Part shown: one piece after another, positions 1-64,000 of the stretch
Position numbering within the stretch: position 1 is the stretch's first letter
How the letters are laid out: each line of letters starts with the position of its first letter
Source of the DNA: Actinoplanes sichuanensis
GTDB taxonomy: Bacteria; Actinomycetota; Actinomycetes; Mycobacteriales; Micromonosporaceae
DNA: 64,000 nt
Reading direction: 5' to 3'
Assembly (NCBI RefSeq): GCF_033097365.1
Contig: NZ_AP028461.1
Coordinates: forward strand, 372,001 to 436,000
Program-made: the position numbers and the translations under genes
The notes under the pieces: model-generated
What the model was told of the DNA's origin: nothing
Databases searched by the model: none
The model's input: the letters and a program-made list of their open reading frames with translations, nothing else

Positions 1-1
1 G

Positions 2-139
2 GCCCGGGACGCCCTGGCCGCTACGGCGGACCTGGTGGTGTGCCTGAGCACGCCCGATCCGTTCTTCGCGGTGGGCCGTTGGTACGACGACTTCGAGCAG
101 CTCACCGACGCCGACGTAGAAAATTTCATCATGTGTTGA
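2..139 (+). CDS. Phosphoribosyltransferase family protein, C-terminal fragment
   Basis: This is the last 45 codons of a gene that enters from the left edge, read in frame from base 2 and ending at TGA 137-139. The residues include VVCLSTPDPF followed by AVGRWYDDFEQLTD. That matches the usual C-terminal end of the predicted phosphoribosyltransferases (PF00156 type), where a 'P.PF.AVG.WY.DF..T.D' pattern closes the protein. The catalytic PRPP loop lies outside the window, so substrate cannot be judged. The family assignment rests on this tail alone. Confidence 0.65.
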   Translation, partial: ARDALAATADLVVCLSTPDPFFAVGRWYDDFEQLTDADVENFIMC

Positions 140-161
140 GTTACCCGCTTGCCTTGCCGTC

Positions 162-203
162 GGAAACTCATCTAGCGTTGAGTTCAACACTTGATGAGTT
201 TCC
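162..203. promoter_or_regulatory. 42-bp near-perfect dyad, probable TetR operator
   Basis: A long inverted repeat is centred between bases 182 and 183. The outer arms GGAAACTCATC (162-172) and GATGAGTTTCC (193-203) match perfectly, and inner arms GTTGA (177-181) and TCAAC (184-188) share the same centre. Only three of 21 base pairs fail. It sits directly before the ribosome binding site GGGGAGG (204-210) of the ABC ATPase gene. The TetR gene two positions downstream is the natural candidate to bind it. As RNA it could also form a hairpin that hides the ribosome binding site. Confidence 0.6.
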
Positions 204-214
204 GGGGAGGAACC

Positions 215-931
215 ATGGAAACCGCGATCGAGGTCCGCGACCTCGTCGTGAAACGCGGAGCGAGGACCGTCCTCGACGGCTTCTCCTGCGTCATACCGAA
301 GGGCAGCGTCACCGGGCTGCTCGGCCCGAGCGGCAGCGGCAAGACCACCCTGATGCGCGCGATCGTCGGCGTGCAGATCGTCGCGTCGGGCTCGGTCACC
401 GTGCTCGGCCACCCGGCCGGGTCGGCGCCACTGCGCCGCAGCATCGGCTACCTGACCCAGGCCCCGAGCGTCTACGCCGACCTCACCGTCGCGGAGAACG
501 CCCGCTACTTCGCCTCTCTCTACCGGCTCAAGGCGGCCGACGCGGACGCCGCGGTCGAGGCCGTCGGGCTGACCCGGGCCCGTGACCAGCTGGTCTCCGA
601 CCTGTCCGGCGGACAGCGCAGCCGAGCCTCACTGGCCTGCGCCATCGTCAGCCGGCCCGAGGTGCTGATCCTCGACGAACCGACGGTCGGGCAGGACCCG
701 GTGCTGCGGGACGAGCTGTGGGACCACTTCCGCCGGCTCGCCGCCGACGGCGCCACCGTCCTGGTCTCCAGCCACGTGATGGACGAGGCGAACCGCTGCG
801 ATCGGCTGCTGCTCATCCGGCAGGGCGTGCTGATCGCCGACGACACCCCGGCCGCGGTGAAGCGCTCGGCCGGCACCGACGACCTGGACCAGGCGTTCTT
901 GAAACTGATCCGGCAGCAGGAGACGGCATGA
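215..931 (+). CDS. ABC transporter ATP-binding protein (drug/ABC-2 export type)
   Basis: This 238-residue ATPase subunit should power the membrane protein encoded next. It has a Walker A loop GPSGSGKT near residues 36-43, signature LSGGQRSR, Walker B LILDEPTVGQDP and a switch histidine in VSSHVMDE. This is the pattern of single-domain ATPases of ABC-2 exporters (DrrA/CcmA-like). ATG 215 is chosen over an upstream TTG at 191 because GGGGAGG lies 4 bases before it and the upstream start would fall inside the dyad. The stop overlaps the next start as ATGA. The TetR gene downstream suggests export of a toxic or signalling compound. The substrate is unknown. Confidence 0.88.
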   Translation: METAIEVRDLVVKRGARTVLDGFSCVIPKGSVTGLLGPSGSGKTTLMRAIVGVQIVASGSVTVLGHPAGSAPLRRSIGYLTQAPSVYADLTVAENARYFASLYRLKAADADAAVEAVGLTRARDQLVSDLSGGQRSRASLACAIVSRPEVLILDEPTVGQDPVLRDELWDHFRRLAADGATVLVSSHVMDEANRCDRLLLIRQGVLIADDTPAAVKRSAGTDDLDQAFLKLIRQQETA

Positions 932-1656
932 TCCTCGCCAGCACCGTCAAACGGATCCTCGGCCAGCTGCGGCACGATCCGCGGACCATCGCGCTGATCA
1001 TCGTGGTGCCGACCCTGCTGATCACCCTGATCTACTTCATGTACGAGGGGCAGCCGAACGTCTTCGACCGGATCGCCCTCACCATGCTGGGCGTCTTCCC
1101 GTTCATCGTGATGTTCCTGATCACCAGCATCGCGATGCTGCGGGAACGCACCACCGGCACCCTGGAGCGGCTGTTCACCACCCCGGTCGGCAAACTCGAC
1201 CTGCTGTTCGGCTACGGCATCGCGTTCGGGGTGGCGGCCGCAGCGCAGGCCGTGGTCGCCGCCGGGTTCGCCTACTGGGCGCTGGACATGCACACCGCGG
1301 GCAGCATCGGCCTGGTCATCCTGATCGCCGTGGCCAACGCCGTCCTCGGGGTCGCGCTCGGCCTGCTGTGCAGCGCGTTCGCCCGGACCGAGTTCCAGGC
1401 GGTGCAGTTCATGCCGCTCGTGGTGGCGCCCCAGCTGCTGCTCTGCGGGCTGTTCGTGCCCCGTGCGGACATGGCCGGCTGGCTGCAGGCGATCAGCAAC
1501 GTACTACCGATGTCCTACTCCGTGGAGGCACTGACCGAGGTGGGCATGCACTCCGAGCCGACGGGCATCATGTGGCGGGACCTCGCCGTCGTGGTGGGCG
1601 CGATCGTGGTGGCGCTCATCCTCGGTGCGGCCACCCTGCGGCGCAGGACGGCTTAG
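928..1656 (+). CDS. ABC-2 type transporter permease
   Basis: A 242-residue integral membrane protein with about six hydrophobic segments, for example IALIIVVPTLLITLIYF near the N-terminus and LAVVVGAIVVALILGAATL at the C-terminus. The motif RERTTGTLERLFTTPV after the second segment is typical of ABC2_membrane permeases. It overlaps the ATPase gene by four bases, so the two are translationally coupled and form one exporter. The next gene is a TetR regulator in the same direction, giving a self-contained exporter-plus-repressor operon. Confidence 0.88.
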   Translation: MILASTVKRILGQLRHDPRTIALIIVVPTLLITLIYFMYEGQPNVFDRIALTMLGVFPFIVMFLITSIAMLRERTTGTLERLFTTPVGKLDLLFGYGIAFGVAAAAQAVVAAGFAYWALDMHTAGSIGLVILIAVANAVLGVALGLLCSAFARTEFQAVQFMPLVVAPQLLLCGLFVPRADMAGWLQAISNVLPMSYSVEALTEVGMHSEPTGIMWRDLAVVVGAIVVALILGAATLRRRTA

Positions 1657-1682
1657 GACGTACAGCGAAGGAGTTGAACGTG

Positions 1683-2291
1683 ATGGTGCGACGGACCGGA
1701 CGCCGGCCCGGCAACCCGGACACACGTGAGGCGATCCTGTCGGCCGCGCGCAGCGCGTTCGCCGAGAAGGGTTATGACGGAGCGTCGATCCGGGCCATCG
1801 CGACCGGCGCCGGGGTCGACCCGGCGCTGGTGCACCACTACTTCGGCACCAAGGACAAGCTGTTCCTGGCGACGATGAACTCGCCGATCGACCCGGTCGA
1901 CATCATCAACGAGGCGACCGACGGCGACCGGGACGAGATCGGGGTCCGGTTCGTGCGCGCCTTCCTGGCCATGTGGGACGGCCCGCGCGGGGCGGCGGCG
2001 GTGGCGCTGTTGCGCTCCGTGGTCGGCACCGAGTGGACGACCAAGCTGTTCCGCGAGTTCATCATCACCCAGATCCTGCGCCGGGCGGTGCCCAAGCTCG
2101 GTCTCGATCCCCAGCAGGCGCACCTGCGGATCACCCTGGCCGCCAGCCATCTGGTCGGCCTGGCCCTGGCCCGCTATGTGATCAAGGTGGAGCCGCTGGC
2201 CTCCGCGTCGACCGAGACGCTGGTCGCGGCGGTCGGCCCGGCCGTGCAGCGTTACCTGACGGGTGACCTTCCGGACGTCTTCCCGGCATGA
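1683..2291 (+). CDS. TetR-family transcriptional regulator
   Basis: A 202-residue regulator. The N-terminal TetR helix-turn-helix is clear: TREAILSAARSAFAEKGYDGASIRAIATGAGVD with HHYFGTKDKLF as the recognition-helix end. The C-terminal part is a TetR_C_17-like ligand domain. The ribosome binding site AAGGAG (1668-1673) serves either GTG 1680 or ATG 1683; ATG is listed. It follows the exporter genes by 26 bases and probably represses that operon through the 42-bp dyad at 162-203. The inducing ligand is unknown. Confidence 0.9.
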   Translation: MVRRTGRRPGNPDTREAILSAARSAFAEKGYDGASIRAIATGAGVDPALVHHYFGTKDKLFLATMNSPIDPVDIINEATDGDRDEIGVRFVRAFLAMWDGPRGAAAVALLRSVVGTEWTTKLFREFIITQILRRAVPKLGLDPQQAHLRITLAASHLVGLALARYVIKVEPLASASTETLVAAVGPAVQRYLTGDLPDVFPA

Positions 2292-2309
2292 AAGCGGCCC
2301 CCCGGGGGC

Positions 2310-2702
2310 ATGCAGCGCTCCGTGCGATGGACGACGGTATTGATGACGGCGTTGCTGCTGACCGGGTGCGCCTCGGTCGAGCAGCGTTCGGACGCCGCCG
2401 AGCAGACCGCCCGGCGGTTCCTCCAGGCGGTCGCGGACGGTGACGGGCCGGCCGCCTGCGGCATCCTCGCTCCGGAGACCGAGGCGGAGATCGACGCGCC
2501 GTGTGCGGAGGGCATCGTGGGCGAGGCGCTCACCGCGCCTTCCGAGCAGGCCGATTCGCAGGTGTACGGCCAACGCGCGCTGGTGAGATTCGCCGGGGAC
2601 ACGGTGTTCCTGGCCGTGTTCCCGGACGGCTGGCGGGTGGTGGCCGCCGGGTGCGAGCCCCGCGGCGAACGCCCCTACGACTGCACGATCCATGGCGGGT
2701 GA
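2310..2702 (+). CDS. Secreted lipoprotein of unknown function
   Basis: A 130-residue protein with a lipoprotein signal: a hydrophobic stretch VLMTALLL and lipobox LTGC with Cys20. The mature part has AEQTARRFLQAVADGDGPAAC, a helix seen in small actinobacterial lipoproteins with an NTF2-like or DUF4878-like fold, and three further cysteines (C51, C68, C116 or close) that could form disulfides outside the cell. It starts 18 bases after the TetR gene, but the downstream micropeptide and DUF6766 genes look like its operon partners. Confidence 0.75.
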   Translation: MQRSVRWTTVLMTALLLTGCASVEQRSDAAEQTARRFLQAVADGDGPAACGILAPETEAEIDAPCAEGIVGEALTAPSEQADSQVYGQRALVRFAGDTVFLAVFPDGWRVVAAGCEPRGERPYDCTIHGG

Positions 2703-2705
2703 GCC

Positions 2706-2789
2706 ATGCGCTTCCAGTACCTGCTGCTCCTGCTCGTGGTGTCGGCCGGCCTGCTGTACTTCGCCCTGCTGGGGGTGCTGCACCGATGA
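2706..2789 (+). CDS. 27-residue single-span membrane micropeptide
   Basis: A very short reading frame encodes MRFQYLLLLLVVSAGLLYFA and ends LLGVLHR. That is one hydrophobic helix with a basic residue at each end, as in small membrane subunits. It begins 3 bases after the lipoprotein stop, and its stop overlaps the next start as ATGA. This coupling on both sides is the main evidence that it is translated. Its hydrophobic content and position suggest a small membrane partner of the lipoprotein or DUF6766 protein. I know no family for it. Confidence 0.55.
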   Translation: MRFQYLLLLLVVSAGLLYFALLGVLHR

Positions 2790-3460
2790 GAAGGTTCCTC
2801 CGGGAGAACTCGCTCGGCCTGGTCTTCGGCGTGCTGTTCCTGATCGTGCTGGTCGCGCAGGCGTTCGCCGGGCACGCCGACTTCAACCAGCAGCAGCTGG
2901 CGTCCGGCATGGAGCCGGTGTCGTTGGGCCGCTACCTCACCTCGGCGTCGTTCGCCGCCGACGTGGCGGAGAACTGGCAGTCCGAGTACCTCCAGTTCTT
3001 CCTCTACATCTTCCTCACCGTGTGGCTGGTGCAGCGCGGCTCACCGGAGTCGAAGAAACCGGGGGAGGAGGGCCGGGAATCCGACGAGAAACAGAAGGTC
3101 GGCCGGTACGCCACCGACGAGTCGCCGAGCTGGGCCCGGGCCACCGGTCTGCGCCGGACCCTGCTGTCCAACTCGCTCGGCCTGGTGATGGGCCTGCTCT
3201 TCGTCGCGTCGTGGCTCACCCAGTCGATCGCCGGGGCGGCCGCCTTCAACGAGCGGCAGCTACGCGACCTGCAGGAGCCGGTCACCTGGGCGGAATACCT
3301 GACCGAGCCGGACTTCTGGAACCGCACCCTGCAGAACTGGCAGTCCGAGCTGCTGGCCGTCGCGTCGATGGTGATCCTCTCGATCTACCTGCGGCAGCGG
3401 GGCTCCCCGGAGTCCAAGCCGGTCGGCAGTTCACACTCGGCGACCGGAGTGGAGGGCTAG
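2786..3460 (+). CDS. DUF6766-type membrane protein with internal duplication
   Basis: A 224-residue membrane protein built from two copies of the same unit. Each half has NSLGLV(F/M)G followed by a membrane span, a polar AFN(Q/E)-QL segment, a W/Y-rich EYL or RYL stretch, NWQSE(Y/L)L, a second span, and finally QRGSPESK. The halves cover about residues 6-92 and 128-215, joined by a charged linker. This matches the DUF6766 family, whose role is not known. Start ATG 2786 overlaps the micropeptide stop. The 3' end overlaps the convergent MCP-like gene by four bases. Confidence 0.8.
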
Positions 3461-4614
3461 CCGGCCGCGCCGACCCGGGTCAGGAAGTGGTTGATCTCGT
3501 GCCTGATGTGTTCGGGGACGCCCTCGAACTGCAGGCCGATCTCGATGGTGGTGCCCCGATCGACCCGGCGGGCCACCCGGGCGTCGGCCGCCGTGGCCAG
3601 CCCCTCCACCGCGATCTCGGCCCGGACCAGGTCACCGACGACGAGCCGGGCGCCGGCCGGCACGCTGCACCCCAGCCCGTCCGAGCTGAGGTCGAGCATC
3701 TCGGCGGCGATCTGCGGCCCGGTGGCGGTCTGCAGCCGGACCACGCCCTCCATCCGCAGCCGGTCGTGGCGGCGGCGTTCCAGCCGTTCGGCCACATCGG
3801 AGAGATCACCGATCTGGGCCATCGTCGCGTCCACGCTGCGGTGCAGCCGGCCGACGATCTCGTGCTGCCGGTCGGCGATGCCGCCCAGGTGGCGCATCGC
3901 GTCCTCGATGTCGCCGACGTCCGAGATGATCGCGGCGAGGGTCTGGCGCATCTGCGCCACGTCCGACTCCAGGGCGGAGATCGTGCTGGTGATCTGCTCG
4001 GTGGAGTGGGCGGTGGTGTCGGCCAGGCTCTTCACCTCGTCGGCGACCACCGCGAAGCCGCTGCCGGCGGCACCGGCCCGGACCGCCTCGATGGTGGCGT
4101 TCAGCGCCAGCAGCCGGGTCTGCGACGCGATCCCGGAGATCACACCGGCGATCCCGGCCACCTGGTGCAGGCTCTCGTTCAGCGCGGTGGCCGCTTCGCC
4201 GGCCCCGTGCGCGCGCTGGACCAGGACATTCGCCGCCCCGCTGGTGACGGTGACCCGCTCGTGGGTGGCGGCCGCCGCGTCCCGGGCCTCGCCGACCTGC
4301 ACCACCACGTCCTCGAGCTTGCCGCCGATCACCTCGGCGGTGTCGTCGATCGCCTCCTTGGCCCGGCGCCGCAGCCGCTGGTTGAGGTCGCGCTGGTGCG
4401 CCTGGGCGTTCTCGGCCTGGGTGTCCAGCTCGGCCCGCAGCCGCTCGATCTCGGCGTCACGCTCGGACAGCGTCCCGGCCGCCTCGCCGGGCTCCCGGCC
4501 GGCGCCGCCGTCGACCTCCGGTTCCCCGGCACGACGGCGGCCCAGCCGGAAGGCCACCAGCGAGCTGCACACCACCGCGATCAGCGTTCCCAGGAGGACC
4601 AACCAGGTCGGCAT
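3457..4614 (-). CDS. MCP-type signalling protein with C-terminal PilZ domain
   Basis: A 385-residue protein. Residues 3-22 form one membrane helix; a charged coiled coil follows, then a methyl-accepting chemotaxis signalling domain with the hairpin-tip signature [18 protein letters not shown] and [16 protein letters not shown]. The C-terminus (about 285-385) is a PilZ domain with both c-di-GMP contacts: RRHDR and the DLSSDGLG form of the D/NxSxxG motif. There is no HAMP or extracytoplasmic sensor, so input may come from c-di-GMP rather than an external ligand. No cheA or cheW gene is nearby. Confidence 0.85.
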
Positions 4615-4658
4615 AATGTTCAGACCGTACCTCGCCCGAGAGGCCCTCGTGGGGCGTT

Positions 4659-5147
4659 TCAGCCCTCTGCGAGCAGGGCGTCGATCTGACCCATGGCCAG
4701 TCGCATGCCCTCCTCCATCCCCATCGCGGCCATCCGCTCCAGCTGCTCGGTGCTGCGGAACGTGGTGACCGTCGTCATCCGGGTGCCGTCGCCGGTCGTC
4801 TCCAGCGTGACCACGCCGTGGGTGATGTCCTCCGGGTCGGCCGGCTCACCCCGGTCGTCGGCGAAACCGTCGTCGAACTCCAGCCGGTGGGGCTCGTCGA
4901 TGTCGGTGATCACCCACCAGCCCCGCGCCTTCGTCCCGTCCGGGCCGGTCATGTGGTAGCGCACGGCGCCACCCGGCTTGAACTCATACGTCTCGAAGGT
5001 GGCCGGCCAGGTCGGCGGACCCCACCAGCGCTCCAGCCTGCGCGGGTCGGCCCAGACCTGCCAGACCCGGTCGACAGGAGCCCCGAACTCGGCGACGAAC
5101 GTCAGCGTCAGCGCGCTGACGTCCTTCTGCGTGCTGATGACCGTCAT
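4659..5147 (-). CDS. SRPBCC (AHSA1/START-like) domain protein
   Basis: A 162-residue protein of the activator-of-Hsp90-like SRPBCC family, which folds into a hydrophobic ligand pocket. Diagnostic residues are [24 protein letters not shown] near the N-terminus, [13 protein letters not shown] in the middle and the C-terminal helix with [21 protein letters not shown] 5147 is preceded by GGAGGAG on this strand. It overlaps the end of an ArsR-like remnant by four bases. ArsR plus SRPBCC is a common actinobacterial pair. No substrate can be inferred. Confidence 0.85.
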
Positions 5148-5356
5148 TGCTCCTCCTGGAGAATCCGTTCGATACCGGCGGCCCGCTGCCGCCACAGCTG
5201 CTCGTACCCGTCCAGCAGCCGCGCCACCCGGCGGACCGCCTCGACCTCACCGTGCACGATCTGCTCCCGTCCACGCCTGGTCTTGCTGGCCGGTGCCGCC
5301 CGTTCGAGCACCACGACGTGTTTCTGCACGGCCTCCGGCAAGCCGAAATACCCCAC
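5144..5356 (-). pseudogene. N-terminally truncated ArsR-family regulator
   Basis: Seventy codons from GTG 5356 read LPEAVQKHVVVLERA, then SKTRRGREQIVHGEVEAV and LLDGYEQLWRQRAAGIERIL. This corresponds to the recognition helix, wing and C-terminal dimer helix of ArsR regulators paired with SRPBCC proteins. About 35-40 N-terminal residues (first helices of the winged-helix domain) are missing. The frame is closed upstream by an in-frame TAG about 24 codons before the listed start. The divergent stress-protein gene begins 55 bases away, so there is no room for a full gene. It is probably a deletion remnant, though a short functional form cannot be excluded. Confidence 0.55.
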
Positions 5357-5374
5357 CGGACGCGACCAATGGCC

Positions 5375-5405
5375 GTGACGCCGGAGGTGACCCCGGAACT
5401 ACCGT
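5375..5405 (+). promoter_or_regulatory. Leaderless promoter of the universal stress protein gene
   Basis: A TAnnnT -10 element, TACCGT (5400-5405), ends six bases before ATG 5412, so transcription should start at or next to the start codon. GTGACG (5375-5380) is a possible -35 at a wide 19-base spacing. No ribosome binding site is present. Confidence 0.45.
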
Positions 5406-5411
5406 CCGAAC

Positions 5412-6245
5412 ATGCGGACCTCCGAAGCACAGCCCGTGGTGGCCGCCGTCGACGGCTCCCGCACCCACCCCGTCACCCTCGACCTGGCCGCCGACGAGGC
5501 GGCCCGGCGCGGTGTTCCCCTCAACGTCCTGCACGTCTGGCCCGGCCAGTACACCGGCCGCTACCGGTGCCGCGGCCCGGTGCCCGGCGAGACCGACGGC
5601 CGACGGCTGCTCGACGCCGCCACCCGCCGCGCCCGGCAACGCGCACCCTGGCTGCCGGTCCACGCCGAACTCGTCACCGGCAGCCCGGCCGGCATCCTGG
5701 CCGAGCACTCCGAGACCGCGTCGCTGGTGGTGATCGGGCGCCGCGACGAGGGGCCCGGCCGCCCCGGCTGGGGCTCCACGGCCGCCTACCTGGCCCGGCA
5801 CAGCCGCAGCCCGCTGCTGGTCCAGCGCGGAAAGGGGCTGCGCACCGGGCCGGTCGTGCTCGCGGTCACCGGGCCCGACGGGCCGGCCTCGGCGGTACGA
5901 CGTGCCTTCGAGGAGGCCGATCTGGCCGGGGCTCGCCTGGTCGCGGTCAAGGTCTGGGCGCCCGGTGGCGACCAGGACGGCCGGCAGGCGCGTCGGCAAC
6001 TGACCGAGCTGCTCGCCGGATGGGCCGTCCAATACCCGCGGGTCCGGGTGGAGCCCCTGGTGGTGGCCGAGCCGGAGCTGCCGTACACCCTGGGTCGGGC
6101 CTCCCGCCGGGGCCGTCTGCTGATCGCCGCGGCCGGGCAGCGCGGATGGTTCGCCGAACTGGTCCGCGGTGTGCCGGGGCCGGGGCAGAGCCCGGTGCTG
6201 CTGGTGCCACCGGTTTCCTTCAGTCCGGCGGTGGCCGGTCGATAG
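5412..6245 (+). CDS. Tandem universal stress protein (two UspA domains)
   Basis: A 277-residue protein with two UspA-like halves. The first starts VVAAVDGSRTHPVTLDLAADEA, continues with LNVLHVWPG and ends SLVVIGRRDEG...SRSPLLVQRG. The second begins VVLAVTGPDGPASAVRRAFEEA and closes with LLIAAAGQRG and SPVLLVPP. The ATP-binding G-2x-G-9x-G(S/T) motif is incomplete in both halves, so nucleotide binding is uncertain. ATG 5412 lies just after a TAnnnT element, implying a leaderless mRNA. Tandem Usp proteins are frequent in actinobacterial dormancy and hypoxia responses. Confidence 0.85.
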   Translation: MRTSEAQPVVAAVDGSRTHPVTLDLAADEAARRGVPLNVLHVWPGQYTGRYRCRGPVPGETDGRRLLDAATRRARQRAPWLPVHAELVTGSPAGILAEHSETASLVVIGRRDEGPGRPGWGSTAAYLARHSRSPLLVQRGKGLRTGPVVLAVTGPDGPASAVRRAFEEADLAGARLVAVKVWAPGGDQDGRQARRQLTELLAGWAVQYPRVRVEPLVVAEPELPYTLGRASRRGRLLIAAAGQRGWFAELVRGVPGPGQSPVLLVPPVSFSPAVAGR

Positions 6246-6286
6246 TCGGGGCCCGCAACGCCGCGATCATCACGGAGGCCCCCACC

Positions 6287-6499
6287 ATGACCATCAGCAT
6301 CGGATCGTCACACGCGCCGTCGGCCTGGGAGACGCACGCCGCCTGGCTACGGCTGCGTGCCGACGGCAACCGGCTGGGGGTCGACGTCGCGGCCGGGGCC
6401 GAGGAACCGGCGTTGCAGGCCGACCGGACCGCGGTCCTGGAGAGCCGCGACGCCATCGCCCGGATGACCCCGCCCGGCGTCGTGAACGTGCTGGTCTGA
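6287..6499 (+). CDS. Small hypothetical protein, 70 residues
   Basis: The frame runs from ATG 6287 with GGAGG (6274-6278) eight bases upstream. The protein starts MTISIGSSHAPSAWETHAAW and ends TPPGVVNVLV. It has no signal peptide or membrane helix and is rich in Ala, Arg and Asp. It lies 41 bases after the stress-protein gene in the same direction, so the two may be co-transcribed. I do not recognise a family; the clear ribosome binding site and actinobacterial codon use support a real gene. Confidence 0.5.
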   Translation: MTISIGSSHAPSAWETHAAWLRLRADGNRLGVDVAAGAEEPALQADRTAVLESRDAIARMTPPGVVNVLV

Positions 6500-6519
6500 C
6501 CGGTCCTGTCGGTGCAGTC

Positions 6520-7122
6520 TCAGTGGAGGACGGCCAGGGCCTCGGCCAGCACGTCGGTGGCGTCCTTGACGTCGACCTCGCGCATCTGCAACGGCCCGCC
6601 GGTCTCGGTGAGCAGCGCGGCGTGCGCGCCACCGGCGTAGACCGGTGCGAACCCGAGATCCCGGATGATCATCGAGGTGGCCTCCCGGGCGTCCCGGTCG
6701 TCCGTGCACACATACTCGGTGAGCAGCGGATCGTGCCCGCGTCGCCGGCTGAGCACCTCGGTCGAGACCGTGTTGAACGCCTTCGCCCAGTGCGCCTCGG
6801 GCGCCCAGTCCATCAGCGTCTCCAGCCCGGAGATGTCGTCCGGGACATCCGGGTTGGTCGCGTCGATCACCACCTTGTCGGCGATGACGCCCCGGGTCAG
6901 GTCCAGCGCCTCGTGCGCGGACGACCAATTCGGGCTGAAGATCACCACATCACCGAAGGCGGCCGCCTGCGGGATCGACATGATCCGCAGCGTGTCGCCG
7001 TCCATCTCCGTCCGCAGGCGCTCCGGATGCCGCGAGGTGACCGCGACGTCGTGCCCGCTCTCGGCGCACCACCTGGCAAGCGTGCCGCCGAGCTGACCTG
7101 CTCCAATGACACCGATCCGCAT
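6520..7122 (-). CDS. NADPH-dependent F420 reductase-like oxidoreductase
   Basis: A 200-residue Rossmann protein. It opens MRIGVIGAGQLGGTLARW, a GxGxxG dinucleotide-binding loop, followed by VTSRHPERL, where TSR fits the NADP-phosphate contact. Further motifs AAAFGDVVIFSPNW, VIDATNP and WAKAFNTVS match the NADPH-dependent F420 reductase / coenzyme F420 oxidoreductase family (PF03807). In mycobacteria such proteins supply reduced F420; related members act on unknown substrates. It follows a TetR gene by 21 bases on the same strand and is probably co-regulated with the divergent oxidoreductase. Confidence 0.8.
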   Translation of the reverse strand: MRIGVIGAGQLGGTLARWCAESGHDVAVTSRHPERLRTEMDGDTLRIMSIPQAAAFGDVVIFSPNWSSAHEALDLTRGVIADKVVIDATNPDVPDDISGLETLMDWAPEAHWAKAFNTVSTEVLSRRRGHDPLLTEYVCTDDRDAREATSMIIRDLGFAPVYAGGAHAALLTETGGPLQMREVDVKDATDVLAEALAVLH

Positions 7123-7143
7123 GCTCCAAGGGTGCGCCCGGGA

Positions 7144-7761
7144 TCACCCGGCCGGGTGGTGATCGGCGAAATCGCCGTAGATCATCCGCAGTTCGACCGT
7201 GACCAGGTCGTCGACCAGCGCCTCCGGGTCGTCGCTGCCCGCCAGCGCGGCCGTGCGCAGGTCGTCGATCAGGCCGGCCAGCACCCGCGGCGCCGGTCCG
7301 TCCGGCGCGAGGCCGGCCGCCCGGTCCCGGCTGATCCGCATCGCGAGCCGGTCCACGTGTGCCGACCGCAGCTCCGCCCGCCACTGTGCCAGCGGCGGGC
7401 AGCCGGGCGCCGCGGCCAGGGCGCCGGCCAGCATCCGGCCGTGCTCGCGCCAGAGCCGGGCGAGCGGGGCGAGCGCCTCGCGCAGCGCCGCCGCGTCCGG
7501 CCCGCTCCCGTCCAGCCAGGGGCCGGCGTCGCGGCCCAGCTCGCCGGCCATCCCGTGCAGGAGCGCCACCAGCACCGACAGTTTGGAGTCGAAGTAGAAG
7601 TAGAAGCTGGACCGGGAGATCTCGGCGCCGGTGGCCAGCTCGTCGATGGTGATGTCGGCGAGCGGCTTGCGGGCCAGCAGCTCCCGGGCGGTCTCCAGGA
7701 TCGCCCGCTCCCGGCGGTCGCCCTTGCTGGGGCCACGGCGCCGACCCGGGGATGTGCTCAT
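7144..7761 (-). CDS. TetR-family regulator (EthR-like)
   Basis: A 205-residue regulator with the helix-turn-helix ILETARELLARKPLADITID and EISRSSFYFYFDSKLSVL. It resembles the EthR subgroup, where the DNA-binding tip reads FYFYF.SK. On this strand TAATGT (bases 7768-7773) ends six bases before ATG 7761, so the mRNA is likely leaderless. It is divergent from the oxidoreductase at 7855, and the inverted repeat at 7788-7808 lies between them. It most likely represses both directions. Confidence 0.88.
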   Translation of the reverse strand: MSTSPGRRRGPSKGDRRERAILETARELLARKPLADITIDELATGAEISRSSFYFYFDSKLSVLVALLHGMAGELGRDAGPWLDGSGPDAAALREALAPLARLWREHGRMLAGALAAAPGCPPLAQWRAELRSAHVDRLAMRISRDRAAGLAPDGPAPRVLAGLIDDLRTAALAGSDDPEALVDDLVTVELRMIYGDFADHHPAG

Positions 7762-7767
7762 CCGAAC

Positions 7768-7808
7768 ACATTAACGCGGTGTCGAGTTTTTCGACGTACT
7801 GTCGAAAA
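7768..7808. promoter_or_regulatory. TetR operator and leaderless promoter
   Basis: A perfect inverted repeat TTTTCGAC (7788-7795) / GTCGAAAA (7801-7808) with a 5-base spacer sits between the divergent TetR and oxidoreductase genes. Bases 7768-7773 are a TAnnnT -10 on the minus strand (TAATGT), six bases from the TetR start, so the repeat would cover its -35 region. A direct repeat GAGTTGTTG (7817-7825 and 7836-7844) lies between the operator and the oxidoreductase. Confidence 0.55.
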
Positions 7809-7854
7809 GCAACGACGAGTTGTTGATGGACCTGATGAGTTGTTGGGAGACCCG

Positions 7855-8853
7855 ATGAAAGAGATCCGCCTCGCCGCCCGTCCCGTCGGCTGGCCCACCG
7901 CCGAGACGTTCGAGATCGCCGAGACCGCGGTTCCCGAGCCGGGGCCCGGCCAGGTGCTGATCCGCAACGTCTACATGTCGGTCGACCCCTACATGCGCGG
8001 CCGGATGAACGACGTGAAGTCCTACATGCCGCCGTTCCAGGTGGGTGCCCCGCTCGACGGCGGCGCGGTCGGTGAGGTGGTCGCCTCCAACGCCGAGTCG
8101 GTCCCGGTCGGCGCGTACGTCGTGCACGGCCTGGGCTGGCGGGAGTTCGCGGTGGTCGACGCCGAGCGGGCGCGGGTGGTCGACCCGGCCGCGGCGCCGT
8201 CGCTCTCGGCGTACCTCGGGCTGCTCGGCATGACCGGTCTCACCGCGTATGCCGGGCTGCTCGACGTCGCCCAGTTCCGCGAGGGCGACACCGTCTTCGT
8301 CTCCGGCGCGGCGGGCGCGGTGGGCAGTGTGGTCGGCCAGATCGCCCGGCTGCGCGGGGCCAAGCGGGTGATCGGCAGTGCCGGTTCCGCCGAGAAGGCC
8401 CGGCACCTGACCGAGGACCTGGGCTTCGACGCGGCCTTCAACTACAAGGACGCGCCGGTCCGCGACCAGCTCAAGGCGGCCGCGCCGGACGGGATCGACG
8501 TCTACTTCGACAACGTCGGCGGCGACCACCTGGAGGCCGCGATCAGCGTGCTGAACAAATACGGTCGGATCGCCATGTGCGGTGCCATCGCCCAGTACAA
8601 CGACACCGCCCCGCCGGCCGCGCCGCGCAACCTGGCCTCGATGATCGGCAAGGAGATCAATCTGCGCGGATTCCTGGTCGGCAACCACTCGCACCGGATG
8701 CCCGATTTCGTGGCCGAGGTCGGCGGCTGGCTCCGGGCCGGGCAGATCACCGCGCGCGAGACGGTCGTCGAGGGCATCGAGAACGCGCCGGAGGCCTTCC
8801 TCGGTCTGCTTCGCGGCGAGAACACCGGCAAGATGGTGGTCAAGCTGCGTTAA
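7855..8853 (+). CDS. MDR-family NADP-dependent oxidoreductase (2-alkenal reductase type)
   Basis: A 332-residue zinc-free medium-chain reductase. It has SVDPYMRGRM near residues 43-52 and GMTGLTAYAGLLD with VFVSGAAGAVGSVVGQIA, the AxxGxxG NADP loop. YFDNVGGDHLEAAI and FLVGNHSHRMPDF match the leukotriene B4 dehydrogenase / curcumin reductase-like family, which reduces alpha,beta-unsaturated carbonyls with NADPH. GGGAG (7845-7849) precedes the ATG. It is divergent from a TetR gene, as is common for electrophile-responsive detoxification enzymes. A strong hairpin follows the gene. Confidence 0.88.
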   Translation: MKEIRLAARPVGWPTAETFEIAETAVPEPGPGQVLIRNVYMSVDPYMRGRMNDVKSYMPPFQVGAPLDGGAVGEVVASNAESVPVGAYVVHGLGWREFAVVDAERARVVDPAAAPSLSAYLGLLGMTGLTAYAGLLDVAQFREGDTVFVSGAAGAVGSVVGQIARLRGAKRVIGSAGSAEKARHLTEDLGFDAAFNYKDAPVRDQLKAAAPDGIDVYFDNVGGDHLEAAISVLNKYGRIAMCGAIAQYNDTAPPAAPRNLASMIGKEINLRGFLVGNHSHRMPDFVAEVGGWLRAGQITARETVVEGIENAPEAFLGLLRGENTGKMVVKLR

Positions 8854-8870
8854 CCAGGGCTTAAGGTCCG

Positions 8871-8900
8871 CCCGGCGACCTTTTCGTACGGGTCGCCGGG
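8871..8900 (+). terminator. Intrinsic-type hairpin terminator
   Basis: Ten perfect base pairs, CCCGGCGACC (8871-8880) with GGTCGCCGGG (8891-8900), and a 10-base loop. It starts 18 bases after the oxidoreductase stop. There is no U tract, which is normal for high-GC actinobacteria. Confidence 0.7.
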
Positions 8901-8911
8901 TATCGCCTGGA

Positions 8912-9019
8912 ACTGAACGGTAATTCAGTAGCTCTCGCGAGCGGCCCGGATACGGAACGTACGGATGATCGCCCTCGTCCGTACGGGTGAGGTGACTGAC
9001 GGAAAGCAGACACTAGCGT
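8912..9019 (+). promoter_or_regulatory. Promoter and dyads before the HIRAN gene
   Basis: TAGCGT (9014-9019) is a TAnnnT -10 six bases before GTG 9026, with GTGACT (8992-8997) 16 bases upstream as -35, predicting a leaderless mRNA. Three dyads lie upstream: ACTGAA/TTCAGT (8912-8929), CTCGCGAG (8934-8941) and CGTACGGA/TCCGTACG (8958-8985). These are candidate operators for an unknown regulator. Confidence 0.45.
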
Positions 9020-9025
9020 TCCCGT

Positions 9026-10798
9026 GTGGCGAATCGGTTCCCCCTTTGGGGACAAGCGGGCTGGGCTAGTGCCGAGGTGGTCGGCGAGACGCACTACGCA
9101 AAGGCGATACGTGCTCTCTTCGGTAGCGACTTCGACCCCCGCGGAACCGACATGACCATCGCCGTCCAGCTCATACCCGACCGCAACAACCGTCACGACC
9201 GCAACGCCGTCGGGGTCTGGTCCGGCAACAGCCTGCTCGGGCACCTGCCCCGCCCCGAGGCCGCCCGATACACCGCGGTCCTCTCCGCGCTGCACGACCG
9301 CGGCCTGCTGCCCGAGGTCAACGCCCGGATCACCGGCCGCGAGTGGGGTGCCGCCGACGGTCGTCCGGCCGCCTTCGACGGCACCATCCGACTCGACCTC
9401 GCCGAGCCGCACATGCTGGTCCCGGTGAACGCGGCGCCGGCCCAGGAGCACCGGCTGCTGCCGTCCGGCTCGGCCGTGCAGGTCGTCGGCCAGCAGCAGG
9501 CCCTGGACGTCCTGGTCCCGCTGCTGCGCCCGGAGGGCGAGTGCTGGGTCTACGTGACCCTGCACGAGATGGCCGACCACCTGGTCGAGGTGCGCATCGG
9601 CGACGCCCGGGTCGGCGACCTCAGCCCCAAGATGAGCGGCGAACTGTCCCCGGTGCTGCGGCACCTGGCCGAGCGTGGCCTGGTCACCGCCGCCCGTGCC
9701 GTGGTCAAGGGCAACCGCGGCAAGACCGAGGTCATGCTCTACATCGCCCGTGTCCAGGACCTGCCGGAGAGCTGGCAGGCCGGTCCGAGCCGCCCGGCCA
9801 CCGCGCCGTCGGCGGGCCGCGGCACGGCGAGCGTCCCGGCCCCCGGCGTGGCCAGCACGGGACCGGTCACGCCGGGCCCCACCCCGGTGTCGCCGTCGCC
9901 CCCGCTCCCGCCGTCCTCCCCGCTCGCATCACCCCCGCTCGCATCACCCCCGCTCGCATCACCCCCGCTCGCCCCGGTCGCGGCCGGTGCCTCGGCGGTG
10001 CCCGGCATGAGCATGCCGGGCGGCCTGATGACCGGCGGCCCGGCCTCCGGTGGGCTGGTGCCGAACTGGGTGACCCCGGCCGACGCGCTGCCCAGCTGGG
10101 CGTCACCGCCGTCGGCGATGCCCGCGGTGGCCCCGCTGCCGCCGTCCACCCTGCCGGTCAACCCGGTCTCCCCGGGCGTCCCGGCACCGGCCACCGGCTC
10201 ACCGGCCGTCCCGCCCGCGGCGCCGGGCTCGCCCGCCGTGCCGCCGGCCTGGAACAACGCGAGTCCGCCACCCGGTGCTCCGGCTGTGGCTCCGGCCTGG
10301 AACAACGTGAGCCCGCCGGCCTGGAACGCCGGCAGCTACGCCACGCCGTACGTGTCCGGATCCCGCTTCGAACCGCCGGCCACCACCCCGGTCCACCAGA
10401 CCGAGGGACCGGGTTCGCTGCTCACCGACCCGTCGACCGGCGCCCGCCCGGTCAGCCCGGCGCCGCCGGCCTATTCCGAGGCGCAGTATTCCGAGGCGCA
10501 GTATTCCGAGGCGCAGGAGCAGTTGGCGATCGCCGAGACCACGGTCATCCCGGCGCTCGCCGCGGTGGTGAAGGCGAACTCGGGAGCCCTGGCCGGGCCG
10601 ACCCCGGTCTCGGCGGCCCCGGCCGAGGGCAACCAGCACCCGCCGATCCCGTCCGCACCGACCGGCATCCGGTTCGTGGTGCCGCCGGGTTGGCCGCTCC
10701 CGCCGGACGGCTGGTACCCGCCGGACGGCTGGCGCCCGGATCCGGCCTGGCCGCTGGCCCCGGCAGGCTGGTCCTGGTGGGTCCCAGCCTGGGACTGA
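9026..10798 (+). CDS. HIRAN-domain protein with Pro-rich linker and Trp-rich tail
   Basis: A 590-residue protein from GTG 9026. Residues about 14-115 form a HIRAN-like domain: VVGETHYAKAIRALFG, then PDRNNRHDRNAVGVW and LLGHLPRPEAARY. HIRAN domains bind DNA ends and occur with SNF2/SF1 helicases. Residues 150-250 repeat the pattern in degenerate form (VQVVGQQQALDVL, VRIGDARVGDLSP, RGLVTAARAVVKG). A long Pro/Ala/Ser region follows with perfect 15-base DNA repeats giving SPPLA and SEAQY units. The C-terminus has repeated PPDGW, PDPAWPL and APAGW units and ends WVPAWD, a Trp/Pro tail known in actinobacterial membrane-associated or secreted proteins. It is followed by the helicase-nuclease gene. 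Confidence 0.7.
   Translation: MANRFPLWGQAGWASAEVVGETHYAKAIRALFGSDFDPRGTDMTIAVQLIPDRNNRHDRNAVGVWSGNSLLGHLPRPEAARYTAVLSALHDRGLLPEVNARITGREWGAADGRPAAFDGTIRLDLAEPHMLVPVNAAPAQEHRLLPSGSAVQVVGQQQALDVLVPLLRPEGECWVYVTLHEMADHLVEVRIGDARVGDLSPKMSGELSPVLRHLAERGLVTAARAVVKGNRGKTEVMLYIARVQDLPESWQAGPSRPATAPSAGRGTASVPAPGVASTGPVTPGPTPVSPSPPLPPSSPLASPPLASPPLASPPLAPVAAGASAVPGMSMPGGLMTGGPASGGLVPNWVTPADALPSWASPPSAMPAVAPLPPSTLPVNPVSPGVPAPATGSPAVPPAAPGSPAVPPAWNNASPPPGAPAVAPAWNNVSPPAWNAGSYATPYVSGSRFEPPATTPVHQTEGPGSLLTDPSTGARPVSPAPPAYSEAQYSEAQYSEAQEQLAIAETTVIPALAAVVKANSGALAGPTPVSAAPAEGNQHPPIPSAPTGIRFVVPPGWPLPPDGWYPPDGWRPDPAWPLAPAGWSWWVPAWD
9921..9977 (+). repeat. 15-bp tandem repeat in the HIRAN gene (SPPLA units)
   Basis: Three perfect copies of CGCTCGCATCACCCC at 9921, 9936 and 9951, plus a partial fourth. 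They keep the frame and encode repeated SPPLA. Perfect identity suggests recent expansion by slippage. Confidence 0.9.
10472..10516 (+). repeat. 15-bp tandem repeat in the HIRAN gene (SEAQY units)
   Basis: Three perfect copies of TATTCCGAGGCGCAG encoding YSEAQ. As with the first repeat in this gene, the frame is kept and the copies are identical at DNA level. Confidence 0.9.
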
Positions 10799-10887
10799 GC
10801 CCTTCCGAGCCCCTTTCTGCACCAGAAACGTCGGATTAACCCGGAAAACCGCCACGGTGACCCACCTCGCCTTGCTGGAATGGGCGA

Positions 10888-13800
10888 ATGCGGTGGGATG
10901 AAGCTGACGGGTTGACCGGGCGGCCGGATGCGCGTGTCCGGGGAGTGCTCGAAAGCTGGCGTGCCGGTCTGCTCGACCTCACCGCCTCCAACCCGCTCAT
11001 CCATGCGGACCCGTGGGGCCCCGGGATGGTGGCGATCGACAGTCCGTCGCCGCGTGGCGTGCTCGAGGCCCTGCAACAGGGCCGCGAGTGCGGCTTCCTC
11101 GGCGTCGAGGAGCAGGAGGAGGGGCCGCGCCCGCGGACCGCCAGCGTGTTCCAGACGCACATGACCGACGTCGAGATGGACGCCACGCTGCGCGCCCTGC
11201 GCCGAACCGACCACCGCGACCAGCTCGAATACGGCATCTCCGCGCTCTATCTGGCGCTCGGCACCCTGCACTGGAAGGACGACCGGCAGGAGTACGCCAG
11301 CCCGATCCTGCTCATCCCGGTCGACCTGGTCGACTCCGACCCGCTGGACTACCCACGGCTGCGCGCCCGCCCGGACGACCCGCTGGTCAACCCGGCCCTG
11401 GCGGTACGTCTCAAGGCGCACGGCGTCGAGCTGCCGGCCGTGGAGGGCCTGACCGGGCTGGACGTCACGGTGTTCTGGGCGCGGCTGGACGCGGCGATCG
11501 GCGAGCACCCGGAGTGGCGTACCGACGAGGCGATCCTGCTGTCCCGGTTCACCGTGCACCGCGAGGTCGTCTACCAGGACCTGGTCGACAACGAGCGGCA
11601 GATCCTGGCCCACCCGGTGGTCCGCGCGCTGGCCACCGAGGCCCGCTCGCAGATCGACGCGTTCAAGTTCGAGCCGATCAGTGCCCGCCGCATCGACGAC
11701 GTCGCCTCACCGGACGACATCCCGCTCGTGCTGGACGCCGACGCGGCCCAGCGCTCCTGCGTCGCGGCCGCGCTGGCCGGGCGCAGCTTCGTGATGCGCG
11801 GCGCGCCCGGCACCGGCAAGTCGCAGACCGTGGCCAACATGATCGCCGCGCTGATCTTCGCCGGGAAGCGGGTGCTGCTCGTCTCCGAGAAGGCCGCCTC
11901 CCTCGACGTGGTCAAGGACCGGCTGGCCCACGCCGGTCTCGACGACTACCTGCTCGAACTGCACACCGACCAGACCGGGCGCGACCACGTGGCGGCCACC
12001 CTGGCCGCCGCCCTCGACTTCATCCCGCTGCCACCGCCGAGCCTCTCCACCGACGAACGCCAGGAGCTGCGCGAACACCGGGAACGGCTGAACGCGTACG
12101 CCGAGGCGATGAACGAGGTACGCGAGCCGCTCGGCCACCGGCTGCACGACGTGCTGGGCATGTGCGCGCAGATGACCGACGTACCGGCCGCCCCGGTCCC
12201 CCCGGTCCTGCCGGTTCCGCTGACCACCCAGTCGCTGCAGAAGGTCCGCGACGCCGCCGAGCGCCTCGGCCGGGCCTGGCGCCCGGCCGTACAGGGTGAC
12301 GCCTTCCTGTGGCGAGACGTCGCCGACCGCAATCGGCTCGACGCCCGCCTGCATCAGGCCCAGACGGCGCTAGAACACCTGGTCGAGGCGGCCGGTGACG
12401 ACGAACTGGCCGCCTCCTTCCGAGCCCGGCACCTGCCCGACGCGATCGCCCTGACCACGCTGATCGGGCACGCCGCCCGACGCCCGCCGGAGGCCGCCGA
12501 CGAGTGGCTCACCCTGGAGAGCCTGGAACCGGTGGCCCGCGCCGCCGAAGGGCTGCTGCGTCACCTCAAGTCGCTGCACCAGGCCGAGGACGCGGTCCGG
12601 TCCCGGGCCGGGGTCACCTGGTCGGCGCTGCCCACCCCGGGCAAATTGCCGATCGTGCCGAGCCTGGTGCACCTCGACCCGCCGGCCGTGGAGCTGCTGC
12701 CGCTCACCGCGGCGCAGGCCCGCGGGCTGGCCCGCCGGTTCGCCGACGAGGCCGACCGGCTGGAACAACACCAGCACAGTCTGGACCGGGTCACCGCCCG
12801 GCTCGGTCTGCCCAACGTGGTCGCCTTCTCCGACATCGGTCGGGTCGCGGCGATCGTCGACCTGCTGTCCCGGGCCGACAAGCCGGAGGCCGGCTGGTTC
12901 GACGCCGCCGGGATGGCCGCCGCGCACACCGCCGCCCGGATGCTGCAACGTGCCGTCGAGGTGGTGAAGGCAGCCGAGGACAAGGCGCGCGAGCACTTCA
13001 ACGAGGGTGCCCTCGCGCACCCGGTGGACGAACTGGCCGACCGGTTCGCCAGCGTGCACAAGGGGCTGCGGAAGCTGCGGGCGCCGTACCGGCGGGACAA
13101 GAAGGCGGCCGCCGAGATCGCCCGGCCGGACGTGAAACGCAAGCAGGCGGTGGCCAACCTGGCCGCCGCGGCCGCCTGGAAGAAGGCGCTCACCGAGCTC
13201 GACGAGACCGAACGTGAGTACGCCCGGGTCCTCGGCCGCCACTGGCAGCGGATGGACACCGACTTCGAGGCCATCCGCAACGCCCTCGGCACCGCCGAGG
13301 AGGTGCTGCGGGTGACCCCGCCGGAGGCCCTGCCCGCGGTCATCGAACGGGTCAGCGCGGCCACCCCGAACAGCGCGATCATCCGGATCGTCTCGGAGGC
13401 CCGCAAGGAGTTCGACAGGTGGACCCTGGCCCTGCGGCCACCGCCCGAGCCGGCCCCGCGCCCGCAGCTCGCGGCCGGACCGGTGCACGACGCGGTCACC
13501 TGGCTGCGCGCACACGTCGAACCGCTCACCGCCACGGCCGAGCTGGTCCAGGCGTACAGCGTCGCCGCCGGGCGGGACTTCAGCCTCGCCGAGTCGGCCG
13601 CCATCGGACTGCTCCGGGAGAGCGCCGCCGACGCCGCCGCGGCCCTGGCGGCCAACGCCGGCGAGTACGCCAAGGTGCTCGGCAACGCCTACCGGGGCAC
13701 CCAGACCGACGTGGAGGCGCTGGCCACCGCGATGGCCTGGACCTCGGAGGCCAGGCGCATCCGGGTCGGCGTGGACACCGCGCTCACCGCGGAGCAGGTC

Positions 13801-16800
13801 GAGGCCCTCGGCAAGTCCCGGCCGACCGACACGCTGCCGTCCCGGGTCGCCGAATGGCAGGCCGCCCGCGACTGGATCCTGCGTGCGTTCGCGCCCCGCC
13901 GGCACGCCCAGCTCACCACCGCCCTCGACGACTACGAGCACGCCCGGCAGCTCATCCAGGCGCTGCTCGAGGACGGCAAGGGCCAACAGGAGTGGTTCGA
14001 CTACCAGGCGGCCCGTACGGTCCTGGCCGACCACGGTCTGGACGCGGCGGTCGACTTCTGCGCCCGGGAGGACCTGGCGGTCGAGCAGATCCTGCCGGTC
14101 CTCGGCCGCGCCCTCTTCCAGTCGTGGGCGGACACCGTGATCCGCGAGGACGACCGGCTCCCACCGCTGGACGCCGCCGCCCGGGACCGGCTCGTCGAGG
14201 AGTTCCGGGTCTGGGACGCCCGGCTGCAGCGGGCCGCGAGTGCCGACGTGATGAACGCCGTCGACGAGATGCAGCCGTCCGGCACCGCCGCCGCCGAGGC
14301 CGCGTTGCTCCGGTCGTCGGCCGCCCAGTCCGGCCGCAGACTGCCGGTGAGCGAGCTGATCGGCCGGACCCGGCACGCCACCCTCGCGGTGAAGCCGTGC
14401 TTCCTGACCGTGCCGGCCGACGTGAGCCGACTGGTCCCGGCCGACCTCACCTTCGACGTGGTGATCATCGACGAGGCCTCCCGGGTCCCCGTCCCGGACG
14501 CCATCACCTGCATCTACCGCGGCGCGTCGTTCGTGGTCGTCGGCGACGACCGGCAGCTCACCGCCCTGCCCACACCGGGGGAGGGCCGGTCCGTGCTGGA
14601 CCTGGCGATCGGTTGCGCGGCGTTCCCGGTGCTCGACCTGACCACCCACTACCGCAGCCGGCACGAGTCGCTCATCGCGTTCGCCAACCACACCTTCTAT
14701 CAGGGTGCGCTCAGCACGTTCCCGCCCGCCGGACCGGCCGGCCCGGACACCGGGGTGCAGTTGTTCCCGGCCGTCGCGGAGAACGGCGACGACGGGCTGG
14801 CCGACCTGGTCGCCGGCCGGGTCGCCCACCACTTCGTCACCCGCCCCGAGCTCAGCCTCGGCGTCATCGCCTGCACACCCGAACTGGCGATGCGGATCGA
14901 GGCCGCGGTCGCCGACATGGTGGTGCCGCCCGACGACGACCGGCTGCGCGGGTTCTTCGTCAAGGACCTGGACACCGTGCAGGGCGACGAACGTGACGTG
15001 ATCCTGCTGGCCATCGGCACGGACCTGGGCGGGCTGGCCGGTCCGGACGGCTGGCGGCGGCTCAACGTCGCCACCACCCGCGCCTCCCGCCGCATCGAGG
15101 TCATCTCCACGATCCGCGGGCGGGACCTGCCGGAGACCGAGGAGCTGCGGCCGCTCGCCGCCTACCTGGACTACGCGACCCGCGGCGAGGCGGCGCTCGG
15201 GCTGGACGACACCCGGCCGGACGTGCAGACGCCGTTCGAGGACTCGGTCCGTGACGTGATCCGGGCCTGGGGCTACCGGGTGCGGTCCCGGGTCGGCACC
15301 GGCGCCTTCCGGATCGACCTGGCGGTCCGCCGTTCGGCCCGGCGCAACGCCCCGTTCGCCCTCGGCATCGAGTGCGACGGCACCAGCTACGACTCGGCGC
15401 CCGCCGCCCGCGACCGGGACCGGCTGCGCGAACAGGTCCTGGAAGGGCTCGGCTGGAAGCTGCACCGGGTCTGGGGCACCGCCTGGTACCTGGACCGGGA
15501 GCACGAGGAACAGCGGCTGCGCGCGGCCATCGACGGGGCGCTGGCCGAGTTCCCGCCCGAGGAGCAGGCCGCCGAGCTGGAGGTCTCCACGATCCCGGAA
15601 GGGGAACAGCGGGAGCCGGTCACGCTGGTGGAGACCGCGGACGGGTACGCCACGGTCGGGCCGGTCGAGACCTTCGAGGCCGTCGAGACTGTCGAGACCG
15701 TCGAGGAGGAGGACACCGTCCCGGTCGACGCGCTGGGCGAACTCGACGACGAGGTGGACGCCTATCTCTCCGGTGTGGAGGACGTGGTGGAACACGTCGT
15801 CGAAGAGATGGCGGAGGACGTACCGCCCGAGGTCGTGGAAGAAGAGCCGGAGACCTGGACGGCCCCGGCCGCGGAGATCGACGCCGACCTTGCGGTCTCG
15901 GAGGAGGAACCGGAGACGTGGGCGCCCGAGGCCGCCGTGTTCGCCGTCGACCCGGCGGTCGCCGAGGACGAACCGGAGGCCTGGACCGAGGAGCCGGAAC
16001 CGGACGAGCCTCGGGTGCGGGCCGCGATCTTCGAGCGGGTAACCCGGACCGAGATCTTCGAGGAGGAGGTGGAGGACGGACCGCGGGTCACCGCGGCGGT
16101 GTTCGAGCGGGTCACCCGGACCGAGACCGGCTTCGACGAGCCGCGCGTCGTGCCGGCCACCTTCGAGCGGCTCAGCCGGGCCGACGTGGAACGCGCCGAG
16201 GCGGACCGGCTGGCCTCCCTGGAAGGCCTCCCGCTCCCGGAGCCGGTCTTCGTCGCGCCCGCATTCACCCCGGCACCGGTCATGGAATCCGCGCCGGTCA
16301 CCGAGCCCGCGCCGGTCACCGAGCCCGAGCCCGCGCCGGTTGCTGCGGTCGAGCCGGTCGCGCCCAAGCGCACCCGCCAGAAGAAGGCCATGAAGCCGGT
16401 CCCGCTGGCGCACGGCCCGGAGGAGTGGGCCCACCCGTACCGGAAGGCCAAACTCACCGCCCTGCCCGACGGTGCGAACCTGGCCTCCCCGGACACCGCC
16501 CGCCGGATCGCCGACGCGGTCCGCCGGATCGCGGCCGTCGAAGGACCAGTGCACATCAGCATCGCCCTCCAGCGGATGCGCGACGAATGGGCGATCGCCC
16601 GGATCACCAAGCAGGCCCGCGCCGCCATCGACACCGCGATCGAGAAACTGGCCGCGAAGGGTGACGTGACCTGGGCCGACGACTTCCTCGGCGACCCCGG
16701 CCAGCTGGTGCCGACGGTCCGGCTCCGCGCGGCGGGGGTGGCCCGCAAGGCCGACCAGATCGCCGACGCCGAACTGCGGGTCGCGATCGAGCACCTGGTC

Positions 16801-17043
16801 ACCGACGCCGGCGCGATCGATGTGGACGGTCTGCTGGCCGCGACCGGCAAGCTGTTCGGCTGGGCGGCCCGCCGGTCGCCCGAACTGGACGCCCGGCTCA
16901 CCACCCTGATCGCCGACCTGGTCGCCGAGGGCCGCCTGAACCGCCAGGCCGACGGCCTCAGCGCCGCGCACGACCTGCCCGACCCGCTCTCGCTGCCGCG
17001 ACACGACACCGCTCGCGCGCCATCCAGGAAAGTGAGGGCCTGA
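10888..17043 (+). CDS. DUF4011-type SF1 helicase-nuclease with DUF3320 tail
   Basis: A 2051-residue multidomain protein. An N-terminal DUF4011 region (LLDLTASNPLIHADP; LHWKDDRQEYASPILLIPVDL) leads into a UPF1-like SF1 helicase: Walker A GAPGTGKSQT (K311), a roughly 870-residue helical insertion, Walker B VIIDEAS (D1195, E1196), motif III VVGDDRQL, motif IV HYRSRHESLI, motif V VQGDERDVI and motif VI ATTRASRRIEV. Next is a PD-(D/E)xK-like nuclease of the MTES_1575 type: E1451, D1477 in FRIDLAV, and E1495/D1497 in GIECDG. An acidic linker (about 1585-1840) with three FERVTRTE-like units precedes a C-terminal DUF3320 domain (about 1850-2045). All helicase and nuclease residues look intact, so activity on DNA is likely. 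Such proteins occur in predicted conflict systems. The preceding gene encodes a HIRAN protein. Confidence 0.85.
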   Translation: MRWDEADGLTGRPDARVRGVLESWRAGLLDLTASNPLIHADPWGPGMVAIDSPSPRGVLEALQQGRECGFLGVEEQEEGPRPRTASVFQTHMTDVEMDATLRALRRTDHRDQLEYGISALYLALGTLHWKDDRQEYASPILLIPVDLVDSDPLDYPRLRARPDDPLVNPALAVRLKAHGVELPAVEGLTGLDVTVFWARLDAAIGEHPEWRTDEAILLSRFTVHREVVYQDLVDNERQILAHPVVRALATEARSQIDAFKFEPISARRIDDVASPDDIPLVLDADAAQRSCVAAALAGRSFVMRGAPGTGKSQTVANMIAALIFAGKRVLLVSEKAASLDVVKDRLAHAGLDDYLLELHTDQTGRDHVAATLAAALDFIPLPPPSLSTDERQELREHRERLNAYAEAMNEVREPLGHRLHDVLGMCAQMTDVPAAPVPPVLPVPLTTQSLQKVRDAAERLGRAWRPAVQGDAFLWRDVADRNRLDARLHQAQTALEHLVEAAGDDELAASFRARHLPDAIALTTLIGHAARRPPEAADEWLTLESLEPVARAAEGLLRHLKSLHQAEDAVRSRAGVTWSALPTPGKLPIVPSLVHLDPPAVELLPLTAAQARGLARRFADEADRLEQHQHSLDRVTARLGLPNVVAFSDIGRVAAIVDLLSRADKPEAGWFDAAGMAAAHTAARMLQRAVEVVKAAEDKAREHFNEGALAHPVDELADRFASVHKGLRKLRAPYRRDKKAAAEIARPDVKRKQAVANLAAAAAWKKALTELDETEREYARVLGRHWQRMDTDFEAIRNALGTAEEVLRVTPPEALPAVIERVSAATPNSAIIRIVSEARKEFDRWTLALRPPPEPAPRPQLAAGPVHDAVTWLRAHVEPLTATAELVQAYSVAAGRDFSLAESAAIGLLRESAADAAAALAANAGEYAKVLGNAYRGTQTDVEALATAMAWTSEARRIRVGVDTALTAEQVEALGKSRPTDTLPSRVAEWQAARDWILRAFAPRRHAQLTTALDDYEHARQLIQALLEDGKGQQEWFDYQAARTVLADHGLDAAVDFCAREDLAVEQILPVLGRALFQSWADTVIREDDRLPPLDAAARDRLVEEFRVWDARLQRAASADVMNAVDEMQPSGTAAAEAALLRSSAAQSGRRLPVSELIGRTRHATLAVKPCFLTVPADVSRLVPADLTFDVVIIDEASRVPVPDAITCIYRGASFVVVGDDRQLTALPTPGEGRSVLDLAIGCAAFPVLDLTTHYRSRHESLIAFANHTFYQGALSTFPPAGPAGPDTGVQLFPAVAENGDDGLADLVAGRVAHHFVTRPELSLGVIACTPELAMRIEAAVADMVVPPDDDRLRGFFVKDLDTVQGDERDVILLAIGTDLGGLAGPDGWRRLNVATTRASRRIEVISTIRGRDLPETEELRPLAAYLDYATRGEAALGLDDTRPDVQTPFEDSVRDVIRAWGYRVRSRVGTGAFRIDLAVRRSARRNAPFALGIECDGTSYDSAPAARDRDRLREQVLEGLGWKLHRVWGTAWYLDREHEEQRLRAAIDGALAEFPPEEQAAELEVSTIPEGEQREPVTLVETADGYATVGPVETFEAVETVETVEEEDTVPVDALGELDDEVDAYLSGVEDVVEHVVEEMAEDVPPEVVEEEPETWTAPAAEIDADLAVSEEEPETWAPEAAVFAVDPAVAEDEPEAWTEEPEPDEPRVRAAIFERVTRTEIFEEEVEDGPRVTAAVFERVTRTETGFDEPRVVPATFERLSRADVERAEADRLASLEGLPLPEPVFVAPAFTPAPVMESAPVTEPAPVTEPEPAPVAAVEPVAPKRTRQKKAMKPVPLAHGPEEWAHPYRKAKLTALPDGANLASPDTARRIADAVRRIAAVEGPVHISIALQRMRDEWAIARITKQARAAIDTAIEKLAAKGDVTWADDFLGDPGQLVPTVRLRAAGVARKADQIADAELRVAIEHLVTDAGAIDVDGLLAATGKLFGWAARRSPELDARLTTLIADLVAEGRLNRQADGLSAAHDLPDPLSLPRHDTARAPSRKVRA

Positions 17044-17095
17044 CGCCATCGGAGAGTCGGCCACGGTTCACTCCGGGCTCCTAAGGTCCGGGCAC

Positions 17096-18298
17096 ATGCG
17101 AAAGATCGTCTACAGCGGATCGCTGGCGCTGGCGCTCACCCTGACGCTGGCCGGCGGGGTCCAGGCCGGCGACCATGCCAAGGTCACCGTCCCGACCCTG
17201 ACCGGGTTCGCGTCCCTTCCCGCGGCCACCTTCGTCCCCGGTAGCGAGCCGTCCGGCGCGCTCGTCACCGGCAACACCAACGGGCACGTAGCGCCCTTCG
17301 CCGACCAGCCGGTCCAGGGTTTCTCCGGGATCGTCAACAACGGCGACGGCACCTTCGACGTGCTCTCCGACAACGGCTACGGCAACCAGGCCAACTCCGG
17401 CGACTTCCTGCTGCGGATCCAGCGGCTCGCGCCGTCGTTCGCCGACAACCGGGTGGACGTGCTCGGCGGCGTCAACCTGACCGACCCCGACGGCTTCGTG
17501 CCGTGGAAGCCGACCCGCGCCGACCGGGTGCTCACCGGTGCCGACTTCGACGTCGAGTCGATCGTCAAGGACAGCGCGGGCGGCTACTGGATCGGTGACG
17601 AGTTCGGCCCGTACCTGCTGCACTTCGACCGGGCCGGGCGTCTGCTGTCGGCGCCGGTCCCGCTGGACGGCGTGACCGCCCCGGAGACCGCCACCCGTAC
17701 CGGCACCACCGCCAACCTGGGCGGCAGCAAGGGCTTCGAGGGCCTGGCCAAGTCGCCCGACGGCCGTTACCTCTACGCCCTGCTGGAGGGATCGGTCACC
17801 GGCGACACCGCGGGTGACCTGCGGCTCAACGAGTTCGACACCCGGACCGGGAAATACACCGGCAAGCGGTACGTCTACCGTCTCGGTGCCCCGAACCTGG
17901 CCATCGGCGACGCCATCGCGATCGACCGGAACCGTTTCCTGATCATCGAGCGCGACGGCGGCCAGGGTTCCACCGCCGTGATCAAGCGGCTCTACATCGC
18001 CGACACCCGTGACCGGAACCGGGACGGGCTGCTCGACAAGACGCTGCTCGTGGACCTGATGAACATCGCCGACCCGCGCAAGGTGGGCGGCTTCGGGCCG
18101 ACGTTCACCTTCCCGTTCCAGACCATCGAGGACGTGGTCATCCTGAACGAGAAGACCGTCGCGGTATTGAACGACAACAACTTCCCGTTCTCCAGCGGGC
18201 GGACCGCGGGCGTGGCTGACAACAATGAGTGGATCACCATTGAGCTGCCCTCGTCGCTGCACCCCGATAAGCGCATCTTTCCAGCTCACGGCCGGTAG
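17096..18298 (+). CDS. Secreted esterase-like phytase family protein
   Basis: A 400-residue protein with a Sec signal peptide (MRKIVYSGSLALALTLTLAG, cleavage likely after VQA). The mature part carries the phytase-like esterase pattern (PF13449): GFSGIVNNGDGTFDVLSDNG, FDVESIVKDSAGGYWIGDEFGPY, SKGFEGLAKSPDGRYLYALLEG and PFQTIEDVVILNEKTVAVLNDNN. These repeats form a beta-propeller. TAAGGT at 17082-17087 lies eight bases before ATG 17096, so the mRNA may be leaderless. Activity against phosphate esters is inferred from the family name only. The PstS gene nearby makes a phosphate-scavenging role plausible. Confidence 0.8.
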   Translation: MRKIVYSGSLALALTLTLAGGVQAGDHAKVTVPTLTGFASLPAATFVPGSEPSGALVTGNTNGHVAPFADQPVQGFSGIVNNGDGTFDVLSDNGYGNQANSGDFLLRIQRLAPSFADNRVDVLGGVNLTDPDGFVPWKPTRADRVLTGADFDVESIVKDSAGGYWIGDEFGPYLLHFDRAGRLLSAPVPLDGVTAPETATRTGTTANLGGSKGFEGLAKSPDGRYLYALLEGSVTGDTAGDLRLNEFDTRTGKYTGKRYVYRLGAPNLAIGDAIAIDRNRFLIIERDGGQGSTAVIKRLYIADTRDRNRDGLLDKTLLVDLMNIADPRKVGGFGPTFTFPFQTIEDVVILNEKTVAVLNDNNFPFSSGRTAGVADNNEWITIELPSSLHPDKRIFPAHGR

Positions 18299-18356
18299 AT
18301 AAACGAACAATGAACGGCTAGGAAACGAGCGGGCGCGCTGTCCCGGAATTGCGGTA

Positions 18357-19703
18357 ATGGCTTACCGTGACGGCGTGCCCGCGATAGAACTCCGGCGCGA
18401 CACACCCGGACTCCTGCGTTTGTTCACCACCGTCACCGCGGCCGTGGCCGCCGTACTGCTGGTGGCCCTGACCCTCGTCATGATCAGCGTCCGCGATCAG
18501 GTGCGGGTGATCGGCCGTGAGGCGGCGCCGCAGGCCGCCACCGCCGCCGACCTGTACTTCGCCCTCAGCGACCTGGATGCCCAGGTCACCCGAATCCTGC
18601 TGGCCGGCGACAGCGACGAGTCGGCGAGCAGCCGGATCGACGCGCTCGGTCTCTACCGGGACCGCGGCTATCAGGCCGATCGGGATCTGCAGAAGTCGAC
18701 CGCGGACAGCGCGGTCACCCTACGCCTGATGGACGGGCTGGCCGTCTACCGGCAGCGGGTCGGCCAGGCCCTCGCCGCCTCCGCCGCGTCCGACCGGATC
18801 GGCTACTGGACGCAGGCCACCAACCTGCTGCACCAGCGCCTACTGCCGGACGCCCAACAGTTGCGTCGACAAAGCCAACAGAGCCTCGATGACGCGTACG
18901 CCCGGAAATCCGCCACCGAGACCACCGGAATCGCCGTCGCCGTCCTGCTCGGCGGCAGCCTCGTCGCGCTCCTGATCTTCCTTCAGGTGTGGTTGGCCCG
19001 CCGTTTCCGCCGCTTCTGGAACCCGGCACTGCTCGCCGCGACCGCGCTCAGCCTGCTGCTGCTGATCTCCGCCACGGTCGTGCTCCAGTTGCAGTCCCGG
19101 CAGCTCACCGAGGGCCGCGACACCGGGCTGGGCCCCTATCTGGCGCTCTCCGAGATGCGGGCGCTCGGCTACGACGCCGCCGCCGACACCGGCCGGTACC
19201 TGGTCTCGGCCAACCTCTCCTTCTACCGCGACGACTTCACCGCCAAATCCGCCTGCCTGACCGGTGACCCGTCCTGCCGCCGCGCTTCCGGCGCCGCCGT
19301 CTCCGCTTCCGGCGTCTCCCCTTCCGGCGCCTCCGCCGCAGGCTCGGACGCCGCCTCGGCCCGCGGCGGTCTGGCCCCGCTCGCCGGTTCCGTCGCCGCC
19401 GATCGCTGGATCGCCTATCAGGCCGTTCACCAGCGGATCGTCACCCTCGCCGACAACGGCCGGACCGACGAGGCGGTGCGTCTGCTCACCGGGATCCGGC
19501 GCGGCGACGCGGCCTTCGACTTCGCCTACTTCGACGCGTCGGTCGCCACCGTCACCGAGACCCGGCGGCAGGACTTCGATCGGGCGCTGCGCGCCGCGGA
19601 GACCACGCTGACCGGTTGGTCCTGGTTGCCGGCCCTCTTCCTGCTCCTGGTGCTGCTCTTACTCCCGTTGTCGGTACGCCCACGCCTGGCCGAATACCGA
19701 TGA
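18357..19703 (+). CDS. Membrane protein with two extracytoplasmic helical domains
   Basis: About 448 residues from ATG 18357; GTG 18375 is an alternative start and neither has a strong ribosome binding site. Hydrophobic helices lie near residues 21-45, 188-210, 220-242 and 420-440. Between them are two soluble helical segments (about 48-185 and 245-415), each rich in Ala, Asp and Arg, resembling four-helix sensor domains of chemoreceptors or histidine kinases. There is no kinase, HAMP or MCP domain. A Ser/Ala/Gly-rich stretch near 310-335 is low complexity. It ends 94 bases before pstS, so it may sense or assist the same substrate. I do not recognise its family. Confidence 0.65.
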   Translation: MAYRDGVPAIELRRDTPGLLRLFTTVTAAVAAVLLVALTLVMISVRDQVRVIGREAAPQAATAADLYFALSDLDAQVTRILLAGDSDESASSRIDALGLYRDRGYQADRDLQKSTADSAVTLRLMDGLAVYRQRVGQALAASAASDRIGYWTQATNLLHQRLLPDAQQLRRQSQQSLDDAYARKSATETTGIAVAVLLGGSLVALLIFLQVWLARRFRRFWNPALLAATALSLLLLISATVVLQLQSRQLTEGRDTGLGPYLALSEMRALGYDAAADTGRYLVSANLSFYRDDFTAKSACLTGDPSCRRASGAAVSASGVSPSGASAAGSDAASARGGLAPLAGSVAADRWIAYQAVHQRIVTLADNGRTDEAVRLLTGIRRGDAAFDFAYFDASVATVTETRRQDFDRALRAAETTLTGWSWLPALFLLLVLLLLPLSVRPRLAEYR

Positions 19704-19797
19704 GGCAGCCACGCGCACCCCGCTTCCGCGCCCATGCAAGTGAGCGCCGGCCGGTCTCGTGAGTTCTTCTGTTCTTCCGTGGAGAGGTAAGAAAGGT

Positions 19798-20838
19798 ATG
19801 AGGCTGCGAGCTCTAGCCGTCGCCGCGCCGCTCGTCCTGGCCCTGACCGCCTGCGAGGCCCCCGCCACGCCGGAGACGCCGATCGCGTGCGCCTCCGGTT
19901 CGGTGTCCGGCCAGGGTTCCTCGGCCCAGACGAACGCGATCAACGCCTGGATCAAGGCCTACCAGATCGCCTGTGCCGACGCCGCCGTCGCCTACACGAG
20001 CTCCGGCTCCGGCGCCGGAGTGAAGGCGTTCCTCGAGGGAACCGGCGACTTCGCCGGCACCGACACCCCACTGAACGCCGCCGACCTGCAGGGCGCCACC
20101 ACCCGCTGCGCCGGCCCGGTGGTCCACCTGCCGTTGGTGGTCGGCCCGATCGCGCTCGCCTACAACGTCGCCGGCGTGGGTGACCTCCGTCTGACCCCAC
20201 CCACCATCGCCAAGATCTTCAGTGGAACCGTCACCACCTGGAACGACAAGGCCATCGCCGCCGACAACCCGGACACCGTCCTGCCGTCCACGAAGATCAG
20301 CGTCGTGCACCGCGCGGACGGCTCCGGCACGACCGCCAACCTCCTTCGCTACCTGACCGCGGCCGCCCCGTCCGACTGGTCACACGGCGCCGACAGCGAC
20401 TGGCCGATGCCCGGCGGCATCGGTCAGAGAGGCAGCCACCGGGTGGTGGCCGCGATCACCCGGACCGACGGCGCGATCGGTTACGTCGAATCCTCGTACG
20501 CCCGGGTCACCGACCTGCCCACGGTTCGGGTGGGCACCCCCGACGGGAGTTACGCACAGCCCGCCGACTGGGCGGCGGCCCGTACGATCGCCGCCGCCGC
20601 CGTGACCGAGGACCTGCGCCTGGAGATCGACTACACCGCCGCGACGGCCGGCGCCTACCCGATAGTGCAGGTCACCTACGAGCTGGTCTGCCGGAACACG
20701 ATCTCCGAGGTGGCCCGGAGCTTCCTCACGTACGCGGCCGGAGAGTCCGGCCAGAAGGCCGCCGAACAGGCCGGTTACGCCCCGCTTCCGCCGGAGCTGC
20801 AGACCCGGGTGACCGCCGCTCTGGCCGCCCTCCGCTGA
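19798..20838 (+). CDS. pstS: Phosphate-binding lipoprotein, PstS-like
   Basis: A 346-residue periplasmic-binding protein anchored as a lipoprotein (LALTAC, Cys19). Phosphate contacts typical of PstS are visible: SGQGSSAQTNAI, YTSSGSGAGVKAFLEG, DFAGTDTPL and HRADGSGTTANLLRYL, and GAIGYVESSYA is the conserved hinge strand. ATG 19798 follows GGAGAGG and GAAAGG runs. No pstC, pstA or pstB gene is in view, so this is an orphan copy that may serve a remote transporter or a signalling role. A perfect 14-bp hairpin follows its stop. Confidence 0.85.
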   Translation: MRLRALAVAAPLVLALTACEAPATPETPIACASGSVSGQGSSAQTNAINAWIKAYQIACADAAVAYTSSGSGAGVKAFLEGTGDFAGTDTPLNAADLQGATTRCAGPVVHLPLVVGPIALAYNVAGVGDLRLTPPTIAKIFSGTVTTWNDKAIAADNPDTVLPSTKISVVHRADGSGTTANLLRYLTAAAPSDWSHGADSDWPMPGGIGQRGSHRVVAAITRTDGAIGYVESSYARVTDLPTVRVGTPDGSYAQPADWAAARTIAAAAVTEDLRLEIDYTAATAGAYPIVQVTYELVCRNTISEVARSFLTYAAGESGQKAAEQAGYAPLPPELQTRVTAALAALR

Positions 20839-20853
20839 CCCGGTTCCCGTGGC

Positions 20854-20897
20854 GATCTGGTGAGGTCAGGCCTGTTCGGGCGCGACCTCACCAGATC
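20854..20897. terminator. Bidirectional hairpin between pstS and araD
   Basis: Fourteen perfect pairs: GATCTGGTGAGGTC (20854-20867) with GACCTCACCAGATC (20884-20897), and a 16-base loop. It lies between convergent genes and reaches the araD stop codon, so it can end transcripts from both sides. Confidence 0.8.
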
Positions 20898-21603
20898 AGG
20901 GGCGGGGGTTTCCGTAGTAGGCGCCCGGGCCGTGCTTGCGCTTGAAGTGGCGTTCCTGCAGGTGGGCAGGGGTGCTGGCGCTCGGGTTCAGGGTCAGCGT
21001 CTTGAGGGCCATCTCGGCCACGGCTTCGAGGATGATGCCGTGCTCGACGGACTTCTGCGGGGTGGCGCCCCACGTGAACGGGCCGTGGTTGGCGACGATC
21101 GCGGCCGGGATCGCGGCGGCCGCCTCGTCGTCGCCGATGGTTTCGATGATGACCCGGCCGGTGTTCAGCTCGTAGTCGGTGGCGCATTCCTCGGGTGTGA
21201 GGGTGCGGGTCACCGGGACCGGGCCGTTGAACGTGTCGGCGTGGGTCGTACCCAGGACCGGAATATCGCGATTCGCCTGGGCGAAGGCCACCGCGTTCGT
21301 GGAGTGGGTGTGGGTGACGCCGCCGATCGAGGGCCAGGCCAGGTAGAACGCGCGGTGGCTCTCGCTGTCCACGGACGGGCGCAGGTCACCGGCCAGGACC
21401 TTGCCGGTCTGCAGGTCGACCGGGACCAGGTGGTCCTCGGTGAGCTCGTCGTAGGCCACACCGGACGGCTTGATCAGATAGAAGCCGCCCTCGCGGTCGA
21501 TGCCGCTGACATTGCCCCAGGTGAGCTGGGCCAGGCCGGCCTTGGGGATGGTCTGGTTGGCCAGCAGAACGGCCCGGCGCAGGGCCGGCGAACCGTAAGT
21601 CAC
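20896..21603 (-). CDS. araD: L-ribulose-5-phosphate 4-epimerase
   Basis: A 235-residue class II aldolase/epimerase that converts L-ribulose 5-phosphate to D-xylulose 5-phosphate, the last step of the isomerase route for L-arabinose. Zinc ligands are H98 and H100 in THTHSTNA and H173 in VANHGPF. LTWGNVSGID and IKPSGVAYDEL form the phosphate and substrate pocket, and GRVIIETIG near 149-157 is typical of AraD. GTG 21603 is used because AGGAG (21613-21617) lies nine bases before it. Two LacI-type operators are upstream. araA is 7 kb away in the importer operon; araB is not in the window. Confidence 0.92.
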   Translation of the reverse strand: MTYGSPALRRAVLLANQTIPKAGLAQLTWGNVSGIDREGGFYLIKPSGVAYDELTEDHLVPVDLQTGKVLAGDLRPSVDSESHRAFYLAWPSIGGVTHTHSTNAVAFAQANRDIPVLGTTHADTFNGPVPVTRTLTPEECATDYELNTGRVIIETIGDDEAAAAIPAAIVANHGPFTWGATPQKSVEHGIILEAVAEMALKTLTLNPSASTPAHLQERHFKRKHGPGAYYGNPRP

Positions 21604-21628
21604 GTCGTCATTCTCCTAGACCGCAGGA

Positions 21629-21719
21629 TGTTAGCGCTCACGATAGTGGACCCGGTACGGTCCGACACAAGGCCGAAAAGCACTGGACTCGTCCATCGGA
21701 CGGCATGTTAGCGCCAACA
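21629..21719. promoter_or_regulatory. Two LacI-type operators upstream of araD
   Basis: Site 1 is TGTTAGCGCTCACGA (21629-21643) and site 2 is TGTTAGCGCCAACA (21706-21719). Both are variants of the palindrome TGTTAGCGCTAACA used by LacI-family arabinose regulators. Their starts are 77 bases apart, so a tetramer could loop the DNA. The LacI gene at 22631-23737 is the likely binder. Confidence 0.6.
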
Positions 21720-21816
21720 GGCCGGGCCTTCGAGCCCGTCTCGGGACTGACGCTACCCGTAAACGGCCGCGCGGTGGCCCGGCTCGCGGCTCTCACCTGG
21801 GCTGCCGGTCGACGGT

Positions 21817-22296
21817 TCAGTGGCGGGTGGCCTGGGTCACCACGCGGACCATGTTGCGCAGGCGGGACCGCAGGCCCGAGGCCGGTTCGGAGCGGGTGTT
21901 CGACGACCGGGCCGGGGGAGTCCGCAGGTTGCGGGGCGGTCCGCCGGCGGTGGTCCGCTGGTGCGGGATCGCGTTGACCGGGGCGCTCGGCGCTCGCCAG
22001 GTGAAGGTGACCCCGTCGAGAGCGATCGTCTGCCCCGCGGCGCAGAGCCCCGAGTTCAGGTCGGCCGCACCGGCCCGGCCATAAATGATCATCAAACTGG
22101 TCTCGGCGGCCGGGGCCGTGGTGTGCACCGCCCACACCTCGCCGTGTCCGCGCAGCCGGGTGGCGCCGGTGGTCAGCAGGGCGGCCCGGCCACGCAGCGG
22201 AACGACCAGCTCGCGACCGGTGGCATCGCGGATGTGCAGGGTCCCGGAGAGCCGGGGTGATCGTCGGCGGAACCATCCGTTCGATCCGGGAGCCAT
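21817..22296 (-). CDS. Hypothetical protein, 159 residues
   Basis: The protein reads as a basic, beta-rich domain: GTLHIRDATGRELVVPLRGR, GHGEVWAVHTTA, TSLMIIYGRAGAADL and QTIALDGVTFTWRAP, followed by a Pro/Arg/Thr-rich tail. It has no signal peptide or membrane helix. Codon use is strongly GC-ending, as in neighbouring real genes. A plausible promoter lies on the same strand at 22407-22434. The ribosome binding site before ATG 22296 is weak. I do not recognise a family, and a role in arabinose use is not implied by the sequence. Confidence 0.5.
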   Translation of the reverse strand: MAPGSNGWFRRRSPRLSGTLHIRDATGRELVVPLRGRAALLTTGATRLRGHGEVWAVHTTAPAAETSLMIIYGRAGAADLNSGLCAAGQTIALDGVTFTWRAPSAPVNAIPHQRTTAGGPPRNLRTPPARSSNTRSEPASGLRSRLRNMVRVVTQATRH

Positions 22297-22406
22297 GTGC
22301 TCACCGTCCCTTCACGACCGCGTCACGGGTGGCGGCGCGACGGGACCACCCGGCGCCGGGGCACCGGGACTCCGCGAACGGTGTGTCGTCGTCGAGCACT
22401 CCTCGG

Positions 22407-22434
22407 ACTGTAGTGGCGTGACGCCAGAGCGCAA
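22407..22434 (-). promoter_or_regulatory. Promoter for the hypothetical gene at 21817-22296
   Basis: On the minus strand TTGCGC (plus bases 22429-22434) and TACAGT (22407-22412) are separated by 16 bases and point at the hypothetical gene, giving a leader of roughly 105 bases. Confidence 0.35.
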
Positions 22435-22461
22435 TGGCCCTCACCGCCGAGGATGATCCCA

Positions 22462-22573
22462 CCCGGGTGAGAGCCGGCGGGACGAGCGTCTCCCGGGTGA
22501 GGGCCGGTGGGCTGAGCGTCTCCCGAGTGGGAGTCGGCGGGCTGAGCGTCTCCCGGGTGAGGAGCGGCCGAGC
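22462..22573 (+). repeat. 30-bp tandem repeat between convergent transcripts
   Basis: Three imperfect 30-base units start at 22462, 22492 and 22522 with a partial fourth at 22552. Each begins CCCGGGTGAG (or CCCGAGTGGG), and the first three end GAGCGTCT. The units fill the space between the promoter of the hypothetical gene and the terminator of the LacI gene. They could be read as SVSRVRAGGL peptides on the plus strand, but no gene is likely. Confidence 0.8.
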
Positions 22574-22585
22574 CCATCCGAGTGG

Positions 22586-22627
22586 CCCGTCCCCGGACCG
22601 GGGTGCTGGCGCCGGTCCGGGGACGGG
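22586..22627 (-). terminator. Strong hairpin after the LacI gene
   Basis: Sixteen perfect pairs: CCCGTCCCCGGACCGG (22586-22601) with CCGGTCCGGGGACGGG (22612-22627), 10-base loop, beginning three bases beyond the LacI stop on the minus strand. It should also stop plus-strand read-through. Confidence 0.8.
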
Positions 22628-22630
22628 GGT

Positions 22631-23737
22631 TCAGGAGGGCGGCGGGGTTGCGCCGGATCGCGGCGGCGCCGCGCTGGACCGCGGGTTGAACCGTGGCGCC
22701 ACGACCACGTCCTCGGGCGCGTCGCCGTCGGGTAGCCCGAGATTGCGCAGCAGCAGCGCCAGCGCCCGCCGCCCGAGTTCGGCGAAGTCCTGGTGGACGG
22801 TGCTGAGCGGAGGTAGGAAGTACCCCGAGTCGGGCATGTCGTCGAACCCGACGACACTCACGTCATCGGGCACCCGCCGCCCGGATTCGTGCAAGGCCCG
22901 CAACACGCCGAGCGCGATCCGGTCGTTGGCGCAGAACACGGCGGTCACCGAGGGGTCCTCGGCGAGGCGGCGCCCCTGCTCGTACCCGGCGGCGGCATCC
23001 CACCACCCGGCGGTGACCGGGGGCACGACGGCTCCGGCCGCGTACAGCGTCTCCCGCCAGCCGTCGACGCGGGCCTGGGCCTCCGGCCAGTCGAGCGGCC
23101 CGGCGACATGATGCACGGTGGCGTGGCCGAGGTCGAGCAGATGCCGGGTGGCGATCCGTGCACCGGCCGCGTTGTCCACCCGTACCGTCGGGAATCCGGC
23201 CTGGCCGTCACCGCCGACGGCGACGCAGGCCATGCCCGCCGGGGCATGGGTGAGCGCGGTGGTGACCGCGGGTTTCGGGGCGATCGCGATGATCCCGTCG
23301 ACGCCGTGCTGGACGAGCCGGTCGACGGCTTCGAGAACCGGCCGGTGCGACAGGTCCCGGACGGTGGCGACGCTGACCAGGTAGCCGGCGGCCCGGGCGG
23401 CGCTCTCGATGCCGTAAAGCATCGATTCGGGACCGAAGAGCGTGGTCTCGAAACCGACGATGCCGAGGGTTCGTGACTCTCTGGTGGCGAGGGTCCGGGC
23501 GGCCAGGTTGCGCCGGTAGTTGAGCGACCGCATCGCGGCGAGCACCCGTTCACGGGTCTCGGCGCGCACGTTGGGATGTTCGTTGATCACGCGCGACACG
23601 GTCTGGTGCGAGACGCCGGCGAGTTTGGCCACGTCACGCATGACGCTGCCACGCTCCTTGCCGGATCTCGGCCGGGGCGCGGGCACGGGTATTTCGAGGG
23701 CCGGATCAGTGCTCGGCACCTGTTCAGATGTCGCCAT
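22631..23737 (-). CDS. LacI-family regulator of the arabinose locus
   Basis: A 368-residue repressor. After a 30-residue Pro-rich leader, the DNA-binding domain reads VMRDVAKLAGVSHQTVSRVI with the hinge helix YRRNLAARTLATRES. The sugar-binding domain follows with TLGIVGFETTLFGPESML, GVDGIIAIAP, VRVDNAAGARIATRHLLDLG, AVFCANDRIALGVLRALHE and VVGFDDMP. The start ATG 23737 is inferred from domain length; the open frame extends upstream without a good ribosome binding site. It lies between araD and the divergent importer-araA operon and most likely controls both. The effector is presumably L-arabinose or a breakdown product. Confidence 0.88.
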   Translation of the reverse strand: MATSEQVPSTDPALEIPVPAPRPRSGKERGSVMRDVAKLAGVSHQTVSRVINEHPNVRAETRERVLAAMRSLNYRRNLAARTLATRESRTLGIVGFETTLFGPESMLYGIESAARAAGYLVSVATVRDLSHRPVLEAVDRLVQHGVDGIIAIAPKPAVTTALTHAPAGMACVAVGGDGQAGFPTVRVDNAAGARIATRHLLDLGHATVHHVAGPLDWPEAQARVDGWRETLYAAGAVVPPVTAGWWDAAAGYEQGRRLAEDPSVTAVFCANDRIALGVLRALHESGRRVPDDVSVVGFDDMPDSGYFLPPLSTVHQDFAELGRRALALLLRNLGLPDGDAPEDVVVAPRFNPRSSAAPPRSGATPPPS

Positions 23738-23838
23738 TGGACGATTCCTAGCAGCTTCGGTTCGATCACCACGGGTGAGGAGGGCGTTCTTGCAACAGCT
23801 TCGAAACGTTGATCCGGATCTCTTGACGAGCGGGATGA

Positions 23839-23948
23839 GAACGGTAACACTCCAGAAACGCAAGCTGTGACGGCGGTCGCAGAAGGACGCCGATCTCCGC
23901 GGATTTGGGCTGGTAGCCCTACCCGCTGCTTATTTGTGAACGGTAACA
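23839..23948. promoter_or_regulatory. Repeated operator in the LacI/importer intergenic region
   Basis: GAACGGTAACA occurs at 23839-23849 and 23938-23948, 99 bases apart. The second copy is part of TGTGAACGGTAACA, a LacI-like near-palindrome with central CG. The motif differs from the araD sites, so either one repressor tolerates both or a second regulator acts here. The second copy ends five bases before the importer ribosome binding site TGGAGG (23954-23959). Confidence 0.5.
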
Positions 23949-23964
23949 GTTTCTGGAGGTTGTA

Positions 23965-24945
23965 GTGCGTAGGACCTTGTCTGTGGCGGTGCTCGGTGGT
24001 CTGCTGGCCGTCTCCGCTCTCGCCGGTTGTAGCAAGGACGACGGCGGCACCGCGAGTGGCGACGACGGCCAGATCGTCCTCGGTTTCTCGCAGGTCGGCG
24101 CTGAGAGTGGCTGGCGTACCGCCAACACCGAGTCGATCAAGGCGTCCGCTGCGGCGGCCGGCATCAAGCTTCAGTTCTCCGACGCCCAGGGCAAGCAGGA
24201 GAACCAGATCAGCGACATCCGTGGCTTCATCACGCAGAAGGTGGACGTCATCGCCTTCTCGCCGGTGGTCACCTCCGGCTGGGACGCGGTGCTCAAGGAG
24301 GCCAAGGACGCCGGCATCCCGGTCATCCTGACCGACCGTGCCGTCGACTCGACCGACACCTCGCTCTACGAGTCCTTCATCGGCTCGGACTTCAAGGTCG
24401 AGGGCACCAAGGCCGGCGAGTGGCTGGTCAAGGAGTACGAGGGCAAGACCGGCGACGTCAACATCGTCGAGCTGCAGGGCACCACCGGTTCGGCCCCGGC
24501 CATCGACCGGCAGACCGGTTTCGGCGACGCCATCAAGGCGAACCCGAACCTGAAGATCGTCAAGTCGCAGACCGGTGACTTCAAGCGTGCCGACGGCAAG
24601 ACGGTCATGGAGACCTTCCTGCAGTCGGTTCCGAAGATCGACGTCCTGTACGCCCACAACGACGACATGGGCCTGGGCGCCATCGAGGCGATCAAGGCGG
24701 CCGGCAAGAAGCCCGGCCAGGACATCAAGATCATCACCGTCGACGCGGTCAAGGACGGCATGACGGCCCTGGCCGCCGGCGAGATCAACTTCATCGTCGA
24801 GTGCAGCCCGCTCCTCGGTGACCAGCTGATGGAGACCGTCAAGGCGGTCAAGGCCGGCACCCCGGTGGAGAAGCGGATCCTCACCAAGGAGGGCACCTTC
24901 ACTCAGGAAGAGGCCAAGGCGGCTCTGCCCACCCGCAAGTACTGA
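23965..24945 (+). CDS. Sugar ABC importer binding lipoprotein (YtfQ-like)
   Basis: A 326-residue binding protein with lipobox LAGC (Cys22). The mature sequence closely follows E. coli YtfQ: LGFSQVGAESGWRTANTESI, GKQENQISDIRGFI, FSPVVTSGWDAVLKEAKDAG, LTDRAVDSTD, VELQGTTGSAPAIDRQTGF and DVLYAHNDDMGLGAIEAI. YtfQ binds galactofuranose, and related systems with araA/araD neighbours carry arabinose. Here araA follows in the operon, so L-arabinose in furanose form is the likely ligand. GTG 23965 has TGGAGG five bases upstream. A 15-bp hairpin follows the gene. Confidence 0.88.
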   Translation: MRRTLSVAVLGGLLAVSALAGCSKDDGGTASGDDGQIVLGFSQVGAESGWRTANTESIKASAAAAGIKLQFSDAQGKQENQISDIRGFITQKVDVIAFSPVVTSGWDAVLKEAKDAGIPVILTDRAVDSTDTSLYESFIGSDFKVEGTKAGEWLVKEYEGKTGDVNIVELQGTTGSAPAIDRQTGFGDAIKANPNLKIVKSQTGDFKRADGKTVMETFLQSVPKIDVLYAHNDDMGLGAIEAIKAAGKKPGQDIKIITVDAVKDGMTALAAGEINFIVECSPLLGDQLMETVKAVKAGTPVEKRILTKEGTFTQEEAKAALPTRKY

Positions 24946-24955
24946 TTGATCTGCC

Positions 24956-24992
24956 CGCAGGTCGCCCCGGTGAGAATCCGGGGCGGCCTGCG
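24956..24992 (+). other. Intercistronic hairpin after the binding-protein gene
   Basis: Fifteen pairs with one G-U: CGCAGGTCGCCCCGG (24956-24970) and CCGGGGCGGCCTGCG (24978-24992), 7-base loop. It sits between the binding-protein and ATPase genes. It probably causes partial termination or protects the upstream mRNA, giving excess binding protein. Confidence 0.7.
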
Positions 24993-25012
24993 GAGCTCGA
25001 AACGGAGCCAGA

Positions 25013-26539
25013 ATGGGCGAGCAGTCCCCGGTCCTCGAGATGACCGGGATCCGAAAAGTCTTCCCCGGCGTCGTCGCCCTCGACGGCGTCGATTTCCGTT
25101 TGTTCCCGGGTGAGGTCCACGCCCTCATGGGCGAGAACGGCGCCGGCAAGTCCACCCTGATCAAAACCCTGACCGGGGTGTACGAGATCGACGGCGGCGA
25201 GATCAAGCTGGGCGGGGAGCCGGTGAGCATCTCCGGTCCGCTGGCCGCCCAGCAGGCCGGCATCAGCACGGTCTACCAGGAGGTCAACCTCTGCACCAAC
25301 CTCTCCGTCGCGGAGAACATCTTCATCGGCCGTGAGCCGCGTAAATTCGGCAAGATCCAATGGGGCAAGATGCGGCGGCGTGCCGCGGAGCTGCTCGCCC
25401 GGCTCGACCTCGACCTCGACGTGTCCGCACCGCTCAGTTCGTACTCGCTGGCGATCCAGCAGATGGTCGCCATCGCGCGCGCGATCGACGTCGACGCCCG
25501 GGTCCTCATCCTCGACGAGCCCACCTCGAGCCTGGACACCGCCGAGGTGGCGCAGCTGTTCCGGGTCATGCGCCGGCTCAAGGAGGACGGCGTGGCGATC
25601 CTGTTCGTCTCGCACTTCCTGGACCAGATCTACGAGATCTCCGACCGGCTCACCATCCTGCGCAACGGCAAGCTGATCAGCGAGCACCGGACCGAGGAAC
25701 TGTCCCAGGTCCAGCTGGTCGAGAAGATGATCGGCAAGGAACTGGCCGCGCTGGAGGACCTCGAGGACAAGGCGCAGAGCAACCGGGAACGGGCCGCCGA
25801 GGCCAAGCCGCTCCTGGAAGCCAAGGGCCTCGGTCGTACGGGCGCGATCGCCCCGTACGACCTGACCATCCACGAGGGTGAGGTGGTGGGACTGGCCGGT
25901 CTGCTCGGCTCCGGCCGCACCGAACTGGCCCGCCTGCTCTTCGGCGCCGACAAGGCCGACACCGGTGAGGTGCTGGTCGACGGCAAGCGGATCAACCTGC
26001 GTGACCCGCAGGTCGCGATGAAGCACCGGATCGCCTTCTCCTCGGAGAACCGGCGTACCGAGGGCATCATCGGCGAGCTCAGCGTCCGGGAGAACATCAT
26101 CCTGGCGCTGCAGGCCACCCGCGGCTGGACGCGCCCCATCCCGCGTAAGCAGCAGGACGAGATCGTCGACAAGTACATCAAGGCCCTTCAGATCCGGCCC
26201 GCCGACCCGGAGCGCCCGGTCCGCAACCTCAGCGGCGGCAACCAGCAGAAGGTGCTGCTCGCCCGGTGGCTGATCACCGAGCCCCGGCTCCTGATCATCG
26301 ACGAGCCGACCCGCGGTATCGACGTCGGCGCCAAGGCCGAGATCCAGCGCCTGGTGGCCGAGCTGTCCGACGGCGGCATGGCGGTGCTGTTCGTCAGCGC
26401 CGAGCTGGAGGAGGTCCTCCGGCTCAGTCACAAGATCGCGGTGCTGCGGGACCGGCGCCTGGTCGAGGAGCTGGAGAACACCGCGGACGTCGACGCCGAC
26501 CGCATCATGCAGACCATCGCCAGCGGAGCAACCTCATGA
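25013..26539 (+). CDS. Sugar ABC importer ATPase, two-domain (YtfR/AraG-like)
   Basis: A 508-residue tandem ATPase of the carbohydrate uptake type 2 family. The N-terminal domain has Walker A GENGAGKST (40-48), LAIQQMVAIARAI as signature region and LILDEPTSSLD. The C-terminal domain has the degenerate loop GLLGSGRTEL normal for this family, the signature LSGGNQQKVLLARWL and LLIIDEPTRGIDVGAK. It energises the two permeases encoded next; its stop overlaps the first permease start as ATGA. Confidence 0.92.
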   Translation: MGEQSPVLEMTGIRKVFPGVVALDGVDFRLFPGEVHALMGENGAGKSTLIKTLTGVYEIDGGEIKLGGEPVSISGPLAAQQAGISTVYQEVNLCTNLSVAENIFIGREPRKFGKIQWGKMRRRAAELLARLDLDLDVSAPLSSYSLAIQQMVAIARAIDVDARVLILDEPTSSLDTAEVAQLFRVMRRLKEDGVAILFVSHFLDQIYEISDRLTILRNGKLISEHRTEELSQVQLVEKMIGKELAALEDLEDKAQSNRERAAEAKPLLEAKGLGRTGAIAPYDLTIHEGEVVGLAGLLGSGRTELARLLFGADKADTGEVLVDGKRINLRDPQVAMKHRIAFSSENRRTEGIIGELSVRENIILALQATRGWTRPIPRKQQDEIVDKYIKALQIRPADPERPVRNLSGGNQQKVLLARWLITEPRLLIIDEPTRGIDVGAKAEIQRLVAELSDGGMAVLFVSAELEEVLRLSHKIAVLRDRRLVEELENTADVDADRIMQTIASGATS

Positions 26540-27558
26540 CGACCCTGTACAAGAACCGGCTGTTCTGGCCGTCGCTGATCCTGGTGGTGATGCTGGCGGT
26601 CAACGCGTTCACCTCCAACCAGTTCATCGCGTTCCAAGACGGCCACCTCTTCGGAACCCTGATCGACATCCTGCGTGGCAGCGCACCGCTCATCCTGGTC
26701 GCCCTCGGCATGACGCTGGTCATCGCGACCGGCGGTATCGACCTGTCGGTCGGCTCGGTGATGGCGATCTCCGGCGCGGTCGCGTGTCTGCTCATCAGCG
26801 ACCTGCCGAACCAGAACAGCCTGAGCGGCGTGTTCATCGCGATCGGCGCAGCGATCCTCATCTCGCTGGCCGCCGGGCTCTGGAACGGCGCGCTGGTCGC
26901 TGTGGTCGGGATCCAGCCGATCATCGCGACCCTGATCCTCATGGTGGCCGGCCGCGGTCTGGCTCAGCTGTTCACCGAGGGCCAGATCATCAACGTGCAG
27001 TCCGGGCCGTACTCGGCGCTGGCCTCCGGGTTCTTCCTGACCCTGCCGATCGCGCTGCTGATTGCCGCGGCCGCGGTGGGCCTCACCGTCCTGCTGACCC
27101 GGCGTACCGCTCTCGGCCTGCTGCTGGAATCGGTGGGCGGCAGCCCGACGGCCAGCCGGCTGGCCGGCATCGGCGCCCGCCGGATCACGATCATGACGTA
27201 CGTGGTGGCGGGCGGTTTCGCCGGTCTCGCGGGCCTGATCGCCAGCGCCGACATCAAGAGCGCCGACAGCATCTCGGCCGGCAACCTGATCGAGCTGGAC
27301 GCCATCCTGGCCGTGGTCATCGGTGGCACCGCGCTCATCGGCGGCCGGTTCTCGATCATCGGCACCGTGCTCGGCGCGATCATCATCCAGACGCTGCGGG
27401 TCACCGTGGTCGCGATCGACATTCCGGCCGAGGCCAACCTGCTGTTCAAGTCCGTCGTCGTGGTGGCGCTCTGTCTGTCGCAGTCGCCGGACTTCCGGGA
27501 GAAGGTCTTCGGACGCTTCAAGCGTCCGGCCGTGCAGAAAGTTGGAGCGCCAGCATGA
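26536..27558 (+). CDS. Sugar ABC importer permease 1 (YtfT-like)
   Basis: A 340-residue permease of the BPD_transp_2 family with eight or more membrane helices. The family motif GMTLVIATGGIDLSVGSVMA lies near residues 56-75, and a cytoplasmic coupling segment ESVGGSPTASRLAGI comes later. It pairs with the second permease to form the channel. Both ends overlap neighbours by four bases, so the operon is tightly coupled. Confidence 0.9.
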   Translation: MTTLYKNRLFWPSLILVVMLAVNAFTSNQFIAFQDGHLFGTLIDILRGSAPLILVALGMTLVIATGGIDLSVGSVMAISGAVACLLISDLPNQNSLSGVFIAIGAAILISLAAGLWNGALVAVVGIQPIIATLILMVAGRGLAQLFTEGQIINVQSGPYSALASGFFLTLPIALLIAAAAVGLTVLLTRRTALGLLLESVGGSPTASRLAGIGARRITIMTYVVAGGFAGLAGLIASADIKSADSISAGNLIELDAILAVVIGGTALIGGRFSIIGTVLGAIIIQTLRVTVVAIDIPAEANLLFKSVVVVALCLSQSPDFREKVFGRFKRPAVQKVGAPA

Positions 27559-28580
27559 CCACCACGGACATGACTCCGGTCACCAAGGACGGTGGAGGGC
27601 CGGTGCTCAACAAGCGGCGCCGGGTCTACAAGCCGAACAGCCGGTACATTCCCATCCTCGCCACCCTGTTCCTGCTGATCGTGATGTACAGCAGCGGTGT
27701 CGCCAACTACCGGAACTTCGAGGACCCGAGCGTCATCGTCAACCTGTTCCGGGACAACGCGGTGCTGCTCGTGGTCGCGGTCGGCATGACCTTCGTGATC
27801 ATCACCGGCGGTATCGACCTGTCGGTCGGCGCGGTCATCTCGCTGACCACGATCCTGACCGCCACCCTCCTCAAGGCCGACTGGCCGCCGCTCGTCGTCC
27901 TGCCGGCGGTGCTGCTGCTGGGTGCACTGATCGGTGCCGGCCAGGGAGCGGTGATCCACTACTTCAAGGTGGAGCCGTTCATCGCCACGCTCGCCGGGCT
28001 CTTCCTGGCCCGCGGCGCGGCGCTGACCATCAACGACGAGTCGGTCCCGATCCGCGACGACATGTGGCGGGAGATCTCCGACTTCCGGATCGTGCTGGCC
28101 GACGGTGTGGTCACCAAGCCGATCGCCATCGTCGCGGTGCTCACCGTCGTGGTCGCGGCCGCGGTGCTGGCCTGGACCCGGTTCGGCCGCAACGTCTACG
28201 CGATCGGCGGCAACGCCGACTCGGCGCTGCTGATGGGCCTGCCGGTGGGCCGCACCAAGATCGCCGTCTACACCCTGAGCGGTTTCTGCGCGGCGCTCGG
28301 CGGTGTGCTGTTCAGCATCAACTCCACCTCCGGCTGGGCCCTGCAGGGCAACGGCATGGAGCTGGACGCGATCGCCGCCTGCGTCATCGGTGGCGTACTG
28401 CTGACCGGCGGCTCCGGCTTCGTCTGGGGCACCGTGCTCGGTGTCCTGGTCACCGGTCTGATCCGGACGATCATCAACTTCCAGGGCGATTTGAACGCGG
28501 CCTGGGCGCGGATCATCATCGGCGTGCTCCTCTTCGTCTTCATCGTGATGCAGCGACTCGTCACGAGAAAAGCGAAATAA
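27555..28580 (+). CDS. Sugar ABC importer permease 2 (YjfF-like)
   Basis: A 341-residue permease with a 30-residue charged N-terminus, then membrane helices. GMTFVIITGGIDLSVGAVIS matches permease 1 at the same place, and YAIGGNADSALLMGLPVGRTK is the coupling loop. Use of two different permeases with one tandem ATPase is the YtfQRT-YjfF layout. It is followed by araA after 36 bases. Confidence 0.9.
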   Translation: MTTTDMTPVTKDGGGPVLNKRRRVYKPNSRYIPILATLFLLIVMYSSGVANYRNFEDPSVIVNLFRDNAVLLVVAVGMTFVIITGGIDLSVGAVISLTTILTATLLKADWPPLVVLPAVLLLGALIGAGQGAVIHYFKVEPFIATLAGLFLARGAALTINDESVPIRDDMWREISDFRIVLADGVVTKPIAIVAVLTVVVAAAVLAWTRFGRNVYAIGGNADSALLMGLPVGRTKIAVYTLSGFCAALGGVLFSINSTSGWALQGNGMELDAIAACVIGGVLLTGGSGFVWGTVLGVLVTGLIRTIINFQGDLNAAWARIIIGVLLFVFIVMQRLVTRKAK

Positions 28581-28616
28581 CCAGCATGACTACGAAAGTA
28601 CGAGAAAGGCGACCAC

Positions 28617-30101
28617 ATGAGTAACGGGGAAATCTGGTTCCTCACCGGCAGCCAGGGACTCTACGGACCGGAGACCCTGGAGCAGGTCGCCTCCCAGTCC
28701 CGGGAGATCGCCGGACAGCTGGACGCGCAGCTCGACGCGGACGTGGTCTGGCAGCCGGTGCTGACCAGCGCCGAGCAGATCCTGGAGATCTGCCGGCGGG
28801 CCTCGTCCACCCCCGGCGTGCTCGGTGTGGTCGCCTGGATGCACACGTTCTCCCCGGCCAAGATGTGGATCGCCGGGTTGGACGCGCTCCGGGCCCCGCT
28901 ACTGCACCTGCACACCCAGCACAACGTCGAACTGCCCTGGTCCGAGATCGACATGGACTTCATGAACCTCAACCAGGCCGCGCACGGCGACCGGGAGTTC
29001 GGGTTCATCGAGGCTCGTCTGGGCGTACCCCGCAAGACCGTCGCCGGGCACGTCAGCAACCCGGCCGTGGCCGCCCGCATCGCCACCTGGGTGAAGGCCG
29101 CTCGCGGCTATGCCGCGATGCGCAGCCTCAAGCTCGCGCGTTTCGGTGACAACATGCGCGACGTCGCGGTCACCGAGGGCGACAAGGTCGAGGCTCAGCT
29201 GCGGTTCGGCGTCTCGGTCAACACGTACGGGGTGAACGACCTGGTCGCCGTCGTCGACCAGCAGTCGGACACGGAGATCGACAAGCTCGTCGAGGAGTAC
29301 AAGGACACCTACGACGTCGCCCCCGAGTTGCTGGGGGAGCGGCTCGACTCGCTGCGTTACGGCGCCCGGATCGAGCTGGGCCTGCGGCAGTTCCTCACCG
29401 AGGGCGGCTTCCGCGCGTTCACCTCCAACTTCGAGGACCTCGGTGGGCTCCGGCAACTGCCCGGCCTCGCGGTCCAGCGTCTGATGGCCGACGGGTACGG
29501 GTTCGGCGGCGAAGGCGACTGGAAGACGTCGGTCCTGGTGCACACGCTCAAGGCGATGGCCCCCGGTGGCGGCACCTCCTTCATGGAGGACTACACCTAC
29601 GACCTGACCCCGGGTAACGAGGTCATCCTCGGCGCCCACATGCTCGAGGTGTGCCCGACCATCGCGTCCGGCAAGCCGAAGCTGGAGATCCACCCGCTCG
29701 GCATCGGCGGCCGCGAGGACCCGGTCCGCCTGGTCTTCGACGCCGCCCCCGGCAAGGCCATCGTGCTCGGCCTGGCCGACCTGGGGGAGCGGTTCCGCCT
29801 GGTCGCCAACGAGATCGAGGTGGTTCCGCCGACCGCGCCGCTGCCGAAACTGCCGGTCGCCCGCGCGGTCTGGAAGCCGGCCCCGTCCCTGTCCACATCG
29901 GCCGAATGCTGGCTGACCGCGGGCGGCCCGCACCACACCGTGCTGTCCTCGGCGGTCGGCGCGGAGGAACTGGCCGACCTGGCCGAGATGGTCGGCACCG
30001 AACTGCTGGTCATCGACGAGGCGACCACCACCCGGTCGTTCGTCAAGGAGGTGCGCTGGAACCAGGCGTACCACCGGCTCGCCCGCGGTTTCGGCCGCTA
30101 G
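28617..30101 (+). CDS. araA: L-arabinose isomerase
   Basis: A 494-residue enzyme that converts L-arabinose to L-ribulose in the cytoplasm using Mn2+. Family features include [76 protein letters not shown] with the catalytic Glu, [10 protein letters not shown] with a second, and GAHMLEVCP. Length fits the family (about 500). It closes the importer operon, which is the strongest reason to assign arabinose to the transporter. A terminator follows. Confidence 0.95.
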
Positions 30102-30131
30102 CTCGCCGACCGCCCCGTCAGCCGATCCTTT

Positions 30132-30156
30132 GGGCCGCCCCTTGCGGGCGGCCCTT
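30132..30156 (+). terminator. Terminator after araA
   Basis: Nine perfect pairs, GGGCCGCCC (30132-30140) and GGGCGGCCC (30146-30154), a CTTGC loop and TT after the stem. The sequence CTTGCGGGCGGCCCTT recurs at 30167-30182, so part of the terminator has been duplicated. Confidence 0.75.
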
Positions 30157-30227
30157 CGGATGGGGCCTTGCGGGCGGCCCTTTGCGATCACCCCGTCTGG
30201 ATGGTGTGCCGCGCGGGATGACTGGGC

Positions 30228-30974
30228 ATGATCGCCGGTATGCCCGGTTGGTTGGAGGCGGGCGGCTGGGGGCTGCTGGCCGGTTCCGCGTTGCTGCTCG
30301 GCGCGGCGGTCGGCTACCTCGTCGACATCCCGCGGCGGATCATCGCGTCGATCATGGCGTTCGGTGCCGGTGTACTCCTGTCGGCCGTCGCGTTCGAGTT
30401 GGTCGGCGGGGCCTACGAACAGGCAGGCATGGAATGGGCCGCCTCCGGGGCGATCGCCGGCGCGCTGATCTACACCGGCTGCAACGTGCTGCTGGCCCGA
30501 CGCGGCGCCCGCAACCGGAAACGCTCCGAAGACCGTAAGGACGACGAATCCGGCCTGGCCCTGGCCTTGGGTGCCCTCCTCGACGGCATCCCCGAATCGA
30601 TAGTCATCGGCACCAGCCTGCTGGCCGGCGGCGGCGTCAGCGTGGCCACCGTGGTGGCGGTCTTCGTCAGCAACGTCCCCGAGGGCCTGTCCAGCGCGGC
30701 CGGAATGCGGGCGGCGGGCCGGAGCCGAACGTACGTCTTCAGCCTCTGGTCCGGAATCGCCCTGATCAGCGGCCTGGCCGCGATCACCGGTCACACGATC
30801 CTCGCCGACGCCCCGGCCGCCTTGCTGGGCTGGATCACGGCGCTGGCCGGCGGCGCGATCCTGACGATGGTCGCCGACACCATGATCCCGGAGGCCTTCG
30901 AAGACGCCCACCTGCTGATCGGCCTGATCACGGTGACGGGTTTCCTGCTGTCCTTCGCCCTCTCCCACCTCTGA
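30228..30974 (+). CDS. ZIP-family metal transporter
   Basis: A 248-residue membrane protein with about eight helices. The ZIP signature is clear: GALLDGIPESIVIGTSLL carries the metal-binding D and PE residues, and FVSNVPEGLSSA holds the paired NxxPE motif of the second helix. A charged cytoplasmic loop with RRGARNRKRSEDRKDDE takes the place of the usual His-rich loop. It probably moves a divalent cation such as Zn2+ into or Mn2+ across the membrane; direction and metal cannot be told. ATG 30228 or ATG 30240 could start it. Confidence 0.85.
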   Translation: MIAGMPGWLEAGGWGLLAGSALLLGAAVGYLVDIPRRIIASIMAFGAGVLLSAVAFELVGGAYEQAGMEWAASGAIAGALIYTGCNVLLARRGARNRKRSEDRKDDESGLALALGALLDGIPESIVIGTSLLAGGGVSVATVVAVFVSNVPEGLSSAAGMRAAGRSRTYVFSLWSGIALISGLAAITGHTILADAPAALLGWITALAGGAILTMVADTMIPEAFEDAHLLIGLITVTGFLLSFALSHL

Positions 30975-31683
30975 GCCCGGCCCCACCGCCCGTACTCCAC
31001 TCGCCGCCGACCGTCTCTCGCCGGCCAGGCGAAATGCGGCGTCTCGCCGTCGCCGCTCCCGCGCCCGTCCGCCGCGTGCGTTGGTGCTGTGTCGGCGCAT
31101 GTCGTGCGGGAGTTCGCCGCGGGTGCCGTGTGTTGTTCGGCCGCCTGTCGGGGGTGGCGTGCGTTGCTCGGGCAAGAGCCGAGAGCGAGAGCCGGTGGTG
31201 AGGGAGCGGCGGTGAGGGCGCGGTGGTGCGGTGGCGAAGGCGCGGTGGTGAGGGTGCGCTGGTGAAGGAGCGGCGGTGAGGGCGCCGTGGTGAAGGTGCG
31301 CCGGGTGAGGGCGCGGTGTTGGGGTGGCGAAGGCACGGTGGTGAGGGCGCGGTGTTGCGGTGATGAGGGCGCGGTGTCTGGGGTCGCGAAGGCGCGGTGG
31401 TGAGGGTGTGGTTGTGCGGTGGCGATGACGCGGTGGTGAGGGCGCGCCGTTGCGGTGGCGAAGGCGAGAGATGGGCAGTGCGTCGGCGAGGGGCGCGGGG
31501 GTGAGCGCCGGTGGCGAGGGAAATGGTTGGAGATGGGGAGGAAGGCGAAGGGCGCGGGGTGCGGGGGCGGGGCGGGGGTGCCGGTGGGGCGCGGCGGTCA
31601 GGGCCTGCCCGCAAGAGGTGAGGGCCTGCCCGCTAGAGGTGAGGGCCTGCCCGCAAGAGGTGGGGGCGAGGGGTGAGGGGAGG
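30975..31683. repeat. Gene-free spacer filled with degenerate GGTGAGGGCGCGGTG repeats
   Basis: About 700 bases hold no convincing gene. From about 31195 to 31460 the plus strand is a run of purine-rich units of the type GGTGAGGGCGCGGTG, alternating with GGTGGCGAAGGCGCGGTG and related forms. Frames through it give low-complexity Pro/Thr/His/Arg peptides. The first part (30975-31190) is ordinary GC-rich sequence without signals I can name. There are no spacers of constant length, so it is not a CRISPR array. Confidence 0.7.
31600..31662 (+). repeat. 21-bp tandem repeat, three copies
   Basis: AGGGCCTGCCCGCAAGAGGTG occurs at 31600, 31621 and 31642, the middle copy with one changed base. It lies at the end of the gene-free spacer, just beyond the stop codon of the LamG-like gene. 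Confidence 0.9.
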
Positions 31684-32427
31684 TCAAGCGGCTTCGATCT
31701 TTATCCAGTCGAGGTCTCCGGCGTAGTAGTCGCAACCCACTTCGATCTGGTCGCAGTCAGGTTTGCCGCCGATCGTCACCGGCCAGTTGTTGCTGATCGG
31801 GCCGGTCCAGCCTTCCCGGGACGCCGCCTCGACGCCGTCGATGCTCAGGTAGACGCCGTCGTTCAGGCGGGTGCAGCGGACCACGTGCCAGTCCCCGTCG
31901 TTGATCTTGTAGGGGGCGATCAGTTCCATCGTTCCGCGGGTGCCGCGGTAGGTGCAGGTGGCGCGGCCGTTCGGGATCTGGACCTTCCAGCTTCCGCCGG
32001 GGACGGTGGCCTGACCCTTCTGGATGACGTTGCCGAACTTGTGGGTGGTTCGGAGTCGGATCGTGACGGCGAAGTCGCGGTCGCCGGGGTCGAGGTCCGA
32101 GTGGTCGGCGATGGTGACCAGATGGCCGGGTCGGGTGGGCGGAGTGTCCGGTTCCAGGCGTTCGAAGCGGTAGCCCATGGCGAACCCCTCGGACAGACCT
32201 GTGCCGACCTCCGGTCCGATCTGGCCGTGATGGCCGCGGCCGCTGGTGTCGGTCATCCACCGGCTGCCGGCTGTCTCGTCCATCGGCCAGACCGCCATCC
32301 GGACGTCATCGGGGCTCGAGCCGTGCCTCGCGAAAGGGTTCGCCAAGGGTCTCGCGGCTGGACTGGCGACCGCGGCCTGTGGCCCGGTGGCCACGAGGAA
32401 GAGGCAGGTCAATAGGGCGGTACGCAT
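31684..32427 (-). CDS. Secreted LamG/concanavalin-like domain protein
   Basis: A 247-residue exported protein. The signal peptide is MRTALLTCLFLVATG with cleavage probably after AVA. The mature part starts near MAVWPMDETAGSRWMTDTSG, the usual opening of LamG/concanavalin A-like jelly rolls, then VTIADHSDLDPGDRDFAVTI, WHVVRCTRLNDGVYLSIDGV and NWPVTIGGKPDC. Two cysteine pairs probably form disulfides. Such domains bind carbohydrate or protein outside the cell. A minus-strand TATATT (32471-32476) is a good -10 about 45 bases before the start. Confidence 0.8.
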   Translation of the reverse strand: MRTALLTCLFLVATGPQAAVASPAARPLANPFARHGSSPDDVRMAVWPMDETAGSRWMTDTSGRGHHGQIGPEVGTGLSEGFAMGYRFERLEPDTPPTRPGHLVTIADHSDLDPGDRDFAVTIRLRTTHKFGNVIQKGQATVPGGSWKVQIPNGRATCTYRGTRGTMELIAPYKINDGDWHVVRCTRLNDGVYLSIDGVEAASREGWTGPISNNWPVTIGGKPDCDQIEVGCDYYAGDLDWIKIEAA

Positions 32428-32647
32428 GGATCGTCCTCCGATGGGCCGGACACAAGATCCAATTCATCCTAATATACGAAATGTCCGTAAAGGGCATTAG
32501 TGGGGTAAATGTGATCGTCGGCGGACCCTCGCAAACTGGCAGCTCAGCTTGGTAGCATCCGCCCGATCATGGCCATGCGCGCCGGCCCACCCCCCAAGAG
32601 TCTGCCGGTCGCCGGACCTCACCCCCTCGAGTAAGGATCGTGTCGAA

Positions 32648-33346
32648 GTGCTGCTCAATGGGACGGACAGTCAGACCTCGGAGCACGCGGTGATCGCCCC
32701 CAACCCCGGCCTGCCGAACCAGGCTTTGCAGGTTCTCGCCCTCGCGCAGCGCACCGCCGAGGAGCACGTGGCGAGCGCGCAGCACCACGCGGACAAGATC
32801 CGTACGGATGCGCTCGCGGCGGCCGAGCAGATCGCGCGGGACGCCCAGGCCCACGCCAACAATGTGCGCCGCGAGGCGGACCGGGTGCTGGCCGAGGCTC
32901 GTGCCGGCGCCGAGCAGATGGCCCGGGACGCCCAGGCCCGCGCCGAGGAGGCCCGGCGCACCGCGGAGAAGATCGTGGCCGACGCCCGCAACCGGGCGGA
33001 GACCATCGGCGCCGACGCGATCGCCGGTGCCGAGCAGCTCAAGCACCAGGCGCAGCAGCGCTACGACGACGTGGTGGGCAGCCTCGGCGCCAAGCGGGAG
33101 GCCCTGCAGCAGCAGATCGAGGCGCTGGAGCAGTTCGACCGGGAGTACCGGGGCCGGCTCACCGGGTTCATGCAGAGCCAGCTGCGCGCCCTCTGGGTCG
33201 ACGCCCCGCAGATGAGCGAGTACGTCGAGGAGGAGCCGGTCGCCGAGGTGATCGAGGCGGCGCCGCGGCACGCGCAGCCGGCCGACGAGGTCGAGCACGA
33301 CGACGAGGACGCGGTCGAGCCGGACGACGAGGACGAGAAGAACTGA
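32648..33346 (+). CDS. DivIVA-like coiled-coil protein
   Basis: A 232-residue protein from GTG 32648, with AAGGA (32633-32637) ten bases upstream. After a short N-terminus, residues about 35-165 form a continuous Ala/Arg/Glu coiled coil with repeated AEQ(I/M)ARDAQA units; a GFMQSQLRALW segment and an acidic tail (DDEDAVEPDDEDEKN) follow. It resembles the shorter DivIVA/Wag31-like or 'cell division initiation' proteins of actinobacteria, which organise the cell pole. The conserved N-terminal membrane-binding DivIVA motif is not clear, so it may be a relative rather than Wag31 itself. Confidence 0.7.
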   Translation: MLLNGTDSQTSEHAVIAPNPGLPNQALQVLALAQRTAEEHVASAQHHADKIRTDALAAAEQIARDAQAHANNVRREADRVLAEARAGAEQMARDAQARAEEARRTAEKIVADARNRAETIGADAIAGAEQLKHQAQQRYDDVVGSLGAKREALQQQIEALEQFDREYRGRLTGFMQSQLRALWVDAPQMSEYVEEEPVAEVIEAAPRHAQPADEVEHDDEDAVEPDDEDEKN

Positions 33347-33351
33347 GCTGA

Positions 33352-33369
33352 GGGGGCCCACCGGCCCCC
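33352..33369. terminator. Hairpin between convergent genes
   Basis: GGGGGCC (33352-33358) pairs with GGCCCCC (33363-33369) around a CACC-type loop and is followed by TTCCTC. It separates the coiled-coil gene from the convergent amidohydrolase gene and can serve both. Confidence 0.65.
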
Positions 33370-33373
33370 TTCC

Positions 33374-35002
33374 TCATGCGGCGTAGACCTGCCGCCCGTC
33401 GACCCAGGTGCCGGCCACCGACGCGGAGGCGATCTCGGCGGTCGGGGCGGTGAACGGGTCCCGGTCGAGGACCACCAGGTCGGCCCGATTGCCGGGGCGG
33501 ATCGTGCCGGTGTCGTCGAGCCGGTTCACGTAGGCCGACCCGGCGGTGTAAGCGGCCAGCGCGGTGGCCAGGTCGAGCCGCTGCTCCGGCAGGAACGGCG
33601 GGTAGTCCTCACCCTGGTGGACCCGGTTCACCGCGACGTGGATCGCCTGCAGCGGGTCGGGGGTGCTGACCGGCCAGTCGCTGCCCGCCGCCAGGTGCGC
33701 CCCGGACCGCCACAGGTCGCCGAACGGGTATTGCCGCCCGGCCAGTGCCGGGTCCAGGAACGGGATCGTCAGATCGTCCATCTGCGGCTCGTGGGACGCC
33801 CAGTAGGCCTGCAGGTTCGCCGTCGCGCCGAGCCGCCGGAACCGGGGCACGTCGTCCGGGTGCACCACCTGCAGGTGGGCCAGATGCGGCCGGTTGTCGG
33901 TGAAGCCGTTCTTCGCCCGGGCCGCGGCGACCGCGTCCAGCCCGTCCCGCACGGCCCGGTCCCCGAGGGCGTGGAAGTGCACCTGGAACCCGAGCGCGTC
34001 CAGCTCGGTGACGTAGGACCGCAGCGCCGCCGGCTCGATGAACGACAGCCCGGTGTTGCCGGTCGCGCAGCCGCAGCCGTCCCGGTACGACTCGGTCATC
34101 GCGGCCGTGAAGTTCTCCGCCACCCCGTCCAGCATCAGCTTGACGCTGTCACAGCGCAGTCGGCCCACGGTGAGTCGCTCCCGGTTGGCGACGATCTCCG
34201 GGATCTGCTCGGGGCCCCGGTCGCGGTCCCACCAGAGCGCCCCGACGACGGTCGCGGTCAGCCAGCCCTCGGACGCGGCGGCCAGGTAGGCGTCGGACAC
34301 CTCCGGGTAACCGTTCGTCGCGCACACCATGGCGTCCTGCCACGCGGTCACCCCGAGCGAGTGCAGCAACTGCTGGGCCCGTTTCAGGCCGGCGATCCGG
34401 TCGGCTGTGGTCACCTCCGGCAGCAGCGGCGTGACCAGCTCCATCGCGCCCTCCTGGAGACCGCCCGCCGGGCTGCCGTCCGGGTTGCGGTCGATCCGCC
34501 CGTGCGCCGGGTCGGCGGTGTCGGCGGTGATCCCGGCCAGTTCCAGCGCCCGGCTGTTCACCCATGCGCCGTGGTGGTCGCGGTTGGCCAGGAACACCGG
34601 CCGGTCGGGGACGATCCGGTCGAGCAGTTCCTTGGCCGGCACCCCGCCCGGGAAGGTCTCCATCGACCAGCCACCGCCGACGATCCAGGCCACGTCCGGG
34701 TGATCTTCCGCGTAGGCGGCGACCCGGCGCAGATACTCGTCGAGGTCGGTGGTCTCGGTCAGGTCGCACTGGTTGAGTTCGACACCGCCCATCACGGCGT
34801 GCACGTGCGCGTCCTGGAAACCGGGTAGCAGCAGCCGCCCGGCCAGGTCCACCACCTCGGTGGACGGTCCGGTCAGGGCACTCAGGTCGTGGCCGGTGGC
34901 GATGATCCGACCGTCACGGACCGCTACCGCGCTGGCCGGGCCGCCACCGGCGGTGAACACCGGCCCTCCGGTGAAGAGCAGGTCGGCGTAGGGGTGGGAC
35001 AT
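33374..35002 (-). CDS. YtcJ-type amidohydrolase
   Basis: A 542-residue metal-dependent hydrolase of the amidohydrolase_3 family (PF07969). The N-terminal beta-sandwich (ADLLFTGGPVFTAGGG) is followed by the metal site LLPGFQDAHVHAVMGG. Other motifs are NRDHHGAWVNSRALELAG, SVKLMLDGVAEN, FQVHFHALGDRAVRDGLDAV and AAGSDWPVSTPDPLQAI. The C-terminus GTIRPGNRADLVVLDRDPF closes the sandwich. It probably cleaves a C-N bond of a cyclic or amide substrate; members range from formamide to hydantoin-like substrates. ATG 35002 is chosen because the family N-terminus begins there. It is divergent from the pseudo-helicase gene. Confidence 0.88.
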   Translation of the reverse strand: MSHPYADLLFTGGPVFTAGGGPASAVAVRDGRIIATGHDLSALTGPSTEVVDLAGRLLLPGFQDAHVHAVMGGVELNQCDLTETTDLDEYLRRVAAYAEDHPDVAWIVGGGWSMETFPGGVPAKELLDRIVPDRPVFLANRDHHGAWVNSRALELAGITADTADPAHGRIDRNPDGSPAGGLQEGAMELVTPLLPEVTTADRIAGLKRAQQLLHSLGVTAWQDAMVCATNGYPEVSDAYLAAASEGWLTATVVGALWWDRDRGPEQIPEIVANRERLTVGRLRCDSVKLMLDGVAENFTAAMTESYRDGCGCATGNTGLSFIEPAALRSYVTELDALGFQVHFHALGDRAVRDGLDAVAAARAKNGFTDNRPHLAHLQVVHPDDVPRFRRLGATANLQAYWASHEPQMDDLTIPFLDPALAGRQYPFGDLWRSGAHLAAGSDWPVSTPDPLQAIHVAVNRVHQGEDYPPFLPEQRLDLATALAAYTAGSAYVNRLDDTGTIRPGNRADLVVLDRDPFTAPTAEIASASVAGTWVDGRQVYAA

Positions 35003-35054
35003 CGGCGCATCCGATCTGTGCGGAGGGTGGTCCCACCATTCAATCGCGGATCGT

Positions 35055-35084
35055 TTGAAGGGCGGCAACCGCCACAACTATGGT
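35055..35084 (+). promoter_or_regulatory. Leaderless promoter of the pseudo-helicase operon
   Basis: TTGAAG (35055-35060), an 18-base spacer and TATGGT (35079-35084) end six bases before ATG 35091. The elements are close to consensus and predict a transcript that begins at the start codon. Confidence 0.5.
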
Positions 35085-35090
35085 GAGCGC

Positions 35091-36659
35091 ATGGCGTCGA
35101 GCCTTGTCGATCTAGAGCATGCGTCCTACCGGAACGAGGGGTTCTGCGCAGCGCTCGAGTTGGCCGTCGCCGCGGGCCGTGAGCTCGGCCCGGAGTCCAC
35201 CGCGCGGGACGCCGGCCTCGACGAGCGGGTCCAGCGTGCGGCGATCCTGCGGCTGCGCGCCGGGGCCACCGCCAACCCGGGGTTGCTGCCGCTGCTCGCC
35301 GAGGGGCGCTTCGCCGAGTCCGGTGACGACCCTCCGGACACCGACGAGGTGTCGCGCGCACTGGCCGTACCGGATGTGTTCTGTCTGGTTGCTCCGCCCG
35401 GCACCGCGCGGACCTTGACCGTTCTGGAGATCGTGCGCGAGGCCGCGGAACGCGGCGAGCGGGTGCTGCTCGCGGCGCCGACGCCGCCCGCGGTCGAGGC
35501 CGTTCTGTCCCGGTTGCCGCCGGGTGCGTTGGTGATCCGTCCTGATCAGCCGGGTTCCGGTCCGGGCAGTCTGGCCGACGCGGCAGCCGGGGTTCAGCAG
35601 CGCATTCTGGCCCGTTCGCAGGCCGCCGCCCGGTCTCTGGAGCCGTGGCTCGGTGAGCCGTCGCCGGCGCTCGGCTGGTTGCGGCGGCTGACCACCGCGG
35701 TCGCTGAGGCGGCCGCCGCCCGTGAGCGTGCCGACCGCGCCGAGGCGCATCGGGTGGCGACGGCGGAGGCCGCGCGGGAGCGTCTCGGTGCCGCGTCCAG
35801 GGAGTGCGCGCGGGCCGCCGAGACGGCTCAGGTGGCTGCCGCGCACGCCGCTGACCTGGTAGAACAGCTCACTGCCGCGGTGCGGCAGGCGGAGACCGCG
35901 ACATTTCGCCGCTGGCGCGCACCGGGGCTTCGGCGTCGGCTGAGCGAGGCGATCCGGTCCGCCGCCGCGGCCCGCTCCCGGTCCTTCGACACCATTTCCC
36001 GGTACGAGGAACGCCTCCGACAATTGACGCAAGAGGTCCAGCAGGACAGCGCCGTCCGCATGGCAGCCGACCGTTCCGCGTTCGCCGAGCTCGCCGCCCG
36101 GCGTGCGCTGGAGTCCGCGGAACGGGCCGCCCACCACCTGACCCGCCTGCTGCCCGACTCCCCGCCGGTGGCCGAGGTCGCCTCCTGGACCGCCGACCAG
36201 GCGGGCCTGGCCGCGCTGGCCGATCGCTGTCACGAGCTGGAACCGGTGCTGCGCGCCCGTGGCGGTCTGCTGCGCGAGTGGCGTCAGCGCGCCGCCCGCC
36301 CGTCCCGGCAGCTGCACACCGAGCTCCTGCGGTACGCCGACGTGGTGGCCACCACCTGCCTCGGCGCAGGCCGTCCCGAGCATGGTGATCTGGAGTTCGA
36401 CCTGCTCGTCCTGCAGGACGCGGCCCGGGTGCCGGTGCCCGAGGCGCTGGTGCCGCTGGTCCGGGCCCGCCGCGCGGTGCTGGTCGGCGAGCCCGGCCGC
36501 CCACCGTTGCGCGATCCCGAGGTGGCCGGCGCCTGGGTGGCCGCCCGCTGCCCGTCCGGCGCCGACGCGGACGAGCTGACCGCCCTGCTCACCGGCAGTG
36601 TGTTCGAGCGGGTCGCGGCCCGTGCCCCGGCCCGCAACCGGGCGGTGAAAGGCTGGTGA
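35091..36659 (+). CDS. Pseudo-helicase: SF1-like ATPase core with degenerate Walker motifs
   Basis: A 522-residue protein with the outline of a UPF1-like SF1 helicase RecA1 domain, but without working catalytic motifs. CLVAPPGTARTLTVLEIVRE stands where GPPGTGKT would be, so the lysine is lost. Next is GERVLLAAPTPPAVEAVLSRLP (motif Ia-like), then a long Ala/Arg/Glu helical insertion (about 200-400). LLVLQDAARVPVPEALVPL replaces the VIIDEAS Walker B, and RRAVLVGEPGRPPL replaces motif III GDxxQL. The RecA2 domain with motifs IV-VI is absent. The helicase encoded at 10888 has intact versions of the same motifs. It is coupled by GTGA overlap to a winged-helix gene. A structural or regulatory role is inferred. 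Confidence 0.7.
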   Translation: MASSLVDLEHASYRNEGFCAALELAVAAGRELGPESTARDAGLDERVQRAAILRLRAGATANPGLLPLLAEGRFAESGDDPPDTDEVSRALAVPDVFCLVAPPGTARTLTVLEIVREAAERGERVLLAAPTPPAVEAVLSRLPPGALVIRPDQPGSGPGSLADAAAGVQQRILARSQAAARSLEPWLGEPSPALGWLRRLTTAVAEAAAARERADRAEAHRVATAEAARERLGAASRECARAAETAQVAAAHAADLVEQLTAAVRQAETATFRRWRAPGLRRRLSEAIRSAAAARSRSFDTISRYEERLRQLTQEVQQDSAVRMAADRSAFAELAARRALESAERAAHHLTRLLPDSPPVAEVASWTADQAGLAALADRCHELEPVLRARGGLLREWRQRAARPSRQLHTELLRYADVVATTCLGAGRPEHGDLEFDLLVLQDAARVPVPEALVPLVRARRAVLVGEPGRPPLRDPEVAGAWVAARCPSGADADELTALLTGSVFERVAARAPARNRAVKGW

Positions 36660-37423
36660 CAGGCGCCGCGCACCTGCCGATGCGCGAGGTGGTCCGGCGG
36701 GTGGGCGCGCTGCCCGGGGTGCGGCCGGTGCGGTTCGTGCCGTTGCTGCTGCCGATGTGGGCGGTCGACGTGGTGGCCACCGTCCGGGAGGCGCACCCGT
36801 ACGACGTGTTCGACAGGTACCTGACCCGGGCGTTGGCCGAGGCCGGGCTGTCCGGGATCGACGAGCTGGCCGTGTTCTTCGGTGTGGAACCGGTGCTGGT
36901 CGACCGGACCGCCCGTTTCCTGGAGGACCTCGGGCACGTGCGACGGACCGCGGACGGTCTCGAGCTGACCGACCTGGGCCGGCGATCGATGGCGGCCGGG
37001 CGGCGCTACCGGCTGTCCCGGGGCCGGCGGCTGACGTGGCTGTTCGACGGCGCGGGGGAGCCGGTGCCGTTCGCGCACGCCACCCACGCGGTGTGGCTGC
37101 CGACGGCGGAGCTGACCCTGCCCGACGGCACCGTGTTCACCGCGTTGACCGGACCCGACCGGTTTCCGCCGGACGCCGTCGGTCGGCTGCCGGCCCGGGC
37201 GGACGTCGCCGACTTCACCGGCCCGGCCGTTCCGGTCGAGGTGGTGGCGTCTGATCCGCGGCCGGTGTGGCTGCCGGTCTATCTGGTCGAGTGCGAGGAC
37301 GAACCGCTGGTCTTCGGCTGGGCGGTGGACGGGCCTGATCCGTACCTTTTGCGGGTTTATCGCGGTTGCGTTGGGGAATTAGAACCTGACGTTACGCAGT
37401 GTGGGGACCGCCACGGTCCCTGA
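36656..37423 (+). CDS. Winged-helix-containing protein of unknown function
   Basis: A 255-residue protein starting at GTG 36656, overlapping the pseudo-helicase stop by four bases. It opens with a strand-rich segment (RPVRFVPLLLPMWAVDVVAT), then a winged helix: FDRYLTRALAEAGLSGIDEL, FFGVEPVLVDRTARFLEDLG, and wing ADGLELTDLGRRSMAAG. The C-terminal half (about 120-255) is beta-rich with AVWLPTAELTLPDGTVF and WLPVYLVECEDEPLVFGW. This order resembles N-terminal modules of some defence-associated proteins, but I cannot name a family. The fixed coupling suggests it acts with the pseudo-helicase. Confidence 0.6.
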   Translation: MTGAAHLPMREVVRRVGALPGVRPVRFVPLLLPMWAVDVVATVREAHPYDVFDRYLTRALAEAGLSGIDELAVFFGVEPVLVDRTARFLEDLGHVRRTADGLELTDLGRRSMAAGRRYRLSRGRRLTWLFDGAGEPVPFAHATHAVWLPTAELTLPDGTVFTALTGPDRFPPDAVGRLPARADVADFTGPAVPVEVVASDPRPVWLPVYLVECEDEPLVFGWAVDGPDPYLLRVYRGCVGELEPDVTQCGDRHGP

Positions 37424-37454
37424 CGGACCAGTCTGGTCCATAACGGTCTACGGT
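37404..37454 (+). promoter_or_regulatory. Paired dyads and leaderless promoter before the TetR gene
   Basis: GGGACCG/CGGTCCC (37404-37420) overlaps the end of the upstream gene and may also act as its terminator. GGACCA/TGGTCC (37425-37439) follows five bases later. TACGGT (37449-37454) is a -10 seven bases before ATG 37462. Both dyads share the GGACC core, so one repressor, probably the TetR encoded next, could bind both and cover the -35 region. Confidence 0.5.
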
Positions 37455-37461
37455 GGTCCCC

Positions 37462-38010
37462 ATGCCCCGTCCCACGAAGCAGCAGATCGACGACGAGATC
37501 CTCGAGGCCGCGGCGCACCTGTTCGCCCGGCACGGGTTCAAGGAGACCTCGGTCCAGCGGATCGCGGACACGGTCGGCTACTCCAAAACCGGCCTGCTGC
37601 ACCGCTTCCCGACCAAGGAGGCGCTCCAGACGGCCGTCATCGACCGCTGCGTCGAGCAGATCGGGGAGACCGGCGCCGGAGTCGCCGCGCTGCCCACCGG
37701 CCCGGAGCGCGACCGGGTGGTGCTGACCGGTCTCGCCCACCTGGCCGTCGCCCAGCCGGGCATGGTCGCGCTGCTGCTCTCGTCGATGCTCGCCGAGCCG
37801 GAGAGCGACATCGGCAACTCGTGCGCGGTCCTCGGACAGGCCCTCGCCGCCGCCTTCGGCGACGAACTCCACGGCGACACCGAACGGGCCCTGCGGATCA
37901 CCGGCGCCCTCGGCGCGGTCGCGGTCGCCAGTCTCGCCCTCTGCGACCAGCTCACCGCCGACGCCCCGGCCCGCCTCGCCGCGATCGGCTACGACGCCCT
38001 CGGCCACTGA
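37462..38010 (+). CDS. TetR-family regulator
   Basis: A 182-residue regulator with helix-turn-helix EILEAAAHLFARHGFKETSV, ADTVGYSKTGLLHRFPTKEAL and a C-terminal helical ligand domain. It reads toward the MMPL exporter gene 308 bases downstream and is the probable repressor of it, as in many actinobacterial MMPL loci. It probably also represses itself through the dyads at 37404-37439. Confidence 0.88.
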   Translation: MPRPTKQQIDDEILEAAAHLFARHGFKETSVQRIADTVGYSKTGLLHRFPTKEALQTAVIDRCVEQIGETGAGVAALPTGPERDRVVLTGLAHLAVAQPGMVALLLSSMLAEPESDIGNSCAVLGQALAAAFGDELHGDTERALRITGALGAVAVASLALCDQLTADAPARLAAIGYDALGH

Positions 38011-38317
38011 CCCCACCCGGCCCCGGCCTCGGCCGCCCGCCCCAGCCCTCGCTCCGCCCGTCGCCCGCCGCCCGCCGCCTGGCCTCGGCCGTCCGCCCCA
38101 GCCCTAGCTCCTCCTGCCGCCTGTCGCCCGCCCCGCCCCCCAGCCCTCGCTCCGCCCGCCGCCCGCAGTCCGCCCCGCCCGGCCCCGGCCTTCGTTCCGC
38201 CCGTCGCCCGGCCCCGGCCGCCCCCGCGGCTCACACCGGTCCGTTCCGGTCGGGCGCCTCCCTCCGTACCCCTCTGATATCCGATATTTCGGTTTTAGCG
38301 TGAGAAAAGGACTCCTC
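38011..38317. repeat. C-rich low-complexity spacer before the MMPL gene
   Basis: This 307-base interval holds imperfect units such as GCCCCAGCCCTCGCTCCGCCC (seen near 38040 and again near 38145) in a C-rich background. The last 45 bases change character: CTGATATCCGATATTTCGG contains the dyad CCGA/TCGG (38281-38292), a candidate operator, and the MMPL ribosome binding site AAAGGA (38306-38311). I see no gene in it. Confidence 0.5.
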
Positions 38318-40549
38318 ATGGCAACGCTGCTGCACCGGCTCGGGCTGGCGTCAGTACGGCACCGCTTACTCGTCACGATCGCCTGGCTGGTCGCTCTCGT
38401 CGCGGTCGGCGCCGGCGCGGGCACCCTCTCCGGCGCCACCGCGAACAGCTTCAGCATCCCGGGCCAGGAGTCGACCACGGCCCTGGCGCTGATGAAGGAG
38501 AAGTTCGGCGAGGCGTCCGCGGGCGCCACCGTCCAGGTGGTGTTCGAGGCGCCGACCGGTCAGCGGATCACCGACCCGGAGAACGCCGGGAAGGTCGCCC
38601 AGATCGTCGCAGGCCTCGGCAAACTGCCGGGCGTGGCGGCCGCGAGCAACCCGCTCGACCCGAAGTCGCCGGCCGTCTCCCGGGACCAGGTGGCCGCGTA
38701 CAGCTCGGTGACGTACCCGGTGCAGCCGTCCGAGGTCACCGACGAGCAGCGGGCGGCCATCACCGCCGCCGTCACCGACGCCCGCGCGACCGGTCTGACC
38801 GTCGAGGCCCGCGGCGAGGCGTTGAGCAACCCGGCCGACATCGGCGGCGCCTCCGAGATCCTCGGCGTGGTGGTCGCGCTGATCGTCCTGGCCCTCACCT
38901 ACGGCTCCCTGGTCGCCGCCGGCATGAACCTGCTGACCGCGATCGCCGGTGTCGGTATCGGCGCGGCCGGCATCGTCACCCTGACCGGTTTCACCGAGCT
39001 GCAGTCGACCACCCCGATCCTCGCGGTCATGCTCGGCCTGGCCGTCGGCATCGACTACGCGCTGTTCATCGTCACCCGCTTCCGGCACGAACTGCGTCGC
39101 GGCCTGTCCGTCCCGGCCGCCGCGGCGATGAGTGTCGGCACCGCCGGCTCGGCCGTGGTGACCGCCGGGCTGACCGTGGTGATCGCCCTGGCCGGGCTGT
39201 CCGTGGTCGGCATCCCGTTCCTGTCCGAGATGGGCATCGCCGCCGCGGCCACCATCGTGATCGCCGTCTTGGTCGCGATCACCCTGGTCCCGGCGATCCT
39301 CGGCTACGTCGGCCGGCGGGCCCTGCCCCGTAGACAGCGCGTCATCGCTCCGGTCACCGTCGGGACCCATTCCCCGCAGCCTGTTCCCCCCGCCACGGAG
39401 GAGCTGCCGGAAGGGCGTGGCTTCATCCGTGGCTGGGCGCGGCTGGTCACCGAGCAGCGCTGGCTCAGCCTGATCGGCGCGGTCGCGGTCCTCGCCGTCA
39501 TCGCGATCCCGTTCTTCTCGATGAAGACCACCCTCGCCCAGCGCGCCGCCGAGGGCACCACCCAGGCCCGCGCCCAGGCGATCATCGACAGCCGGTTCGG
39601 CCTCGGCATCAGCAGCCCGCTGATCGTGCTGATCGACGGTCCGAACGCGGCCACCCACGCCGCGACCGTCCAGAAGCAGGTCGCCACCCTGCCCGGCGTG
39701 GCCCTCGCGCTGCCCGCCACCCCGAACGCCGACGCCTCGGCCGCCCTGGTCACGCTGATCCCGGCGTCCGGTCCCGAGGATCAGAAGACCGTCGACCTGG
39801 TGCACGCCATCCGTGACCAGGTCGCCGACGCCGACGGCGCCCGTGTCTACGTCACCGGCAGCACCGCGGTCAGCATCGACGTCTCGCAGAAGCTGAACGA
39901 CGCCCTCCCGGTCTACCTGGGCCTGGTCGTCGGCCTGGCGTTCGTGCTGCTGGTCCTGGTGTTCCGCTCGCTGCTGGTCCCGGTGGTCGGCGTGCTGGGC
40001 TTCCTGCTGACGATCGGTGCGGCGTTCGGCGCCACGGTCGCCGTCTTCCAGTGGGGTTGGGCCGCCGACGCGGTGAACGCCGGCTCCACCGGCCCGATCC
40101 TGAGTCTCGCCCCGATCATCATCGTCGGCATCCTGTTCGGCCTGGCCATGGACTACCAGGTCTTCCTGGTCTCCCGGATGCACGAGGCACACGCTCACGG
40201 CGCCGACCCGAAAGACGCGATCGTGACCGGTTTCCGCCAGGCCGCTCCGGTGGTGATCGCCGCCGCGACCATCATGTTCGCGGTGTTCGCGGCGTTCGTC
40301 CCGGAGGGCAACGACACCATCAAGCCGATCGCCTTCGCCCTGGCCGTGGGTATCGCGTTCGACGCGTTCGTGGTCCGGATGATCGCGGTCCCGGCGGCGC
40401 TGGCCCTGCTCGGCCGCTCCGCCTGGTGGCTGCCGTCGTGGCTGCGCCGGCTGCCTGAGCTGGACGTGGAGGGCGCCGCCCTGGAGCGCCGCCCACCCGC
40501 CGCCGACGACAACCTGACCCCGTCCGACCAGGTCCCGGCCGGAGTCTGA
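38318..40549 (+). CDS. MMPL-family RND exporter
   Basis: A 743-residue membrane protein with two matching halves, each with one helix, a large extracytoplasmic domain and a five-helix bundle. Hallmarks are GLAVGIDYALFIVTRFRHEL in the first half and GILFGLAMDYQVFLVSRMHE in the second; the Asp-Tyr pairs are the proton-relay residues. ATG 38318 has AAAGGA six bases upstream. Actinobacterial members export lipids, siderophore-like or toxic compounds. The TetR gene upstream suggests inducible efflux. The C-terminal tail after the last helix is short, so there is no extra domain. Confidence 0.92.
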   Translation: MATLLHRLGLASVRHRLLVTIAWLVALVAVGAGAGTLSGATANSFSIPGQESTTALALMKEKFGEASAGATVQVVFEAPTGQRITDPENAGKVAQIVAGLGKLPGVAAASNPLDPKSPAVSRDQVAAYSSVTYPVQPSEVTDEQRAAITAAVTDARATGLTVEARGEALSNPADIGGASEILGVVVALIVLALTYGSLVAAGMNLLTAIAGVGIGAAGIVTLTGFTELQSTTPILAVMLGLAVGIDYALFIVTRFRHELRRGLSVPAAAAMSVGTAGSAVVTAGLTVVIALAGLSVVGIPFLSEMGIAAAATIVIAVLVAITLVPAILGYVGRRALPRRQRVIAPVTVGTHSPQPVPPATEELPEGRGFIRGWARLVTEQRWLSLIGAVAVLAVIAIPFFSMKTTLAQRAAEGTTQARAQAIIDSRFGLGISSPLIVLIDGPNAATHAATVQKQVATLPGVALALPATPNADASAALVTLIPASGPEDQKTVDLVHAIRDQVADADGARVYVTGSTAVSIDVSQKLNDALPVYLGLVVGLAFVLLVLVFRSLLVPVVGVLGFLLTIGAAFGATVAVFQWGWAADAVNAGSTGPILSLAPIIIVGILFGLAMDYQVFLVSRMHEAHAHGADPKDAIVTGFRQAAPVVIAAATIMFAVFAAFVPEGNDTIKPIAFALAVGIAFDAFVVRMIAVPAALALLGRSAWWLPSWLRRLPELDVEGAALERRPPAADDNLTPSDQVPAGV

Positions 40550-40563
40550 CCTGTCCCGACTCG

Positions 40564-40594
40564 CCGGCCGTCGCTCACCCCGAGCGGCGGCCGG
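40564..40594 (+). terminator. Terminator of the MMPL gene
   Basis: CCGGCCGTCGCT (40564-40575) pairs with AGCGGCGGCCGG (40583-40594), one G-U, 7-base loop, followed by TT. It starts 15 bases after the MMPL stop. Confidence 0.65.
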
Positions 40595-40717
40595 TTCGCC
40601 GTGGGGCCCGGCGACGATCCGATCCCGGACTTGCCGCAGCACCGGACCGGAAAGCCGCGGCCCTGGGGAGAGGAGCTCCCGGGGCGCCGTGGGCATGCTC
40701 GACGTGCTCACGTGACC

Positions 40718-40750
40718 GGGGAGCGCGGCCCTGGCGGAGCCGCGCTCCCC
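40718..40750 (-). terminator. Terminator of the beta-galactosidase gene
   Basis: Twelve perfect pairs: GGGGAGCGCGGC (40718-40729) with GCCGCGCTCCCC (40739-40750), 9-base loop. It lies just beyond the stop of the convergent GH35 gene. Confidence 0.65.
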
Positions 40751-40755
40751 GCCCC

Positions 40756-43017
40756 CTATCCGGGGGTCACGGCGGTGGAGGTGGTGCGGGCGACCACCTC
40801 CACCGAGTCCAGGGTGAGCAGCTGGGTCTCGGAGGCGGTCAGGCGGGTGCGGGCCTCCACCGGGACCGACACCGGGGAGCCGGCGGCCAGCGGCAGCAGG
40901 TGCAGAGTCACCTGGGCGCCGGCGACGTAACCGGCGTCGGTCAGATTGACCGTCCACACCGCGCCGTCCCAGTAGCGGTCGGTCACCGGGTGGCCGTCGA
41001 TGCGCAGCTCGCCGATGTCGCCGGCCCACGTGATGTGCAGCAGCGGGTCGCGGGACGGGTCGGCGGCGAAGTCGGGCAGGTGCAGGCGGTAGACGGCGGC
41101 CAGCTCGTCGAGTGTTTCGGGGCTGGGCGCGGACGGACGGCCGTCGTGTTTGCCGTAGCTGACCGGGACCGTGGGGGCGGCCGGGCGCAACTGCTCGACG
41201 GTCACCGACTGGAGCATCGGTGCCGTGGATTGGGGAACTGTCACCACGGTGAAGGCTCCGACTGTGGGGTCGTATAGCCGTACCTCCGCGGTTTTGGAAG
41301 CCTTGACGGTGAGCGTTCCGCCTGCGTCCCACTGCAGTTCGTCGTCGCTGAGCAGCAGGCGGCGGGTGGTCTCCTCGGTGACCCAGACCGAACCGGCCGC
41401 CGAGGCCGGGAGGACGAGCACGTCGAGGCCGCCGAAGCGGACCGGGGTGAAGGTCGGCGTCAAGGTCTGAACAGTTCCGGACACGGCGATTTCGACGTCG
41501 ATGCCGTCCTCGGCGATCAGGACCAGCGTGGGCACGTCACCGGGCAGCAGGGTCAGGGCCGAGGCGGTGGCGTACGTGATGGTGGTGTCGCCCGCGGTGA
41601 GGTTGAGCGGCCAGCGGGCCAGGGTGCCCGGCGGGATGTCGATGGGCTTCGACGGGAACTCGATCTCGCCGGTGTCCAGGGAGATCTTGAACCGGGCGTC
41701 CCGGTAGGTGTCCAGCGGGAAGTGCGGCTGGTGCCAGGAGAGGAACAGGAATCCGCTCTCCCCGTCGCTGCGCAGCGCCCATCGCAGCGTCGTGGTGTCC
41801 TCGACGTCGGCCGGGCGGACGTCCGGCAGGCTGGACGGCATCTCCGCCAGGCGGTGACCGAAAGCGGACAGGAACGCGTGCTGGCGGCGCAGTTGGGCGT
41901 GGCTGGGGGCCAGGGTGCCGGCCTCGCCGATCGGGGCGTGGAAGTCGTAGCCGAGCCGGGCGATGTCGTTGGGATAGCCGGTGGCGTGCGATTCGTGCAG
42001 GTCCGGGCCGGGATTGGTGCCGCCGGCGTACATGTAGTAGCCCTGCCACGCCGACCCGTTGCCGATCTTGCAGTGGGCGATGGCGGCGACGTCGAGGGCG
42101 GCCGGGCGGGGACGCCTGTGGTAGGCGGTGGCCATGCCGCCGCCGAGTTCGCAGGTCGCTGCCGGGAAGTCGTCGGACGGGGTGCGCGGGCCGCCGGAGG
42201 CCGCCTCGATCGCCTGCGCGCGCCGGACGTCGGCGCCGATGCCCGCGTCGTCCCAGACGTGCGAGAAGAAGTAGTGGTCGCGGAAGGTCGGGTCCCAGGG
42301 GGCGTCGGCGTCCACCCAGAAACCGTCGCCGTAGCCGCCGTACAGCGGCAGCACCTCATCGGGGGGCAGGTCGGCGCCGCCCCACGCGGTGGCCGTCCAG
42401 AGCGGCGCGGCCATGCCCGCCTCGCGGGCCAGGCGCTTGAGGGTGACCAGGTGCTGCGGCTGGTCGTAGAGCTCGTTCTCGAGTTGGATGCCGAGGACCT
42501 TGCCGAACCGGTCGCCGACCGCGGCGGCGATCTCGGCGAACCACTCGGTGACCAGCTCCAGGTAGGCCGGGTCGTCGGTGCGGTGCCGCACCGGGGCCTG
42601 CTGCACCCAGTCGGGGAAACCGCCGTTGCGGGACTCGCCGTGGCACCAGGGGCCGATCCGGAGGACCACGTCGAGACCGATCTCGACCGCCAGGTCGACG
42701 AACGCGGCCACGTCGAGGTTGCCGTCGAAGCGGCCGGCACCGCGCTGCGGCGTGTGATGCAGCCAGAAGATGTAGCTCGCCACCACGGTGACGCCACCGG
42801 CCTTCATCTGCCGCAGCCGTTCCGCCCAGCGCTCGCGGGGAACCCGGCTGTAGTGCAGTTCGCCGGAGACCGGGATGACCGGAACACCGTCGCGGGTCAG
42901 GTAGCGGTTGGTCAGTGAGAGGCCGGGCCGCACGTCCTCGTCGTTGCTCATCCGCGGCCGGCGCAGCGGAGTCGCCCAGGCTTGGTGGCGAACGGAGAGC
43001 GGCTCGGGCCACAACAT
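40756..43017 (-). CDS. GH35 beta-galactosidase
   Basis: A 753-residue enzyme with a GH35 TIM barrel in residues about 35-340: VIPVSGELHYSRVPRERW, GGVTVVASYIFWLHHTP and RIGPWCHGESRNGGFPDW. The acid/base is E182 in GIQLENEL and the nucleophile is probably E290 in ATCELGGG, giving the expected spacing of about 108 residues. Beta-rich domains follow. There is no signal peptide, so it should cleave imported galacto-oligosaccharides in the cytoplasm. ATG 43017 has AAGGAG seven bases upstream. It is divergent from the importer operon and shares its operators. Confidence 0.88.
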   Translation of the reverse strand: MLWPEPLSVRHQAWATPLRRPRMSNDEDVRPGLSLTNRYLTRDGVPVIPVSGELHYSRVPRERWAERLRQMKAGGVTVVASYIFWLHHTPQRGAGRFDGNLDVAAFVDLAVEIGLDVVLRIGPWCHGESRNGGFPDWVQQAPVRHRTDDPAYLELVTEWFAEIAAAVGDRFGKVLGIQLENELYDQPQHLVTLKRLAREAGMAAPLWTATAWGGADLPPDEVLPLYGGYGDGFWVDADAPWDPTFRDHYFFSHVWDDAGIGADVRRAQAIEAASGGPRTPSDDFPAATCELGGGMATAYHRRPRPAALDVAAIAHCKIGNGSAWQGYYMYAGGTNPGPDLHESHATGYPNDIARLGYDFHAPIGEAGTLAPSHAQLRRQHAFLSAFGHRLAEMPSSLPDVRPADVEDTTTLRWALRSDGESGFLFLSWHQPHFPLDTYRDARFKISLDTGEIEFPSKPIDIPPGTLARWPLNLTAGDTTITYATASALTLLPGDVPTLVLIAEDGIDVEIAVSGTVQTLTPTFTPVRFGGLDVLVLPASAAGSVWVTEETTRRLLLSDDELQWDAGGTLTVKASKTAEVRLYDPTVGAFTVVTVPQSTAPMLQSVTVEQLRPAAPTVPVSYGKHDGRPSAPSPETLDELAAVYRLHLPDFAADPSRDPLLHITWAGDIGELRIDGHPVTDRYWDGAVWTVNLTDAGYVAGAQVTLHLLPLAAGSPVSVPVEARTRLTASETQLLTLDSVEVVARTTSTAVTPG

Positions 43018-43041
43018 GGGATCACTCCTTGCGGTGTTGAC

Positions 43042-43145
43042 TGTAACCGGTCACAGGCCGGCAGTCCCGCACGATACACAGGCGTAACGGGTGGGACGCA
43101 AGGGCTTGACACACGGCCGTAACACCAGCACTGTAACCGGTCACA
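43042..43145. promoter_or_regulatory. Divergent promoters with twin TGTAACCGGTCACA operators
   Basis: TGTAACCGGTCACA occurs identically at 43042-43055 and 43132-43145, starts 90 bases apart. It is a LacI-type palindrome with one mismatch. TTGACA (43106-43111) is a plus-strand -35 whose -10 would lie in the right operator. On the minus strand TTGCGT (43096-43101) and TGTATC (43073-43078) are 17 bases apart and point across the left operator to the galactosidase. One repressor can thus shut both directions, perhaps by looping. Confidence 0.7.
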
Positions 43146-43225
43146 GGGGCTGACCGGAGCACACGCTTCCCGGCCGGTCCCCGTCACCGGCTTCCCTTCC
43201 CGGCCAAGCCGATCAAGGAGGATCA

Positions 43226-44542
43226 ATGAAGATTAAATTCGCCCCGCTGATGGCGACTCTCGCCGCAGCGGCACTTTTCACCACCACCGCGTGCAGCAGC
43301 AGCTCCGACTCCGGCACCGAGGGCCAGAGCGACCCGAACGAGAAGGTCGCGCTGACCTACTGGACCTGGGCGCCGAACATGGACAAGGTCGCCGCCGCCT
43401 GGAACGCCAAGAACCCGAACATCCAGGTGACCGTCAACAAGCAGGACGGCGGCGACCCGGCCGTCACCAAGCTGCTGACCGCGATCAAGGCCGGCTCCGG
43501 CGCGCCGGACATCATGCAGGCCGAGTACCAGAAGATCCCCACCCTGGTCTCCTCGGACGCGATCGCCGACATCTCGGCCGAGGTCGGCTCGGTCAAGGAC
43601 AAGTTCCCGGCGGGCATCTGGAACGGCGTGACCCTGGGCTCCGAGGCCGTCTACGGCGTCCCGCAGGACTCCGGGCCGCTGATGTTCTTCTACCGCTCCG
43701 ACGTCTTCGAGAAGAACGGCCTCGCCGCGCCGAAGACCTGGGACGACTACGCCGCCGCCGCGGAGAAGATCCACAAGGCGGACCCGAAGCAGTACCTGGG
43801 CACGTTCTCGGCCAACGACGCGGGCCTGTTCACCGGTCTCGCCCAGCAGGCTGGCGCCTCCTGGTGGGGCGTGAACGGGGACGCCTGGACCGTCAACATC
43901 AACGACGCCGCCACGCAGAAGGTCGCGGCGTACTGGGGTGGACTGGTCGAGAAGGGCGTCATCGACAACAAGCCGATGTACACCCCGGAATGGAACGCCG
44001 CCCTCAACGACGGCACCCAGGTCGGCTGGGTCAGCGCGGTCTGGGCGCCCGGCGTCCTGGACGGCTCGGCCAAGGACACCAAGGGCAAGTGGAAGGCCGC
44101 CCTCATGCCGCAGTGGGACGCGGCGGCCCCGGCGACCGGTGCGTGGGGCGGCTCGGCCACCAGCGTCACCACCCAGACCAAGCACAAGAAGCAGGCCGCC
44201 CAGTTCGTGCAGTGGCTCAACAGTGACTCCGAGGCCCTGAAGCTGCTGGCCACCGAGGCCTTCGTCTACCCGGCCGCGAACGAGTCGACGAGTGTGCTGA
44301 CCAGCCCGCCGTCCTTCTTCGCCGACCAGGCCGACTTCTACACCATCGCCGCCGAGGCCTCGAAGGCGATGAAGCCGTTCACCTACGGCCCGAACGTGAA
44401 CGTCGCCTACAGCGCGTTCAACGACGCCTTCGGCAAGGCGGCCGAGGCGAAGAAGGCCGCCGCCTTCACCGAGTCGCTGGTCACCATGCAGAAGACCACC
44501 GTCGACGACATGAAGAACACCGGGTTCACCGTCACCGGATGA
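43226..44542 (+). CDS. Oligosaccharide ABC importer binding lipoprotein
   Basis: A 438-residue extracellular binding protein with lipobox TTAC (Cys23) and a Ser-rich linker. It belongs to the MalE-like solute-binding family 1: ALTYWTWAPNMDKVAAAWNA, LLTAIKAGSGAPDIMQAEY, VYGVPQDSGPLMFFYRSDVF and TKHKKQAAQFVQWLNS. ATG 43226 has AAGGAGG a few bases before it. Neighbours (GH35, GH53) suggest that it binds galactan-derived oligosaccharides. A 13-bp hairpin separates it from the permease genes. Confidence 0.9.
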   Translation: MKIKFAPLMATLAAAALFTTTACSSSSDSGTEGQSDPNEKVALTYWTWAPNMDKVAAAWNAKNPNIQVTVNKQDGGDPAVTKLLTAIKAGSGAPDIMQAEYQKIPTLVSSDAIADISAEVGSVKDKFPAGIWNGVTLGSEAVYGVPQDSGPLMFFYRSDVFEKNGLAAPKTWDDYAAAAEKIHKADPKQYLGTFSANDAGLFTGLAQQAGASWWGVNGDAWTVNINDAATQKVAAYWGGLVEKGVIDNKPMYTPEWNAALNDGTQVGWVSAVWAPGVLDGSAKDTKGKWKAALMPQWDAAAPATGAWGGSATSVTTQTKHKKQAAQFVQWLNSDSEALKLLATEAFVYPAANESTSVLTSPPSFFADQADFYTIAAEASKAMKPFTYGPNVNVAYSAFNDAFGKAAEAKKAAAFTESLVTMQKTTVDDMKNTGFTVTG

Positions 44543-44548
44543 GTACGA

Positions 44549-44578
44549 CTCCGGGCGGGCGCCATCGCCCGCCCGGAG
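44549..44578 (+). other. Intercistronic hairpin after the binding-protein gene
   Basis: Thirteen perfect pairs, CTCCGGGCGGGCG (44549-44561) and CGCCCGCCCGGAG (44566-44578), with a CCAT loop. It lies between the binding-protein and permease genes, as in the arabinose operon, and should reduce read-through so that binding protein is in excess. Confidence 0.7.
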
Positions 44579-44600
44579 CGTTCCGAAAGGAAATTCGGCG

Positions 44601-45572
44601 ATGTCGCTGACAACCACCGCCCCGAGAAAGACCGCGGCCGCCCCGACCGCGGCACCCCGGCGGCGCACCGGAAAGAAGGCCGGGACGCCGTACGCCTTCC
44701 TCGCCCCCGCGCTGATCCTGTTCACCGCGTTCCTGGCCGCGCCGATCGTCTACGCCGGCTATCTGAGCCTGCGCAAGGTCAAGGTCAGCGGCCTCGGCCT
44801 GGGCGCGAAGTCCCGTACCGAGATCTGGGCCGGGTTCGACAACTACGCCCGGTCGCTGTCCGACCCGGACTTCCTGCCCAGCGTCTACCGGGTCGGCGCG
44901 TACGGCCTGATCGTCGTACCCACCATGCTCGGTCTGGCTCTGCTGTTCGCGCTGCTGCTGGACGCGAACCGCACCCGCGAGACGATCGGCAAGTTCGCCC
45001 GGATCTCGATCTTCCTGCCGTACGCGGTGCCGGCCGTGGTCGCGTCGCTGCTCTGGGGCTTCCTGTACCTGCCCCGGGTCAGCCCGATCAACGACGCCAT
45101 CGAGGCGCTCGGCTTCACCGCGCCGAACCTGCTCTCCAGCGACCTGACCATGTGGGCGGTCGCGAACATCGCGGTCTGGGGCGGCACCGGCTTCAACATG
45201 ATCGTCATCTACACGGCGCTGCGGGCGGTCCCGACCAGCCTGTACGAGTCGGCCCGGATCGACGGCGCGTCGGAGCTCGCCATCGCCTGGCGCATCAAGA
45301 TCCCGATCGTGATGCCGTCGCTGGTGATGACCTTCGTGTTCTCGCTGATCGCGACGCTGCAGGTGTTCGCCGAGCCGATGACGCTGCGGCCGCTTGCCAA
45401 CACCATCTCGACCACGTGGACGCCGCTGATGAAGGTCTACCGGGACGCGTTCGCCCGCAACGACCTGTACGCGGCCGCCGCCACCTCGGTGATCATCGCG
45501 CTCGCCACGTTCATCCTGTCCTTCGGCTTCCTCAAGCTCGTCGGGCGCCGGGCCTTCAACCAGGAGGACTGA
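44601..45572 (+). CDS. Oligosaccharide ABC importer permease (MalF-like)
   Basis: A 323-residue permease with six membrane helices after a basic N-terminus. The coupling motif EAA-loop reads YESARIDGASELAIAWRIKIPIVMP. AAAGGAAA precedes the ATG. It pairs with the permease encoded two bases downstream. No ATPase gene is in this operon, so a shared MsiK-type ATPase encoded elsewhere probably energises it, as is usual in streptomycete-like bacteria. Confidence 0.9.
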   Translation: MSLTTTAPRKTAAAPTAAPRRRTGKKAGTPYAFLAPALILFTAFLAAPIVYAGYLSLRKVKVSGLGLGAKSRTEIWAGFDNYARSLSDPDFLPSVYRVGAYGLIVVPTMLGLALLFALLLDANRTRETIGKFARISIFLPYAVPAVVASLLWGFLYLPRVSPINDAIEALGFTAPNLLSSDLTMWAVANIAVWGGTGFNMIVIYTALRAVPTSLYESARIDGASELAIAWRIKIPIVMPSLVMTFVFSLIATLQVFAEPMTLRPLANTISTTWTPLMKVYRDAFARNDLYAAAATSVIIALATFILSFGFLKLVGRRAFNQED

Positions 45573-45573
45573 A

Positions 45574-46413
45574 GTGACCACCACGTTGAAGCGCAGCCCG
45601 GTCGCCACCACGTTGCTGCTGCTCGGCGCCGCGTACTGTCTGCTGCCGGTCCTTTGGGTGCTGATCGCGTCGTCGAAGAGCGCCAGTGAGTTGTTCTCCA
45701 CGTTCACGCTGGCGCCGAGCACCCACCTGTTCGACAACCTGGTGGACCTGGCCGGTTACCGGGACGGCCTGTACTGGCGCTGGATGGGCAACACGGTCAT
45801 CTACGCCGGCGTCGGGGCGGCCGTCTCCACGCTGATCTCGGCGATGGCCGGGTACGCGCTGGCCAAGTTCGAGTTCCGGGGCAAGGCCACGGTCTTCAAC
45901 ATCATCCTGGCCGGGGTTCTGGTGCCGGGCGTCATCCTGGCCATCCCGCAGTACCTGCTGCTGGCCAAGCTCGGGATGACCAACACCTACTGGGCGGTGC
46001 TGCTGCCCAGCTTCATCAGCCCGTACGGCATCTACCTGGCCCGGATCTTCGCGGCCGCGGCGGTGCCGACCGAGATCCTGGAGGCGTCCCGGATCGACGG
46101 CTCCGGGGAGTGGCGCACGTTCGGCACGGTGGTGCTGCCGATGATGCGGACCGGCCTGGTGACGGTGTTCCTCTTCCAGTTCGTGGCGATCTGGAACAAC
46201 TTCATGCTGCCGTACATCATGTTGGGCGACGACAAGCTCTACCCGCTCACGGTCGGCCTGAACGGGCTGCTCAACCAGGGTGCCAACCAGCCGTCCATGT
46301 ACACGTCGGTGGTGACCGGCGCACTGGTGTCGATCATCCCGCTGATCGCCCTGTTCCTGACGTTGCAGCGCTACTGGCAGGTCGACCTGGCCGCCGGTGG
46401 TGTGAAGGCGTGA
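45574..46413 (+). CDS. Oligosaccharide ABC importer permease (MalG-like)
   Basis: A 279-residue permease from GTG 45574, with AGGAG just upstream inside the previous gene. The EAA-loop is LEASRIDGSGEWRTFGTVVLP, and FVAIWNNFMLPYIML lies in a late helix. It forms a heterodimer with the MalF-like partner. The LacI gene starts two bases after its stop. Confidence 0.9.
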   Translation: MTTTLKRSPVATTLLLLGAAYCLLPVLWVLIASSKSASELFSTFTLAPSTHLFDNLVDLAGYRDGLYWRWMGNTVIYAGVGAAVSTLISAMAGYALAKFEFRGKATVFNIILAGVLVPGVILAIPQYLLLAKLGMTNTYWAVLLPSFISPYGIYLARIFAAAAVPTEILEASRIDGSGEWRTFGTVVLPMMRTGLVTVFLFQFVAIWNNFMLPYIMLGDDKLYPLTVGLNGLLNQGANQPSMYTSVVTGALVSIIPLIALFLTLQRYWQVDLAAGGVKA

Positions 46414-46415
46414 CT

Positions 46416-47444
46416 ATGATCCCGAACGTGTCGCGCAAACGGCCCACCATCCGTGATGTCGCTCGAGAGGCCGGCGTGTCCTACGCGACGGTCTCCCGCG
46501 TGCTCAACGGACGCGACTGGGTCAGCCCGGAGGCGGTCCGGGCCGTCCGCGACGCCATCTCCCGTACCGGGTACACGGCCAACCCGCACGCCCGGTCGCT
46601 GGCCACCGGCAGGTCCGGGTCGATCGCGTTCCTGCTCACCGAGCCACAGCACCTGCTCTTCGAGGACCCCAACTTCTCGGTGCTGCTGCGCGGGGTGGCC
46701 CAGGCCCTCTCCGACCGGGAGCTGACGCTGATCCTGATGATCGCGTCGACCCAGCAGGAGCGGAGCCGGGCCATCGCGTACCTGTCCGGCGGCCACGTCG
46801 ACGGGGTGCTGCTGGTGTCGCCGCACTCGGGTGACCCGCTGCTCCGCCAGCTGGTCGAGGCCGAGGTGCCGATCGTGGCGTGCGGCCAGGTGCTCGGTTT
46901 CGAGGACCGGATCAGCTCGGTGTCGGCCGACGACTGGGGTGGCGGCCGGTCCGCGGTCGAGCACCTGCTCGCCCAGGGCTGCCGGCGGATCGCCACGATC
47001 ACCGGGCCGCAGGACACCTTCGGCGGGGTGTTCCGGCTGCGGGGCTACACCGACGCGCTGATGGCGGCCGGGATCGCCGTCGACCCGGCCTACGTCGTGC
47101 ACGGCGACTGGAGCCGGCAGAGCGGTGCGGCCGGGATGCGTAGCCTGCTCGACCGGGTGCCGGATGTGGACGGCGTGTTCGCCGCGTCGGACGCGATGGC
47201 CGCGGCCGCGCTGCCGGTGCTGCGCGAGGCCGGGCGCGAGGTGCCCGGCGACGTGCGGGTGGTCGGTTTCGACGACTCGGGGCTGGCGGCCACCACCGAA
47301 CCGCCGCTCACCACGGTCCGTCATCCGCTGGAACGGATCAGCGAAGAGATGGTCCGGCTGCTCACTGATGTGATCGCCGGGCGTACCCCGCTCTCCATCA
47401 CCGTGCCCACCAGCCTGGTGGTCCGGGCCTCGTCGCCTGCCTGA
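46416..47444 (+). CDS. LacI-family regulator of the galactan locus
   Basis: A 342-residue repressor. The HTH is TIRDVAREAGVSYATVSRVL followed by NGRDWVSPEAV and the hinge TANPHARSLATGRSG. The sugar-binding part has SIAFLLTEPQHLLFEDPNF, HVDGVLLVSPHSGDP, DDWGGGRSAVEHLLAQG, GVFAASDAMAAAALPVLRE and VVGFDDSGLA. LacI proteins with this recognition helix typically bind TGTAACCGGTTACA-like palindromes, and two such sites lie at 43042 and 43132. It is the last gene of the importer operon and probably regulates it together with the GH35 gene. Confidence 0.9.
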   Translation: MIPNVSRKRPTIRDVAREAGVSYATVSRVLNGRDWVSPEAVRAVRDAISRTGYTANPHARSLATGRSGSIAFLLTEPQHLLFEDPNFSVLLRGVAQALSDRELTLILMIASTQQERSRAIAYLSGGHVDGVLLVSPHSGDPLLRQLVEAEVPIVACGQVLGFEDRISSVSADDWGGGRSAVEHLLAQGCRRIATITGPQDTFGGVFRLRGYTDALMAAGIAVDPAYVVHGDWSRQSGAAGMRSLLDRVPDVDGVFAASDAMAAAALPVLREAGREVPGDVRVVGFDDSGLAATTEPPLTTVRHPLERISEEMVRLLTDVIAGRTPLSITVPTSLVVRASSPA

Positions 47445-47522
47445 AGCCGGTCCTGACCGGGCCGAAGGCCGGTCCGCTCCAATGAAACACCCCTTTTGTC
47501 ACGGAAGATCATGAGGAGTGTC

Positions 47523-48620
47523 ATGAGGAAGCTCCCCCTCGTCGTCGCCGCTCTCCTCGCGGTGACGCTTTCCCCCACCCCCGCGCAGGCCCATCCCCAA
47601 GGCCTCACCATGCGCGGCGCCGACGTGTCGACGCTGCAACGGTCGATCGAACTCGGGCAGAAGTTCTACGACGCCCGCGGTCGCCGCGGTAATCCGTACG
47701 AGATTCTCCAGCAGGCCGGCGTCAACTACGTCCGGCTGCGCATCTGGAACGACCCGACCAGTGGCTACTCCAACAAGGAGAAGGTGCTCAAGCAGGCCCG
47801 TGCCGCCAAGGCCGCCGGGCACAAGCTGCTGATCGACTTCCACTACTCGGACACCTGGGCCGACCCGGGCAAGCAGTTCACCCCCGCGGCGTGGGAGGGC
47901 CACGACCTCGCCCAGCTGCAGCAGGACGTCTACGACTACACGTACGACATCTGCACCAGCCTGAAGCGGCAGGGCACCACCCCGGACAGCGTGCAGATCG
48001 GCAACGAGATCAACGTCGGCATGCTGTGGCCCACCGGCTACGTCAGCAACAGCAACTTCACGCCGCTGGCGGGCCTGCTCAACGCCGGCTACGACGCGAC
48101 CAAGGCGTGCAGCAAGAAGACGCAGGTCATGGTGCACACGGCGCTCGCCGGGAACATCGACGCCGCCCACTGGTTCTACGACGGCATCACCGCGGCCGGC
48201 GCCGAGTGGGACATCACCGCGCTCTCCTACTACTGCATGTGGCACGGCACGCTGACCAACCTGGCCACCGTCATCGGTGACGTCAAGTCCCGGTACGGCA
48301 AGCCCGTGGTGATCGCCGAGACCGCCTACCCGTACACCACCGAGAACTACGACCACCTGGAGAACATCATGCTCTCCCCGGCCCCCTGCGACGGTATCCC
48401 CGCCACGCAGCAGGGCCAGGCGCAGGAGTTCGCCGCCGTGCAGACCACCGCACGGGACGCCGGTGCCATCGGCGTCTTCTACTGGGAACCCACCTGGACC
48501 GCGATCGACGGCAACGGCTGGGACACCGAGGACATCGAGAACTCCGGCAACGCCTGGGAGAACATGGCGACCTTCGACGACAGCGGGCGCATCAACCCGT
48601 ACGTCCGCTGGCTCCGGTAA
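47523..48620 (+). CDS. Secreted GH53 endo-beta-1,4-galactanase, copy 1
   Basis: A 365-residue exported enzyme that cleaves beta-1,4-galactan side chains of plant pectin. A Sec signal (KLPLVVAALLAVTLS, cleavage near AQA) leads into GADVSTLQRSIELG, GVNYVRLRIWNDP, LLIDFHYSDTWADPGKQ and LSYYCMWHGTL. The acid/base is E162 in QIGNEIN and the nucleophile E266 in VVIAETAYP. ATG 47523 has AGGAG four bases upstream; ATG 47511 is an alternative. Products should be galacto-oligosaccharides for the importer. The next gene is a close paralogue. Confidence 0.92.
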   Translation: MRKLPLVVAALLAVTLSPTPAQAHPQGLTMRGADVSTLQRSIELGQKFYDARGRRGNPYEILQQAGVNYVRLRIWNDPTSGYSNKEKVLKQARAAKAAGHKLLIDFHYSDTWADPGKQFTPAAWEGHDLAQLQQDVYDYTYDICTSLKRQGTTPDSVQIGNEINVGMLWPTGYVSNSNFTPLAGLLNAGYDATKACSKKTQVMVHTALAGNIDAAHWFYDGITAAGAEWDITALSYYCMWHGTLTNLATVIGDVKSRYGKPVVIAETAYPYTTENYDHLENIMLSPAPCDGIPATQQGQAQEFAAVQTTARDAGAIGVFYWEPTWTAIDGNGWDTEDIENSGNAWENMATFDDSGRINPYVRWLR

Positions 48621-48644
48621 ATCCCCGTTTAAAGGAGCAGCACC

Positions 48645-49748
48645 ATGAAACCGTCCCTCCGAGCCGCCTTCTCGGCCGCGGTCCTCGCGGTCGCGTTGGT
48701 GGTGTCACCCGCCCCCGCACAAGCCGCCTCCCTCACCATGCTGGGCGCCGACGTGTCGTCGCTGCAGCGCACGCTCGACCTCGGCGGCAAGTACTACAAC
48801 GCCTCGGGTGTCCAGGCCAACCCCTACGACATCCTGAAGACGGCCGGCGTCAACTACGCCCGGCTGCGTGTCTGGAACAACCCGGCCAGCGGTTACAACA
48901 ACAAGGCCAAGGTGCTCCAGCAGGCCGCGGCGATCAAGGCCAAGGGCCTGAAGCTGATGGTCGACTTCCACTACTCCGACACGTGGGCCGACCCGGGTAA
49001 GCAGTATCCCCCGGCCGCCTGGGCGTCCTACTCGCTCACCCAGTTGCAGACGGCCGTCTACAACTACACCTACGACGTCTGCACCAGCCTCAAGGCGGCC
49101 GGGCTCACCCCGGACAGCGTGCAGATCGGCAACGAGATCAACGTCGGCATGCTGTGGCCCAAGGGTCAGGTCGTGAACAGCAACTTCACCCCGCTGGCGT
49201 CGCTGCTGAAGCAGGGCTACAACGCGACGAAGGCCTGCAACAGCGGCACCCAGGTGATCATCCACGTGGCGGACGCGGACAGCATGACCAACATGCGGTG
49301 GTTCTACGACGGCATCAAGGCGGCCGGCGTGACCTGGGACATCACCGGCCTGTCGTACTACTGCATGTGGCACGGCACGCTCGCCAACCTGTACAACGTG
49401 ATCGTCGACGCCCGGACCCGTTACGGCAAGCCCGTGGTGATCGTCGAAACGGCGTACCAATTCACCACCGGAGACGCCGACAGCGAGAAGAACTCCATTC
49501 CGGGAACCGTTCTCTGCGACAACATCCCGGCCACTTCGGCGGGCCAGGCCCAGCAGTTCACCTGGGTCCAGAACACCGCCCGGAACGCGGGCGCGATCGG
49601 CGTCTTCTACTGGGAACCCACCTGGTACGCCATCAAGGGAAACGGCTGGGATCCGGCGAACATCAACGGCACCGGAGACGGCTGGGACAACATGGCGACG
49701 TTCGATTGGGGCGGCAAGGTCAACCCGTACATCAAATGGACCGCATGA
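48645..49748 (+). CDS. Secreted GH53 endo-beta-1,4-galactanase, copy 2
   Basis: A 367-residue paralogue of the preceding enzyme, starting 24 bases after its stop with AAAGGAG before the ATG. The signal peptide ends at AQA. Catalytic residues are E164 in QIGNEIN and E268 in VVIVETAYQ. Long blocks are identical in both copies, such as DFHYSDTWADPGKQ and LSYYCMWHGTL. Differences cluster in surface loops and near the end of the barrel, for example the DADSEKNS segment. The pair may split work between long chains and short or arabinose-decorated galactan. Confidence 0.92.
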   Translation: MKPSLRAAFSAAVLAVALVVSPAPAQAASLTMLGADVSSLQRTLDLGGKYYNASGVQANPYDILKTAGVNYARLRVWNNPASGYNNKAKVLQQAAAIKAKGLKLMVDFHYSDTWADPGKQYPPAAWASYSLTQLQTAVYNYTYDVCTSLKAAGLTPDSVQIGNEINVGMLWPKGQVVNSNFTPLASLLKQGYNATKACNSGTQVIIHVADADSMTNMRWFYDGIKAAGVTWDITGLSYYCMWHGTLANLYNVIVDARTRYGKPVVIVETAYQFTTGDADSEKNSIPGTVLCDNIPATSAGQAQQFTWVQNTARNAGAIGVFYWEPTWYAIKGNGWDPANINGTGDGWDNMATFDWGGKVNPYIKWTA

Positions 49749-49879
49749 CCTTCTGATCGACGGCCCGGTCCGGGTCCCTCCATCATCATTTCGTACGGCC
49801 AGGAGGAGGAACCCGGGCCACACCGCGACGTAGGCGGCCCGTCACGGCCGCACCGCGACCGCCGGGCCGGTTGCCCGCC

Positions 49880-50437
49880 TCACCCGAGGCGGCGTACCCG
49901 GCTCGGCGTCTCCACCACTGACGAATATCCGTTCTCGTCGATGCCGTTGTGGACGTACAGCCCACCCGTCCCGAACTCGATCCACAGCCCGTTGAGCACC
50001 CAGCCGGCCACCTGATCCATCGGCAGCCCCGCACGGAGATCCGTCTCCCCGTCGAAGTACGGCACCTCCACCGCGGCGAACCCGGTGACGGCCCGTCCCT
50101 CGATCGCCGCCACCGCGGCCGGTTCAGCGGCCCGCCACTGAGCGGCCCGCCCGCCCACCTCCGGCGGAATCGTCAGGTCGACGGTCCCCACGGTGATCGA
50201 CAGGTCGTCCCACCTCTGCCAGCCGATCTCCACCTGAACCCGACCCGCGGGGCCGTCGGCGACGAGCACCAGCGGTCCGACCCCGTACCACCGCTCCTGT
50301 GTTTGATCCCAGATCGTCCAGCCGACGACAGACCGCCCGACCAGCCCTGCCAGAACCTCCCACCGAGTCGGAAGCAGCTCCTCGGCCACCCCGAATTCCG
50401 GACGCCACCCCGACATGCCCTCAGCCCACCCGGTCAT
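49880..50437 (-). CDS. Hypothetical protein, 185 residues
   Basis: A soluble protein with a mixed alpha/beta pattern: LLPTRWEVLAGLVGRSVVGW, IWDQTQERWYGVGPLVLVAD, RVQVEIGWQRWDDLSITVGT, AVTGFAAVEVPYFDGETDLR and WVLNGLWIEFGTGGLYVHNG. This looks like a DUF-type immunity-protein-like fold, but I do not recognise it. On this strand TAGGCT (plus bases 50444-50449) lies six bases before ATG 50437, so the mRNA may be leaderless. It stands alone between the galactan genes and the thioesterase gene. Confidence 0.6.
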   Translation of the reverse strand: MTGWAEGMSGWRPEFGVAEELLPTRWEVLAGLVGRSVVGWTIWDQTQERWYGVGPLVLVADGPAGRVQVEIGWQRWDDLSITVGTVDLTIPPEVGGRAAQWRAAEPAAVAAIEGRAVTGFAAVEVPYFDGETDLRAGLPMDQVAGWVLNGLWIEFGTGGLYVHNGIDENGYSSVVETPSRVRRLG

Positions 50438-50740
50438 GCCGAGAGCCTAAGCATCCCGGTCCAGTTCACCGCCCGCTCCGCCCTCGGCTGTCGCCGTGGC
50501 CGGGTAAGGGACGAAACCGCCGCGCGCCGGGCAGAACCGATCTCTTGCTGCTGTTAGGTGCGAACAGTCGCGGCTCGGTGAACATGACGAATGAGTCATA
50601 CATCAGCTGATGTATTTAAAAGGCGCAGGAAAAAGCCTTCAAAAAGGACATTGATGCTTGTCGAGTCGTCGCGGTGGGGGTGTACCGGCACCGTTAGATT
50701 CGCTCTCGATCTCACCGTCACGACCGGGAGCATTCACACG
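50438..50740. promoter_or_regulatory. AT-rich intergenic island with an 18-bp perfect palindrome
   Basis: The middle of this gap holds ATACATCAGCTGATGTAT (50598-50615), a perfect palindrome, preceded by ATGAC/GTCAT arms (50584-50599). It is followed by an unusually A-rich stretch with AAGGC/GCCTT arms (50620-50639). The palindrome is a strong candidate operator; the binder is unknown. TAGATT (50695-50700) is a possible -10 for the thioesterase gene. The first 140 bases show nothing I can name beyond the leaderless promoter of the preceding minus-strand gene. Confidence 0.55.
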
Positions 50741-51211
50741 ATGGACACGATCCAGCCGGCCACCGCCATGTACGAACGCGACATCACCTGCCGGACTCTC
50801 GGCATTCAGTTGGACGACCTCGGACCCGGGCGGGCCCGGATGCGGATGCGGGTCGCCGGCACCATGGCCAACGGGCACGGGACCGTTCACGGCGGGTACC
50901 TGTTCCTGCTGGCCGACGCGGCGTTCGCCTATGCCAGCAACAGCCACGGGCCGACCGCCGTCGCCCAGCACGCGCAGGTCACCTTTCTGCGGGCCGCGGC
51001 CGTCGACGACGAGTTGGTCGCCGAGGCGGTCGAGCGGGGGCGCGTCGGGCGGACCGGGGTGTACGACGTGACCGTGCGACGGGCAGCCGGCGAGGTGATC
51101 GCCGAATTCCGCGGCCAGAGCGTGATGCTGAGCAGCAACCAGAGTACGACGCCGGGAAGCGGCCAGAGCGTGATGTCGAGCGGCCGCCCAGTGAACGGGT
51201 CGGAACACTGA
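50741..51211 (+). CDS. PaaI-type hotdog thioesterase
   Basis: A 156-residue acyl-CoA thioesterase of the PaaI/4HBT family. The hotdog core reads ITCRTLGIQLDDLGPGRARM, NGHGTVHGGYLFLLADAAFA with the catalytic Asp, and a closing strand RTGVYDVTVRRAAGEVIAEF. The C-terminal 30 residues are an unusual Ser/Gly-rich tail in which GQSVM occurs twice, encoded by a repeated 17-base stretch. ATG 50741 starts the family domain; the frame is open further upstream through the palindrome but lacks a better start. No phenylacetate genes are near. Its stop is eight bases before the SARP gene, so it may belong to the biosynthetic cluster. Confidence 0.8.
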   Translation: MDTIQPATAMYERDITCRTLGIQLDDLGPGRARMRMRVAGTMANGHGTVHGGYLFLLADAAFAYASNSHGPTAVAQHAQVTFLRAAAVDDELVAEAVERGRVGRTGVYDVTVRRAAGEVIAEFRGQSVMLSSNQSTTPGSGQSVMSSGRPVNGSEH

Positions 51212-51219
51212 CCGGCCTC

Positions 51220-53736
51220 GTGGTGGAGATAGCGCTGCTCGGGCCGGTCGAGGTCTGGACGAACGGGAACCGCATCCCGCTCGCCCCACTGGAACGCAGC
51301 GTGCTGACGCTGCTCGCGCTCGCCGAGGGCACCGTCCTGTCGACCGAGCGGATCATCGAGAGCCTGTGGGCGCTCCGGCCTCCGGCGGCGCCGCGGGCCC
51401 GCGTACAGGGAATGATCTCGTCGTTGCGGCGGAAGATCGGTGACGCGCTGGTGACCCGTGACCCGGGCTATTACCTCGCGGTGCCGCCGGTCGCCTGTGA
51501 TCTGAAACGCTGTGAGGATCTGGCCCGGCAGGCCGCGCGGGCGGAGCCCGCCGAGGCCGCCGAAAAGCTTCGGCAGGCCTTGGCGCTCTGGCAGGGTGAG
51601 CCGCTCGGCGGGGTCGCCGTGCCCGGCGTCGATGCTGATCGGGTACGGCTGACCGAACTGCGGATCGCCCTGCTGGAGGACTGTTTCGAGGCGGAGTTGG
51701 CGCTCGGCGGCCACGCCGAACTGGTCCGGGAGCTGGTCACGGCGGTGGCCGAGCATCCGCTGCGGGAGCGGCTGACCGGGCAGTTGATGGTCGCGTTGTA
51801 CCGGTCCAACCGGCGGGCCGAGGCCCTGCTCGCCTACCAGGCGCTGCGCGAACGGCTCGCCGACGAGCTGGGCAGCGATCCGTGCGCCGACGTACGCGAA
51901 CTGCACGCCTCCATCCTGCGGGACGAGGACGCCGCGCCGGGTCGGCAGCCGACGGCCGAGCAGCGGTCGACGCCGAAGCCGCCGGGGACCGGGCAGCGGC
52001 CGGCGCAGATGCCGCCCGGGGTCGGACATTTCGCCGGTCGGGAGGCCGACCTGGCGACGTTGACCGCGGCACTTCCGGAGCCCGGTGCCGACCCGCGGGT
52101 CGTGCTGATCTCCGGTGCCGGCGGCCTGGGCAAGACGGCCCTGGCGGTGCGGTGGGCGCACCATGTCGCCGGCCGATTCCCCGACGGCCAGATCTTCGTC
52201 GACCTGCACGGCGCGAAGGACGCCGGGCTCCCTCCGGACGCGGCTGTCGGCGCGGCCCTGGCCGCTCTCGGAATGCCCGCCGACCGGCAACCGGCGGGTG
52301 TCGAGGAACGGGCCGCCCTGTTCCGGACCCGGCTCTACCACCAGCGCGTTCTGCTGGTCGCCGACGACGCGGGCACGGTGGCCCAACTGCTGCCCCTGGT
52401 CCCGCCGACCTCCGGCAGCCTGCTGGTGGTGACCAGCCGCAACCGGCTGACCGCGCTGGCCGCCCACCACGAGGTACGAACCCTGGCGCTGCGCCCCCTG
52501 TCCACGGCCGCCGCTCGTGACCTGCTGGGCGGCATCGTCGGCCCGGACCGTCTGGCCGGTCCGGGCGGGGCCGAGGTGGTCGACCTGTGTGGCGGCTGGC
52601 CCCTGACGTTGCGGCAGGCGGGCGCGACCCTGGCCGCCCGGTCCGCCCAGCCGCTGGCCTCGTTCGCCGACGAGCTACGCGAACGCGCTGACATCCTGAA
52701 CGTCGCCGACGATCCGAGAACCGTGCGTTCGGCGCTGGCGCAGGCCCGGATAGTGGTGGACCCGCCGGCGGGTCGGCTGTTCGATCAGCTGGGCGCGCTG
52801 CCGGCGAGTTCGGTACGCCTGGACCTGGCCGCCGCGGTGGCCGGCCTGACCCTGTCCCGGACGAGACGGCTGCTGGACGAGTTGATCTCGGCGAGCCTGA
52901 TGGTCGAGGCCGGCCCGGACCGCTACGGCTGGTACGACATGGTCCGCCGCTATGCCCGCCGCCGAGGCATCGGCATGAGCGACCGCGACGTGGCCGTCGA
53001 ACGGGCGATCCGCTGGTATCTGGCCACCATGGACCGGCTGGCCGACCCGGACTTCGCCCCCGAGCGGGCCGACCTGCCGATCCTGGCCCGCTGGGTGGCC
53101 CAGCGCCGAGACCCGCAGCTGACCTGGGATTTCGTCAGCCGGGCGTTCGCGGTGACCCCGGCGGTCGGGGTCGAGGCGTGCGAGTCGGCGCTGGCCGCCG
53201 CACACCGGCTGGGCGACCGACGGATCATCGGGGCCGCGCACACCCAGCTCGGCTCGGTGCTGCTGACCGACCCGGCCCGCGCCGACGACGCCGCAGCCCA
53301 CCTGCGTCGGGCCATCCAGCTGCTCGGCGCCGATCAGGAGGATCACGTCCGGATCGCCACGTTCGGGCTGGGTGCGTTGCTGGCCCGGCAGGGGCGTCCG
53401 GCCGAGGCGGGTTCGCTGTTGGAGCGGACGCTGGACCTGCTGGATCCGGGCCGCGAGCCGCTGGCGTCGACGATCGCCCTGTACGCCCACGCCGACCTGC
53501 TGGTCCGGGCAGGTTCGGCCGATCGTGGCCAGGAGCGGTTCGCGCAGGCGTTGATCCTGTGCGAGGCGGCCACCGGAACCAGGTTCAGCCGGGTCCGGCA
53601 GATTCTGGACGCGCACGTGGGCGCCAGGTTCGTGGCGTATCTGAGTGACGCCCTGGACGCGCCCCGGGTGAGCACCACCGACCGGCGGCTGGCCAGGAAC
53701 CTGTTCGGCTCCGGCCTCAGACCGGTTCCGCGCTGA
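51220..53736 (+). CDS. SARP-family pathway regulator with NB-ARC and TPR-like regions
   Basis: An 838-residue AfsR-type activator. Residues 1-95 form the winged OmpR-like DNA-binding domain (EIALLGPVEVWTNG, LLALAEGTVLSTERIIESLW, RVQGMISSLRRKIGD). The bacterial transcriptional activator domain (about 100-245) follows, with RLTELRIALLEDCFEAELAL and RERLADELGSDP. Next is an NB-ARC ATPase with P-loop ISGAGGLGKTALA (K305), LLVADDAG and LLVVTSRNR. Helical repeats near 640-810 resemble TPRs. Such proteins switch on antibiotic clusters by binding 11-bp-phased direct repeats. GTG 51220 or 51223 can start it. It is convergent with, and overlaps by 20 bases, the first ATP-grasp gene. Confidence 0.9.
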   Translation: MVEIALLGPVEVWTNGNRIPLAPLERSVLTLLALAEGTVLSTERIIESLWALRPPAAPRARVQGMISSLRRKIGDALVTRDPGYYLAVPPVACDLKRCEDLARQAARAEPAEAAEKLRQALALWQGEPLGGVAVPGVDADRVRLTELRIALLEDCFEAELALGGHAELVRELVTAVAEHPLRERLTGQLMVALYRSNRRAEALLAYQALRERLADELGSDPCADVRELHASILRDEDAAPGRQPTAEQRSTPKPPGTGQRPAQMPPGVGHFAGREADLATLTAALPEPGADPRVVLISGAGGLGKTALAVRWAHHVAGRFPDGQIFVDLHGAKDAGLPPDAAVGAALAALGMPADRQPAGVEERAALFRTRLYHQRVLLVADDAGTVAQLLPLVPPTSGSLLVVTSRNRLTALAAHHEVRTLALRPLSTAAARDLLGGIVGPDRLAGPGGAEVVDLCGGWPLTLRQAGATLAARSAQPLASFADELRERADILNVADDPRTVRSALAQARIVVDPPAGRLFDQLGALPASSVRLDLAAAVAGLTLSRTRRLLDELISASLMVEAGPDRYGWYDMVRRYARRRGIGMSDRDVAVERAIRWYLATMDRLADPDFAPERADLPILARWVAQRRDPQLTWDFVSRAFAVTPAVGVEACESALAAAHRLGDRRIIGAAHTQLGSVLLTDPARADDAAAHLRRAIQLLGADQEDHVRIATFGLGALLARQGRPAEAGSLLERTLDLLDPGREPLASTIALYAHADLLVRAGSADRGQERFAQALILCEAATGTRFSRVRQILDAHVGARFVAYLSDALDAPRVSTTDRRLARNLFGSGLRPVPR

Positions 53737-54907
53737 CCTGGAAGGCGGCGGCGGTGGCGGTGATCGCGGCCTCGACCGCGGCCGACGTCCGCCCGCGGAA
53801 TCGGAATCGGCCGCCGACATGCTCGTAGTAGGCGTCGGCGGCCGGCAGGATCTCACCCGGCCGGAGCAGCGCCTCGGCGTACGGCCCCGGGGTCCGGCCG
53901 GTCATCGACCGCACCGAGGTGATCCGGCAGGGTCGGCGGGCCGGCGCCGGAGCGAGCAGCCATCCGGCCACCTCGGTGAACGGCGGGACCCACGGGCGTG
54001 GTGCCCGCCCGAGGGCGATCTGGAAGGCCGCCTCCATCAGGTCGTATCCGTGTACCTCCCGCCACAGGAACGGGATCTCGGCGCCACCGACTCGGGCGCC
54101 CGCTTCCAGGAACGCGCACTCCCCGGTGGCCCGGTCGAGGAAGACCTCCAGATGGAAGGCGGTCGGCCGGTCCGACAGTGCGGCCAGGCAGCGTGCGGTG
54201 AACGTCCCGACGGCCTCGATCAGCGCCGGGTCGTCCTCCTCGACCGAACCGAGCAGGTCGCCGTCCCGGAAGCCGAGACACGTGTTCAGGTATCGGGACA
54301 CCCGGTACGGTCCGAGCGCCACCCCGTCGAACCAGCCGTCGACGTGGTGGATCGGTCGCGGATCGAACGACTGGGCCATCATCCCGGCCGGGTCGAGCCC
54401 GCGCAGCTCACCCGGGCCGCTCAACCGGAGCACCCCGGCGCTGGAGCTCCCACTGCGCGGTTTGACGATCACCGGCCAGCCGTACCGGTCACCGAAGGCC
54501 CGGACCGACGACGTCTCCCGGACCGTGGTCCAGGCCGGCACGGCCAGTCCGGCCGCGGCGACCCGCCCGCACATCTCGACCTTGTCCCGGTACGGCCGGA
54601 CCTGCTCCGGGGTCCATCCGGCGCAGCCCCACGCCTGCCGCAGCTGGGCGGCGACGAGCAGATCGTCCTCCTTGAGCGCGACGATCGCGTCCGGCGGCCC
54701 GAATTCGTGTGCCAGTTCCTTGACCCGCTCGGCCACCTGCGGCAGATCGTCGGTGGCGTCCACGAGCAGCACCGCGGCCGCCTCGGCAGGCACCGCCGAC
54801 GCCCCGACCCCGGTCGACACATAGGTGACGGTGTGCGCGTGATGGTCGAGGTACCGGTGGTACTCCGCATATCGGGCCCGCCACCGATGGATGACGACGA
54901 CGTGCAT
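53717..54907 (-). CDS. ATP-grasp ligase A
   Basis: A 396-residue ATP-grasp enzyme that should join a carboxylate to an amine through an acyl-phosphate. The N-terminal preATP domain is VVVIHRWRARYAEYHRYLDH. The ATP-grasp part has PYRDKVEMCGRVAAAGLAVPAW, WPVIVKPRSGSSSAGVLRL, FHLEVFLDRATGECAFLEAG and RVGGAEIPF; the last two hold Mg2+/ATP ligands. The stop of the neighbour and this start share one base (TGATG), so both are coupled. The C-terminal region after about 300 resembles the biotin-carboxylase-like lid of carnosine-synthase-type ligases. Substrates are unknown. Confidence 0.85.
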   Translation of the reverse strand: MHVVVIHRWRARYAEYHRYLDHHAHTVTYVSTGVGASAVPAEAAAVLLVDATDDLPQVAERVKELAHEFGPPDAIVALKEDDLLVAAQLRQAWGCAGWTPEQVRPYRDKVEMCGRVAAAGLAVPAWTTVRETSSVRAFGDRYGWPVIVKPRSGSSSAGVLRLSGPGELRGLDPAGMMAQSFDPRPIHHVDGWFDGVALGPYRVSRYLNTCLGFRDGDLLGSVEEDDPALIEAVGTFTARCLAALSDRPTAFHLEVFLDRATGECAFLEAGARVGGAEIPFLWREVHGYDLMEAAFQIALGRAPRPWVPPFTEVAGWLLAPAPARRPCRITSVRSMTGRTPGPYAEALLRPGEILPAADAYYEHVGGRFRFRGRTSAAVEAAITATAAAFQVSAEPV

Positions 54908-56163
54908 CAGGAGTCCTCGTCCAGCTCGTAGAACGACGGCCCGTCCAGGTAGCGGAACGTGCCGAAGTCCCGGTCCACGATCTCCTCGACCGGATGCATC
55001 AGATTGACGATCAGCGGCGTGCTCAGATCGTCGACGGTCCGCCGCAGCCGCCCGCCGGGTGACACCACCGGCCGGACGTCGTAGAGGCTTTCCAGACCTT
55101 CGATCAAACCCATCATCGGGTACGCCTTGAGCCGCGCCTCCCTCGTGGAGACGGCCCACGCGCTCACCACATGCTTGCGTACCTCGTAGTCGACCCCGGC
55201 GCGGGCCGCGAACCGGCGCGGACGCACATACGCGTCGACGATCCACTCCAGCTGCCCCTCACCGAGCGCCGGCTGGCAGAAGCCGGGCAGGTCCAGACCG
55301 GCCATCCGGGCGCCGACCTCGACCAGGCACGGCCCGTCCGGGGTCAGTTTGATCTCCAGGTGGGCGGCACCGAAGCGGATGCCGAGCGCGTCGAGGACGG
55401 CACACGCGTAGGGCACCAGCGCCTCCTGCACCGCGCCGTGCCGGGGCAGTAGCCGTACCCCGCAGGTCAGATCGGTGATGCCGTTGGCGGTGAGCTTCTC
55501 GTACTTCCAGATGTCGGTGACCTGGTGCCGGCCGTCGCAGCTGACCGTGTCGACGACGTATTCGCCGCCGGTCAGGTACTCCTGGGCGACCACCGCGTCG
55601 TTGCGGTGCGAGAAGATGTTCTCGCTGCCCAGGATCTTGCGGTAGGCGGCGACCGACTCCTCCGGGGTCGCGCAGAAGTGCACACCGTCACCGGCGGCGC
55701 TGCGGATCGGTTTCACCACGATCCGGCCGCCGAATCCGGCGTGCCAGCCTTCCAGCTGACCGGCGTCCTCGACGAGCAGCTGCCGGGTGGCCCGCAACCC
55801 GGCCGCCCGCAGCGTCTCGATCTGCACATATTTGTCCCGGCGGGCCACGCTCAGCGCGGTGCCGTTGTTCGGCAGCCCGAGCAGTTCGCCCAGCAGGTCG
55901 GCGAACTCGACACCCACCTCACCGCCGGCCACCACGGCGACCGGATCCCAGTCCTGGACGGCGGCCAGGGTGGCGTCCAGGTCACCGGTGTGCACGATGT
56001 TTCCGGCGTACGGGGACAGGTCGAACGCACCCTGGTAGACAAGCGGCGCCTCGGGGGTGCTCTGCACCCGGACCACCCGGTATCCGGCCTTGTGGAAGAC
56101 GGGGGCGAGACGCCGGGTCGGGGCGTACGCGTCGACCATCACGACGGTGCGGGAATCGCTCAT
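54907..56163 (-). CDS. ATP-grasp ligase B
   Basis: A 418-residue ATP-grasp enzyme, first gene of the minus-strand pair. It has VVMVDAYAPTRRLAPVFHKA, GGEVGVEFADLLGELLGLP and ARRDKYVQIETLRAAGLRAT. IVVKPIRSAAGDGVHFC forms the ATP-binding segment. VVAQEYLTGGEYVVDTVSCD and HLEIKLTPDGPCLVEVGARM carry metal-binding residues. This is the PF13535 (ATP-grasp_4) group that includes BtrJ, BacD-like and carnosine-synthase-like amino-acid ligases. Its start lies 27 bases from the first GGATCCG repeat, so it is a likely SARP target. The substrate pair is unknown. Confidence 0.85.
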   Translation of the reverse strand: MSDSRTVVMVDAYAPTRRLAPVFHKAGYRVVRVQSTPEAPLVYQGAFDLSPYAGNIVHTGDLDATLAAVQDWDPVAVVAGGEVGVEFADLLGELLGLPNNGTALSVARRDKYVQIETLRAAGLRATRQLLVEDAGQLEGWHAGFGGRIVVKPIRSAAGDGVHFCATPEESVAAYRKILGSENIFSHRNDAVVAQEYLTGGEYVVDTVSCDGRHQVTDIWKYEKLTANGITDLTCGVRLLPRHGAVQEALVPYACAVLDALGIRFGAAHLEIKLTPDGPCLVEVGARMAGLDLPGFCQPALGEGQLEWIVDAYVRPRRFAARAGVDYEVRKHVVSAWAVSTREARLKAYPMMGLIEGLESLYDVRPVVSPGGRLRRTVDDLSTPLIVNLMHPVEEIVDRDFGTFRYLDGPSFYELDEDS

Positions 56164-56189
56164 CACCGAACCGTCGCGATGGCCGCCAC

Positions 56190-56245
56190 GGATCCGCTGC
56201 AGATCCGCTGCACGCCGGACGTGTAGTGGATCCGTGGTGGATCCG
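56190..56245. promoter_or_regulatory. Candidate SARP binding repeats in the divergent promoter
   Basis: Four copies of a GGATCCG-type heptamer occur as two pairs, each with 11-base phasing: 56190 (GGATCCG) and 56201 (AGATCCG), then 56228 and 56239 (both GGATCCG). The first pair belongs to two copies of GATCCGCTGCA in tandem. SARP regulators bind direct repeats of heptamers at 11-bp spacing near the -35 region. The repeats lie between divergent ATP-grasp genes. Because GGATCC is its own complement, each pair can act in both directions. Confidence 0.6.
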
Positions 56246-56271
56246 AAGTGGCGGTCGCCAGGCTTCGGCCC

Positions 56272-57249
56272 ATGTTGCAGCGGATGTTGTGGATCTTCCC
56301 GGACCGGGAGTCGACCCGGACCGCGGCGCAGTGGAACGCCGCGTTCTGGAGCACCTATGCGGAGGTGGCCGACGAGCTGGGCCTGACTTGGGTACGGACC
56401 GCGCCGGAGGCGGTCACCGTGGACGCGACCGACCCGCGGGCGCCCCGGGTGTACGTCGACGGGGTTCCGGTCACGCCCGAGGACACCCTCTTCGTCACCT
56501 CGCCCTACACGTTGCCGTACCAGGCGGCGGACACCTTCAACCAGTTCACCCTGTACGCGGTGCTGGAGCAGGCCGGTTTCTACCTGCCGCACCCGCCGTG
56601 GCTGGCCGCGCTCGGCAACGACAAGATGGCCACCCTGCTGTTCCTGCGTGACTCGCCGATCCCGCCGATCCCGACGGTACGGGTGAGCGCCGGCCGTGAC
56701 CTGCTCTACGACGAGTTCCTTACCGCGTGCGAGCGGCTGACCTACCCGGCGATCGTGAAACCGGCCGGCTGGGCCGCGTCCCGGGGCATCAACCTGGCCC
56801 ACGACGCCCACGACGTGCGCGGACTGCTCAGCCTGGCGCAGGGCGGCGACACCACGCTGGTGCTGCAGCCCTACCTGGGCCGGGCGACCCGCGACTACCG
56901 GATCCACATGGTCGACGGGCGAGCGCACACCACGCTGGTCCGCATCCCCGGCGACGGAGCCCGCTACCCGCAGTACAGCACCGGGGCGAAGCTGCATTAC
57001 ACGTCGCTGCCCGAGGAACTGGCGGCCACCGTCGACTACTTCGCCAAGAAACTGCCGATGCCGTACTTCTGCGTCGACTTCCTGCACGACGGTGAACGGT
57101 TCTGGCTGTCCGAGGTGGAACCGGACGGTGCCATCATGTGCCCCGACCGCACCGACCCGGAGGTGGTCCGGCAGAACCGGGCGATCGTCCGGGACCGGTT
57201 CCTGGCCTACCGCGACTGGCACACCCGATTCCTCGGAGGTGCCCTGTGA
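56272..57249 (+). CDS. ATP-grasp ligase C (RimK/glutathione-synthetase-like)
   Basis: A 325-residue ATP-grasp protein, more distant from ligases A and B. The N-terminus LWIFPDRESTRTAAQWNAAF leads to LAALGNDKMATLLFLRDSPI, then YPAIVKPAGWAASRGINLAH, LVLQPYLGRATRDYRIHMVD and YFCVDFLHDGERFWLSEVEP. These fit the RimK/glutathione synthetase-type domain. ATG 56272 and ATG 56284 are both possible and no strong ribosome binding site is visible; GTG 56248 would run into the SARP repeats. It overlaps the next gene by GTGA. It heads the plus-strand biosynthetic operon. Confidence 0.82.
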   Translation: MLQRMLWIFPDRESTRTAAQWNAAFWSTYAEVADELGLTWVRTAPEAVTVDATDPRAPRVYVDGVPVTPEDTLFVTSPYTLPYQAADTFNQFTLYAVLEQAGFYLPHPPWLAALGNDKMATLLFLRDSPIPPIPTVRVSAGRDLLYDEFLTACERLTYPAIVKPAGWAASRGINLAHDAHDVRGLLSLAQGGDTTLVLQPYLGRATRDYRIHMVDGRAHTTLVRIPGDGARYPQYSTGAKLHYTSLPEELAATVDYFAKKLPMPYFCVDFLHDGERFWLSEVEPDGAIMCPDRTDPEVVRQNRAIVRDRFLAYRDWHTRFLGGAL

Positions 57250-58469
57250 CCGGCGACTTCTTCTCCTCCGCGGCACTGGCCCTGGAGACCGTGCGGGACA
57301 CCCTGGCCAAACTGCGCTCGGTGCCCGCACTGACCGACCGGTACGCCGACATCGTCGCCGTGGACAGCCTGGAGGACCTGATCCACGTGCCGGTGATGCG
57401 CAAGGACGAGCTCAACCTCGCCCTCGACCATCTCAAGCCGAAGGCCCAGCACGGCGCGACGTGGACGTTTCAGAGCGGCGGCAGCACCGGCTCCCCGAAA
57501 CTCGGTTACGCGCCGACCGGCCTCTACATGGCCGAGGTGTACGAGCAGTGGAAACCACTCGGACCCGACGACCTGTTCGTCAACGGCTGGGGCGCCGGCA
57601 AACTGTGGGGCGCCCACTACCTGATGGGCGCGTACGCCGACCTGACCGGCTGCACCGGCATCGGCCTGGGCGCGGTCAACCGCACCGAGTACGACGTGTG
57701 GCTGGAGTTCTTCGCCGCCCGCGGGGTCACCTCGATCGGCGGCACCCCGAGTGTGCTGCGCCCGATCATCGGCCGGGCCCGGGAGATCGGCATCAAGCTC
57801 CCCGACCTGCGGACCGTGCTGTGGCTGGGCGAGGCCTGGAACCCGGGACTGGACGAGGACCTGCCGGTGGTCGCCCCGCAGGCCCGCCGGTGGGGACTGT
57901 TCGGCAGCACCGAGACGTGGGTGGTGGGCACCAACACCCCGCAATGCGCCGACGACACCTGGCATCCGCTGCCGTCGCAGCTCGTGCACGTCGGCCCGGA
58001 CCAGCTGATCGACTTCACCTCGCTGAAGCCGCACGGCCTGAACCCGGTGCTGCGGTACCAGACCGGTGACGCGGGCGCGTGGGTGACCTGCACGTGCGGG
58101 GTGCCCGACCGGGCGCTGCGGGTGCTCGGCCGCCGCGACGGCGAGGTCAAGTTCCGTGGTCTGCTGCTCAACGCCGACGCCCTGCTGCGCGAGGTCGCGA
58201 CCGTGCCGGGCGTGCTGCAGGCGCAGCTGGTGCTCACCGAGTACCCGGCCCGCGGCAGCACGTGTGAGGTGCTGGTGGTGCCGGCCCGGGACACTCCGGA
58301 CGGACTCGCCGACCGGGTCCGCGACCACGTCCTCGGTTCGGCGTTCGGCGGCCCGAGCACCGCCTTCCACCGCGACCCGGAGGCCCTGGCGGTACGGGCC
58401 ACCGCCGCCCTGATCCACAACGAGCGCACCGGCAAGGTGTCCCCGCTCGTGCACCGGACCGCGACATGA
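57246..58469 (+). CDS. PaaK-like adenylate-forming enzyme
   Basis: A 407-residue member of the acyl-adenylate family nearest to phenylacetate-CoA ligase. The P-loop is TFQSGGSTGSPKLGY near residues 74-88. Other motifs are VNGWGAGKLWGAHYLM, GGTPSVLRPIIGRA, WLGEAWNPGLDEDL, WGLFGSTET and RYQTGDAGAWV, with the hinge GRRDGEVKFRGLLLNADAL. It activates a carboxylic acid as adenylate and passes it to CoA, a carrier or an amine. It starts with GTG overlapping the previous stop and ends overlapping the MFS gene. The acid is unknown; an aryl or short alkyl acid is common for the family. Confidence 0.82.
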   Translation: MTGDFFSSAALALETVRDTLAKLRSVPALTDRYADIVAVDSLEDLIHVPVMRKDELNLALDHLKPKAQHGATWTFQSGGSTGSPKLGYAPTGLYMAEVYEQWKPLGPDDLFVNGWGAGKLWGAHYLMGAYADLTGCTGIGLGAVNRTEYDVWLEFFAARGVTSIGGTPSVLRPIIGRAREIGIKLPDLRTVLWLGEAWNPGLDEDLPVVAPQARRWGLFGSTETWVVGTNTPQCADDTWHPLPSQLVHVGPDQLIDFTSLKPHGLNPVLRYQTGDAGAWVTCTCGVPDRALRVLGRRDGEVKFRGLLLNADALLREVATVPGVLQAQLVLTEYPARGSTCEVLVVPARDTPDGLADRVRDHVLGSAFGGPSTAFHRDPEALAVRATAALIHNERTGKVSPLVHRTAT

Positions 58470-59704
58470 GCCTGGGGCGGGAATTCAACAGGCTGTGGCT
58501 CGGCCAGAGCGTCAGCAACATCGGCGACCGGATCAACCTGTTCGTCGTCCCGACGGTGATGATCCTGCTGCTCGACGCGTCGGCGTTCCAGGTCGGCCTG
58601 GTCGGGATGGCCCAGTACCTGGCGATCCCGCTGCTCAGCCTGGCCGCCGGGGTGCTCGTCGACCGATGGGATCTGCGGTGGACGCTGATCTGGTGCGACC
58701 TGATCCGGGCGCTGGCGATCGTCACGATCCCGGTCGCCTGGTGGCTGGACGTGCTGTCGGTGCCGTTGATCTTCGTGGTCGTCGCGCTGGCCAACGCGAC
58801 GGCGGTGTTCTTCAACATCGGCTACACCGCGACCATCGCGGCGATCGTGCCGGACTCCGGGCGCGTCCAGGCCTACGCGAACCTCGAAGGCAGCCGCAGC
58901 GTCTCCGAGGTGGTCGGCCCGGCGATCGCCAGTGGCCTCTACCGCCTGTTCGGCGTGTGGTCGCTGCTGGTCGACGCGATCACCTTCGTCTTCTCGGCGA
59001 TCACGATCAAGAGCATGCGGCGGTACGGACAACGCCGGCTCCACCACGAGCCGATGTGGTCACGGCTGGTCGCGGGGGTGCGGCTGAACTGGGACGACCC
59101 GGTCCTGCGGGGCACCATCCTGGGGACCACGCTGCTCAACTGCGGTGGCCCGATCTTCGTGACGGTCCTGCCCATCCTCGCCTATCGGGGGCTCGGGTTG
59201 TCCGTACCCCAGCTGGGTCTGGTCATGTCGGTGGCCGCCGTGGCGGCCGTCGCCGGGGCGCTGCTCGCCCAGCGGGTCAGCCGGTTGATCGGCCCGGCCC
59301 GGATGATGCCCTGGTCGGTCTTCCTGCACTGCCTGGTCGGCCTCGGTGTCCTGGCCGCGCCCGCCCTGAACAGCGCGGTCGTCCTCGGTGTCACGCTGAG
59401 CCTCTACGGCCTGTTCATGGTCTGGTACAACGTCTCCACCGCGGCCGTCCGGCAGGCCCGGGTGCGCGCCGCCGACCAGGCCGTCTCACACGCCGCGTTC
59501 CGGACCGTGACCTGGGGTGTCATCCCGTTCGCGGCGCTGCTCGGCGGTGTCCTCGTCGAGCAGCTGACCCCGGCCCACGGGGTGCTCGACGCGGCCCGGA
59601 TCACCATGGTCGGCGGAACCCTGATCGGGGTGCTGTTCGCGTGGATCCCGATCGCGCCGACCCAGGCCCGCCTGGACCGGGAACGAGCGGCGGTGCCCGC
59701 ATGA
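58466..59704 (+). CDS. MFS exporter
   Basis: A 412-residue transporter with about 12 membrane helices. The N-terminus REFNRLWLGQSVSNIGDRIN and the loop LVDRWDLRWTLIWCDLIRAL match the enterobactin-exporter-like (EntS) MFS_3 group, and YTATIAAIVPDSGRVQAYAN is its central loop. It overlaps both neighbours by four bases. Placed in the middle of the biosynthetic operon, it is the likely exit route for the product and a possible self-resistance factor. Confidence 0.9.
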   Translation: MSLGREFNRLWLGQSVSNIGDRINLFVVPTVMILLLDASAFQVGLVGMAQYLAIPLLSLAAGVLVDRWDLRWTLIWCDLIRALAIVTIPVAWWLDVLSVPLIFVVVALANATAVFFNIGYTATIAAIVPDSGRVQAYANLEGSRSVSEVVGPAIASGLYRLFGVWSLLVDAITFVFSAITIKSMRRYGQRRLHHEPMWSRLVAGVRLNWDDPVLRGTILGTTLLNCGGPIFVTVLPILAYRGLGLSVPQLGLVMSVAAVAAVAGALLAQRVSRLIGPARMMPWSVFLHCLVGLGVLAAPALNSAVVLGVTLSLYGLFMVWYNVSTAAVRQARVRAADQAVSHAAFRTVTWGVIPFAALLGGVLVEQLTPAHGVLDAARITMVGGTLIGVLFAWIPIAPTQARLDRERAAVPA

Positions 59705-61254
59705 GCGCCGCCCGAAATCAAAGCCGGCTCTCGGGGCTGTCCCGCGGGCGCGGGGACAGCTCCGGCGACCAGCCGAGGGTGGTGCTGATCACCGGCTGCT
59801 CCTCCGGCATCGGCCGGGAGACGGCGGTCCTCGCGGCGCGGGCCGGGTTCACCACGATCGCCACCGCACGTGATCCCGGCCGCCTGGCCGGCGAGCCCTT
59901 CGAGATACGCCGGATGGACGTCACCGACGAACAGTCGATCGCCGACTGCCTGGCCGGCGTGATCGCCGATCACGGGCGACTGGACGCGCTGGTCAACAAC
60001 GCCGGACTGGCCAACACGTTCACCAGCGTGGAGACCGCCGGGATGGCGCGGTTCCGGGCCGGGTTCGAGGTCAACCTGTTCGGTGTCGTGGCGGTGACCC
60101 GGGCCGCGCTGCCGCACCTGCGGGCCACCGGTGGGCGGGTCGTCACGGTCGGCAGCACCCGGGGGCTGATCGGGCAGCCGTTCAACGAGGGCTATTCGGC
60201 GGCCAAGTTCGCGGTCGAGGGGTTCATGGAGAGCCTCGCACCGATGGCCGCGGCCACCGGAGTCCGGGTGGTGCTGGTCGAGCCCGGGCCGGTCCTCGGC
60301 ACCGCGTTCGGCGCGAACTCGGGTGTCACCCGGGAGTCGCTGCTCGCCGAGGCCGGGCCCTACGCCGACGCGCTCACCGACTATCTCGCTTGGGTGGTGC
60401 GGTCCGGGCATCCGGGCGCGCAGAACGGTCGTGAGGTCGCCGAGGTGCTGCTGCGGGCACTCACCGAGGAGGCACCGCCGTTGCGGATCATGACCAGTGA
60501 CTGGGGTTCGCGGTATGCCGCGACCAAGCTGGCCGACCCGTCCGGGGAAGCGGTGCAATCCATGACCCGGTCCTGGCTCCAGCCACGTCACCTGGATCTG
60601 CACCGGTCTGCCGTGGAACGCGGCATCGAGCTGGTCGACGCGATCGACGACGAGCAGTGGAGACAGCCGACACCGTGCGCGGAGTGGACGGTGGCATCGC
60701 TCGTCGAGCACATGACCAGGGAGAACCGTGGATTCGCCGCCGCCGCCCGGGGTGACCGGACGTCGGCCGCCGACTGGCACACGCCGCTCGGGGCGGACCT
60801 GCGGGCCGAACACGCGGCGTCCGCGCGCGACGTGATCGACGCCTTCGCGGGTGCGGGCGCGCTGTCGCGCACCCTGTGGCTGCCGACGATCCGGGACGGG
60901 ATCACCCTGCCGGCGCGGACAGCGCTCGGGTTCCACCTGCTCGACGCGGTCGTGCACGGCTGGGACGTGGCCGCGGCGACCGGTCGGCCGTTCGGCGTCG
61001 ACGACGAGACCCTGGCCGCGGTTCGGGCGGTCGCCGAGAACGACGTCCCGGACGGTCCCCGGCGGTACCGCCCGCAGGCGACGTTCGCGCCCGCTCGTCC
61101 GGCGGCCGACGATGCGCCGGAAATGGACCGGCTATTGGCCTTCCTAGGCCGCGACCCCGAGTTCCGCGCCTCGGGCTCGCCCCGACCTTCTGGCTCGCCC
61201 AACCCCTCGGGTCGGTCCGATTTGTCGGACATATCAGCTGAGAAGGGAGTGTGA
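59701..61254 (+). CDS. SDR oxidoreductase fused to a TIGR03086/MDMPI-type domain
   Basis: A 517-residue two-domain protein. Residues 25-285 are a classical short-chain dehydrogenase: TGCSSGIG (31-38), VNNAG, active-site Ser152 and Y165-S-A-A-K169. Residues about 298-485 form a DinB-like mycothiol-maleylpyruvate isomerase domain: LDLHRSAVERGIELVDAID, PTPCAEWTVASLVEHM (H337) and FHLLDAVVHGWDVAAATGRP (H412, H419), with likely metal ligands. The end is Pro/Ser/Gly-rich. The parts usually occur as separate proteins. The SDR half may oxidise or reduce a pathway intermediate; the second half may bind metal and mycothiol. Start ATGA overlaps the MFS stop. Confidence 0.8.
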   Translation: MSAARNQSRLSGLSRGRGDSSGDQPRVVLITGCSSGIGRETAVLAARAGFTTIATARDPGRLAGEPFEIRRMDVTDEQSIADCLAGVIADHGRLDALVNNAGLANTFTSVETAGMARFRAGFEVNLFGVVAVTRAALPHLRATGGRVVTVGSTRGLIGQPFNEGYSAAKFAVEGFMESLAPMAAATGVRVVLVEPGPVLGTAFGANSGVTRESLLAEAGPYADALTDYLAWVVRSGHPGAQNGREVAEVLLRALTEEAPPLRIMTSDWGSRYAATKLADPSGEAVQSMTRSWLQPRHLDLHRSAVERGIELVDAIDDEQWRQPTPCAEWTVASLVEHMTRENRGFAAAARGDRTSAADWHTPLGADLRAEHAASARDVIDAFAGAGALSRTLWLPTIRDGITLPARTALGFHLLDAVVHGWDVAAATGRPFGVDDETLAAVRAVAENDVPDGPRRYRPQATFAPARPAADDAPEMDRLLAFLGRDPEFRASGSPRPSGSPNPSGRSDLSDISAEKGV

Positions 61255-62573
61255 TGGGCGCGTCCGCCGTACTCGCCGAGTTTCTGGCCGCGGCCCGGGA
61301 GCACGCCGGCCGGGTCGCGATCAGGGACAACGGGGTCGAGATCAGCTACGCCGAGCTTGCCGGGCGGGTGATCCGCTACGCGGCCCGGCCGGTCGGCGGC
61401 GGCGTCCACACCCGGCACGACGCCGACACGGTGGTCGCGCTGTTCGGGACGTGGGCGGCCGGCCGCACCTGGTGCCCGGTCGATCCCGGCTTCCCGGCCG
61501 GGCGGCAGGCGACGATGGCCCGGGTCGCCGCCGAGCACGACCACCCGTCGACGGCGTATCTGCTGTTCACGTCCGGGTCGACCGGGGAGCCGAAACCGGT
61601 TGCCACCTCACATCGGGCGATCGGGTCGACCGTACCGTCGCTGCGGGTTCTCTTTGATCTTTCGCCTGATGATCGGGTGCTCCAGTTCGCGTCGCTGAAC
61701 TGGGACACCTGCTTCGAGGAGATCCTTCCGGCGCTGACCGGTGGGGCGTGTCTGGTGTTCGAGGCCGACGCGCATTCCGGGTCGTTCCCGCGGTTTCTGC
61801 GGATGGTCGCGCGGGAGCGGATCAGCGTGCTCGATCTGCCCACCGCGTTCTGGCACGAACTCGTCGGGCACCTGCGGGAAAGCGGCTCGGAGCTGCCGGA
61901 CTGCGTGCGGCTGACGATCATCGGCGGGGAGGCGGCCGCACCGGCGAAGGTCGCGCTCTGGCCGGTGGTGGGCGGCCGGGCACGGCTGCTCAACACCTAC
62001 GGCTGCACCGAGACCACGCTGATCACGCATGCCGTCGAGCTGTATGGGACCGAGGATCCGGTGCCGATCGGGCGGCCGCTGCCGCACGTGATCGAACGGC
62101 TCGATGACGCGGAGCTCCTGATCGGTGGTCCGGCGCTGGCCGACGGCTACCCGGGACATCCATCGGTCACCGCGCAACGGTTCGTGACGATCGGCGGGGA
62201 GCGGTTCTTCCGTACCGGAGATCGGGTTCTCACCGCGACCGACGGAGTCCGCACGCATCACGGGCGGGTCGACCGGGAGATCAAGATCCGTGGCATCCGG
62301 GTCGACCCGGCCGAGGTGGAGGCCCATCTCACCGGCCATCCGGCGGTGCGGGCGGCGTTCGTCACCGGGGTCACAGTCGCCGGGCGCACCGCACTGACCG
62401 CCTTTGTCGTGGCCGGCCGAGGCGAAACCGACCTGCCCGCCCGGATCACCACCCACCTGCGCGGCCTGGTCCCCGCGCATCTGGTTCCCAGTCGTATCCG
62501 CGTGGTCGACGAGCTCGCCTACACCGCGAGCGGCAAGGTCGACCGGCGCCTGAGCGAGGAGATGCATCGATGA
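61254..62573 (+). CDS. Stand-alone compact NRPS adenylation domain
   Basis: A 439-residue amino-acid adenylation enzyme. Core motifs are present: A1 ISYAEL, A2-like GTWAAGRTWCPVD, A3 LLFTSGSTGEPKPV (about 103-116), A5 NTYGCTETT, A7 FRTGDRV, A8 GRVDREIKIRGIRVDPAEVE and A10 ASGKVDRRL with the catalytic Lys. D151 in NWDTCFEEI corresponds to the Asp that binds the alpha-amino group, so an alpha-amino acid is likely; an acidic residue follows in the pocket. The segment between A2 and A3 is far shorter than usual, placing the P-loop near residue 105 instead of about 190. ATG 61254 follows GGGAG and shares a base with the previous stop. It should load the carrier encoded next. Confidence 0.85.
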   Translation: MGASAVLAEFLAAAREHAGRVAIRDNGVEISYAELAGRVIRYAARPVGGGVHTRHDADTVVALFGTWAAGRTWCPVDPGFPAGRQATMARVAAEHDHPSTAYLLFTSGSTGEPKPVATSHRAIGSTVPSLRVLFDLSPDDRVLQFASLNWDTCFEEILPALTGGACLVFEADAHSGSFPRFLRMVARERISVLDLPTAFWHELVGHLRESGSELPDCVRLTIIGGEAAAPAKVALWPVVGGRARLLNTYGCTETTLITHAVELYGTEDPVPIGRPLPHVIERLDDAELLIGGPALADGYPGHPSVTAQRFVTIGGERFFRTGDRVLTATDGVRTHHGRVDREIKIRGIRVDPAEVEAHLTGHPAVRAAFVTGVTVAGRTALTAFVVAGRGETDLPARITTHLRGLVPAHLVPSRIRVVDELAYTASGKVDRRLSEEMHR

Positions 62574-62896
62574 ACGTCCACCAGGCGACCGCCCTGTTCC
62601 GGCGGGTGCTGGAGAACCCGGAGGTCACCGCCGAATCCGACTTCTTCGACGCGGGCGGCGACTCGCTGCTGGCCACCCGGGTGCTCAGCGCCGTCGCCCG
62701 CGACCACGGGGTCGAGCTGACCTTCGAGGACTTCCTGCTGGCCCCGACCCCGGCCACGCTGGCCGGCGCGGTTTCGGCCGGCGCCGTCTCCGGTGGTGCG
62801 GTTTCGGGCGGCGCGGTTCCGACCGGTGCCGTTTCCGGTGGCGCGGTTTCGGCCGGTGCGGTTTCGGACGGTGCCGTTTCCGGTGGTCCGCGATGA
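62570..62896 (+). CDS. Peptidyl carrier protein with pentapeptide-repeat tail
   Basis: A 108-residue carrier protein. The phosphopantetheine site is DFFDAGGDSLLATRVLS with Ser32. The carrier fold ends near residue 66. The remaining 40 residues are an imperfect pentapeptide array (SGGAV, SAGAV, PTGAV, SDGAV) encoded by 15-base repeats at about 62761-62890. It overlaps both neighbours by ATGA. It probably holds the amino acid activated by the adjacent A domain while the flavin oxidase or other enzymes act on it. The tail is unusual for a carrier and may be a flexible linker or docking region. Confidence 0.85.
   Translation: MNVHQATALFRRVLENPEVTAESDFFDAGGDSLLATRVLSAVARDHGVELTFEDFLLAPTPATLAGAVSAGAVSGGAVSGGAVPTGAVSGGAVSAGAVSDGAVSGGPR
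62761..62890 (+). repeat. 15-bp imperfect tandem repeat at the 3' end of the carrier gene
   Basis: About eight units of the type GGYGGYGCGGTTTCG (with changes at third codon positions and in the S/P/T codons) run to the stop codon and keep the frame. The units encode (S/A/T)(G/D)GAV(S/P). They suggest slippage expansion inside the gene. Confidence 0.75.
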
Positions 62897-64000
62897 GGGT
62901 GCTGGTGGTCGGTGCCGGGCTCGGCGGGCTGACCGCGGCCACCGACCTGGACGCCGCCGGGGTCGATGTGGTCGTGCTGGAGGCCCGGGACCGGGTCGGT
63001 GGCCGTACCCACGGCATCGAGGTGGCGTCCGGCACGTGGGCCGACGCGGGTGCCGCCTATCTCGGAGACCGGCACACCGAGCTGCACAAACTGATGGCCG
63101 GTCTGGGACTGTCGGCGACACCCACGGCGATGCGCGGTGGCAGCCGGTTCGCTCTCGGGCACGGGGAGAAGACGCGGGCCGGACGGTTCCCGCCGCTCAA
63201 CGCGGTCGCCCTGGGCGAGATGTTCGATCGGCTCTACGACCTGGTCGACGCGGTGCGCCCGGACGCGCCCTGGCTCACCCCGGACGCCGCCGCACTCGAC
63301 TCCACCACCGCCGCCGCTTGGGCGGCCGCGAACCTGCGCCACCCGGACGCCCGGCTGTTCTTCCCGTTGTTCCTCGGCGAGATGATGGCCGCCGATCCGG
63401 CCGCGATCTCGGTGCTGCACATGGCCCTCTACCTGCGTGCGGGCGGCGGCATCCGATACCTCAACGCGTTCGACGGCGGCGCCCAGCAGGACCGGGTGCT
63501 CGGCGGCGCGCATCAGGTGGCCGAGCGGCTCGCCGGACAGCTCGGTGACCGGGTGTGGCTCGGACATCCGGTCCACGCCGTCGAGCAGGACGGCGGCGGG
63601 GTGTCCGTGCGGTCCGGCGATCGGTGCCTGACCGGCGACGCCGTGATCGTGGCGGTGCCTCCGCTGTTGGCCCAGGCCATCGACTTCCGGCCCGGACTGC
63701 CGGCGCCCCGGGCCACCGCCGCGACCGGGCGGGGCTGCGCGGTGAAGGTGCAACTCGTCTACCCGCGGGCCGCCTGGCACGAGCAGGGTCTGTCCGGCTG
63801 GTCGGTGAGCGCCACCGGCCCGTTGCTGTCGACCGTGGACGACTCACCGCCGGGTGGCGCCGGGGTGCTGACCGGGTTCGTGACCGGCGCCGAGGCGTAC
63901 CGCTTCGCCGGACTGGACCCGGTCGCCCGGGAAGCCGAGGTGCTGTCCCAGGTCGGCGAGCTGTTCCCGCGGCTCGGCCGGCCGGTCGCGGTGCACATCA
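62893..64000 (+). CDS. Flavin amine oxidase, partial at the right edge
   Basis: The first 369 residues of an FAD-dependent oxidase. The start RVLVVGAGLGGLTAATDLDA holds the GxGxxG FAD loop, and VVVLEARDRVGGRTHG is the second dinucleotide motif of the monoamine oxidase family. GGAHQVAERLAGQLGDRVWL and AVIVAVPPLLAQAIDF are further family features. It should oxidise an amine or amino acid to an imine, making H2O2. Its start overlaps the carrier gene, so a carrier-bound aminoacyl substrate is possible. The C-terminal FAD site lies outside the window. Confidence 0.85.
   Translation, partial: MRVLVVGAGLGGLTAATDLDAAGVDVVVLEARDRVGGRTHGIEVASGTWADAGAAYLGDRHTELHKLMAGLGLSATPTAMRGGSRFALGHGEKTRAGRFPPLNAVALGEMFDRLYDLVDAVRPDAPWLTPDAAALDSTTAAAWAAANLRHPDARLFFPLFLGEMMAADPAAISVLHMALYLRAGGGIRYLNAFDGGAQQDRVLGGAHQVAERLAGQLGDRVWLGHPVHAVEQDGGGVSVRSGDRCLTGDAVIVAVPPLLAQAIDFRPGLPAPRATAATGRGCAVKVQLVYPRAAWHEQGLSGWSVSATGPLLSTVDDSPPGGAGVLTGFVTGAEAYRFAGLDPVAREAEVLSQVGELFPRLGRPVAVHI

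Follow-up and report, generated by a model that had tools for sequence, protein, structure and literature searches.

In the streptothricin and viomycin pathways, β-lysine is loaded by a lysine 2,3-aminomutase together with an adenylation (A) domain and carrier protein pair, and the A-domain specificity code for β-lysine is DTEDVGTMVK. The cremeomycin, avenalumic acid, p-coumaric acid (cma) and triacsin clusters share one family of nitrite-activating, ATP-dependent enzymes (CreM, AvaA6, CmaA6 and Tri17, respectively). The natural substrates of this family, as described in the passages available to us, are aryl amines and a hydrazone, and pyrrolidines and piperidines are reported as further substrates of Tri17. 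The negamycin cluster of Kitasatospora purpeofusca brings together β-lysine, ATP-grasp and N–N chemistry, the available part of the report naming the heme enzyme NegJ (PMC12154649). Among the matches listed in our literature searches (titles and abstracts, with subscription journals mostly outside), none joined a lysine 2,3-aminomutase or β-lysine with a CreM-type enzyme or a nitrosuccinate lyase, and the nearest description, as far as its available part goes, was that of negamycin, with β-lysine and another N–N enzyme.

The locus described here lies at the end of a 64,000-nucleotide stretch of DNA (the window) from the soil bacterium Actinoplanes sichuanensis. Its CreM-type gene is accompanied, in distinction from cremeomycin-type clusters, by genes for a lysine 2,3-aminomutase relative (KamA), an A–carrier pair and an amine oxidase. 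It resembles the streptothricin and viomycin systems, as we know them, in the aminomutase and apparently in the DTED.GT..K code of its A domain, and differs from them in the amine oxidase, in the CreM-type enzyme and in having ATP-grasp and PaaK-like ligases in place of NRPS condensation. The combination is widespread in actinobacteria and apparently undescribed; as the original prediction had it, no characterised cluster with this gene set was found among the literature matches listed. If our reading is true, a natural product of a new kind may be expected from the cluster.

Gene content and extent of the cluster

The cluster is real and conserved, and the end of the window cuts it off. Every gene named in the original prediction was found by Pfam, NCBIfam and profile searches, and the operon runs on beyond position 64000 by two more genes, up to 67213. 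On the plus strand, a gene for a PaaI-type hotdog thioesterase (50741..51211; Pfam 4HBT, 47 bits), whose reading frame opens at 50591 and whose start at ATG 50741 agrees with homologues, is followed by that for the SARP/NB-ARC transcriptional activator (51220..53736; BTAD 138 bits, NB-ARC and Trans_reg_C). Two ATP-grasp ligases are encoded on the minus strand, A of L-amino acid ligase type by profile search (53717..54907) and B resembling PRK07206/DdaF-like L-amino acid ligases (54907..56163; ATP-grasp_4 and PRK07206). Across a divergent gap (56164-56271), the plus strand carries genes for a RimK/LysX-like ATP-grasp ligase, C (56272..57249; rimK_fam 43 bits and profile search), a PaaK-like adenylate-forming enzyme (57246..58469; AMP-binding 35 bits), a predicted MFS exporter (58466..59704; MFS_1 95 bits), an SDR fused to an MDMPI/TIGR03086 metal-binding domain (59701..61254; adh_short and MDMPI_N), a short stand-alone A domain (61251..62573; AMP-binding 146 bits), a peptidyl carrier protein with an Ala/Gly/Val/Ser-rich repeat tail (62570..62896; PP-binding 51 bits) and a MAO/putrescine-oxidase-like flavin amine oxidase (62893..64218, with the window ending at 64000; Amino_oxidase 240 bits). 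Along these seven genes, each neighbouring pair shares 4 bases; should the A domain begin at ATG 61254, its overlap shrinks to 1 base, in keeping with the one- to four-base overlaps noted before. The exporter gene was rightly predicted, as was the amine oxidase gene neighbouring an A–carrier pair that would load a single amino acid.

Outside the window, on the same strand, follow the genes for a CreM/AvaA6/Tri17-type adenylate-forming enzyme (64215-65903) and for KamA, the radical-SAM lysine 2,3-aminomutase relative (65900-67213). Since these two chemistry-revealing genes lie just past its edge, the window alone misled. A TRAP-transporter gene (67210-69312) overlaps the aminomutase gene by 4 bases; we rejected it as a pathway member because it is present in L011 only among 56 related loci, some of which end earlier.

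SARP-type repeats in the divergent gap

Direct repeats spaced by 11 bp in the target promoter are typical of SARPs. The divergent gap holds SARP-operator-like direct repeats (56189..56246, no strand assigned), in which pairs of GATCCG recur with an 11-bp period at 56191/56202 and 56229/56240. These are the sole pairs with that spacing among the 51 plus-strand GATCCG of the window, its other strand has none, and of 983 stretches of 130 bp taken from the window, 3 hold at least two exact 7-mer repeats at 11-bp spacing. Some of the relatives have comparable repeats in their promoter gaps, and in L043 they lie upstream of both modules described below; a SARP with at least 38% identity is encoded in 21 of the 56 loci. 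The paired repeats and the SARP gene support the predicted SARP control of the cluster.

Two conserved modules

The genes fall into module 1 (A domain, carrier, amine oxidase, CreM-type enzyme and aminomutase) and module 2 (RimK-like ATP-grasp, PaaK-like ligase, MFS and SDR). The A domain, carrier, oxidase and CreM-type genes are all present in 46 of the 56 loci, in the same order and on one strand in 46 of 46, an arrangement that is not chance. Because the 56 loci were recruited through the PaaK-like gene (391 of 8000 scored candidates being homologues at E ≤ 0.001), they are biased. A draw of 250 family genomes is free of this bias, and here both module marker genes were found in 15 genomes, one alone in 3 and neither in 232, so that the genes keep together in relatives rather than being scattered. 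L032, L055 and L060 come from genomes in which the modules are split between contigs (module 1 in L100-L102). An NRPS beside module 1 in L102 is probably unrelated. In G654, module 1 and a CreE/CreD-like gene pair stand among genes that read as housekeeping, forming a cluster of nine genes (aminomutase, CreM-type enzyme, CreE, CreD, A domain, carrier, oxidase, thioesterase and MDMPI).

The A-domain specificity code reads DTEDIGTLIK, with motif positions placed by eye, and DTED(I/V)GT.. is kept in 45 of 47 aligned rows; it appears near the β-lysine code as we know it. The phosphopantetheine-bearing Ser of the carrier is found in 47/47 rows, and the FAD-Cys, Tyr and Lys of the amine oxidase in 47/48. 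A hotdog thioesterase homologue occurs in 42 of the 56 loci, several kb off the core in a few, and an MDMPI match without the SDR lies beside module 1 in L102, L103, G411 and G654.

Among the ligases, ATP-grasp C (54/56 loci) and the MFS gene (53/56) are near-constant. Neither ATP-grasp A nor C has a Pfam match at E ≤ 0.001, and their assignment therefore rests on NCBIfam and profile searches. A profile of 33 homologues of C matches RimK, biotin carboxylase, Ddl and LysX; a profile of 6 homologues of A matches the L-amino acid ligase 4wd3 at 1.9e-15 and BacD at 1e-4. ATP-grasp B scores 326 bits on PRK07206 (cut-off 302), 206 bits against the L-amino acid ligase 30vh and 204 bits on the DdaF model, short of its cut-off of 840. 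A and B thus fall in the same branch as DdaF (dapdiamide A synthase), BacD (bacilysin) and other L-amino acid ligases, which fits the role proposed for them. They are found in few loci, A in 5/56 and B in 6/56, the carriers of A and/or B being Actinoplanes, Amorphoplanes, Couchioplanes (B without A), Phytomonospora, Stackebrandtia and Actinorhabdospora; in 42/56 loci a second PaaK-like ligase replaces them, and 8/56 have neither. All three ATP-grasp ligases of the original prediction are present here, but with A and B in 6 of 56 loci the trio does not define the pathway.

A CreM-type enzyme and its linkage in some relatives to nitrite-making genes

The CreM-type protein scores 338 bits on the AvaA6 model, against 162 for the next model. 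The equivalog cut-off of 975 (3-aminoavenalumate diazotase) is missed, and by score it is a relative of AvaA6, not an AvaA6. Its best PDB sequences match at 280, 273, 250 and 250 bits (Tri17, as 8TF7/9BQ0, among them) and the next at 92, which places it, on sequence, with the CreM/AvaA6/Tri17 nitrite-activating ANL enzymes and clearly above other ANL families. The ANL motifs checked, including the A5 Glu, are kept in 48/48 rows. This A5 Glu is taken to correspond to E352 of CreM, a residue named in a review passage.

As in cremeomycin-type clusters, a nitrite pathway neighbours the CreM-type gene in three lineages of relatives, L043/L128 (Nocardioides), L103 (genome G123) and G654, where a CreE/CreD-like pair stands directly behind it; the Actinoplanes locus is without CreE/CreD. 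The lyase of L103 scores 581 bits on the nitrosuccinate lyase (CreD) model, below the cut-off of 650, the next model giving 380; the CreE-like protein is matched by no NCBIfam model, and by Pfam just as a general FAD-NAD(P)-binding protein. Altogether the pair adjoins module 1 in 3 of 53 module-1 loci (the 46 four-gene loci together with L100-L104, G411 and G654). The relatives found in the plasmid collection are all below 60% identity; in one plasmid cluster with a 41% relative (L138) a homologous pair lies one gene further on, and L139 has the same arrangement by annotation only. In a tree of the CreM-type enzyme G654 branches first, followed by G123/G411, and the linkage to nitrite-making genes therefore looks ancestral.

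A lysine 2,3-aminomutase relative

For KamA, lys_2_3_AblA is the best family (163 bits, below the cut-off of 525), and its sole PDB match is the L-lysine 2,3-aminomutase 2a5h. Read against 2a5h, the three Cys (CxxxCxxC), an Arg, two Asp and a Lys are kept in 43/43 rows, the PLP lysine being one residue off in the ungapped alignment. We take the two Asp and the Arg to be the lysine-binding residues of lysine 2,3-aminomutase. KamA is absent from the locus DNA in seven loci that have the rest of module 1; a paralogue (64-65%) is encoded elsewhere in six of these genomes (six searched), and the Actinoplanes genome also has such a paralogue in addition to its cluster KamA.

Proposed pathway and alternatives

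A CreM-type family member and a lysine 2,3-aminomutase relative past the window together make a β-lysine substrate and nitrite chemistry probable. The ligases, exporter and A–carrier pair of the originally predicted amide pathway stand; this chemistry it had missed. We favour, with some reserve, a SARP-controlled two-module pathway in which β-lysine is carrier-loaded, oxidised, nitrosated with nitrite, ligated to an amide and exported. Gene content, conservation, catalytic residues, the repeats and the linkage to a CreE/CreD-like pair in three relatives are observed; each single reaction, the sequence of steps, nitrite use by Actinoplanes and the product are what we infer. KamA would convert L-lysine to β-lysine, the A domain would load it onto the carrier protein and the amine oxidase would oxidise one of its amines. 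β-Lysine being a substituted putrescine, the C6 amine would most likely be the one oxidised, with the unit then closing to a pyrroline-acetyl thioester. The CreM-type enzyme would use ATP to activate nitrite and nitrosate a nitrogen of the carrier-bound unit, giving an N–N bonded, N-nitroso or diazo intermediate, or one losing N2. The hotdog thioesterase and the MDMPI domain may release or finish this unit, and the SDR may set the oxidation level. The RimK-like ATP-grasp, the PaaK-like enzyme and the two L-amino-acid-ligase-type enzymes would couple the acid with amino acids or amines, and the MFS protein would export the product.

A broader proposal is more tentative, and we would sooner doubt than assert it: the actinobacterial cassette may nitrosate a carrier-bound aliphatic β-amino acid, combining oxidised β-lysine with a nitrite nitrogen into an N–N heterocycle such as tetrahydropyridazine- or pyrazole-acetic acid. 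This block would stand by itself in G654, next to a polyketide synthase in G123 and G411, and within amide-ligase pathways in the window and most relatives found. If true, CreM-type nitrite activation extends to an aliphatic, carrier-bound β-amino acid, a cluster family in dozens of actinobacterial species, without known product, can be named, and G654 offers a compact cluster, small enough for reconstitution.

Kinship with a known β-lysine antibiotic pathway (streptothricin, viomycin or negamycin) seems very improbable, even though KamA and the A–carrier pair follow the streptothricin/viomycin logic as we know it. Those pathways are not known to include an amine oxidase gene or genes of the CreM and PaaK types. 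K. purpeofusca NRRL B-1817, which makes negamycin, does carry one of the related loci, L052, but its flanking ORFs read as unrelated, and neither an N-methyltransferase nor a heme-enzyme gene was recognised there by eye, on which ground we set negamycin aside. The azaserine, triacsin and dob hydrazone pathways were likewise rejected: the dob pathway, in the passage available, uses a lysine N-oxygenase and a MetRS/cupin enzyme, and no cluster protein is annotated as either.

The evidence on nitrite bears on two further readings. In the crown loci, that of Actinoplanes among them, the CreM-type enzyme might, once CreE/CreD were lost, have turned into an ordinary ligase of the acyl- or aminoacyl-adenylating kind, the product being an oxidised β-lysine amide made without nitrite, much as in the original prediction. 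The best nitrosuccinate lyase match in the Actinoplanes genome, at 278 bits, stays below the cut-off, the 15 two-module family genomes gave no CreD match at E ≤ 1e-80, linked pairs are as rare as given above and module 2 is full of ligases; nitrite would then need another source (the genome encodes two NarG nitrate reductases), or else the pathway has altered its chemistry. We nevertheless think this loss of nitrite chemistry rather unlikely: the Actinoplanes protein shares 69-74% identity and its ANL motifs with the three nitrite-linked proteins, no other cluster protein is as well conserved as the CreM-type one in the more distant loci, and the pair-linked L043 falls within the crown beside unlinked loci, at a weakly supported fork. 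Moreover, nitrite genes are usual beside enzymes of this family but not obligatory: according to the available part of PMC10777205, they are missing from 72 of 134 ava-type clusters that have a diazotase homologue. Alternatively, diazotisation might only strip an amine as N2, as with AvaA6/AvaA7, leaving no N–N bond in the product; this is a sub-case of the nitrite-dependent β-lysine pathway that we favour, and its probability overlaps with that of the whole. The closest curated model is indeed the avenalumate diazotase AvaA6, whose pathway removes nitrogen according to the parts of PMC11705231 and PMC10777205 available, and an SDR is present in the cluster. AvaA6 and CmaA6, however, are described in the same parts as acting on aryl amines, and we consider amine removal alone unlikely.

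A DUF3050 gene (assigned by Pfam on the L104 copy) occurs in L019, L030, L050 and L104, and in three of these loci it comes immediately after the CreM-type gene. The position is like that of CreE/CreD elsewhere, and the protein could be another N-oxidation enzyme.

Extent and gene content of the cluster

Every gene named in the original prediction was found at its predicted position in the window, which comprises bases 372001–436000 of a 12.14-Mb genome assembled in a single contig. In the extended sequence the plus-strand operon runs beyond the window end with its 4-base overlaps maintained, adding genes for a CreM-type adenylate-forming enzyme (64215–65903, plus strand) and a radical-SAM KamA protein (65900–67213, plus strand). 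To the left of the SARP gene, a PaaI-type thioesterase (50741–51211) is counted in the set since 42/56 related loci have a homologue. The aminomutase gene shares its last 4 bases with a TRAP-type DctM transporter gene (67210–69312), and next comes what by eye is a TAXI-type binding protein (69352–70341). Among the 56 related loci this transporter was found in one only, that of Actinoplanes philippinensis (L011), the closest named genome carrying the cluster; we therefore dropped it as a member and set the right end at 67213. Further left lies a tandem pair of similar secreted glycoside-hydrolase-like genes (47496–48620 and 48645–49748, GH53-type by eye), preceded by genes for a LacI-type regulator and a sugar-ABC permease (by eye); the pair is unrelated to the cluster, yet stands beside it in A. 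philippinensis too.

Conservation and two-module organisation

The 56 loci come from one scan of named genomes with the PaaK-like alignment, and gene presence was scored by tblastn at identity thresholds set by us. Genes for the A domain, carrier, amine oxidase, CreM-type enzyme, ATP-grasp C, PaaK-like enzyme, MFS exporter and SDR are all present in 45 loci, and these eight plus KamA in 39. Among the other 11, L065 and L066 are distant and passed no threshold, six (L012, L015, L024, L037, L045 and L063) are truncated by contig ends, and three (L032, L055 and L060) hold the ligase part only, the other part being on another contig of the same genome (L100–L102). Because the parts are separate there, we conclude that the cluster is two modules: module 1 (A domain, carrier, amine oxidase, CreM-type enzyme and KamA), often accompanied by a thioesterase, SARP or MDMPI, and module 2 (ATP-grasp C, PaaK-like enzyme, MFS and SDR). 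The extra ligase of module 2 varies, being ATP-grasp A/B in 6/56 loci (one with B only) and a second PaaK-like enzyme in 42, with neither in 8.

As these loci were found via the PaaK gene, a draw of 250 family genomes is the fairer test; the two sets overlap and their counts are not additive. In the draw, 17 genomes carry the CreM-type gene (at least 69% identity) and 16 the PaaK-like gene (at least 55%; one of them only a fragment, its genome being incomplete), counts that exclude six remoter CreM-type matches (42–48%) and two PaaK-like ones (34–38%). Both markers occur in 15 genomes and neither in 232; G103 and G123 have only the CreM-type gene and G072 only the PaaK-like gene (Fisher p 5e-21, kinship ignored). 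We regard the pathway as real, conserved, two-module and apparently uncharacterised.

Ligases, substrate and oxidation

Pfam detects ATP-grasp B (54907–56163, minus strand) alone among the three ATP-grasp enzymes. Homologue profiles match ATP-grasp A (53717–54907, minus strand) to L-amino acid ligase at 1.9e-15, and ATP-grasp C (56272–57249, plus strand) to RimK, biotin carboxylase, D-Ala-D-Ala ligase and LysX (roughly 2e-5 to 1e-3), confirming both as ATP-grasp enzymes. ATP-grasp B scores 206 bits to the L-amino acid ligase 30vh, above the PRK07206 cut-off and far below that of DdaF, and by sequence is an L-amino acid ligase relative.

The A-domain code in the window is DTEDIGTLIK, and 45 of 47 aligned rows read DTED(I/V)GT(L/M/Q)(I/V)K, the other two having N as the fourth residue. 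We take DTEDVGTMVK to be the beta-lysine code, and since KamA adjoins, beta-lysine is the natural reading of the substrate. The top models for the KamA protein are lysine 2,3-aminomutases, with a score under the curated cut-off, and its sole PDB match is L-lysine 2,3-aminomutase 2a5h. Its iron-sulphur cysteines, an arginine, two aspartates and the lysine for PLP are kept in 43/43 rows; the arginine and aspartates presumably bind lysine. Seven loci have the rest of module 1 and lack KamA. A 64–65% paralogue lies elsewhere in all six of their genomes searched, which proves little because the window's genome, with its own cluster KamA, also has one (65% identical, G000:C1:1159955–1161289). Paralogues (61–66%) likewise occur in eight of nine other genomes searched, one split in two pieces; the ninth, G008, has the module-1 copy only.

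The A domain (61251–62573) is 439 aa long here and in A. philippinensis and 456–580 aa across the remaining 45 loci read, the missing part lying before motif A3 (by eye). The carrier (62570–62896) ends in a tail of repeated Ala-Val-Ser-Gly-Gly-like units, its conserved domain filling the first two thirds only. The amine oxidase most resembles monoamine, cyclohexylamine and putrescine oxidases, and as beta-lysine contains a putrescine unit, the enzyme may oxidise C6, with ring closure following.

The CreM-type enzyme and possible sources of nitrite

The CreM-type protein scores 338 bits with the AvaA6 model vs 162 for the next; as the cut-off is 975, it is not itself an AvaA6. Four PDB sequences match over the full length at 250–280 bits (next 92); two of these, 8TF7 and 9BQ0, are Tri17, and passages of the review concerned describe CreM/AvaA6/Tri17 enzymes as ATP-dependent and nitrite-using (PMC11705231). 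By sequence the protein belongs to this group.

Downstream of the CreM-type gene, G123 encodes a FAD/NAD(P)-binding protein, a lyase, KamA and MDMPI, in that order. The lyase scores highest with the nitrosuccinate lyase model, at 581 bits (cut-off 650) vs 380 for the runner-up. Its neighbour has no NCBIfam match and in Pfam only the general NAD_binding_9; we read it as a putative CreE from its position and its similarity to a plasmid protein of Streptomyces sp. NBC_01022. The CreE/CreD pair is the aspartate–nitrosuccinate route to nitrite. Nocardioides (L043/L128) and G654 likewise have such a pair directly behind the CreM-type gene. Pairwise, the three loci share 59–60% (CreE-like) and 60–66% (CreD-like) identity, and all are 52–58% identical to the plasmid pair, which has a 41% CreM-type relative one gene upstream. 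G654 is the first to branch off in a tree of 63 rows, followed by G123 with G411; L043 falls within the crown, its fork being weak. Three of the six remote CreM-type matches of the family draw (G043, G243, G250) have a CreD above 400 bits no more than 30 kb away; in G192 it is on another contig, and the genomes of G051 (second copy) and G124 have none above 400 bits. In a seventh, G504 from the class draw, the pair is adjacent. From these tree positions and neighbourhoods the association with nitrite genes looks ancestral, most crown loci having no linked genes.

Linked pairs are the exception (3/53 module-1 loci examined). The window's genome has no nitrosuccinate lyase above cut-off, and the 15 two-module family genomes have no CreD match at E<=1e-80. 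A CreD above 400 bits occurs in 12/250 family genomes and somewhere in 12 of 48 cluster-bearing genomes (covering 49 of the 56 loci), one being the linked Nocardioides gene. It is conceivable, then, that the CreM-type enzyme of crown loci has changed function. Nitrite could also come from nitrate reduction, two NarG scoring over cut-off in the window's genome, and according to a published survey the nitrite genes are missing from 72 of the 134 ava-type diazotase clusters it covered (PMC10777205). On balance we lean towards a beta-lysine-derived unit made with nitrite chemistry, which here would go into an amide product.

The G654 locus unites KamA, CreM-type enzyme, CreE, CreD, A domain, carrier, amine oxidase, thioesterase and MDMPI amid genes that by eye are ordinary (among them DnaJ and a 16S rRNA methyltransferase); the 40 kb read contain no assembly-line gene. 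G123 and G411 belong to different families, and both instead have a large gene after module 1 (2168 and 2149 aa, respectively); the G123 gene (L129:5727–12233) matches type I polyketide synthase models and the G411 gene (L131/L132, about 18.7–25.2 kb of the joined 40 kb) is polyketide-synthase-like by eye.

A DUF3050 protein gene directly follows the CreM-type gene, the CreE/CreD slot elsewhere, in L104 (13009–13794), L030 (13485–14282) and L050 (8131–8913), and follows KamA in L019 (13306–14088). The L104 copy scores 326 bits, with a weak heme-oxygenase-like match below that model's cut-off; the protein may be a further N-oxidation enzyme or a source of nitrite.

Repeats in the promoter regions

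The divergent ligase genes are separated by 108 bp that contain two SARP-operator-like pairs of GATCCG repeats with an 11-bp period, the only plus-strand pairs so spaced among 51 GATCCG in 64 kb. At least two exact 7-mer repeats at 11-bp spacing occur in 3 of 983 window stretches of 130 bp. With one mismatch allowed, 51 pairs were found over 63 loci, 16 of them within mapped genes; GATCCG is near-palindromic, so some sites are counted on both strands. Speaking against control through these repeats, L017 and L018 by this count have no such pair in the divergent gap, L018 having an exact 11-bp repeat of a different word, and the Kitasatospora, Streptomyces and Nonomuraea loci except L058 have none outside mapped cluster genes. 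Similar pairs occupy the same gap in L011–L014, and lie in L016 between the genes for ATP-grasp C and the PaaK-like enzyme, ahead of ATP-grasp C in L032, between SARP and A domain in L020, L027, L050, L056 and L104, and ahead of both modules in the Nocardioides locus L043.
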